From positions 1-34,827 of the forward strand of contig CACCGK010000009.1 in the NCBI GenBank assembly GCA_902545555.1: a DNA stretch of 34,827 nt, in the 5' to 3' direction. Below the pieces are notes generated by a model. The model was not told the DNA's origin. It ran no database searches and saw only the letters and a list, made by a program, of their open reading frames with translations. Positions within the stretch are counted from its first letter, which is position 1, and every line of letters begins with the position of its first letter. A program made the position numbers and the translations under genes. The DNA comes from an uncultured Pelagibacteraceae bacterium. Its GTDB lineage: Bacteria; Pseudomonadota; Alphaproteobacteria; Pelagibacterales; Pelagibacteraceae. Below are positions 1-34,827 of the stretch, one piece after another.

Positions 1-272
1 TTATGTATTATATGAAATTTTGATTTCAAAAATAAATTTATAATTTGATAACATATCTTCACCTCATTAAATAAACTTTTACTCTCATTTAAAAAAGTGA
101 TTTTTATAAATTTTGTTGATGGAAACAATTTTTTAAGCTTTAATAATTCACTATTTTTAAAATCACAAGCAACTGTAATATTAAAATTCTTATTTGCTAT
201 AAACTTTATATAATCTTGTCGAAAATTAATAAGTGTCCAGCTACATCTTGTAAATATTAATATTTTTTTCAT
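1..272 (-). CDS. Glycosyltransferase family 4, N-terminal fragment (cut by window edge)
   Basis: An open minus-strand frame starts with ATG at 272 and runs 90 codons without a stop to the left edge, so the C-terminal part lies outside the window. It begins MKKILIFTRCSW and carries the pattern SWTLINFRQDYI, followed by a beta strand (NITVACDF) and a terminal IINLFLKSKFHIIH. A Trp/Ser-rich NFR turn after strand 1, and a hydrophobic strand ending in D/H-x-x-H before the substrate cleft, are typical of the N-terminal Rossmann domain of GT4 enzymes of the PglA/WbpH type. These transfer sugars onto polyprenyl-linked intermediates on the cytoplasmic face of the membrane. It diverges from the dehydratase gene at 305 with 32 bases between the starts. 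The family is an inference from the first 90 residues; donor and acceptor cannot be read. Confidence 0.7.
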   Translation of the reverse strand, partial: MKKILIFTRCSWTLINFRQDYIKFIANKNFNITVACDFKNSELLKLKKLFPSTKFIKITFLNESKSLFNEVKICYQIINLFLKSKFHIIH

Positions 273-304
273 ACATGAAAGAATTAGTATATAAACTTTA
301 TTAA

Positions 305-1129
305 ATGTTTTTAAATAAAAGATTATCTATTTATAAAAATAAAAAAGTGCTTATTACTGGTCACAACGGTTTCGTTGGATCGTGGCTTACAGCATCTTTT
401 TTAAAACTAAAAAGTAAAGTTTTTGGAATTTCATTAAAAAATCAGAATAAAGCATATAGATTCATAGTTAATAAAAAAAATTCTAACCTAGTTGAGTTTA
501 TTCAAGATATTAATGAATTCGAAAAACTTGACTCTATAATAAAAAAAATTAAGCCTGACTTTATTTTTCATCTTGCTGCACAACCAATTGTTAAAATTGG
601 ATATGAACATCCATTAAATACATTTAAAACTAATATTCTAGGTACCTCAAATGTATTAAAATCAATTCTAAAAAATAAAATAAAAAATTCTGTAATAGTT
701 ACTTCTGATAAAGTTTATTTAAATAAAGAAAATAAAAAGTTTTTTAATGAAAACAGTGAAATTGGAGGTGATGATATTTACAGTGCTAGTAAAGCTTGTA
801 CCGAAATAATAACTAGGTCTTTTTATTTATCATTTAAAGAGAAATTTAATCATTTAGATACAGTAAGAGCAGGTAATATAATTGGGGGCGGAGATTTTGG
901 TACAAATAGATTGCTTCCAGATATATTTAATAGTTTTCATTTAAAGAAAAGTTTAAATATAAGATCTCCCCACTCAATAAGACCTTGGCAAAATGTTTTA
1001 GATGTTATTAATGCTTACTTGTTGCTACCAGTTTATCAAAAGAAAAGGTTAAAAAAATTTGATTTTTGGAATGTTGGACCTGATAAAAAAGAGTCAAATA
1101 TAAGAGTAATAGATATTATTGAAAATTAA
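305..1129 (+). CDS. rfbG: CDP-glucose 4,6-dehydratase, N-terminal part (gene broken by a frameshift)
   Basis: Extended SDR enzyme that would convert CDP-glucose to CDP-4-keto-6-deoxyglucose. Visible: the NAD-binding TGHNGFVGSW at residues 18-27 (the GHxGFxGSW form is characteristic of RfbG), SDKVY near 135, the catalytic pair Tyr159/Lys163 in YSASK, the family block RAGNIIGGGDF, and RPWQNVLDVINAYLLL. The frame closes at TAA 1127-1129 after 274 residues, while RfbG proteins are usually about 350 residues. The missing C-terminus continues in another frame (1119-1352), so a frameshift lies in 1113-1127. The cytidylyltransferase that would supply CDP-glucose is encoded 17 kb away at 18213-18929. 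Whether the break is real or a sequencing error in an A run cannot be judged. An NDP-heptose substrate is an alternative because of the heptose genes downstream. Confidence 0.88.
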   Translation: MFLNKRLSIYKNKKVLITGHNGFVGSWLTASFLKLKSKVFGISLKNQNKAYRFIVNKKNSNLVEFIQDINEFEKLDSIIKKIKPDFIFHLAAQPIVKIGYEHPLNTFKTNILGTSNVLKSILKNKIKNSVIVTSDKVYLNKENKKFFNENSEIGGDDIYSASKACTEIITRSFYLSFKEKFNHLDTVRAGNIIGGGDFGTNRLLPDIFNSFHLKKSLNIRSPHSIRPWQNVLDVINAYLLLPVYQKKRLKKFDFWNVGPDKKESNIRVIDIIEN

Positions 1130-1352
1130 TAATAAAATGAAAATAAAAATTAATATCAAAAAAAAATCTTTTAAAGAAAGTCATTTTCTTTTACTTGAAA
1201 ATAAAAAAATTAAAAAAATTGGATGGAAAAATAAAAGCAATATTGACTCTAGTTTGTTAGAAGCATCAAAATGGTATGAGCTGTACTATAAATCGAAATA
1301 TAAAGAATTAACAGATTTTACAAATCAATTAATAAGTAAAAATCTTTCTTGA
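1119..1352 (+). pseudogene. rfbG: CDP-glucose 4,6-dehydratase, C-terminal fragment in shifted frame
   Basis: This frame opens just after a stop at 1110-1112 and contains the C-terminal signature expected of RfbG. KESHFLLLENKKIKKIGWK matches the family block HEAxxLxLDxxKAxxxLGW, followed by EASKWYELYY (family TxxWYxxY) and a terminal ELTDFTNQLI. The only start codon near its beginning is a TTG at 1119, with an ATG at 1137, and neither looks like a genuine gene start. It is best read as the tail of the gene beginning at 305, reached by removing one base. For example, shortening the four-A run at 1122-1125 joins both frames into a protein of about 349 residues, the usual family length. It ends in TGA and is followed by 58 bases of very AT-rich spacer before the isomerase gene. 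Confidence 0.8.
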
Positions 1353-1410
1353 ATAAAAAAAAATCTAATATAATAATTTTATAACTTATAATTATATAAC
1401 TCCAATAAAT

Positions 1411-1992
1411 ATGAACTTTAAAATATATAAAAATGCCTTTGAAGAATCTTTAAATAATATCGACTTAAAAACTTTAATTGGAATTATAAAAGATTTACAA
1501 TCAACAAGAAAAAAAGGTGGAAGAGTATTTTGTTTAGGAGTTGGAGGTAGTGCAGCAAATGCAAGTCACTTAGTAAATGATTTAAGAAAACTTTGCAATA
1601 TAGAAGCATACTGTATTTCCGATAATGTCTCTGAATTAACAGCAAGAATAAATGATGAAGGTTGGGATAGTTGTTTTTCAAATTGGTTAAAAGTATCAAA
1701 TCTAAATAAAAAAGATTGTTTATTTGTATTATCTGTTGGCGGTGGAAATATCAAAAAAAAAGTAAGCATGAATATTGTTGAGTCTTTAAAATTAGGAAAA
1801 AAAAGAAAATGTAAAATTCTTGGCTTAGTTGGAAGAGACGGAGGCTACACCAAAAAAGTTGGAAATAATGTTGTCGTAATAAATGTTAATAAAAAAGAAT
1901 TAATAACTCCAATAGTTGAACCTTTCCAAGTAGTTTTATGGCATTTTATTGTCTCTCACCCTTCTCTAAAGATAAATAAGACAAAGTGGTAA
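1411..1992 (+). CDS. gmhA: SIS-domain sugar isomerase, sedoheptulose-7-phosphate isomerase (GmhA) type
   Basis: A cytoplasmic SIS-domain isomerase of 193 residues, the normal GmhA length. The expected reaction is sedoheptulose 7-phosphate to D-glycero-D-manno-heptose 7-phosphate. The phosphosugar-binding loop LGVGGSAANASHL (residues 42-54) matches the GmhA NGGSAADAxHxxxEL motif, and VEPFQVVLWHFI near the C-terminus resembles the family helix carrying the second catalytic His. The usual second loop STSGNS is replaced by SVGGGN, so substrate handling may differ somewhat from E. coli GmhA. It heads a tight run with a GmhB-like phosphatase (7-base overlap), a transaldolase and a kinase/nucleotidyltransferase fusion, which strongly supports the heptose assignment over other SIS functions. 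Confidence 0.85.
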   Translation: MNFKIYKNAFEESLNNIDLKTLIGIIKDLQSTRKKGGRVFCLGVGGSAANASHLVNDLRKLCNIEAYCISDNVSELTARINDEGWDSCFSNWLKVSNLNKKDCLFVLSVGGGNIKKKVSMNIVESLKLGKKRKCKILGLVGRDGGYTKKVGNNVVVINVNKKELITPIVEPFQVVLWHFIVSHPSLKINKTKW

Positions 1993-2510
1993 AAGAACCT
2001 GCTATTTTTTTTGATAGAGACGGAACTTTAATAAAGACAAATATTAAAAATTCAAAACCTATTGCAAATAATAATGTCGAGAAATTAAGTTTTTTTAAAG
2101 ATAGTTATAAAGTTTGTAAATTTTTAAAAAAAAAATATAGACTTTTTATAGTTACTAACCAGCCAGATGTGGGTTCAAAGAAAATTAAAAAAAAGGATGT
2201 TATATCTATAAATAATAAAATTAAAAATGAATTAAAAATATCTAAAATTTATAATTGTTATTGTTACAAAATTAATTGTAAATTTAAAAAACCAAATCCT
2301 GGCATGATAACAAAGGCGGCAAAAGAATTTAATATAGATTTAAAAAAAAGCTATATGATTGGAGATAGATGGAAGGACATTGTATCTGGAAAAAAAGCAA
2401 AATGTAAAACTATATTGATTAAGAAAAGTTATTCAGAGGTTGCTAAATGTAAACCAGATTATATAGTTGAAAATTTAGGTGAAATTTTAAAAATTATAAA
2501 TTATGAATAA
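1986..2510 (+). CDS. gmhB: HAD phosphatase, heptose 1,7-bisphosphate 7-phosphatase (GmhB) type
   Basis: A HAD-superfamily phosphatase of 174 residues, expected to remove the 7-phosphate from D-glycero-D-manno-heptose 1,7-bisphosphate. Motif I is FFDRDGT with nucleophile Asp10 and acid/base Asp12; motif II is VTNQPDVG; the substrate-specificity region ends in KKPNPGM, the histidinol-phosphatase/GmhB hallmark; motif IV is GDRWKDI. GmhB enzymes carry a Cys-rich zinc loop before KPxPGM. Here a shortened form with three cysteines (NCYCYKINC) is seen, so zinc binding may be altered. The start is GTG at 1986, inside the end of the isomerase gene, implying translational coupling. The 3' end overlaps the transaldolase by 8 bases. 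Histidinol phosphatase is less likely given the neighbours. Confidence 0.85.
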   Translation: MVKEPAIFFDRDGTLIKTNIKNSKPIANNNVEKLSFFKDSYKVCKFLKKKYRLFIVTNQPDVGSKKIKKKDVISINNKIKNELKISKIYNCYCYKINCKFKKPNPGMITKAAKEFNIDLKKSYMIGDRWKDIVSGKKAKCKTILIKKSYSEVAKCKPDYIVENLGEILKIINYE

Positions 2511-3225
2511 AAATAAATTAAAAATTAATATCTATCTTGATGGAGCAAGTATAGATGCAATTAACAAGTATAAATCTTCAAAATATATTAAGGGATTTAC
2601 TACAAACCCTAGTTTAATGAGGAAAGAGGGTATTAAAGATTATAAAAAATTTGCAAACACAATATTAAAAATAGAAAAAAAAAAACCAATCTCATTTGAA
2701 GTTTTTGCGGATGATTTAGCAGAAATGAAATTACAAGCGCAAGAAATTGCCTCTTGGGGGAAAAATGTTTATGTAAAAATACCAATTACAAATACCAATG
2801 GAGTAAGTACAGTAAATTTAATTAAAGAATTAAATCAAAAAAAAATTAAATGTAACGTGACTGCAATTTTTACAATGGAGCAATTTAATAATGTAATTAA
2901 AAATAATAATACGAGAACAGAAAATATATTGTCAGTATTTGCTGGAAGAATAGCAGATACTGGAGTGGATCCTGAGAAATTATTAAAAAGAATGCTTTTA
3001 AAATTAAAAAATAAAAAAAATTATAAATTATTATGGGCAAGCACACGTGAAATATTTAATATAGTTCAGGCAAATAGAATTGGTTGTGATATAATTACTG
3101 TACCATATGAGCTTTTTTCTAAAATAGATTTATTTAACAAAGATTTAAAAAGATACTCGCTTGAGACTGTAAAAACATTTTATTTTGATGCTCTAAAATC
3201 AAAATATAAAATTAAATATAAATAA
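2503..3225 (+). CDS. tal: Transaldolase family protein (short, FSA/TalC-like)
   Basis: A cytoplasmic TIM-barrel class I aldolase of 240 residues. Visible motifs: GFTTNPSLMRKEG near residues 31-43, the Schiff-base lysine Lys92 in VYVKIPIT, NVTAIFTMEQF, the phosphate-binding FAGRIADTGVDP, and LLWASTRE. The compact size matches the short transaldolase/fructose-6-phosphate aldolase subfamily rather than the TalB type of about 315 residues. Within this operon the natural role is supply of sedoheptulose 7-phosphate, the substrate of the GmhA-like isomerase two genes upstream. Most heptose loci rely on the housekeeping pentose pathway instead, so a dedicated copy is notable. The ATG at 2503 overlaps the phosphatase stop, and 13 bases separate it from the next gene. 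Confidence 0.88.
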   Translation: MNKNKLKINIYLDGASIDAINKYKSSKYIKGFTTNPSLMRKEGIKDYKKFANTILKIEKKKPISFEVFADDLAEMKLQAQEIASWGKNVYVKIPITNTNGVSTVNLIKELNQKKIKCNVTAIFTMEQFNNVIKNNNTRTENILSVFAGRIADTGVDPEKLLKRMLLKLKNKKNYKLLWASTREIFNIVQANRIGCDIITVPYELFSKIDLFNKDLKRYSLETVKTFYFDALKSKYKIKYK

Positions 3226-3238
3226 GTCTAAAATAAAT

Positions 3239-4774
3239 ATGAATTTAGATTTTTTCGAAAAATATAAATATAAAATAAAAAGTAAAAATGAGTTAAAAAA
3301 AATTTTAAAAAAAAATAAATCAAAAAGAACTATCATGTGTCATGGAGTTTTTGATATTGTGCACCCAGGACACGTAAGACATTTAATTCATGCCAAAAAT
3401 AGAGCTGATATATTAATAGTTAGTTTAACCTCAGATAAGTTTATTTCCAAAGGTAAATTTAGACCTCATGTTCCAGAGAAAATTAGAAGTTTAAATATTT
3501 CAGCATTTGAAATGGTGGATTATGTAATTATTGACAATGAAAAAACTCCAATAAATTTAATTAAGTATTTAAAGCCAAATTTATTTGCAAAAGGATTTGA
3601 ATATTCTGCAAATGAAATTAATAAAAATACAATAATCGAGGAAAAAACTGTTAGATCTTATGGTGGAAGAATGGTTTTTACACCTGGGGATATAATTTAT
3701 TCTTCATCAAATTTGTTAAACTTTCATTCACCTCAAATTGAGGGGGAAAAATTAATAAGCTTAATGTATGATAATAAAATTACATTTAATCAACTTAGAC
3801 AAACAATTAGTAAATTCAAAAATTTTAAAATTCATATAGTTGGGGATACTATAATTGATGGATATACTTATACATCTTTATCAAATAGCAGAAATAAAAC
3901 TCCAACATTCAGTGTAATTAGAAATAAAGTAGAAAACTATTTAGGTGGAGCAGCAATAGTTGCATCTCATATTAGAGCAGCTGGTGCCAATGTTACATTT
4001 ACAACAGTTGCTGGAAAGGATGCTTTCTCAAAATTAATATACAAAGAATGTAGTAAAAGAAAAATAAAGCTAAATTTAATTATAGATGAAACACGACCAA
4101 CAACATATAAAAATGTGTTTATATCAAACGGCTATAGACTACTTAAAGTTGATGATGTTGTTAATAATTCAATATCGCAATCAATTAAAAATAAAATATC
4201 TAAACTAATTAAAACTACAAATTCAAATGGAGTTGTTTTTTCTGATTTTAGACACGGAATATTTAATGAAAAAAATATTTCAATATTTACCAAAAGTATT
4301 AGGAATAAAAACTTTAAAATTGCTGATAGCCAAGTTGCTTCAAGATGGGGGAATATATCTGATTTCAAAAACTTTGATTTAATTACACCTAACGAATTAG
4401 AGGCAAGATTCGCCTTAGCAAAACAAGATTCTTCAATTTATGAATTATCAAAACAGCTAATAAAAAAATCTAAAAGTAAAAATATTATACTTAAACTTGG
4501 AAGTAACGGAATTTTTTGTTTAGAAAATAAAAATATAAATAAATACTTTACATTAGGATCATTTGTTAAAAAATTAACAGACCCTGTTGGAGCAGGGGAT
4601 GCATTATGCTCTTATGCAGCGTTAGGTTTAATGGCTTCAGGTTCTATTAAAATTGCATCTATTCTTGGTTCGATGGCGGCTGCTTGTGAATGTGAATTTG
4701 ATGGAAACATACCAGTTGAACCAATTGAAGTATTAAAAAAAATTGACTATTATGAGAAATTTTCAAAACTATAA
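3239..4774 (+). CDS. Bifunctional heptose nucleotidyltransferase-kinase, HldE-like with reversed domain order
   Basis: A 511-residue fusion. Residues about 28-165 are a cytidylyltransferase-fold domain with the nucleotide-binding HPGH at 42-45, MCHGVFDIVHPGH as a whole, and GGRMVFTPGD further on. Residues about 196-500 are a PfkB/ribokinase-fold sugar kinase with VGDTIIDGY (201-209), the glycine-rich YLGGAA (234-239), TPNELEA near 383-389, and DPVGAGDA with catalytic base Asp454. E. coli HldE has the same two activities with the kinase first, so the order here is inverted. Expected reactions are phosphorylation of heptose 7-phosphate at C1 and later nucleotidyl transfer to heptose 1-phosphate. 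Base specificity (ADP, CDP or GDP) cannot be read. It shares one base with the next gene. Confidence 0.87.
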   Translation: MNLDFFEKYKYKIKSKNELKKILKKNKSKRTIMCHGVFDIVHPGHVRHLIHAKNRADILIVSLTSDKFISKGKFRPHVPEKIRSLNISAFEMVDYVIIDNEKTPINLIKYLKPNLFAKGFEYSANEINKNTIIEEKTVRSYGGRMVFTPGDIIYSSSNLLNFHSPQIEGEKLISLMYDNKITFNQLRQTISKFKNFKIHIVGDTIIDGYTYTSLSNSRNKTPTFSVIRNKVENYLGGAAIVASHIRAAGANVTFTTVAGKDAFSKLIYKECSKRKIKLNLIIDETRPTTYKNVFISNGYRLLKVDDVVNNSISQSIKNKISKLIKTTNSNGVVFSDFRHGIFNEKNISIFTKSIRNKNFKIADSQVASRWGNISDFKNFDLITPNELEARFALAKQDSSIYELSKQLIKKSKSKNIILKLGSNGIFCLENKNINKYFTLGSFVKKLTDPVGAGDALCSYAALGLMASGSIKIASILGSMAAACECEFDGNIPVEPIEVLKKIDYYEKFSKL

Positions 4775-5862
4775 TGAAAAAATATTTCAATGTCGTATGG
4801 ATATTTTTTAGAATTTTAAAAGAATTTCAAACACCATCCACAAATATTGGTAAAAAAATTTATAAACTTTTTAGTATTTTTGCGTTAAAAAATAAAAACT
4901 TAAAGCCCAGTGAAATTCTAATATGTTTTTATGACCTAAATGCTGCTCCTACTACATTTAATTTCTCTGAATTTATTTTATTATGTAATAATGAAACTTT
5001 AACTAAAAATTTAAGTGGCTATAAAATCATATTTATAAAAAAAAAAAAAAATTTAATTAATAAATATACTGAAGACAAACAATACAGATCTGTCCACGAT
5101 TCTGAAAGTGAGGAATGGAAATTTAATAATATAATTCTACCTTTAATAAGCTTTACTAAATATTGTGTTGGCTATGATTTTTTAGAAAGTGAAAAAGCTG
5201 TTGAAAAGTACTTAAAATATCAGCACAGATATCCAAAAGAATATTCTAAGCAATTTAAAATTAATATAAATAATTTAGATTTGTACAATAATATAGATAA
5301 TCTTGATAAAATTGGCTTAGAAATCCCAAGTAACACAAATGTTTACATTCAGGAATATTTAAAAAAAAAATTTGAAAACACAAAAAAAATTATAACTATT
5401 ACAATAAGATCCCAAAAATACGATAAAATTAGAAATTCGAATGAAAACGATTGGTTGCAATTTGCACAATTCTTAAAAAATAAAAATTTTGAAGTTGTTA
5501 TTATTCCAGATACAGATAATGCTTATTCTTTAGATGATAAATTTAAAGAATTCAAAATTTTTCATGAAGGTTCTTTTAATTTAGCATTGAGAATGGGATT
5601 GTATTCTAACGCTTTTTTTAATTACTTTGCTGGTGGTGGTCCTAGTTCGCTTTGCACTTTACACAAATCAAACAAATATATAATGTTTAATTATGGGCCT
5701 ATTGAAGGATCTATAGTGCATACAAAAGAATCATTCGAAAATTTTAAAGAAGCACCAAAAGAGAAATTTAAATTTGCAAATAAAAATCAAATTTTAATTT
5801 GGGAAAAGGATAATTACGAAAATATGATTAAAAGTTATAATAAATATATATTAAATGAATAA
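4774..5862 (+). CDS. Unrecognised protein, possible GT-B-fold glycosyltransferase
   Basis: I do not recognise this 362-residue protein with certainty. The N-terminus (MKKYFNVVWIFFRILKEF) is amphipathic rather than a clear signal peptide. The C-terminal half contains ITITIRSQKYDKIRNSNENDW, a strand-turn-helix (FEVVIIPDTDNAY) and a late block (NYFAGGGPSSLCTL, then NYGPIEG). A basic TxR after a strand, a central Rossmann-like strand ending in Asp, and a glycine/serine-rich turn followed by a hydrophobic strand are what a nucleotide-binding half of a GT-B glycosyltransferase would show. It is the last gene of the heptose operon, joined to the kinase fusion by a shared A (TAATG), so a heptosyl- or related sugar transferase is an attractive guess only. 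It converges on the GT2 gene with a 3-base gap. Confidence 0.6.
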   Translation: MKKYFNVVWIFFRILKEFQTPSTNIGKKIYKLFSIFALKNKNLKPSEILICFYDLNAAPTTFNFSEFILLCNNETLTKNLSGYKIIFIKKKKNLINKYTEDKQYRSVHDSESEEWKFNNIILPLISFTKYCVGYDFLESEKAVEKYLKYQHRYPKEYSKQFKININNLDLYNNIDNLDKIGLEIPSNTNVYIQEYLKKKFENTKKIITITIRSQKYDKIRNSNENDWLQFAQFLKNKNFEVVIIPDTDNAYSLDDKFKEFKIFHEGSFNLALRMGLYSNAFFNYFAGGGPSSLCTLHKSNKYIMFNYGPIEGSIVHTKESFENFKEAPKEKFKFANKNQILIWEKDNYENMIKSYNKYILNE

Positions 5863-5865
5863 TTA

Positions 5866-6606
5866 TTATTTAAATAATCTTCCAAAAAAAATTCTTATTA
5901 TTGCTGAAGTATATCTAATACTCTCTTTTATGATTGGGATTTTCGAATCTGCTCCATCATCTTTATCTGAATAAGTTACTGGAAATTCAGATACTCTAAA
6001 ATTTTTTTTTAAAGAAAAATAAGTTAATTCAATAAAATAACTGGGGTGTCCTTTTTCAACTAAATTATGTCTTATACTTTTATATAGTTCTAATCTAAAT
6101 ACTCTAAAAGTGTGTGTAAAATCTTTAAGTTTAATATTTAATAAAATTCCAGCTATAAGATTCATTAATCTAGAACCAATATCTCGTAAGATTGTTTTTC
6201 CCTCTTGTCTTCCGTGCTTTATATATCTTGATCCAATTACCATATCATAATTATTTTCAATCATAAATTTATACATTAGTAATAAGTCATTCGGATTATG
6301 AGCCAAGTCTCCATCTAATTGCATAATAATTTCACCAGTTGCATGCTTATAACCAAAATCTGATGCTGCCCCTAAACCCACCTTTTTTCCATGTTGCTTC
6401 AATTTTACTCGATTATTCAATTTTGATATTCTAACAATTTCGTTATCAGTTCCGTCTTGGCTATTGTCGTCAATAAATAAAATTTCGTATTCTTTATTTA
6501 CTTCATTGAAAGCACGTTCGATACCATCTACTGTACTTTGAATATTTTTAAACTCGTTATATACAGGTATTATTATTGAAAAATAAATTTTAGATTTACT
6601 TTCCAT
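5866..6606 (-). CDS. GT2 family polyprenyl-phosphate mannose/glucose synthase (DPM1-like)
   Basis: A GT-A fold enzyme of 246 residues transferring a sugar from a nucleotide donor to a polyprenyl phosphate at the inner membrane face. Motifs: SIIIPVYNE (10-18), FIDDNSQDGT (44-53), the DxD metal site in QLDGDLAHNP (Asp98, Asp100), GSRYIKHG, and RDIGSRLMNLIAG typical of dolichyl-phosphate mannose synthases. There are no long C-terminal membrane helices, as in the soluble DPM1 subtype. It is the last gene of a leftward operon and overlaps the upstream SDR by 11 bases. A polyprenyl-phosphate sugar would be the natural donor for the GT-C membrane enzyme at 13168-14601, which is an inference from class pairing. 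Confidence 0.87.
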   Translation of the reverse strand: MESKSKIYFSIIIPVYNEFKNIQSTVDGIERAFNEVNKEYEILFIDDNSQDGTDNEIVRISKLNNRVKLKQHGKKVGLGAASDFGYKHATGEIIMQLDGDLAHNPNDLLLMYKFMIENNYDMVIGSRYIKHGRQEGKTILRDIGSRLMNLIAGILLNIKLKDFTHTFRVFRLELYKSIRHNLVEKGHPSYFIELTYFSLKKNFRVSEFPVTYSDKDDGADSKIPIIKESIRYTSAIIRIFFGRLFK

Positions 6607-7570
6607 TTAGGTACCATTCTATGGTTTTTAGAAGACCTGTATTTAAATTTATTTTAGGTTTGTACTTCGTTTCTCTAATAATACGATTAATATTTGGACA
6701 TCTTCTAGCAACTGAGGCAGAAGGTTCTCCATAATCTTTGATTTTTAATTTTTTATTTAACAAATTAAGTATTTTTTTAACTAACAATAAAATTTTTATT
6801 TCAGCTTTTGAATTGCCAATATGATAAATTTCAAATTGAAATTTTTTCTTTTTAGATAAAAGATACAAAAAATTTATTGCGTCATCAATATAGCAAAATG
6901 CTCGTGTTTGTTTTCCACCATAAATTTTTAAATTTTTTTTAGATTTTTCTATTCTATTTATTAACTCAGGTATTACGTGTTTATTCCCCATTCTGGGACC
7001 ATAAATATTATGAAATCTTACAATGCATCCATTAATTTTTGAATTTTTAATAAAACTACTGATTAAAAATTCTCCAAAAAATTTAGATAAGCCATATGAC
7101 ATTCTATCATCAATTGGCGTCTTAAAACTAATTAAAGCATTTTCATCAGTTGGAACTTTAATTAAATTTAAAGCATAACTTTGGGAATATACTTCTGATG
7201 AAGATGAATATATTAAATTCTTTACTTTCTTGTCTTTCAACCAGTCTAATAAATTGAGAGTCATTTTAATATTTGAAGTAAAAACTTGGTAAGGAATTTT
7301 ATAAAATAGTGATGTGCCATTTATTGCAGATAAGTGGTAAATAGTATCAAATTTTTTTAATTTATTATCTTCTAATTTAATTTTCTTGTTTAAATCTAAT
7401 TTATAAAAAAAAACATTTTTTTTTTTAATCAAATTTTTAAACTCTTTATCTTTAGATTTATTTTTAAAATAATTATCAAAAATAAATACCTTATGACCTT
7501 TTTGTTGATGAAAATTAGCTAAATGAAAGCCTATAAAACCTGCTGCACCGGTTATTAGAATATTACTCAT
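6596..7570 (-). CDS. NAD-dependent epimerase/dehydratase (extended SDR)
   Basis: A 324-residue extended SDR with a complete active site: NAD-binding GAAGFIG (8-14), YHLSAINGT, SSSSEVYS (122-129), catalytic Tyr159/Lys163 in YGLSK, RFHNIYGPRM, and a distal RAFCYIDDAI block characteristic of nucleotide-sugar epimerases, dehydratases and decarboxylases. The YGPRM and RAFCYIDD motifs resemble UDP-glucuronate decarboxylases and UDP-sugar 4-epimerases, but the exact reaction cannot be assigned. It overlaps the DegT-family gene upstream by 8 bases and the GT2 gene downstream by 11. In context it should act on the product of the nucleotide-sugar dehydrogenase or the DegT enzyme encoded earlier in the same operon. 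Confidence 0.85.
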   Translation of the reverse strand: MSNILITGAAGFIGFHLANFHQQKGHKVFIFDNYFKNKSKDKEFKNLIKKKNVFFYKLDLNKKIKLEDNKLKKFDTIYHLSAINGTSLFYKIPYQVFTSNIKMTLNLLDWLKDKKVKNLIYSSSSEVYSQSYALNLIKVPTDENALISFKTPIDDRMSYGLSKFFGEFLISSFIKNSKINGCIVRFHNIYGPRMGNKHVIPELINRIEKSKKNLKIYGGKQTRAFCYIDDAINFLYLLSKKKKFQFEIYHIGNSKAEIKILLLVKKILNLLNKKLKIKDYGEPSASVARRCPNINRIIRETKYKPKINLNTGLLKTIEWYLNGK

Positions 7571-8834
7571 TTAAAAATTTCCTTAGTAGCTTTACCATTC
7601 TTACCATTTGTTTTTTTGTAACAAATGGATGAATTCCAACAAAAAAACAATAATCTTTTATAAGTCTGCTTACTTTTAAGGATCCTACTGACCTTCCCTT
7701 CTCGTATCTCAATCCTGGTTGATCAGGAAGACATCCTCCCATCATAGGTCTAGTTTGAATTCTATTTTTTTCCAAAAAATCACAAATAGACTTTCTGCTG
7801 TATTTACAATTTTTTTTAATAATAATAGGAAATGTATACCTAGAGTTAAAATAATTTTTTATATATTTCGTTGTCATAAAATTTTTGCTCAAATATTTAT
7901 TTATTAAATTATCTAAATATTTTGCATTCTGTGCCCTTATTTTATTTAATTTATCCATTTTTTTTGTTTGAATAACTCCTACGGATGCTTGTAAATCGGT
8001 CATTCTCACGTTATAGCCAATTTTAGTAAAAACGTATCTTTTATCATAATTTTTAATTTTCTTATCTGAGTAATATCTTTCACTTTGTAACTTATCTTGA
8101 TTGATTCTTCCGAATTCTCTTAAAGATAAACACTCGTTATAAATCTTTCTATCATTTGTTAATATCATTCCACCTTCACCAGTTGTGATATTGTGAGCAA
8201 CAAAAAAACTAAATGCAGAAACTATTCCAAAACTTCCAACTTTTTTCTTTTTTATTGAAGCACCATGTGCTTCACAGCAATCTTCGAAGACAAGAATTTT
8301 TTTATTTTTTACAATTTTATTTATTTTATTCATATCAGCTGGCATTCCGAGAGTGTGAACTGGCATTATTACTTTTGTTCTTTTTGTAATCGCCTTTTTT
8401 AATTCCTCAACACTAATGTTCAAAGTATCCAAATCGATATCAACATAAACTGGTTTAAGCCCAACCTGTATAATTGGCATAGCAACTGTTGCAAATGTTG
8501 AGGCTGGTATTATTACCTCATCATTATCTCTCAATTTGTAGATATTTTTTAATGCGGTAAGAGCCAATAAGTTGGCAGATGAGCCTGAATTGGTTGCTAT
8601 ACCATATTTACATCCTATATTTTTTGAAAAACTTTTTTCAAATAATTTTACATTTTTTCCTTGTGAGATATTTCCATTTATAAAATTCTTCAAAATAGCC
8701 TTGGCTTCTCTATCATCATATGGAGGCTCACTTAAAGTAATTCCGTCATACTTTAAGTTTGTATTATAATTTTTATAATATTTAACCAAATTTTTGTTTA
8801 TATCAGATATTATAGTTTTCTTAGCTATTTTCAT
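7563..8834 (-). CDS. DegT/DnrJ/EryC1-family PLP enzyme, NDP-4-keto-6-deoxyhexose 3-dehydratase-like (RfbH/ColD type)
   Basis: A 423-residue fold-type I PLP protein. NSGSSANLLALTAL (82-95), IIPASTFATVAMPI, VHTLGMPADM (159-168) and FEDCCEAHG (203-211) follow RfbH closely. At the cofactor site FSFFVAHNITTGEGG the usual Schiff-base lysine is replaced by His214, confirmed in the DNA as CAC. Lys-to-His is the hallmark of the 3-dehydratase branch (RfbH/E1, ColD) as opposed to sugar aminotransferases. The stretch that carries four iron-sulfur cysteines in RfbH (after GR near residue 242) contains no cysteine here, resembling the cluster-free ColD. Expected reaction: 3-deoxygenation of an NDP-4-keto-6-deoxysugar. 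It overlaps the upstream SDR by 14 bases and the downstream SDR by 8. An aminotransferase role is unlikely. Confidence 0.85.
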   Translation of the reverse strand: MKIAKKTIISDINKNLVKYYKNYNTNLKYDGITLSEPPYDDREAKAILKNFINGNISQGKNVKLFEKSFSKNIGCKYGIATNSGSSANLLALTALKNIYKLRDNDEVIIPASTFATVAMPIIQVGLKPVYVDIDLDTLNISVEELKKAITKRTKVIMPVHTLGMPADMNKINKIVKNKKILVFEDCCEAHGASIKKKKVGSFGIVSAFSFFVAHNITTGEGGMILTNDRKIYNECLSLREFGRINQDKLQSERYYSDKKIKNYDKRYVFTKIGYNVRMTDLQASVGVIQTKKMDKLNKIRAQNAKYLDNLINKYLSKNFMTTKYIKNYFNSRYTFPIIIKKNCKYSRKSICDFLEKNRIQTRPMMGGCLPDQPGLRYEKGRSVGSLKVSRLIKDYCFFVGIHPFVTKKQMVRMVKLLRKFLNE

Positions 8835-9738
8835 AAAATTTCTTTAATCCTCGGTTTATTTCAATCTGTGGTCTCCAATTTAAGATTTTTTTAATTTTTT
8901 TTATATTTGCTTTGTGGTTTTTATCTCCAATATCCTCTTTTGATTTTATATAAGGTAAAAATACTAGTTTTAATTTTTTATTTGAAATATTTATCAATTT
9001 TTTAACAATAAATCCAATCGATATTGATTTTCCTGAACCTAGATTAAAGATATTTATTTTTTTTTTATTTTTGGATTTTAAGCACAAATATATAGCATTT
9101 GATAGATCATCAACATGCAAGAAATCTCTCATAATTTTTGGTTTTTTTAAGACTATTTTCTTACAATTTATGTTATTTATCTTTCTTTTTATCATAGGTA
9201 AAAATTGAGTTTTTCTTGAATGTGGTCCATAAATAGTGAAAGCCCTCAATATATAACATTTTACTTTATATTTTCTGGCAAAATTACAAATCAATTTTTC
9301 TGAAATTAGTTTACTTTTACCAAGTGGTTCTCTTGGACATAAATTTAGATTTTCATGATAAACTTTATTATTATTACCAGAATATACATATACACTGGAT
9401 AAAAATATAATTTTTTTACATTTTGATTTTATTGCATATCTAATTAAATTTTTTGTTATTTTTGTATTATCATTAATTTGTTTTATTCCATCTTTATTAT
9501 TTACAAAAGTTCTTGCATCTCCAGCCAAATGAATGATTTGATTACAAATTTTTGGTAATTTTTTGTATGATTTTGTGTATAATAAATTAACTCGGATTAA
9601 TTTTTTATCTAAACTTTTTTTTTTATTGTATTTGTTTTTGTGAATTGTGCAAAAATAATTATATTTATTTATTTCTTTATTATTTATTAAATTCCTTCCA
9701 ATGAAACCCTGGGAACCAGTTACTAATAAACTTTCCAT
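8821..9738 (-). CDS. Extended SDR lacking the catalytic tyrosine
   Basis: A 305-residue SDR with NAD-binding GSQGFIG (8-14), HLAGDA, LSSVYVYSG (113-121), RAFTIYGPHSR and RDFLHVDDLSNAI. The active-site YxxxK reads PLGKSK: Lys143 is present but residue 139 is Leu (CTT in the DNA) instead of Tyr. The neighbouring SDR at 6596 and the C-terminal Rossmann features are normal, so this protein either uses another residue or has a non-classical role such as a reductase or decarboxylase with altered chemistry. It sits between the dehydrogenase gene (6-base gap) and the DegT-family gene (14-base overlap), which implies work on the same nucleotide sugar. The specific substrate is unknown. Confidence 0.8.
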   Translation of the reverse strand: MESLLVTGSQGFIGRNLINNKEINKYNYFCTIHKNKYNKKKSLDKKLIRVNLLYTKSYKKLPKICNQIIHLAGDARTFVNNKDGIKQINDNTKITKNLIRYAIKSKCKKIIFLSSVYVYSGNNNKVYHENLNLCPREPLGKSKLISEKLICNFARKYKVKCYILRAFTIYGPHSRKTQFLPMIKRKINNINCKKIVLKKPKIMRDFLHVDDLSNAIYLCLKSKNKKKINIFNLGSGKSISIGFIVKKLINISNKKLKLVFLPYIKSKEDIGDKNHKANIKKIKKILNWRPQIEINRGLKKFYENS

Positions 9739-9744
9739 TAGAAT

Positions 9745-10917
9745 TTATATAAATCCCCAGCAATCAACTACTTTAATATTTTTTTTAAATTTTATTTTTT
9801 TGTATTGATCATGCGGACATCCAATAAAGATAATCTTGCAGGTATTTAGAATTTTTTTTGTACTTACAAAATTTCTATCTTTTAAATAGATGTCGCTACA
9901 ATAAACTTTACAACCCTCATATTCTAATTTTTTTTTTAATTTGAATGCTAAAGAATCCCTTATATCATCATTATTTGCTTTAAATGCCATTCCTAAAATT
10001 CCTACTTTTACATTATAAATTTTTTTATTTTTTTTTAAATCATTTATTAAAAACTCTGGGAGAGTTTCATTTACAAGCATTGCAGAATGACCAAAAGTGA
10101 AAAGTTGTCGACTATAAGCTGATAGTTGCATTGTATCTTTTAATAAACATGGTCCTGCCGCAAAACCTGATTTTGGAAAATCTTTTGCTCTGTCATATTT
10201 ATACATCATTGCATTTCTTATAACTTCAAAATTTAAATTTTTATCTTTGCATATTGTGTAAAATTGATTTGCAATTGCAAATTTTAAATATCTCCATGTA
10301 TTACAAAATAATTTTGTAACCTCTGCTTCTTCAAAATTAGTTTTAATTATATTTGGAGTTAAATTTCTAAATATTTTTGCACATAGATTATATGTTTTGT
10401 TATCTGATGCAGAAATAATTTGTGGTAAATTGACCAACTCTTTTACTCCATTACCTTGAGATATTCTCTCTGGACAAAAAGCCAAACCAATTTTTAATTT
10501 TTTTTTTTTTAATATTTTTTCTATTTTTCTAGTTGTGCCCGGGTAAACAGTGCTTCGTAAAATTATTGTCTGACCGTTCCTAAGAAATGGTATAATTTTC
10601 TCAAAGTTATCAAAAAAAATTGCAAAATTTGGATTAAAATACTCATCAATAGGTGTCCCTAAAGTAATAAAAACAATCTTACTTTTTTTAATAAAATTAT
10701 AATTTTCTGTGAATCTAATACTCATTTTATCTTGTTTTTTTATAAGCTCCTTAAGACCTTTTTCTTTAAAAGGTAGGACTTTTTTTTTTATTTTTTCTAT
10801 TTTTTTTTTATCAACATCTATGCTCGTAACATCAAATTTTTTTGACGCCAGACTGAATGCTAATGGTAGACCAACGTGACCTACACCACCAATAATTGAG
10901 ATTTTTGTTTTTAACAT
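9745..10917 (-). CDS. Nucleotide-sugar 6-dehydrogenase (UDP-glucose/GDP-mannose dehydrogenase family)
   Basis: A 390-residue cytoplasmic enzyme that oxidises C6 of a nucleotide sugar to a uronic acid with two NAD. Visible: an N-terminal Rossmann GGVGHVGLPLA (10-20), VFITLGTPID, RSTVYPGTT (121-129), FCPERISQG, the central helix EAEVTKLFCNTWRY, the catalytic thiol Cys257 in GPCLLKDT, and a C-terminal Rossmann domain opening VGILGMAFKANNDDIRDS. The family signature GPGGHCIP of WbpA/WecC is absent and replaced by the GPCLxKD form, so this enzyme differs in subfamily from the dehydrogenase at 20373. It is first in a leftward operon that continues to 5866. The substrate is unknown; UDP-GlcNAc, UDP-ManNAc or UDP-glucose are all possible. 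Confidence 0.88.
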   Translation of the reverse strand: MLKTKISIIGGVGHVGLPLAFSLASKKFDVTSIDVDKKKIEKIKKKVLPFKEKGLKELIKKQDKMSIRFTENYNFIKKSKIVFITLGTPIDEYFNPNFAIFFDNFEKIIPFLRNGQTIILRSTVYPGTTRKIEKILKKKKLKIGLAFCPERISQGNGVKELVNLPQIISASDNKTYNLCAKIFRNLTPNIIKTNFEEAEVTKLFCNTWRYLKFAIANQFYTICKDKNLNFEVIRNAMMYKYDRAKDFPKSGFAAGPCLLKDTMQLSAYSRQLFTFGHSAMLVNETLPEFLINDLKKNKKIYNVKVGILGMAFKANNDDIRDSLAFKLKKKLEYEGCKVYCSDIYLKDRNFVSTKKILNTCKIIFIGCPHDQYKKIKFKKNIKVVDCWGFI

Positions 10918-11008
10918 TATAACTTTTAAAATTTAATTTAAATAAGATAATATATTTTATAAATTAATTTCATCATGTTTAAAGAAAAATTTTAATAAAC
11001 AGGTAAAA
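10918..11008. promoter_or_regulatory. Divergent intergenic region, likely two promoters
   Basis: This is the largest gap between genes in the window, 91 bases separating two divergent starts, so it should hold promoters for both the leftward sugar operon and the rightward membrane gene. It is almost pure A/T with several TATA-like hexamers (around 10946-10960), and no -35 box can be picked with confidence. A short Shine-Dalgarno-like AGG at 11001-11003 precedes the ATG at 11009 by five bases. Confidence 0.35.
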
Positions 11009-12505
11009 ATGAAATATTTAAATAATAAAATTAACATATATTTTTTTATATTCTCATTTCTATGTCTATTCATATTTATTTATATTTATGACATTTTTTT
11101 AAATGAAAATTTTTTTAATTATAACTTTCATTATAAATCAAATGTTTTAGATTTATATGCACTACAGGATCATACACAGTTACTAAAATCTCATTTTAAT
11201 CACAATATATTTATTGATTTAAGTTTAGGCATTTTATTAGCTAACTATATTTTAATTAAAATCCCTCAGATAATTAAAAACAAATCGACTTCTTTTCATC
11301 TTCAAATAATTTGGTTATTAAAAATTTTTTTTATTTTTACAGTTTTCTCAATATACGAAAGAAACTTACTTTTAGATCAAAATATATTTTTTATGGGAGC
11401 TATTAACAATTTTGAAGCATTTGAATTTTTAGATTTTAAAAACAAATATATATCTGAAACTTTATCAAGTGCATTTCTTTTATATCTTTTAAAAATTTTA
11501 AATTTATTTTTTTTTAATTCGTGGTTTTCTTTCAAGGTTTTTTTGACACTTTTATATTTAATAACTGTAATTTATAGTTTTAAAACAATTGAATTATTTT
11601 TAAAAAAAAATAATGTTGTTTTTTTATATATTTTATCATTTGTGCCCTCTTTTTTTTATTCTAGTTCTTTGATAGTTAAAGATATTTTAATTCTACCATT
11701 AATTGTAATATTTTTTTTTAGCTTTTTTAAATTATTTTTTACATTGAATAAAAAAGAATTAATAAAAATTTTGTTAATAATTTTTTTTTCTATTTTTACT
11801 ATAGGTTTATTTAGATTTTGGATAGCACTATCTTGCTTGCTATGTATCCTCGTTTTTTCAATATATTTACTAATTAGTGAGACTAAACAATATATAAATA
11901 AAAGTAATTTTAAAAATTTTTATTTTGTAATTTTTTTATTTTTTTTATTCTTTATATTTTTATCTCTTATTGAAGAGGCTATTAAATTACATTCATATCT
12001 ACAATTTCAAATTTCAGATAGTTATAGAAATTTTACTGTAAACAAAAATTATAATAGTGGCTTAAATTTATATTATGGTATCGAAAGTTACAAAGATTTT
12101 TTATTTAAGATACCAAAATTATACTTTTATTCTGTGTTTAATCCTTTCTTAGAAAACATTTTTCATTTCAAATATTTTTTGCTTATTTTTGAAAATTTAA
12201 TCTTTTGCATCCTAATTATATTGACTTTCTTTATAAAAAAATTTCCTAAAAAAATAAAATTATTATTGGTTGTTTATTTAACTTATATATTTATTTTTGT
12301 TAATATTTACATGTTTGTAAGTTATGCCAGTATTGGAACAGGTTTTAGATATTCGGCACAATTAAAGATTCCTCTGCTTGTGTTGATGTTTATATTGAAT
12401 AAAGAAAAATTGGACAGTTATTTTCTTTTTTTATCGAAAAAATTAAAGAAAATCGTATTTAAGATCAATGACAAAGTAAGTCCAAAACATATTAAAGATA
12501 AGTAA
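11009..12505 (+). CDS. Polytopic membrane protein, Wzy-like polymerase candidate, copy A
   Basis: A 498-residue inner-membrane protein with roughly 10-12 hydrophobic segments, starting near residues 8-29 and ending about 450. Landmarks: YERNLLLDQ (116-124), NSWFSFKVFL, FVPSFFYSSSLIVKD (211-225), LFRFWIA with Arg269, SVFNPFLENIFHFKYFLLIF, and GTGFRYSAQLK (443-453). A P-S-x-x-F-Y-S-S-x-x-x-K-D turn between helices, plus conserved arginines in polar loops, resembles O-antigen polymerases of the Wzy/EpsG kind, though I do not recognise the exact family. The protein at 14611-16065 is a clear paralogue with the same motifs at nearly the same positions. The final 88 bases overlap the convergent gene at 12418-13158. 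The basic tail is cytoplasmic by the positive-inside rule. Confidence 0.75.
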   Translation: MKYLNNKINIYFFIFSFLCLFIFIYIYDIFLNENFFNYNFHYKSNVLDLYALQDHTQLLKSHFNHNIFIDLSLGILLANYILIKIPQIIKNKSTSFHLQIIWLLKIFFIFTVFSIYERNLLLDQNIFFMGAINNFEAFEFLDFKNKYISETLSSAFLLYLLKILNLFFFNSWFSFKVFLTLLYLITVIYSFKTIELFLKKNNVVFLYILSFVPSFFYSSSLIVKDILILPLIVIFFFSFFKLFFTLNKKELIKILLIIFFSIFTIGLFRFWIALSCLLCILVFSIYLLISETKQYINKSNFKNFYFVIFLFFLFFIFLSLIEEAIKLHSYLQFQISDSYRNFTVNKNYNSGLNLYYGIESYKDFLFKIPKLYFYSVFNPFLENIFHFKYFLLIFENLIFCILIILTFFIKKFPKKIKLLLVVYLTYIFIFVNIYMFVSYASIGTGFRYSAQLKIPLLVLMFILNKEKLDSYFLFLSKKLKKIVFKINDKVSPKHIKDK

Positions 12506-13158
12506 TACAAAACATTAAATTTATGTTCATATTTTTCAATTAAAAATTCAAAATTTAATTTTTCAATTTTGATTGATTTAAGTTGATCTATATTTGGTCG
12601 AAATTCATATTTTCCATATTTCTCAATTTCATTCTCTAGAAAATTAAAATATGACATAGCTAAATTATTACTTTTAAATGCTTTATTAAAACAAAAATTG
12701 AAATAATTAATAAAACTACTTTCTGCTTGCTGAAATGATTCAGAATGATTGAATTTAATTAAAATTTTATCAATAAATTTTCTATTATAAAAATAACCAC
12801 CCTGGAGACTTATAGATTTGATTAAATTTTTATCTAAGTTATTATTTTTTTTTTGATACTCTTGTATAAACAAATTGTTTTCTTGCAAACACAAAAAACC
12901 CTCAGTTAAAAATTGATTTGTTGATTTATCCTTAAATTTTTTAATTGAAATATCTATTGTTGGTATTTGTGTTATCAATATATTGTTAACGTCATTTACA
13001 ATTACATTATTAAAATCAAAAATTTTATCAATTTTACCGTTTTTCTCAAATAAGTAGGAACTTCTGTATTTATTGTTGCTATAAAAAATAAAATAAAAAT
13101 TTAAAAAGATGAAATATAAAAAAAATATAACTAAGAATGATTTTATACTCTTATTCAT
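12418..13158 (-). CDS. Bitopic membrane protein, Wzz-like topology, copy A
   Basis: A 246-residue protein with one hydrophobic helix at each end (about 7-27 and 214-238) and a soluble, probably periplasmic, domain between. This is the layout of polysaccharide co-polymerases (Wzz), although no definite Wzz signature is visible. The segment SISLQGGYFYNRKFIDKILIKF aligns with SVSLEGAYFLMPEHIDKVTI in the larger protein at 16025-17293, so the two appear related, with this one much shorter. It lies 9 bases downstream of the GT-C gene on the same strand. Its last 88 bases are antisense to the end of the Wzy-like gene A. A chain-length regulator partnered with that polymerase-like protein is the working idea. 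Confidence 0.62.
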   Translation of the reverse strand: MNKSIKSFLVIFFLYFIFLNFYFIFYSNNKYRSSYLFEKNGKIDKIFDFNNVIVNDVNNILITQIPTIDISIKKFKDKSTNQFLTEGFLCLQENNLFIQEYQKKNNNLDKNLIKSISLQGGYFYNRKFIDKILIKFNHSESFQQAESSFINYFNFCFNKAFKSNNLAMSYFNFLENEIEKYGKYEFRPNIDQLKSIKIEKLNFEFLIEKYEHKFNVLYYLSLICFGLTLSLILNTIFFNFFDKKRK

Positions 13159-13167
13159 AATACCTCA

Positions 13168-14601
13168 TTATTTAAAATATTTATTTACATTTAAAGATAA
13201 CTTATTAAAAAATATAATACTTAATAATGAAAGTATTGGAAACATTGGAATAAGATATCTACTTTGTGTGAGCGGCACCCAGCTTGTATAAACATACAAA
13301 TGACCAATTATCAAACTAAATGAATATAAAAATATTTTATTATATCTATATTTTTTAAAAAATATAATACCGTATGCACATAATATAATTGATGGAAGTG
13401 TATATATTAAATTATAAATTGTATAAAAAATAAATGTAATTTTATTACTATTAAAACCTGATTTATTTTTATAGAAACTTGAAATTCTTGGAGCAAACAA
13501 TATTTTTGCAATTCTTGAAAGAGGAGCAGTAAAATAAAGTGATGGACTATGGCGATATCTTTTTTCACTTATCTCTAAAAATTTATTGTTCATTTCCTCA
13601 GGATACTTAATTGGATAATTCGATACTCCATATCTTATATCAGGAATTTTTTGTAACAACCTAAAAGCCTCGTCAATATCTTTGTTCTCACCATCATAAA
13701 CTGTCTTATAAACTTTAGGTTTTTCAATTGGATTTAAAATTAGAAGTGGTTCGTTGTATGATTTTACAAATTTCTGATAATTTTTATTATACATAACCTT
13801 CCATTTATTTATATTTGATTTGAAACCAATAGGAGTAATAATATCATTATTAGGTAGCTCATAATATTTTTTAAAAACTATATTATTTCTTAATATCCAT
13901 GGTGATAAAAAAATAAGTACCATAGAGGAAATAATAAAATATTTAGATATAATTTTTAAATTAAAATTTTTAGAATTAAATAAATCAATGCAAAAAAAAA
14001 TAATAAATGTGATCAACAAAATCAAAGAAAATATTGGTCTTACGTATATGATTGCAGCATATACAAACGAAAGAAAAATTAAATTATAATATGGTAAATC
14101 AAAAAAAAATTCTTTTTTATTATGATTTTTAAAAATTATCCAAAAAGAAAGAGTAATTAAAAAACAATAAAGTGTTTCTGTCATTATCATACCGGAGTAA
14201 ATAGTTGTATAAAGACAAGAAATAAGTAGGAAAGATAAAAAATATTTTAATTTATTAGAAATTTTTAAACCACTTGCTATATCCATGATTAATACACAAG
14301 ATAAAGAGTCAATAAAAAATTGCGTAAAAATAATAGAATTTAAGTTTTCTGAAAATAAAAAAGAAAAATATATAAAAAATGGATATCCAGGAGTTCTGTT
14401 CATCCCTGGTTCACCATTTTCTCCGATTATACCAAAATCTTTAATTGATTTAGCTATATTAATATATTCTAGAGAGTCGTCTGTTAAACCCCATGTGTCA
14501 AAAATTTGAAAGTAATATAGCGTAGATCTATAAATAAAAGAAATTAGAAATGTGAATAATAATAATTTTATTTTATTTTGTTTTTTAATTAATAAATTCA
14601 T
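13168..14601 (-). CDS. GT-C fold membrane glycosyltransferase (GT39/GT83, ArnT/PMT-like)
   Basis: A 477-residue protein with many hydrophobic segments. The first extracytoplasmic loop carries LTDDSLEYINIAKSI with Asp41/Asp42, followed by MNRTPGYPFFIYF (68-80). The D-x-x-x-Y...R-x-P-G-Y-P arrangement is the acidic catalytic loop and following motif of the PMT_2 (ArnT-like) superfamily, which uses polyprenyl-phosphate sugars as donors on the periplasmic face. Late helices around residues 380-470 include a small SWVPLTQSRYLIPMFP loop, also typical. Its start is 9 bases from the divergent Wzy-like gene B, so both share a very small promoter space. The DPM1-like GT2 at 5866 could provide its lipid-linked donor. 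Acceptor unknown. Confidence 0.78.
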   Translation of the reverse strand: MNLLIKKQNKIKLLLFTFLISFIYRSTLYYFQIFDTWGLTDDSLEYINIAKSIKDFGIIGENGEPGMNRTPGYPFFIYFSFLFSENLNSIIFTQFFIDSLSCVLIMDIASGLKISNKLKYFLSFLLISCLYTTIYSGMIMTETLYCFLITLSFWIIFKNHNKKEFFFDLPYYNLIFLSFVYAAIIYVRPIFSLILLITFIIFFCIDLFNSKNFNLKIISKYFIISSMVLIFLSPWILRNNIVFKKYYELPNNDIITPIGFKSNINKWKVMYNKNYQKFVKSYNEPLLILNPIEKPKVYKTVYDGENKDIDEAFRLLQKIPDIRYGVSNYPIKYPEEMNNKFLEISEKRYRHSPSLYFTAPLSRIAKILFAPRISSFYKNKSGFNSNKITFIFYTIYNLIYTLPSIILCAYGIIFFKKYRYNKIFLYSFSLIIGHLYVYTSWVPLTQSRYLIPMFPILSLLSIIFFNKLSLNVNKYFK

Positions 14602-14610
14602 TTAAATATA

Positions 14611-16065
14611 TTGGTTGTGAAAAAAAATCATAGTTTTATACATTACAAATTTTTCAACATTGAAAATAAATATAAATATTTATTTTTTTCTTTATTATTA
14701 TTTTGCATTGGTTTTATAATAATTGCTAAATATTCAAACTATATACCTATACATGAAAATACAATAACAGATTATATACAAGGGGATGATTTACCTTTTT
14801 TTAAAAATAATCAAATATTTTATGATCTATCTTATAGCCTTATAATTTTTATAATATTATTTAAATTATTTGATAACATTAAATCATCATTTCTTAGAAC
14901 GAATATGAAAATAATATGGATAATAAAAAGTTTCTTCTCTTTATTCTTAATATTAATTTACGAGAAAGATGCAGGTTTAGATCAAGTTGTTTATTTTGAT
15001 ATAATAAATAATCAAAAAGTTTGGGCGCAGCATTATGGCTATATTTATAATTTTATTAACTTTGAAAGTGCAACAAGTAATTTCTTAATTCCATTTAAAT
15101 ATTTGAATTTTGTTTTTATTGATAGCTGGTTTTTAATTAAAATTTTTTTAAATTTAATTTATATTTCAACTGTTTACATATCTTACAAAATTTATTTAAA
15201 AATCAATCCAATTAATTCTTTTTTCATTTTTTATAGTTTTAGTTTTTTTCCTACATTGTTTTTTTATTCATCTATATTAACAAAGGATTTATTTATATTA
15301 TTTTATATTCTAGTTTCATTTTATTTTTTTCAAAAACTAAACATGAATTTAAATTTAAAAAATTTTAAAAATATTATTATCATTATTTCCTCATTGTTTT
15401 TAATAAGTACAATTAGAATCTGGATGGCACCATTAGTACTACTATCAATGTTTATTCCAATAATATTTTATTATACTTTTAAAAGAATGATCATATTCAA
15501 CAAAAAATTTTTTTTATTTGTTCTATTTTTTGTTTTTATTGGACTTATTTTTTTTCTAGATACGAATATATGGAATAATATAAAAATAGATTTCACGGAA
15601 GAACAATTTAATAGAGTGCATAATTGGCATGCATGGGATCCTAATAAACATAATATTATTGGAGTTAATGCCGAAAACATTCAGCAATTGTTAATATATG
15701 ATTTTTGGAAAATGATGTTTTTAACACTATTTAATCCTTTTTTAAATTATTACTATGAATTGAAATTTTATCCGTTCATTTTTGAAAACATAATGATTAT
15801 TTTTTTAATATTTTATTCAATATTAAATAAAGATTTCAAAACAAATAAAAATATTTTATTTATTTTTTTTATTACCTTGGGATATAGTTTATTGTATGCT
15901 CATGCAGGTGGGTTTCTTAATCCAGGAACATCATTGAGGTATTCTTTACAAATTAAATATTTAATATTTATTTATTTATTAAGTCTAAATAAAAAATCTC
16001 TTGATATTTTATTTTATAAATTTTTTATTTATCTGAAAAACTTCTATAAACAATATGTGAAATAA
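14611..16065 (+). CDS. Polytopic membrane protein, Wzy-like polymerase candidate, copy B
   Basis: A 484-residue paralogue of the membrane protein at 11009-12505. Corresponding blocks are IWIIK (102), YEKDAGLDQ (117-125), DSWFLIKIFL, FFPTLFFYSSILTKD (212-226), TIRIWMA with Arg269, LTLFNPFLNYYYELKFYPFIFEN, and GTSLRYSLQIK (439-449). Offsets are only a residue or so over the first 270 positions, so these are genuine duplicates that have diverged. Roughly 10-12 membrane segments are seen. The start is TTG at 14611; a GTG at 14617 would also serve and removes only two residues. Its last 41 bases overlap the convergent Wzz-like gene B, the same arrangement as in copy A. Function as a polymerase is inferred from topology and neighbours. 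Confidence 0.75.
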   Translation: MVVKKNHSFIHYKFFNIENKYKYLFFSLLLFCIGFIIIAKYSNYIPIHENTITDYIQGDDLPFFKNNQIFYDLSYSLIIFIILFKLFDNIKSSFLRTNMKIIWIIKSFFSLFLILIYEKDAGLDQVVYFDIINNQKVWAQHYGYIYNFINFESATSNFLIPFKYLNFVFIDSWFLIKIFLNLIYISTVYISYKIYLKINPINSFFIFYSFSFFPTLFFYSSILTKDLFILFYILVSFYFFQKLNMNLNLKNFKNIIIIISSLFLISTIRIWMAPLVLLSMFIPIIFYYTFKRMIIFNKKFFLFVLFFVFIGLIFFLDTNIWNNIKIDFTEEQFNRVHNWHAWDPNKHNIIGVNAENIQQLLIYDFWKMMFLTLFNPFLNYYYELKFYPFIFENIMIIFLIFYSILNKDFKTNKNILFIFFITLGYSLLYAHAGGFLNPGTSLRYSLQIKYLIFIYLLSLNKKSLDILFYKFFIYLKNFYKQYVK

Positions 16066-17293
16066 GTGAAAAAATAAGTGCAAATGATAGATAAGGTATT
16101 AACTCAAGATAATTTCTTTTAAACTCTACCTCATTTAAATTTGAAAATATTTTCTTTTTAATATTATCTAAATTATAATTTTTCGAGTTTATAAATCTAT
16201 AATCAAAATTATTATCCAGTAAATTAAGTTTATCTCTTATTTGCGACACATGCATAATTTTTTCAATAAATACTTTCGAAAAGCCATTTTGTATAATTTT
16301 ATAATAGTTTTTAAAATTGTAATTTTCATACACTATCCATCTGGTAATTAATTCTTCGAATAAAGAATTTTTTTTCACATATGTTTCAGACTTAAAACTT
16401 AATTTTTTTTTTGCTTCTTTAATTAAATTATCAAATTCTGTATCATCATCAGATACAGAGATATCAAATACATTAATTGAATTTAATTTTAAATAAATGT
16501 TGAACAATTTTTTGATTATTTCTTCTGTTATTGTGGGACATGAAACCTTTATTTCTCCCACAAAATAAAAAGGGCACTTTAAATAATTTACTAATTCATC
16601 TATATCATTTTTAGAAAAATATTCCTCAGTGTTCATATTAATATTTTTTTTATTGTCATAAATTAAAATTCTTACAAAATCCAAAAATCTCGAATGTAAA
16701 TCCCTTATCATATTGATCTCTGAAATATGATTTGCGTAAGATAATTCTGTAGGAATTTCAGTATCTAAACTTCTTAAATTCTGAAAATACTTATCAACTT
16801 CAGTATCAATAATATATTTATAATAATCTAAAAAAATAACTTTGTGATTTTTCTCTGACAGAAATAAATTTATTGTTACTTTATCAATATGCTCTGGCAT
16901 TAAAAAGTATGCTCCCTCTAAACTGACATTGTTTATAATTTTTTCTAATTTTTTAAATTCCTCTTCATTTAGTTTTTTAAAATTTTTATATTCATATTTG
17001 TAATTTTTATTAGTTTGAGCGAATCTTATAATATTTGAAAATATTTGCTTAGCGTGGTGTTCAAACGCATTATGTTTTATTATTTTTGAAGAATATAATT
17101 TCTCATAAAGATCCATACCCTCTTTAAGTTGTTTATAATCTTTAAAAGATTCAAGTATTATATTGCCAGACAATTTATTGTGTACAAATTTATATTGATA
17201 AATTTTTCCTGAAAAAAATAAAAAATAAATAATTACAAAAGAAGTTGTTAAAGTAAGAATATACCAAAAAAAATTTTTTTTATTAATATTCAT
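16025..17293 (-). CDS. Bitopic membrane protein, Wzz-like topology, copy B (long form)
   Basis: A 422-residue protein with a membrane helix near residues 9-27 and another near 396-416 enclosing a long, charged, mostly helical soluble domain. SVSLEGAYFLMPEHIDKVTI (123-142) matches the corresponding part of the 246-residue protein at 12418, and both sit convergently against a Wzy-like gene. Wzz-type co-polymerases have this two-helix layout, with the bulk of the protein in the periplasm controlling glycan chain length. The extra 170 residues follow the shared block. No ATPase or tyrosine-kinase domain is present. It is the last gene of a leftward operon after the methyltransferase (24-base gap), and its end is antisense to the last 41 bases of Wzy-like gene B. 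The assignment is tentative. Confidence 0.62.
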   Translation of the reverse strand: MNINKKNFFWYILTLTTSFVIIYFLFFSGKIYQYKFVHNKLSGNIILESFKDYKQLKEGMDLYEKLYSSKIIKHNAFEHHAKQIFSNIIRFAQTNKNYKYEYKNFKKLNEEEFKKLEKIINNVSLEGAYFLMPEHIDKVTINLFLSEKNHKVIFLDYYKYIIDTEVDKYFQNLRSLDTEIPTELSYANHISEINMIRDLHSRFLDFVRILIYDNKKNINMNTEEYFSKNDIDELVNYLKCPFYFVGEIKVSCPTITEEIIKKLFNIYLKLNSINVFDISVSDDDTEFDNLIKEAKKKLSFKSETYVKKNSLFEELITRWIVYENYNFKNYYKIIQNGFSKVFIEKIMHVSQIRDKLNLLDNNFDYRFINSKNYNLDNIKKKIFSNLNEVEFKRNYLELIPYLSFALIFSLISHIVYRSFSDK

Positions 17294-17317
17294 ATTTAAT
17301 TTGAAAATAAAATATAT

Positions 17318-18199
17318 TCATATCTTATAGCAATTTAATTTCTCATTAAATTTTTTTATTTTAATTGATTTATTTTTTAAAAAATTTGATATGGCTTTGT
17401 AATCATAAGGTTTATCATATTTTGCCAATAAACCATCCAGTGTATCCATTATTGCCCACTCCTCTAGCTGTTTATTATTTAAGGGTAACTTACCTTTATA
17501 ATCATATATGGGAAAAACGTAATCCCAAAGAAAATTCAAATTTAAGTTAAAAAAATTATTTAGTTTTCTTCGGTAATATAAAAAACTTTTACAATTTTTA
17601 GATAAAAAATTAAAAAGATTATCATAGGAAACATTGAAAATTTTAATAATGTGTCGCCACAAATATTTAGAATTAAGAGGGCCAAGCATTGGGGGTTTAT
17701 ATATATCAAAATAAATACGACCTGATTTATTTAAAAGTTTTTTCATTTGAATTATAGATTCAAGTGGTTTTGGAGTATGCTGGAGAACTCCTCTACAAAC
17801 AATCACATCAAATTTTATTTTTAATTTAAATAAGTTGCTAAAATTATCTTTTACTGCAATTACATTTTTTTTACTTTTATAATGATTGTAAAAAATTGCA
17901 TCTGATAGATCGACTAAAAATAATTTTTTTGAATATTTTTGCAAATATTCAGAAAACCTCCCTGGACCACATCCTATTTCAAGGACCAACTTATCTTTAA
18001 AACTTTTGATTTCATGAAATGTTATATCTTCAATAAACTTTTTAGAAATTCTACTTTTATTATATTGATCTATTTGAGTTCTTGAAAAATCTCTCCATTG
18101 ATATCCAAAATTTCTAGCATAATTGTTTACTTTTTGTTTAGGGACATAAACTCCATTAATATAATTATATAAACTTTTAATTTTAGTTGAATACTGCAC
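17318..18199 (-). CDS. Class I SAM-dependent methyltransferase
   Basis: A 293-residue Rossmann methyltransferase. Motif I is VLEIGCGPGRFSEYL (72-86), followed by the acidic strand end LVDLSD (95-100), FDVIVCRGVLQHTPKP (motif IV region), and a post-IV helix with LLNKSGRIYFDIY. The N-terminal NFGYQWRDFSRTQIDQY is a segment commonly seen in glycan-cluster methyltransferases. It is more likely an O- or N-methyltransferase acting on a sugar or lipid-linked glycan than the C-methyltransferase type, which is encoded at 21700. It lies between rfbF (13-base gap upstream) and the Wzz-like gene (24-base gap downstream) on the same strand, so it is probably co-transcribed with them. Substrate unknown. 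Confidence 0.83.
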   Translation of the reverse strand: MQYSTKIKSLYNYINGVYVPKQKVNNYARNFGYQWRDFSRTQIDQYNKSRISKKFIEDITFHEIKSFKDKLVLEIGCGPGRFSEYLQKYSKKLFLVDLSDAIFYNHYKSKKNVIAVKDNFSNLFKLKIKFDVIVCRGVLQHTPKPLESIIQMKKLLNKSGRIYFDIYKPPMLGPLNSKYLWRHIIKIFNVSYDNLFNFLSKNCKSFLYYRRKLNNFFNLNLNFLWDYVFPIYDYKGKLPLNNKQLEEWAIMDTLDGLLAKYDKPYDYKAISNFLKNKSIKIKKFNEKLNCYKI

Positions 18200-18212
18200 A
18201 ATTTAATTAATA

Positions 18213-18929
18213 TTAACTAATTGATTTTCTTTTTTTAAAAAATTTGCAAAGCAAATCATAATCTTTTTTATTATCACAACATTGCCAAAAACCTTTGTGC
18301 TTGTAAGAAACTAAATGTTTCATTTTTACTAATTTTTCTAAAGGTTTTTTTTCAAGAACTATATTTTTTTTTTTTTCAATTAAATCAAAAATTTTTATAT
18401 CAAATATGAAAAAACCAGCATTGATCCAACCTTTATCTTTTTTAAACTTTTCTTTAAAGCTCGTAACATAATCATTTCTATCTGTTTGAATGATTCCAAA
18501 TCTGTTTGGAGGCCTCACTGTTGTTACCAGTCCTATTTTTTTCTTTTTTTTAAAAAGATTTAATGCCTTTTTAATATTACAATTAGATAACCCATCTCCA
18601 TATGTTAAATAAAAATATTTGAAATTGTTGTTTTGTTCCAAGTATTTTTTTGCTTTTAAAACTCTACTTCCAGTCTCTGTGTTTAACCCTGTATTTAAAA
18701 CTTTTATATTCCATTTACTGTAATGAGATTTTTTAAATTCTTTATTAAATAATTTATGCTTGTAGCCTGATAATACTATAAAATCTTTAAGATTAAAATT
18801 GCTGTAATGTTTCATTATGTACCAAATCAACGGCCTACGTGCGATGTTAATTAATGGTTTTGGTTGCTTGATTGTTTTTTCAGAGAACCTGGTTCCCTTA
18901 CCACCTGCAAGTATAAGTACTTTAGTCAT
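18213..18929 (-). CDS. rfbF: Glucose-1-phosphate cytidylyltransferase
   Basis: Makes CDP-glucose from CTP and glucose 1-phosphate, the first step to CDP-deoxyhexoses. The 238-residue protein opens with VLILAGGKGTRFSEKTIKQPKP: the nucleotidyltransferase GGxGTR at 9-14 followed by the FSEETxxxPKP form specific to RfbF rather than RmlA or GalU. Further family landmarks are YLTYGDGLSNCNIKKAL, TTVRPPNRFGII, FKEK, GWINAGFFIFD, and the C-terminal GFWQCCDNKKDYD matching RfbF GFWQxxDTxRD. It is shorter than the usual 257 residues because a loop between the second and third strands is missing. It is divergent from the RmlC-like gene with 45 bases between. Its natural partner RfbG is at 305-1352 and is frameshifted. 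Confidence 0.92.
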   Translation of the reverse strand: MTKVLILAGGKGTRFSEKTIKQPKPLINIARRPLIWYIMKHYSNFNLKDFIVLSGYKHKLFNKEFKKSHYSKWNIKVLNTGLNTETGSRVLKAKKYLEQNNNFKYFYLTYGDGLSNCNIKKALNLFKKKKKIGLVTTVRPPNRFGIIQTDRNDYVTSFKEKFKKDKGWINAGFFIFDIKIFDLIEKKKNIVLEKKPLEKLVKMKHLVSYKHKGFWQCCDNKKDYDLLCKFFKKRKSIS

Positions 18930-18974
18930 TTTTTATATTTTATTTATACATCTTCTATTATAAGAATCAAAATA

Positions 18975-19514
18975 ATGAAAATAAAAAAGCTAAATATTCA
19001 TGATGCTTTTGAATTTATTTTTCCAGTAAACAAAGATCATAGAGGATTGTTTTTTAGAACATTTTGTAAAAAAACTCTCAAAGAGTTTAAGATTAATTTT
19101 TCGACTGTACAACAAAGCATATGTTATAATTATAAGAAGGGAACTGTTCGTGGTATGCACTGGCAAACTGGTAAGGATTCCGAAAGAAAAATTGTAAGAG
19201 CGATTAGCGGCAAAGTTTATGATGTAATTATAGATATGAGGAAAAATTCCAAAACTTATCTTAAATGGGACTCTGTAATATTATCTGAAAGAAAAAAAAA
19301 TGCATTATATGTTCCGCCTAATTGCGCACATGGATACATGACATTAGAAAAAAATTCCAATCTCATTTATTTGATTGATAATTACTTTAATAAAAAAACA
19401 ATAAAAATGTTTTACAAGGATAAATCGTTAAAAATAAAATGGCCAAAAATCAAAAAAATAACCATAGCCGAAGCAGATCTAAACGCACCAGAGTTAAAAA
19501 ATATAAAATTTTAA
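18975..19514 (+). CDS. dTDP/CDP-4-keto-6-deoxyhexose 3,5-epimerase-like (RmlC family)
   Basis: A 179-residue cupin epimerase. DHRGLFFRTF near 21-30, SICYNYKKGTVRGMHWQ with catalytic His62, KIVRAISGKVYDVIIDMR, and VPPNCAHGYMTL are the RmlC landmarks. The frame is open further upstream to 18864, but that extension overlaps the divergent rfbF gene and lacks family similarity. The ATG at 18975 gives the normal N-terminus (MKIKKLNIHDAFEF) and the usual family length, so I chose it. RfbF diverges immediately and no dTDP-glucose genes (rmlA/rmlB) are visible, so the likely substrate is a CDP-4-keto-6-deoxysugar. That follows from context only. The last 76 bases overlap the next gene. Confidence 0.88.
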   Translation: MKIKKLNIHDAFEFIFPVNKDHRGLFFRTFCKKTLKEFKINFSTVQQSICYNYKKGTVRGMHWQTGKDSERKIVRAISGKVYDVIIDMRKNSKTYLKWDSVILSERKKNALYVPPNCAHGYMTLEKNSNLIYLIDNYFNKKTIKMFYKDKSLKIKWPKIKKITIAEADLNAPELKNIKF

Positions 19515-20383
19515 TTACAGGATCTGAAGGTTTTATTGGTTCTGCAATTACTAGAGAACTCATAAAAAAAAATTTTGAAATTTATGGAATTGGAAGAAAA
19601 AGAAGAAATGTTAAAAAATATAAATATTTTAAAATAGACTTAACAAAAAAAAAGATATTAGAAAATTTTTTTAATAAAAATAACTTTGACTCAGTAATTC
19701 ATACTGCTTGGATTACAAATCCACTTACAATGCGTAATTCTGAATTAAATAAAAATTGGCTTCAAGTATCAAAAAATATTTTAAATTGCCATTTAAAAAA
19801 TAAAGGAAAGAATTTTTACTGTATTGGTACAAGTGATGAATATTATAGACAAAAAAATAAAAAAAATAAATGTATAGAAAATAAATCTAAAATAATAAAT
19901 TTAAATTCCTACGCAAAAAATAAAATTTTATTTTATAAATATTTGAAAAAGTCAAAAATAAATCATGTATGGTTTAGAGTGTTTTGGCTATTTGGAAATA
20001 AAGAAAATAGAAAAAGATTTTTTCCTCAAGTAATTAGTAGACTCTCAAAGAATAAAAATACAGAAATTAAAAATCCTGAAATTGGTCTTGACTATACAAG
20101 TGTAGATGATGCAGCAAAAATGATTGTAAAAGTAATCTCTAAAAAGAACTCAAATGGGATTTATAATATCTGCTCAGGTGATTACAAAAATTTGGGAAAA
20201 ATTGCACAATTTATTGCAAAAATATTGAATAAAAAAAAATATTTAAAATTCAGAGAAAGTAAAATTAAAACAAAAATTTACGGTTGTATTAAAAAATTAA
20301 AAAAAGATAAATTTTATAATAAAAGCAATTTTCACTTAAAACTTAGAAAATTCGTCCTAAATTATTCCAAAATTACATCTTAA
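19439..20383 (+). CDS. NAD-dependent epimerase/dehydratase (extended SDR), sugar 4-reductase candidate
   Basis: A 314-residue SDR with NAD-binding TGSEGFIG (27-34), a GTSDEYY block, catalytic Tyr158/Lys162 in YAKNK, and FRVFWLFG. It resembles nucleotide-sugar 4-ketoreductases and epimerases, and it could be the last step after the RmlC-like epimerase. The only canonical start before the Rossmann motif is the ATG at 19439, inside the RmlC-like gene. This gives a 76-base overlap and a basic 22-residue leader (MAKNQKNNHSRSRSKR and so on) not expected in the family. A non-standard start closer to residue 20 remains possible. The 3' end overlaps the convergent dehydrogenase gene by 11 bases. Confidence 0.82.
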   Translation: MAKNQKNNHSRSRSKRTRVKKYKILITGSEGFIGSAITRELIKKNFEIYGIGRKRRNVKKYKYFKIDLTKKKILENFFNKNNFDSVIHTAWITNPLTMRNSELNKNWLQVSKNILNCHLKNKGKNFYCIGTSDEYYRQKNKKNKCIENKSKIINLNSYAKNKILFYKYLKKSKINHVWFRVFWLFGNKENRKRFFPQVISRLSKNKNTEIKNPEIGLDYTSVDDAAKMIVKVISKKNSNGIYNICSGDYKNLGKIAQFIAKILNKKKYLKFRESKIKTKIYGCIKKLKKDKFYNKSNFHLKLRKFVLNYSKITS

Positions 20384-21674
20384 TAACATTTTTTCCATTT
20401 AATCTTCCCCTTGTATCAATTATTTTTTTAGAATACTTTTTTAGTAAGTTATAATTTATATAATCATGATCAGTTAACAAAACTACTAAATTATATTTTT
20501 TTAAATTTTTGTAATCTAATTTTCTACTCTTCATATTCGTTAATTTTGGATAATGTCTATTTTCTGTGATATTTTTTATAAAATTATCATGAAAATCTAC
20601 TTTTACTTTTTTTCTAATTAATTTATTTAAAATATATAAACTAGGACTTTCTCTATAATCATCGATATTTTTTTTATAAGCTAAGCCTATTAGTAATATT
20701 TTAAATTTTTTTTTACTTTTTTTAAAATTTAGAATTTCATTTATAATCTTATCAGGGACACTTGAATTAATTTTTTCAGCTAAAGATATAAATTTACAAT
20801 CATATCCGACTTTCTTACATTTCCATGATAAATAAATTGGATCTATCGGTATACAATGGCCACCTAATCCAGGGCCTGGATAAAAAGGCATAAATCCAAA
20901 TGGTTTTGTTGAAGAAGCCTTGATCACATCCCAAATATCAATGTTCAATTTTTTAAGTCCAAATTTTAATTCGTTCACTAAAGCTATATTAATGGCTCTA
21001 AAAATATTTTCATAAATTTTAGTAGCTTCAGCGGTTTCTAAATTTTTGACAGGAATTATTTTTTTAAAAACGCTTCCATAGAACAATTCACCAAGTATTT
21101 TAGATTTATTATTAGAAGCACCAATTACCTTTGGTATATCTATGGTTTGAAATTTTTTATTTCCAGGATCCTCTCTTTCAGGAGAATAACTTAAATAATA
21201 ATCTATACCTTCTGTTAATTTCTGTTTTTTTAATTTGTCTATTATTAAATCTTTACAAGTACCCGGGTAAGTAGTTGACTCAAGTATAATCTTCTTGCCT
21301 GGTTTAAAATATTTAAATACTAGGTCAACTGAATTTTTGATATAAGTTAAGTCTGGTTTTTTATTTTTTGTAAGAGGTGTTGGAACACATAAAATAATTA
21401 TATCTATTGACTTAAGAAAATTAAATTGACCGATCGGTATAAATAATTTTTTTTTAATTAATTTTTTTATTCTAAGACTGCTTACATGTTTTATGTAACT
21501 TTTAAATTTATATAAAGAATTAATTTTATTTATATCTTTGTCAAATCCATAAACTTTGTATCCCCTTTCTGAAATTGTTAATGAAAGAGGTAATCCTACA
21601 TAACCCAGTCCTATAACACCTATTTTAATATTTTTACTTTGTATTTTCTTTTTTAGTTTTATATAAGAGTTCAA
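20373..21674 (-). CDS. wbpA: UDP-N-acetylglucosamine/mannosamine 6-dehydrogenase (WbpA/TviB type)
   Basis: A 433-residue NAD-dependent four-electron dehydrogenase producing a UDP-HexNAc uronic acid. Landmarks: IGVIGLGYVGLPL (18-30), LCVPTPLTKNKKPDL (96-109), ESTTYPGT, SYSPEREDPGN, ETAEATKIYENIFRA, and PFGFMPFYPGPGLGGHCIPIDP with catalytic Cys274. The C-terminal nucleotide-binding domain opens ILLIGLAYKKNIDDYRES. The combination EREDPGN and FMPFYPGPGLGGHCIPIDP is characteristic of WbpA-type UDP-GlcNAc dehydrogenases. It stands alone on the minus strand, divergent from the C-methyltransferase (25 bases apart) and convergent with the SDR, so it has its own promoter. The product feeds aminouronic-acid synthesis. 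Confidence 0.93.
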   Translation of the reverse strand: MNSYIKLKKKIQSKNIKIGVIGLGYVGLPLSLTISERGYKVYGFDKDINKINSLYKFKSYIKHVSSLRIKKLIKKKLFIPIGQFNFLKSIDIIILCVPTPLTKNKKPDLTYIKNSVDLVFKYFKPGKKIILESTTYPGTCKDLIIDKLKKQKLTEGIDYYLSYSPEREDPGNKKFQTIDIPKVIGASNNKSKILGELFYGSVFKKIIPVKNLETAEATKIYENIFRAINIALVNELKFGLKKLNIDIWDVIKASSTKPFGFMPFYPGPGLGGHCIPIDPIYLSWKCKKVGYDCKFISLAEKINSSVPDKIINEILNFKKSKKKFKILLIGLAYKKNIDDYRESPSLYILNKLIRKKVKVDFHDNFIKNITENRHYPKLTNMKSRKLDYKNLKKYNLVVLLTDHDYINYNLLKKYSKKIIDTRGRLNGKNVIKM

Positions 21675-21699
21675 AATATTATCTCCTTATTAAAATAAT

Positions 21700-22926
21700 A
21701 TGATTAAATGTAAATTTTGTAAGTCCAGCAAATTAAAAAAAATTTTAAGTTTAGGTTATACACCTTTAGCTAACTCTTATGTAGTTAAATATCAACATTT
21801 TAAGTTTGAAAAATCTTATCCATTAGAGCTTTATTTTTGTAAAAAATGTAAGTTAATACAAGCTCCACACAACATAAGTCCTAACAAAATATTTGTTAAT
21901 TATGATTATTTATCAGGAGTATCAAATACTTGGATAAAACATTGTGAAAAATTTTATTCTAGGGTTGTTAAAAAGTTTAAATTTAACTTTAAAAAAGACT
22001 CTATAGTTGAAATAGCATCAAATGATGGAACACTACTTAAATTTTTCTTAAAAAAAAAATTTAATTGTATAGGAATTGAACCATCTAAATTTGCTGCAAA
22101 AATTGCAAGAAAAAATAAAATTAGAACAGTTAATAGATTTTTAGAACCCAATCTCGCAAAAAATTTTATTAAAAATAATAAAAAAATTTCTTTAATTGTT
22201 GCAAATAACGTTATTGCTCACGTTCTTGATATCAATAATTTTATAAAATCTTTATCTATTCTATGTGATGAAAAAACAATTTTATCAATTGAGTTTCCCC
22301 ATGTAGTAAATTTATTTAAAAAGTTGCAATTTGATACTATCTATCATGAACATCATTACTATTATAGCTTAGAAAGTATTCAGAATGTTCTAAAAAAGTA
22401 TAATCTACAAATTTTTGATATAGATAAATTAAATATTCATGGTGGATCTATAAGAATATTTGCAAAAAAAAATAAAAATACATTAAAGAAGAGTAAAAAA
22501 TTAACTCATGAATTTAAAAAAGAAAAAAAATTAAATTTATACTCAAATAAAAACCTTAAAAAGTTTAATGACTCAGTTAAAAATACGAGAATAAATACTG
22601 TTCAATTTTTAAATAATTTAAAAAAAAAGAATTGTAAAATATCTGCTTATGGTGCGGCTGCAAAAGGAAATACTTTTTTAAATTATTGTAAAATTGATAA
22701 TCAAATAATCGATTTTGCTTATGATAGCAACTCACTTAAACAGGGAAAATATTTACCTGGCTCTAAAATCAAAATACTAAACCCTGCTATGATCAAAAAA
22801 AATAAACCAGATTTTATAGTTATACTGCCTTGGAATATTAAAGATGAAATAATAAAAACTTATAAGTATGTTAAAAAATGGGGTTGTAAATTTATAATTT
22901 TATTACCTAAAATTAAAATATTTTAG
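21700..22926 (+). CDS. SAM-dependent sugar C-methyltransferase with N-terminal zinc finger (TylC3/NovU type)
   Basis: A 408-residue protein of the nucleotide-sugar C-methyltransferase family. The N-terminal zinc-binding domain has Cys4/Cys7 and Cys47/Cys50. It is followed by LGYTPLANSYV, SAM motif I VEIASNDGTLL (103-113), GIEPS, NNVIAHVLDINNF, and the catalytic block YHEHHYYYSLESI with the conserved HEH. The C-terminal domain holds ISAYGAAAKGNTFLNYC and FVVILPWN-like strands. The family methylates C3 or another carbon next to the keto group of NDP-4-keto-6-deoxysugars, as in mycarose and noviose pathways. With RfbF, RfbG and the RmlC-like enzyme in the same island, a CDP-linked branched 6-deoxysugar is the inferred product. 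The GT4 gene follows with a 1-base overlap. Confidence 0.9.
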   Translation: MIKCKFCKSSKLKKILSLGYTPLANSYVVKYQHFKFEKSYPLELYFCKKCKLIQAPHNISPNKIFVNYDYLSGVSNTWIKHCEKFYSRVVKKFKFNFKKDSIVEIASNDGTLLKFFLKKKFNCIGIEPSKFAAKIARKNKIRTVNRFLEPNLAKNFIKNNKKISLIVANNVIAHVLDINNFIKSLSILCDEKTILSIEFPHVVNLFKKLQFDTIYHEHHYYYSLESIQNVLKKYNLQIFDIDKLNIHGGSIRIFAKKNKNTLKKSKKLTHEFKKEKKLNLYSNKNLKKFNDSVKNTRINTVQFLNNLKKKNCKISAYGAAAKGNTFLNYCKIDNQIIDFAYDSNSLKQGKYLPGSKIKILNPAMIKKNKPDFIVILPWNIKDEIIKTYKYVKKWGCKFIILLPKIKIF

Positions 22927-24080
22927 TGAAATCAATACTCTACATATCTTACGATAGTATATTGGATGCAATTAGCAAATCTCAAATAATTCCATTATTA
23001 AATAAATATTCATATGAGCATAAAGTTTATTTAATATCAGTAGAAAAAAATTTAGATGAAGCAAAAAAATATAAAAAAAAATTTAAAAATAAAATTCAAT
23101 TTAAATTTTTAAAGTATAAAAAAAATAAACTATTAAAGTTTTTGGATGTATTAGCAAATCAATTTTTGATTTTAAAATTTATAATAATAAATAAAATTGA
23201 TGTTGTTCATGTTAGAAGTTATATGCCTATTTCATTATTAATTTTAACTAAATTATTTAAAAATATTAAAATTATATTCGATATTAGGGGATTTTGGTTT
23301 GACGAAAAATATGAGGCAGGTCATATATCAAGAGAAGCATACAATTTTCTTAAATTTTTTGAAAAACCCCTTTTCAAAATTGCAGATATAATTGTAACAT
23401 TATCTGCTGTATCAAAAAAAATAATAATTAAAAAATTTAATATTAAAGCACATAATATTTATGTGATACCTACTTTTACGAATTTCACTAATTTTATAAA
23501 TACGAATAAAACTACAAATAAAAAAAAGATTACATTTGGATATATCGGAAATTTAAGGATGAACTATGAGTTTTACAAAGTAATTAAATTTTTAAATATT
23601 TATAATCAAATAAACAAAAATTGGAGTTTTTTAATAGCGAGCAATTATAATAAAAAAGATTTAAAATTATTAGGTAATAAATATTTGTTTGATGAAAAAA
23701 AAATTATTATTAAAAATATAAAATATGAAAATATGCATAACTTTTATTCAAATATAGATGTATGTATTTATTTTTTAAATAGCAGGTTTTCTAAAAAGGC
23801 CTCTTGTCCAACAAAACTTGGAGAATTAATTGCAACAAATACACCTTTAATTACAAATCCAAATATTGGAGATATCAATCAAATTATTAAAACACTGAAA
23901 TTAAAAAATTTACTTATAAATAAAATAAACCATTCTAATGTGAAAAAAATTAGTAAACATTTGTTTTTAATTAAAAATAAAAAAATAAAATACAAAGCTA
24001 GATTAAATTTAAGATATTTTTTTGATGAAAATAAAAATATAGAAAAGTATTTGAATATAATAAAAATATTTAATAAATAA
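22926..24080 (+). CDS. Glycosyltransferase family 4
   Basis: A 384-residue GT-B enzyme. The N-terminal half begins SILYISYDSILDAISKSQIIPLL and contains VVHVRSYMPISLLIL and FDIRGFWFDEKYEAG; the second half has ITFGYIGNLRMNYE, YSNIDVCIYFL and CPTKLGELIATNTPLITNPNIGD. The late block (P-T-K-x-x-E-x-x-A-x-x-x-P) is the usual GT4 nucleotide-binding feature. It likely adds a sugar to the lipid-linked intermediate on the cytoplasmic face. The start is GTG at 22926, sharing a base with the C-methyltransferase stop. It is separated from the GT2 gene by 13 bases and is the first glycosyltransferase of the run 22926-27807. Donor sugar unknown. Confidence 0.85.
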   Translation: MKSILYISYDSILDAISKSQIIPLLNKYSYEHKVYLISVEKNLDEAKKYKKKFKNKIQFKFLKYKKNKLLKFLDVLANQFLILKFIIINKIDVVHVRSYMPISLLILTKLFKNIKIIFDIRGFWFDEKYEAGHISREAYNFLKFFEKPLFKIADIIVTLSAVSKKIIIKKFNIKAHNIYVIPTFTNFTNFINTNKTTNKKKITFGYIGNLRMNYEFYKVIKFLNIYNQINKNWSFLIASNYNKKDLKLLGNKYLFDEKKIIIKNIKYENMHNFYSNIDVCIYFLNSRFSKKASCPTKLGELIATNTPLITNPNIGDINQIIKTLKLKNLLINKINHSNVKKISKHLFLIKNKKIKYKARLNLRYFFDENKNIEKYLNIIKIFNK

Positions 24081-24093
24081 CTTAAATTTTAAG

Positions 24094-24960
24094 ATGAGTA
24101 ATTTTTTTTTTTCAATAATAATTCCTACATATAATAGAGCAACATTTATTACTAAATGTATCAATTCATTTCTAAAACAAAAATATAAAAATTTTGAAAT
24201 AATTGTTATCGATGATGGGAGTACCGATGAAACTAGAGAACTATTAAGACAAATTAATGATGAGAGAATTAAATATTATTTTCAAAAAAATTTAGAGCGT
24301 GGAGCTGCTAGGAATTATGGATTTTCAAAAAGTAAAGGTGATTATATAAACTTTTTTGATAGTGACGATCTTGCTTATAATAATCATCTTTCATCTGCTG
24401 TTGAAATATTAAAATCCAAAAAAATGGATATTTTTCATTTAGGTCATCATAAAATTTATAATGATAAAATCGTTAATGTTAATAATCCAGATGGTATACT
24501 TAATAATAAGATTTTATTTGGAAACATAATGCTTCCTATATCCACTTTCATATCAAGAGAGGTTGCTAAAAAATTTAATTTTTCTTCAGATAGAGAATTA
24601 TCAGGTTCTGAGGATTATTTATATTGGTTAGAAATATCGAAAAAATATAAAATTTACTCTTTTAAAAATGTAACTTCTGCCCTAATTTTGCATTCTACGA
24701 GATCTATGCAAACTGCTACAGGTATTCAAACAGAAAAAAGAGTAAAGAAACTTTTTGAACATCTTGATAAGATTAATAGTTTTTCGAAGGAAGAATTAAG
24801 AAAAATTAAGGGTAACTGCTGTCTTTTAATTGCAGTTCAATACTCTTTGGAAAAAAATATAAAAAAAACTATATCGTATATTATAAATTCTATTAAAAAT
24901 TACCCATTATATATTTTTAGAAAAAGTTTTTTTGTAACTATTAAAAATTTAATTTTTTGA
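24094..24960 (+). CDS. Glycosyltransferase family 2
   Basis: A 288-residue GT-A enzyme. SIIIPTYNRATFITKCINSF opens the nucleotide-binding domain, followed by IVIDDGSTDETREL, GAARNYGFSKSKGDYINFFDSDDL with the DxD-type site, and a later SGSEDYLYWLEISKKYKI that holds the acidic catalytic-base region (E-D). The C-terminus has moderately hydrophobic stretches but no clear long membrane span. It lies between the GT4 and the asparagine-synthetase-like gene (1-base gap), all co-oriented, so they are probably one transcript. Acts on the growing lipid-linked oligosaccharide; the specific sugar cannot be assigned. Confidence 0.88.
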   Translation: MSNFFFSIIIPTYNRATFITKCINSFLKQKYKNFEIIVIDDGSTDETRELLRQINDERIKYYFQKNLERGAARNYGFSKSKGDYINFFDSDDLAYNNHLSSAVEILKSKKMDIFHLGHHKIYNDKIVNVNNPDGILNNKILFGNIMLPISTFISREVAKKFNFSSDRELSGSEDYLYWLEISKKYKIYSFKNVTSALILHSTRSMQTATGIQTEKRVKKLFEHLDKINSFSKEELRKIKGNCCLLIAVQYSLEKNIKKTISYIINSIKNYPLYIFRKSFFVTIKNLIF

Positions 24961-24961
24961 C

Positions 24962-26827
24962 ATGTGTGGAATAAGCGGAATAATCGACTTTAAAAAGGAA
25001 TTCAAAAAAGATCAAATTAAAAATATTCTAAATAAATTTAATAAAATACTGCATCATAGAGGTCCAGATAGTGAAGATATTTGGGTTGATGATAATATAG
25101 GTTTAGCTCATACACGTTTATCAATAATTGATTTATCAAAAAATGGTTCTCAACCAATGATATCCGCTGATAAACAAACTGTAATTAGTTTTAATGGCGA
25201 AATTTATAATTATAAAGACCTAAAAAAAAATATTCCAAATGTTAAATTTAATTCAAATACAGATACAGAGGTAATTTTAGAATATTTTAACCTTTATGGA
25301 ATTGATCAAACAATTGAAAAAATGAATGGCATGTATGCTTTTTCAATTTATGACAAAAAAAATAATGAATTAATTTTAGCAAGAGATAGGGTTGGAAAGA
25401 AACCTATTTATTATTATTATGACGAAAATTTCTTTATTTGGGGATCTGAAATTAATATTTTTAAAAGTAGCCCAGTTTTACAGAAACTCAAAATTGACCA
25501 TAATGCGGTTTGGAACTATTTCAATGTTGGTTATATTCCAAGTCCTATTTCTATATTTGAAAAAATAAAAAAAATAAAACCTGGTGAAATACTAAGACTA
25601 AATTTAGATAAAAATTCAATAACTAAAAATAGAAAATATTTTATAAATAAAACGAACTTTTTAATTAATAATAACTTTGAAGAAACTTTAAAAGATGCGG
25701 TAAAAATTAGAACTATTTCAGATGTCCCTTATGGAGTTTTTTTATCAAGTGGAATAGATAGCACTTTGGTTGCATCAATATTAAAAGATTTAAATAAAAA
25801 TGTTGATAGTTTTTCGATCGGGATTAAGAATAATAATTTATTGGATGAGTCTTCTGCTTCTAAAAAAATTGCAAAATATTTAGGACTTAATCACCATGAA
25901 TTAATTTTAAATGAAGAGAGTTTGATAAATTATTTTCCAAAAATTAACAAAACTTATGGAGAGCCATTTTCAGATTCCTCCCAAATTCCAACATTAATTT
26001 TATCTGAATTTGCTAAAAAAAAAATAACCGTCGCTCTTTCAGGAGACGGTGGGGACGAAATATTTTGTGGATATAATAGATATTTATATTTAAAAAACTT
26101 TGAAAAATTATTTAAATTCATTTTTTTCTTGAATAAGAATAAAATTTCAAAAAAATTATTAGATAATTTAATTCAATCTAAATTTTTTAAAAATAAAGAA
26201 ATTAAAGTTATTGATAAATTAAAAAGCATAATCGATGCTAGATCCTTTGAAGATATTTATTCAAAACTTGTTAAAGTTCAAAGTAACAAAATAGATATTT
26301 TTAATCAAAATAATCAAGTTTTTGAGGAATTATACCTAAAAAATGAAAATATTTTTCAAGAAAACTATTTATTTCAATTGCAAAACAAGGATGTAGAAAA
26401 TTACTTACCAGATGATATTTTGACTAAAGTTGACCGTGCAAGCATGCAAAGTAGCCTCGAAGTAAGATGTCCTCTTTTAGATTATAGATTATCATACGCT
26501 CTTTTTTTAAATGATGATTTAAAAATTAAGAACGGCAAAACCAAGATAATACTAAGAAATTTTTTGAAAAAGTATATTGATATTGATTTAATCTCAAAAG
26601 AAAAAAAAGGTTTTGGAATACCCATAAAAAAATGGCTTAAAGAAGGACTATATGAAATTACAAATGATTTTATTAATTCAAAGACCCTTAAAGAGGATGA
26701 TTATTTAAACCATAATAAAATAAAAAAAATTTGGAAATTGCATAATTCAGATAAAATTGACTCTTCAAATTTAATATGGTCAACGCTTATATATTTACAA
26801 TGGAAAAATGAATGGTACAAGAACTGA
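24962..26827 (+). CDS. asnB: Glutamine-dependent asparagine synthetase family amidotransferase
   Basis: A 621-residue protein with an N-terminal glutaminase (catalytic Cys2 in MCGISGI, then HHRGPDSED, AHTRLSIIDLS, SFNGEIYNY, RDRVGKKPIYYY) and a C-terminal ATP-pyrophosphatase synthetase domain (FLSSGIDST as PP-loop near 258, FSIGIKNN, YGEPFSDSSQIPT, LSGDGGDEIFCGYNRY, and VDRASMQSSLEVRCPLLD). The domains and length are those of AsnB. Within a glycan island this family is often used to amidate uronic acids or other carboxyl groups of the polysaccharide. With two nucleotide-sugar dehydrogenases and a glucuronate epimerase nearby this is plausible, but true asparagine synthesis is not excluded. 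Its 3' end overlaps the next GT2 by 16 bases. Confidence 0.9.
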   Translation: MCGISGIIDFKKEFKKDQIKNILNKFNKILHHRGPDSEDIWVDDNIGLAHTRLSIIDLSKNGSQPMISADKQTVISFNGEIYNYKDLKKNIPNVKFNSNTDTEVILEYFNLYGIDQTIEKMNGMYAFSIYDKKNNELILARDRVGKKPIYYYYDENFFIWGSEINIFKSSPVLQKLKIDHNAVWNYFNVGYIPSPISIFEKIKKIKPGEILRLNLDKNSITKNRKYFINKTNFLINNNFEETLKDAVKIRTISDVPYGVFLSSGIDSTLVASILKDLNKNVDSFSIGIKNNNLLDESSASKKIAKYLGLNHHELILNEESLINYFPKINKTYGEPFSDSSQIPTLILSEFAKKKITVALSGDGGDEIFCGYNRYLYLKNFEKLFKFIFFLNKNKISKKLLDNLIQSKFFKNKEIKVIDKLKSIIDARSFEDIYSKLVKVQSNKIDIFNQNNQVFEELYLKNENIFQENYLFQLQNKDVENYLPDDILTKVDRASMQSSLEVRCPLLDYRLSYALFLNDDLKIKNGKTKIILRNFLKKYIDIDLISKEKKGFGIPIKKWLKEGLYEITNDFINSKTLKEDDYLNHNKIKKIWKLHNSDKIDSSNLIWSTLIYLQWKNEWYKN

Positions 26828-27807
26828 ACTTACATACTGAAGTAACAGTTATCTTAATTAATTATAATCAATCTAAATATCTAAGAGATGCAATTAAAAG
26901 TGTTTTAAATCAGTCTTATAAAAATTATGAATTAATTATTATCGATAATGGTTCCATTGATAATTCAAAAAAAATTATAGAGACATTCTTAAATGATAAT
27001 AGAATCAATTATTTAAACTATAATAAAAATGATGCCGTAACTAAAAGACTCAATCATGCAATATCTATAGCAAAAGGCAAGTATATAAATTTTTTAATGG
27101 CTGACGATATGATTGAAAAAAATAAACTAAATAGTCAATTAAATATATTTAAAAAACTAGACGATGATTATGGAGTTGTATACGGACCATCAATAATTAT
27201 AAATGAAAATAATAAAAAAAATTATTTAGCAGACGTTGTGAAGATTAACGGTAATGGTCTTTCTGAACAATTAAAAAAAAATCTGCTAAATGGACACATT
27301 AATTTTAATTCAGCCTTAATTAAAAAGAAATGTCTTATTGATTACCCAATGCTAGAAACTATCTTTATTGAAACAGAATCAATTTTCTTGTGCTTTGCAT
27401 TAAAATATAAATTTAAATATGATAGTAATCCAGTTTGTTATTTTAGAGAGCATAGTGAAAATATTGGAAAAAAAATTTTCGATAATCTTGATCGTCATAT
27501 TAAACGAATAGAAGAACTCAGAAAATTTAATTTAATAGAAAAAAAGTGTAAAGATGAAGAAATTCAAACTTATAAAGGAAATATTATTTTGAATATTATT
27601 TGGTATAATTTACGAACTAATGGAGCAAAAAAAAAGAACTGGAAATTAATTAGTGAGATAATAAAAAATCACAAATATTTACTTATAAAAATGAAATTTT
27701 TTTTATCTTTAATTTTAACACTCAGTCCAAATACTATAACTTTAATATTAAATTATATTATTGATAGAATCAGACGAACCAAACATAATAATATTAGACT
27801 AGATTAG
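26812..27807 (+). CDS. Glycosyltransferase family 2
   Basis: A 331-residue GT-A enzyme. VTVILINYNQSKYLRDAIKS opens the fold, followed by YELIIIDNGSIDNSKKII, RLNHAISIAKGKYINFLMADDMIE with an A-D-D metal-site variant, and a downstream IETESIFLCFALKYKFKY acidic region. The start ATG at 26812 lies inside the end of the asparagine-synthetase-like gene, so translation is likely coupled. The last residues are moderately hydrophobic (LILNYIIDRI) but do not form an obvious membrane anchor. It is the last gene of the rightward run and meets the leftward double GT4 with a 4-base overlap at the stops. Sugar unknown. Confidence 0.86.
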   Translation: MVQELNLHTEVTVILINYNQSKYLRDAIKSVLNQSYKNYELIIIDNGSIDNSKKIIETFLNDNRINYLNYNKNDAVTKRLNHAISIAKGKYINFLMADDMIEKNKLNSQLNIFKKLDDDYGVVYGPSIIINENNKKNYLADVVKINGNGLSEQLKKNLLNGHINFNSALIKKKCLIDYPMLETIFIETESIFLCFALKYKFKYDSNPVCYFREHSENIGKKIFDNLDRHIKRIEELRKFNLIEKKCKDEEIQTYKGNIILNIIWYNLRTNGAKKKNWKLISEIIKNHKYLLIKMKFFLSLILTLSPNTITLILNYIIDRIRRTKHNNIRLD

Positions 27808-30029
27808 TTCTTTAGGTCTTTTAAAACTTTACTGTAAACAATATCCCATTTTTTTATAATTTTTTCATTACTATAACTATATTCAGCATACTCTCTTCCA
27901 ATTTTCCCTATTTCTTCTCTTTTTTGTTTATCTACAATAAGTTTTTCGATTTGGTTGTACCAATCATTATCATCAAAACAATAATGATTTAAATTAGCAT
28001 TCTTCATTGTTCTATAGTAAGCATTTGATGCACTTGTTATAACTGGCAAACCCAGTCTCCAAAAAAGTAATAATTTATTCTCAGGTTTTCCTGCTATAAA
28101 ATTATCTTTCAAATCAGTTGGTATTATAGCTAAATCTGAATTTAAAATTATTTTATAATAATTATTAAGACTCCATTTATGTAACTTAAAAATACTATTT
28201 CTTTTAAATATTTTATTTATTTGTTGAAAAGTATGAACATCATAAAATTTGTTAAGATAACTTTTGTATTTTACATCGGTTATGACATTTAAATTTAATT
28301 TATATTTCTTTGATAATTCTATTAAGACCGAGGAAACAATTTTCAACAGATATACGTTTTGTGGAAGTCCTTCCCATACTATCTGAAATTCAGGACCACT
28401 CTGTTTATAATTTTTTTTGTATGTAGATTTAACCGTCGTATCTTTAAGATCTAATATTACCTCTACATTCTTATTATATTTTTGAATTAATTTTTTCTGC
28501 TCAATTGTGGAACAAATAACAAGATTTGCTCTTTTGCACATTTTTCCCAGCAAATTCCAATAGTTAAAATATAATTTTTTGTGCTGACCAAAAAAATACT
28601 TTGCAATACTTCTCAACCAACCCTTAACATTCGTTTTGCTTATACTTAAGTAAGAGTCCGTTAAATCATAAATTATATATGAATATTTTTCATGAAGCCA
28701 TCGGGTAATATCTGCTTGTTGAGTTAAAAAAACAATTTTATGACTTGAGATGTCATTCAATATCTTAAAAGGTAATTTTTTCTTTTGTAAAAAAAATGCA
28801 AATCGTCTTCTATCGCCAGGTGAATTAAGATCTTTTGTTAAAGGAACTAAACCAATCTCTTCATAACTTTTGGTATCACAATTAAAAATAATATTTTGAT
28901 ATATTTCAAGATACTTTCGAGAGATTAAACTAATATTAAAATTAGACAAATTACTTTTTAGACCTTTTAACAAATTTGTCTTTTTTTGAGTTTTAAAATT
29001 CACTATTTTATATAATTTATTTGCAATTTGTTTTGGTTTTTTTATCGGAATAATTAAATTAGGGTCATTTACTATTTTAGTAGAATCCCCAACATCTGTA
29101 CTAACAGTTAAAGTATTATTTATTATACTTTCAACTAATACATTTGGAAAACCTTCAGAATCTGATGAAGTTAGACAAAAAATGTCTAAAATTTGATATA
29201 TATCATTTATGTCAACAGATTTAGGCTCTAAAAGAATAACGTCGTTTTTTAAATTTTTATCATGTATTTGTTTCAACAGTTTTTTATTCTGTTTAATGCC
29301 TTTTCCTAAAATAAGAAATTTAACTTTATTTATTTTTTTTTTGAGAAAATAAGCACTTCTTACAAAAGTAGAATGATCTTTCATTGGATGATCTCTTCCT
29401 ATATTTCCAATTAAAATATAATCTTTGCCTATACCGATTTGTGATCTCAAAAAATTTCGTACACTTGTTTTTTTAAAATTACTTATATTATTTAAATTAT
29501 ATCCATTATGAATCACCTCAATCTTTGATTTTTCATACCCTAAATTTATATGATCTTTTTTTCCATTGTGAGAGTTTGCAATTATTTTTTTTGGAATTAT
29601 TCCAGAAAAAATTGATAAAATTCTCACAAACATTCTGCTAAAAAAATTAAGATGTCTCATAGTATTTGAAGATCTTATACTCCAAACAATATTTTTTCTT
29701 TTTTGCAATATTGAAATTATTGTAGCTATAAGATCTGATCCATAAAGCCAACTATGAATTAAATCTGGATCAATTTTATTTATTAAATTATAAATTTTAA
29801 AAAATACTAAAAAAGAATTATTTTGTTTATAATTTAATTCGTAAATTTTTATATTTTTAAGATATTTTTTATAATAACTTGAAATATCATCAATACTCAA
29901 AATATGTATTTCATAATTAATATTATTTTGATTTTTTGACAAATAATTACATAAAGAAACTAAATTTTTTTCTGCTCCACCAATTTGTAAACTGTTTATT
30001 ATATATAATATTTTAATTTTTTTTTTCAT
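27804..30029 (-). CDS. Fused double glycosyltransferase (GT4 plus GT4-like)
   Basis: A 741-residue protein, about twice the usual GT4 length. Residues 1-382 are a complete GT4: ILYIINSLQIGGAEKNLVSL at the start, IHSWLYGSDL, NSHNGKKDH, VIHNGYN, LIGNIGRDHPMKDH, and the ExxxxxxxE nucleotide site DSEGFPNVLVES (Glu292, Glu300). After a linker near 385-395 a second GT-B-like unit begins, with LNSPGDRRRFAFFL, DITRWLHEKYS, IVWEGLPQNVYLLKIV, and a late GKPENKLLLFWRLGLPVITSAS. The second unit lacks the classic ExxxxxxxE spacing. The frame is continuous and the gene overlaps the upstream GT2 by 17 bases, so this is a true fusion rather than two merged genes. It may add two consecutive sugars or pair a catalytic with a recognition unit. 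Confidence 0.82.
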   Translation of the reverse strand: MKKKIKILYIINSLQIGGAEKNLVSLCNYLSKNQNNINYEIHILSIDDISSYYKKYLKNIKIYELNYKQNNSFLVFFKIYNLINKIDPDLIHSWLYGSDLIATIISILQKRKNIVWSIRSSNTMRHLNFFSRMFVRILSIFSGIIPKKIIANSHNGKKDHINLGYEKSKIEVIHNGYNLNNISNFKKTSVRNFLRSQIGIGKDYILIGNIGRDHPMKDHSTFVRSAYFLKKKINKVKFLILGKGIKQNKKLLKQIHDKNLKNDVILLEPKSVDINDIYQILDIFCLTSSDSEGFPNVLVESIINNTLTVSTDVGDSTKIVNDPNLIIPIKKPKQIANKLYKIVNFKTQKKTNLLKGLKSNLSNFNISLISRKYLEIYQNIIFNCDTKSYEEIGLVPLTKDLNSPGDRRRFAFFLQKKKLPFKILNDISSHKIVFLTQQADITRWLHEKYSYIIYDLTDSYLSISKTNVKGWLRSIAKYFFGQHKKLYFNYWNLLGKMCKRANLVICSTIEQKKLIQKYNKNVEVILDLKDTTVKSTYKKNYKQSGPEFQIVWEGLPQNVYLLKIVSSVLIELSKKYKLNLNVITDVKYKSYLNKFYDVHTFQQINKIFKRNSIFKLHKWSLNNYYKIILNSDLAIIPTDLKDNFIAGKPENKLLLFWRLGLPVITSASNAYYRTMKNANLNHYCFDDNDWYNQIEKLIVDKQKREEIGKIGREYAEYSYSNEKIIKKWDIVYSKVLKDLKN

Positions 30030-30885
30030 TTATTTTTAAATTAATTAAATCAACTAGGAATATAAATAAACCAAAAATAAAAAAAATAAAAATTTTAAAA
30101 TCAATTTTTAAAGGTTTTTTAGAGTGGAGTGAGTATCTTATAAAATTTATTAAGGAGGCAAGTCTAAAAATATTAGATTTGTATTTTTGATTTTTATAAT
30201 AAATCCAGTATAAATTTTTCATATGAATTGGACTTTTAAATTTAGTTAAATTTATTCTATGGGTAATTCCATCTTCAAAATATTCTTTTAAAACAACTGG
30301 TTTGTTCACAAAAATACAATTTAATTTATGTGAAGCTTTTGCCCAGATTAATCCTGTTGGGACTCTTTCAAACCTTTTAATTTTGATTTTTTTTATTGTT
30401 TTTTTTAATAATTTAGAGTCTACAGTCTGTTTCATGTCAGTTTTAATTCCTAAATCTGCTGTAATAGATATAAAATTTCCATTCATATCTGGAGGAGTCG
30501 AATTAATAACTTTTAAATTATTTTTCTTAACTAAAGTTCCAAAAACATAAAACTTATTTTTTTTTGTTTTCAAAGAACTTAGAATAATGTCTATACCATT
30601 TTTTAAAAATTTATCATCATCATCAAGAATTATTGAAAATTTACCTTTTGCTTTGTTTATACCATAAAATAATGCTTTTGATCTTCCAGAATTTTTAATT
30701 TTAAAAAAATTTATATTAATTTTTTTTTTAAACTTAAAAAAAAAATTTTTTAAATCATAATTTGATCCATCATCAACTACTATGACTTCAAAATCTTTTG
30801 TTTTTCCGTTTATTGATTTTAAACAACGTGTTAATAATTTTTTCCTATTATAAGAAGGAATAATTATTGACAATATTGGTCGCAT
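30013..30885 (-). CDS. Glycosyltransferase family 2 with C-terminal membrane anchor
   Basis: A 290-residue GT-A enzyme. SIIIPSYNRKKLLTRCLKS and FEVIVVDDGSNYDLKN open it, followed by RSKALFYGINKAKGKFSIILDDDDKFL with the DxD site and a downstream DFKIFIFFIFGLFIFLVDLINL that looks like one membrane helix near residues 262-282. The gene shares one base with the UDP-glucuronate epimerase stop and overlaps the double GT4 by 17 bases, so it sits inside a tightly coupled leftward operon that also contains the flippase and phosphonate genes. The donor could be UDP-galacturonate or a phosphonate-bearing precursor, but nothing in the sequence decides. Confidence 0.85.
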   Translation of the reverse strand: MRPILSIIIPSYNRKKLLTRCLKSINGKTKDFEVIVVDDGSNYDLKNFFFKFKKKININFFKIKNSGRSKALFYGINKAKGKFSIILDDDDKFLKNGIDIILSSLKTKKNKFYVFGTLVKKNNLKVINSTPPDMNGNFISITADLGIKTDMKQTVDSKLLKKTIKKIKIKRFERVPTGLIWAKASHKLNCIFVNKPVVLKEYFEDGITHRINLTKFKSPIHMKNLYWIYYKNQKYKSNIFRLASLINFIRYSLHSKKPLKIDFKIFIFFIFGLFIFLVDLINLKINEKKN

Positions 30886-31901
30886 TAAGTTTTAATTTTA
30901 TAATATTTTTTATACCAATCTATAAACTTAATTAACCCGTCATTAATTTGTGTTTTTGGAAATTTATTGTTTATATTTTTTAATTTAACTATATTGGCTT
31001 TAGTTTTAAATATATCGCCTGGTTGAATTTTTAATAATTTTTTTTTACTTTTCTTTGATAATAATTTTTCAATTCTTAAAATCAAATCCATCAGCTTAAC
31101 AGATTTATCATTACCTAGGTTAACTATATTATAAGGTGCAAAACTTTCATCGACATTTAAAATTTTTTTATTTTTTTTTTGTAAATTTTTTTTGGGTATT
31201 TTTTTTATTAAACTACAAATTCCCTCAACAATATCATCGATATAAGTAAAGCTTCTTTCGTGTTTGCCATAATTAAAAATATCAATTTTTTTGTTTTCAA
31301 TAATATTTTTTACAAACATAAAGATTGACATATCCGGTCTTCCCCAAGTACCATATACTGTAAAAAATCTCATTCCTGTGGTTGGAAGATTAAATAAAGA
31401 ACTGTAAGAATGTGCTATTAATTCATTGGATCTTTTTGTAGCTGCATAAAGTTGCAAAGGATGATTTACTTGATCAGTCTCCTTATATAAATTTTTTTTT
31501 GAATAACCATATACACTACTTGAACTTGCATAAAGAAAATGTTTGATTTTTTTTCTTTTTGCCAATTCAATAGTATTTACAAAACCGACTAAATTACTAT
31601 TAACATAAGCATGTGGATTTTTTAAAGAATATCTAACGCCTGCTTGTGCTGCTAAATTTATAATTATATCAAACTTTTTAGCTAAAAATTTTTTTATAAA
31701 TTTGTTGCTACTTATATTTTCTTTATAAAATTTAAATTTTTTTTTTAATTTTATTAAATTATTAATTCTATCTCTTTTTAATTTAGGATCATAATAACTA
31801 TTTAAATTATCTACACCAATGACATAGTGACCTTGGCTTAATAATTCTTTCGCTAAATGGAAACCTATAAATCCTCCCACACCTGTTAATAAAATGTTCA
31901 T
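30885..31901 (-). CDS. UDP-glucuronate 4-epimerase
   Basis: Interconverts UDP-glucuronate and UDP-galacturonate with bound NAD. The 338-residue SDR has GVGGFIG (7-13), VDNLNSYYDPKLKRDRI, NLAAQAGVRYSLKNPHAYVNSNLVGF, SSSSVYG, catalytic Tyr152/Lys156 in YAATK, RFFTVYGTWGRPDMS and ERSFTYIDDIVEGI. The NLNxYYDxxLKxxR and AGVRYSxxNPxAYxxSNLxGF blocks are specific to UDP-glucuronate 4-epimerases (LpsL/Cap1J type) rather than GalE. It overlaps the ABC transporter gene by 4 bases and the GT2 by 1. A UDP-glucose dehydrogenase of the ordinary kind is not certain in the window; the 9745 gene could serve. Confidence 0.9.
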   Translation of the reverse strand: MNILLTGVGGFIGFHLAKELLSQGHYVIGVDNLNSYYDPKLKRDRINNLIKLKKKFKFYKENISSNKFIKKFLAKKFDIIINLAAQAGVRYSLKNPHAYVNSNLVGFVNTIELAKRKKIKHFLYASSSSVYGYSKKNLYKETDQVNHPLQLYAATKRSNELIAHSYSSLFNLPTTGMRFFTVYGTWGRPDMSIFMFVKNIIENKKIDIFNYGKHERSFTYIDDIVEGICSLIKKIPKKNLQKKNKKILNVDESFAPYNIVNLGNDKSVKLMDLILRIEKLLSKKSKKKLLKIQPGDIFKTKANIVKLKNINNKFPKTQINDGLIKFIDWYKKYYKIKT

Positions 31902-33694
31902 AATTTCTTTTTAACTTCTTTGTTTACAGTCAACTCTTTAAATAACAAGTTATTTGTTGATAATTCATTAAAATCTCCTTGGGCAACTATTTTTCCATTA
32001 TCTAACAAATAAATATTATCAAAATTTTTTAAAAGATTAGTGTTATGAGTTATTAAAATTATTATACTTACATTAGTAAATTCAAGAATATTCGAGAGAA
32101 TTTTATTTTGATTAATTGAGTCTAATGCACTTGTGGCTTCATCTAATATTAAAACTTTTGGATTATTATATAATGCCCTAGCAATTCCAATTCTTTGTTT
32201 TTGACCTCCCGAAAGGGATTTTCCATAATTTCCTATTTTATCATTGTTTATATCTATATTATTATTCTCCAAAAAATCATTCAAAAGGCAAATTTTTGAT
32301 AATTTATCAATTAATTCTTTATTATGTTCTTTATCAATAGAGATGTTTTTTGAAATTGTGTCATTAAACAAAAATATACTCTGGGAAACAAATCCAATTT
32401 GTTCTCTTATGGATTTAAGTGATAACTTTTCGATGTTTTTATCATTTACTAAAATTGATCCGTTATTTGGATCAATAAATCCTAATAATAAATCAATGAC
32501 TGTAGATTTTCCAGAGCCAGATTTACCTACAATTCCTATTTTTTGATTTTCTTTAAAAAATAAATTGATTTTGTTAATTGTTTTATTCTGATTATATGCA
32601 AATGATACATCATCAAACTTAAGTGATGATATCTCTTTAATTTGTATTTTTTCCTCATCAGAAATTTTTGAAATTTTACTTAATTGTTTATCTTGTTGTA
32701 ATTCTTCATAAATTGTCTCAAATGAATCTCTATGTCCATATAGATCAGTTAGTGCATAATAAATTGCTTGCATTGCGGGTAATAATTTATATCCAGCGGA
32801 TCCAAATATTGCTAAATTAAGAATCATATCATCAGTAGAAGAATCGAAGTATAAAAAAACTGAAATTATTATTATTAAAATAGTAAAACTAAATAATTCA
32901 ATTACATATTTTGGAACATTTCCGATTGTCTTTAAAAATATTTGATTTGAAGCTATTTCATTAAAATTATTTCTTACTTGTTTTTTCAAAAATTTTGTTC
33001 TGTCATAATAAATAGCTTCTCTAATACCTGATAAAGTATTTGAAATATATTCATAAACAAAACCTAACTGATGAGTTATTTCTTTACCTGCTTTATCTAC
33101 TTTTTTCTTAAAAAGTTTTCTAGTTATGCCATAAAACAAAAGTATCAAAAAAAAAACTATTAAAGAAATTTTAAAGTTATAAAACAGCAGAACTACAAAA
33201 ATCATTAGACAAATTAAAATTTTTGAGAGAGCTGTTACAAGGCCTCTTAAAAATTGATCTGTAAATCTTTGAACATCTGCTGTTATTTTTTTAAATATTA
33301 TACTGGTATCATTATTAACAAAATACAAATAATCCTGATTTAAATAATAGTTGTAAAGTCTTTGAGAAAAATCTGATCCAACAAAACTGGTAAAACTATT
33401 TTGATATTTTATAGACAAAATATTTGTTATAGCTGATAAAAAAAATAAAATGATAATAGATACACCTGCATAAATAATAGTTTCTAATCTACTTAAATTG
33501 TAATAACTAATTAAATTATCAAATAATGAAAAATTTATACTTACGTTAAGAATCATTGATAAGTATATAGCTAAACAACCAATTGAGATAATTTCTAATA
33601 ACGATGAAATCCCAATCAAAAATTGAAGTTTATAAAAAAAAATTAATTGATCTTTTGATAAAATTGAAAAAAAATTTCTTAATGTTTTTATCAC
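31898..33694 (-). CDS. ABC transporter, fused permease and ATPase (PglK/MsbA-like flippase)
   Basis: A 598-residue half-transporter. The first 320 residues hold about six membrane helices, including 20-48, 72-96 and 157-190. The C-terminal ATPase has Walker A GKSGSGKS (390-397), Q-loop GFVSQS (434-439), signature LSGGQKQR (494-501), Walker B LILDEA (515-520) and the switch His in ITHNT. The layout and length match lipid-linked oligosaccharide flippases such as PglK and the lipid A exporter MsbA. In this island a glycan-lipid flippase is most likely, since no Wzx-type flippase is seen. It overlaps the epimerase gene by 4 bases and follows the aminotransferase with a 1-base gap, so it is cotranscribed with phosphonate genes. 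Confidence 0.9.
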   Translation of the reverse strand: MIKTLRNFFSILSKDQLIFFYKLQFLIGISSLLEIISIGCLAIYLSMILNVSINFSLFDNLISYYNLSRLETIIYAGVSIIILFFLSAITNILSIKYQNSFTSFVGSDFSQRLYNYYLNQDYLYFVNNDTSIIFKKITADVQRFTDQFLRGLVTALSKILICLMIFVVLLFYNFKISLIVFFLILLFYGITRKLFKKKVDKAGKEITHQLGFVYEYISNTLSGIREAIYYDRTKFLKKQVRNNFNEIASNQIFLKTIGNVPKYVIELFSFTILIIIISVFLYFDSSTDDMILNLAIFGSAGYKLLPAMQAIYYALTDLYGHRDSFETIYEELQQDKQLSKISKISDEEKIQIKEISSLKFDDVSFAYNQNKTINKINLFFKENQKIGIVGKSGSGKSTVIDLLLGFIDPNNGSILVNDKNIEKLSLKSIREQIGFVSQSIFLFNDTISKNISIDKEHNKELIDKLSKICLLNDFLENNNIDINNDKIGNYGKSLSGGQKQRIGIARALYNNPKVLILDEATSALDSINQNKILSNILEFTNVSIIILITHNTNLLKNFDNIYLLDNGKIVAQGDFNELSTNNLLFKELTVNKEVKKKL

Positions 33695-33695
33695 T

Positions 33696-34676
33696 TTAAT
33701 AAAACTTTAATTTGTCTAAAATTTTTCCCTCTGATTTATCCGCCAAATGAATTTCACCCAAGTGACTTACAATTGATCCACTTGATTTTGATCGTGGTAG
33801 ATACAATATTACTTTTTTATTTTTTTTTATTTTTTTAGTAGTATATGTACAAAGTTGAGGTTGATTTCTGCTTTTGTAAATTAATGAATTTTTCATCATA
33901 ATCATAAATTTTTTTTTATTTATAATCACAGATTTTTTTACTTTCTCAAAATTTTTCATTATAAGATACAAAGAACAAATAGTACTATAAGGTCCAGTAA
34001 CCTTTTTTTCTAAATGTGTATTAATGTCTTGGTAAAATGAAAGTTTTCTCTTTTTTAATGTTTTTATATTATATCCAATGAAAGCTGCACCAGTTAAACC
34101 AAATATTCCTTTACATGAGCTAAAACTTATAACAGAAGCCAACTTATGATTTTTTTCAAGTCCTATTGATCCTGTCGCATCTAACATAAGTTTTGCACTG
34201 CATTTCTTTGAAAAATCAGATAAATCTTTAATTGGAACTAATAAAGCTTTACTTGTTTCAGTAGGACAAGCAATAACCCAATCAAATTTACTTTTAATTT
34301 TATTTGAATAAATTTCTGTCCATGGAATAATTTTAATTGTTGAGTATATTTTGTAATTTTTTTGAAATCTCTTAATTATGTCTATAACTCTATCAGAATA
34401 GTAGCCTGTAGAAATTACTGCAATTTTACCTTTTAAAAAATTGAGCACCATAAGCTCAATTGCAAGTGTGCCTGAACCTTGAAATGTTACCAAATTCTTT
34501 TTTTGAGATATTTTTTTTAATTTATTTAAAACAAAACGTTCTATTTCCTTATACTCTTTATCGTTACGCCCAAATGTATTCTTTAAGCCTAAAATATTAA
34601 GCTCACTTATCCCTCCTGGTCCAGGACAAAAAGTGCTTTTAACATTAATCTTTTTAATGAAGTTATTAATCTGCAT
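33696..34676 (-). CDS. Class V PLP aminotransferase, 2-aminoethylphosphonate transaminase-like
   Basis: A 326-residue fold-type I PLP enzyme of the class V group. STFCPGPGGISELNILGL opens it (family PGP), with TFQGSGTLAIE (64-74) matching PhnW QGSGTxxxE, ACPTETSKALLVPI, LMLDATGSIG with cofactor-binding Asp166, and SFSSCKGIFGLTGAAF with the Schiff-base Lys189. It lies 2 bases downstream of a PEP mutase C-terminus in the same orientation. PhnW interconverts phosphonoacetaldehyde and 2-aminoethylphosphonate, the natural step after PEP mutase and phosphonopyruvate decarboxylase. The protein is somewhat shorter than typical PhnW (about 360 residues), so another amino- or pyruvate-linked reaction on a phosphonate is possible. 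No decarboxylase is visible inside the window. Confidence 0.85.
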   Translation of the reverse strand: MQINNFIKKINVKSTFCPGPGGISELNILGLKNTFGRNDKEYKEIERFVLNKLKKISQKKNLVTFQGSGTLAIELMVLNFLKGKIAVISTGYYSDRVIDIIKRFQKNYKIYSTIKIIPWTEIYSNKIKSKFDWVIACPTETSKALLVPIKDLSDFSKKCSAKLMLDATGSIGLEKNHKLASVISFSSCKGIFGLTGAAFIGYNIKTLKKRKLSFYQDINTHLEKKVTGPYSTICSLYLIMKNFEKVKKSVIINKKKFMIMMKNSLIYKSRNQPQLCTYTTKKIKKNKKVILYLPRSKSSGSIVSHLGEIHLADKSEGKILDKLKFY

Positions 34677-34678
34677 TA

Positions 34679-34827
34679 TTATTTAATATAATTTAGCACT
34701 TTTCCCAGTGTAGCTATTTTTTTTTCTGTCTCAAATGTCCTTCCATTTTTAAGTATGTTTTTTGCCACTTTTTCCATTGAAGGTATTGATGATCTCATTA
34801 AATGATTAGCATAAATTACAATGTTAA
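34679..34827 (-). CDS. pepM: Phosphoenolpyruvate mutase, C-terminal fragment (cut by window edge)
   Basis: The minus-strand frame enters from the right edge and ends with TAA at 34679-34681, giving 48 residues: NIVIYANHLMRSSIPSMEKV and then a helix AKNILKNGRTFE. The stretch VIYANHLxRSxxPxMxxVAxxIL is the characteristic end of PEP mutase, the TIM-barrel enzyme that isomerises PEP to phosphonopyruvate and starts almost all natural phosphonate pathways. The stop is 2 bases from the start of the class V aminotransferase, so the two genes are cotranscribed. Catalytic residues lie outside the window, so the mutase cannot be told from a lyase-like relative (isocitrate lyase superfamily) with full certainty. 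The VIYANHL motif and the transaminase next door favour PEP mutase. Confidence 0.83.
   Translation of the reverse strand, partial: NIVIYANHLMRSSIPSMEKVAKNILKNGRTFETEKKIATLGKVLNYIK

Follow-up and report, generated by a model that had tools for sequence, protein, structure and literature searches.

A PhnW-related class V aminotransferase beside the PEP mutase gene of a SAR11-type bacterium, probably part of a phosphonate and glycan gene cluster

The stretch of DNA analysed here (34,827 nucleotides, hereafter the window) is, with a probability that we put at roughly 70%, the 3′ part of a SAR11 phosphonate cluster in which PepM, Ppd and an aminotransferase (AT) lead to 2-aminoethylphosphonate (AEP), followed by CMP activation and attachment to a glycan. 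In this pathway, PepM would convert phosphoenolpyruvate to phosphonopyruvate; the phosphonopyruvate decarboxylase Ppd, encoded outside the assembled sequence, would form phosphonoacetaldehyde from it, and the AT of the window would aminate phosphonoacetaldehyde to AEP. A small cytidylyltransferase, as in relatives, would then activate AEP with CTP, and the activated AEP would be joined to a glycan that is built by an SDR enzyme and glycosyltransferases of families 2 and 4 (GT2 and GT4) and flipped by a PglK-type ABC transporter. For this organism, we infer the substrate and product of the AT, and we propose the activation and the attachment by analogy with relatives. The window is the entire contig C9 of a genome of 1.05 Mb in 43 contigs, which is 77% complete. 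Two named relatives sharing the AT are uncultured Pelagibacteraceae single cells and, therefore, the source of the window is taken as SAR11-type, in line with the marine-type bacterium suggested by a preliminary description made from the DNA. The results support the proposal, made in the same description, of a surface glycan or lipid bearing a phosphonate such as AEP, in which AEP is the probable product and a glycan the presumed acceptor.

The right edge of the window holds the C-terminal 48 codons and the stop codon of pepM, the PEP mutase gene, on the minus strand (34679..34825). The open reading frame (34682-34825, with the stop at 34679-34681) translates to 48 residues, NIVIYANHLMRSS...NYIK, which the preliminary description had read as the C-terminus of PEP mutase. 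A profile search of this frame bears that reading out: the NCBIfam PEP mutase model TIGR02320 matches with E 1e-11 and 44.4 bits over profile positions 234-280 of 284, and at E values up to 1 the only other match in NCBIfam is phosphonopyruvate hydrolase, far behind (E 0.038, 13.1 bits). The tail is a fragment, and the whole-protein cut-off of TIGR02320 is thus out of its reach; a Pfam scan of the 48 residues gave no match. When aligned locally with the PepM-family genes of the genus, 46 in number, the tail reached scores of 81 to 149; with the other superfamily member of its own genome it scored 39, and 100 shuffled versions of the tail, each compared with 10 of these genes, gave 52 at most. 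The match is not due to chance and, judged by its sequence, the frame is the C-terminus of a PEP mutase; an enzyme of the isocitrate-lyase or methylisocitrate-lyase type is ruled out by the NCBIfam matches together with the control scores. The contig end falls inside pepM, and the EDK(x)5NS region, with everything upstream, lies beyond the sequence. This motif is found in 44 of the 46 PepM-family genes of the genus (L085 included), is missing in L099, and L100 is a fragment; it is present in the pepM of all 15 neighbourhoods that carry the AT. L099 (G342:C9) is a second PepM-family gene of genome G342 and stands above the family cut-off without EDK(x)5NS. In L077, the PepM part belongs to a protein of 659 aa that does not match the cytidylyltransferase domain commonly fused to PepM, and no Ppd, AT or alcohol dehydrogenase is labelled in its stretch.

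On the same strand, separated from pepM by 2 bases, lies the gene of the AT (33696..34676, minus strand), a class V PLP aminotransferase of 326 aa that matches TIGR03301 below its cut-off. The four genes that follow it, also on the minus strand, are as tightly packed as the preliminary description had stated, with successive gaps or overlaps of 1, –4, –1 and –17 bases. The first (31898..33694) encodes an ABC transporter that is, by similarity, a PglK-type lipid-linked oligosaccharide flippase: residues 6-570 of its 598 align to the PglK structure 5c73, and it scores 278 bits with the NCBIfam PglK model NF050066, under the cut-off of 1000. The second (30885..31901) is an SDR nucleotide-sugar epimerase, possibly a UDP-glucuronate 4-epimerase, whose closest structures are 5u4q (2.6e-108) and 6zl6 (2.3e-48), with a match to the Epimerase family PF01370 (8.9e-49) and none of the NCBIfam cut-offs shown reached. 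A GT2 (30013..30885; PF00535, 1.4e-20) and a protein with a GT4 in its N-terminal half (27804..30029; PF00534, 1.9e-24, and PF13439, 2.4e-16) complete the row, and the C-terminal 361 aa of the latter have no Pfam match at E 0.001. Of the functions assigned earlier to these genes, the GT2 stands as it was; the flippase belongs to the ABC transporters, where PglK is the lipid flippase closest to it, and is not a Wzx; the UDP-glucuronate 4-epimerase is an SDR for which that function is possible, short of the NCBIfam cut-offs shown; and the double GT4 is reduced to one GT4 half and a second half matchless in Pfam at E 0.001. Elsewhere in the window, a row comprising a SIS-domain gene, a HAD phosphatase, a transaldolase-family gene and a nucleotidyltransferase-PfkB fusion (1411-4774) looks like a pathway of the NDP-heptose type with an inserted transaldolase. 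Six open reading frames of considerable size are without a Pfam match at E 0.001 (4774-5862, 11009-12505, 12418-13158, 13168-14601, 14611-16065 and 16025-17293); five of them lie together as a block midway through the glycan region, and several look membrane-bound by eye.

The 399 genomes drawn from the genus were searched whole, and PepM above the curated cut-off is present in 44 of them (45 genes), which together with one partial gene (G444) give 46 neighbourhoods. The AT occurs in 15 of these stretches. Accompanying it in 14 of the 15 AT stretches, and in none of the other 31, is a small protein of the PF01467 family, which is 129 aa long in L023 and differs from the PF01467 domain that PepM carries as a fusion. 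The Fisher p of 6e-11 is indicative only, since the reference was taken from a cluster of the AT type, the identity limit of 45% was chosen by the analyst, the rows are related (L065 and L066 being almost identical) and the stretches are of unequal length. A separate cytidylyltransferase gene of another kind is found in six of the 31 stretches without AT. In the window, no small cytidylyltransferase was recognised on the contig, nor any by Pfam near the AT, and the window's two proteins of the nucleotidyltransferase family, at 18213-18929 and 3239-4774, look like sugar enzymes and are at least 14 kb from the AT. The LicD, TPP-enzyme and CDP-alcohol transferase families gave no Pfam match in 32 of the 34 window frames of at least 80 aa, the two frames outside the Pfam scans overlapping other genes on the opposite strand. 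A motif scan for CDP-alcohol phosphotransferases in the neighbourhoods pointed to three genes, in L055, L057 and L071, of which two belong to AT stretches and only that of L071 is confirmed by Pfam; these are too few for any argument to be drawn. As a separate observation, an APS-kinase-like gene and a B12-binding radical SAM gene occur in four of the 15 AT neighbourhoods (L058, L060, L061 and L096; reference stretch L023 9331-12139), with a PhyH dioxygenase gene also nearby in L058, L060 and L061; no radical SAM gene is labelled in the 31 stretches without AT, and this set suggests that an activated phosphonate is modified further.

The link between the phosphonate and the glycan of the neighbouring genes has a rival reading, namely that these genes adjoin only because they share a variable glycan region, so that the phosphonate would not be in that glycan at all. 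Such an arrangement, which is compatible with the enzymology preferred here, appears doubtful to us but keeps some weight: the genes flanking the AT vary from genome to genome, and sugar and glycan genes occupy much of the window. Against it, the AT, ABC, SDR, GT2 and GT4 genes overlap or almost touch on one strand, LicD-family genes are present in two of the AT stretches (L059 and L071), and the PglK-type ABC transporter is somewhat commoner beside AT clusters (7 of 15 stretches versus 4 of 31 others), although its p of 0.024 is weak and confounded by stretch length.

The proposed formation of AEP leans on the gene order around pepM in the genus. The order PepM-Ppd-ADH, where ADH is an iron alcohol dehydrogenase, occurs in 22 of the 46 neighbourhoods and PepM-Ppd-AT in 10. 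Following the established pathway, we take the ADH of these neighbourhoods to reduce phosphonoacetaldehyde to 2-HEP and, since the AT fills its place after Ppd, the substrate of the AT is most likely phosphonoacetaldehyde and its product AEP. AT and ADH alternate after Ppd, as expected of two users of the product of Ppd; they are not mutually exclusive, since among the 15 AT and 25 ADH stretches two hold both genes (L062 and L063), as does L024, outside the 46. In L059 the order is Ppd-AT-PepM. The immediate succession of PepM and AT seen in the window recurs in L057 and L071; in L071 Ppd is just upstream and divergent, and in L057 it is elsewhere in the genome.

The direct PepM-AT junction of the window could alternatively reflect a two-step pathway in which the AT would act on phosphonopyruvate itself and give phosphonoalanine, Ppd being unneeded. 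The window and L057 indeed have the AT after PepM with Ppd neither between nor adjoining, no Ppd was found in the 77% complete assembly of the window, and a pathway of PepM and a phosphonopyruvate aminotransferase is described in Streptomyces (PMC11867202). We nevertheless regard it as unlikely. Each of the other 15 genomes searched that carry the AT also encodes Ppd. In 14 of them it exceeds the cut-off; that of G019 scores 284.7 bits and lies on a separate contig, where its neighbours are a nucleotidyltransferase and an asparagine-synthase-like gene. In the 10 neighbourhoods named above Ppd sits precisely between PepM and the AT, and PnaA, as the Streptomyces enzyme is called, belongs to the aspartate aminotransferase superfamily according to that source, whereas the AT is of class V and nearest to PhnW. 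Furthermore, the missing Ppd of the window says little, because the assembly is incomplete and also lacks the weak second match of the Ppd search, presumably acetolactate synthase, which 15 of the 16 other genomes have. In the genus relatives, the same AT has a complete PepM with EDK(x)5NS close by, and most of these stretches also hold Ppd. The AT, then, probably makes AEP from phosphonoacetaldehyde.

As for the AT itself, the QGSGT motif (residues 66-70) and Lys189 pointed out in the preliminary description are both present. Lys189 and Asp166 align with a lysine and an aspartate of PhnW, are invariant in an alignment of 16 AT rows, and are taken here to be the PLP residues, as in PhnW. The earlier label of PhnW-like aminotransferase holds insofar as the enzyme is PhnW-related, of class V and 2 bases from pepM; it needs amending in that the AT forms a separate clade and reaches 65.3 bits with TIGR03301 (6.3e-18), against a curated PhnW cut-off of 360.8. 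All 16 AT rows match TIGR03301 at E ≤0.001 (best 2.5e-23), and a profile of the 16 members searched against structures finds a PhnW-type structure first (7e7g, 1e-19). Of the 49 rows in a tree, 17 are AT, and these are set apart from all the others by a branch that has a support of 100/100 and is 4.46 changes per column long. Within the AT side, the grouping of the window AT with L088 is discarded: it joins two long branches, and the program flags it as possibly false.

The C-terminal region sets the family apart. In class V aminotransferases, the arginine of the motif FRxGxxG holds the carboxylate of the amino acid. Near the C-terminus, FR[IVM]GxxG is found in 20 of 20 PhnW-family sequences extracted (drawn from 21 matches, with L131 left out because no reading frame was extracted from it and L130 under the cut-off) and in 13 other class V rows of the tree (12 distinct, L107 being the same gene as the PhnW row L129), versus none of 18 AT-family sequences, in which L060 repeats L023. 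The N-terminal two thirds of the AT align with PhnW and the last 60 residues align poorly; here the global profile alignment places a gap in the AT opposite the motif arginine of PhnW. Arg295 and Gly300 of the AT are invariant in the 16-row alignment, and an alternative pairing of Arg295 with the PhnW arginine and of Gly300 with the last glycine preserves the R-x4-G spacing; Arg295 may hence be the PhnW arginine within a changed motif. An AlphaFold model of the AT built from three sequences has a mean pLDDT of 42.7. Being far under the PhnW cut-off and lacking the C-terminal motif, the AT may have a substrate different from that of PhnW. That the missing motif and the long branch instead betray a PLP enzyme of a non-transaminase reaction type acting on a phosphonate aldehyde is improbable, given that Lys189, Asp166 and the N-terminal two thirds of the protein align with PhnW and that the invariant Arg295 and Gly300, in a poorly aligned region, may be the same arginine in an altered motif.

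A profile built from the AT genes beside pepM gave 18 matches at E 1e-20 in the 399 genus genomes, 16 of them with at least 241 bits; all 16 (the window included) are on a contig with pepM, and no strong member was found away from pepM in these whole genomes. The two weaker matches (G066 and G368, 85-89 bits) are longer proteins with FRxGxxG. In 398 genomes of the phylum, the sole strong match is the window's own, with four others at 60-63 bits; three of these four were rejected as AT, falling among PhnW in the tree (L110 is outside the tree). Two scans of viral contigs found no AT relatives. In the 399 genus and 398 phylum genomes, strong members of the family are so far confined to this SAR11 genus.

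Beyond the window, we lean slightly towards a more general proposal: that a class V AT family without FRxGxxG replaces PhnW and works alongside a small cytidylyltransferase dedicated to it. The phosphonate producers of SAR11 would then fall into an AEP type, with AT, and a HEP or methylphosphonate type, with the iron alcohol dehydrogenase, and a few would have both. If true, surveys based on the phnW model would probably miss the AEP type. The phosphonate made decides between methane release, from methylphosphonate, and an AEP pool, and with a gene marker that tells the types apart, the single-cell genomes already available could be sorted. The AT is, moreover, a small enzyme with an unusual C-terminal region, open to testing.

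SAR11 pepM clusters beside glycan genes have already been published (Acker et al., 2022, PMC8931226), and phosphonates on surface glycoproteins are proposed there; in the same study, Prochlorococcus phosphonate was recovered with protein and not with polysaccharide, and phosphonate production by SAR11 was, as of its publication, without experimental confirmation. According to a survey in which phnW was included, this gene may have a role in deep-ocean production (PMC9381506). No description of the AT family in SAR11 was found in the open-access main texts looked into; within that literature, the association of SAR11 phosphonate genes with glycan genes is known, and no account of the separate AT branch or of its link to the small cytidylyltransferase was found.

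The window shares with the SAR11 and Prochlorococcus clusters (PMC8931226) a pepM placed by glycan assembly genes, but the route outlined there runs via 2-HEP to methylphosphonate, and the word "aminotransferase" is absent from the main text. PnaA (PMC11867202) is, like the AT, an aminotransferase coupled to PepM, although its superfamily, as described there, is another. In the Pnt phosphonyl tailoring pathway, with its PntC cytidylyltransferases and Ppm fusions (Rice et al., 2019, PMC6697681), the parallels with the AT-type relatives are a PepM-PF01467 fusion (L023), an extra nucleotidyltransferase and, in two of them, LicD; however, the two characterised PntCs are PF12804 proteins, whereas the second enzyme of the AT clusters is the small PF01467 protein. 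The ABC transporter of the window is similar to PglK (5c73) over nearly its full length, yet far short of the PglK cut-off. Finally, PhnW and AepZ (TIGR02326 and TIGR03301) provide the nearest curated models and solved structures for the AT, sharing with it the columns of Lys189 and Asp166 and a QGSGT-like motif; unlike them, the AT is about 40 residues shorter, is devoid of FRxGxxG, forms a clade of its own and is linked to pepM.
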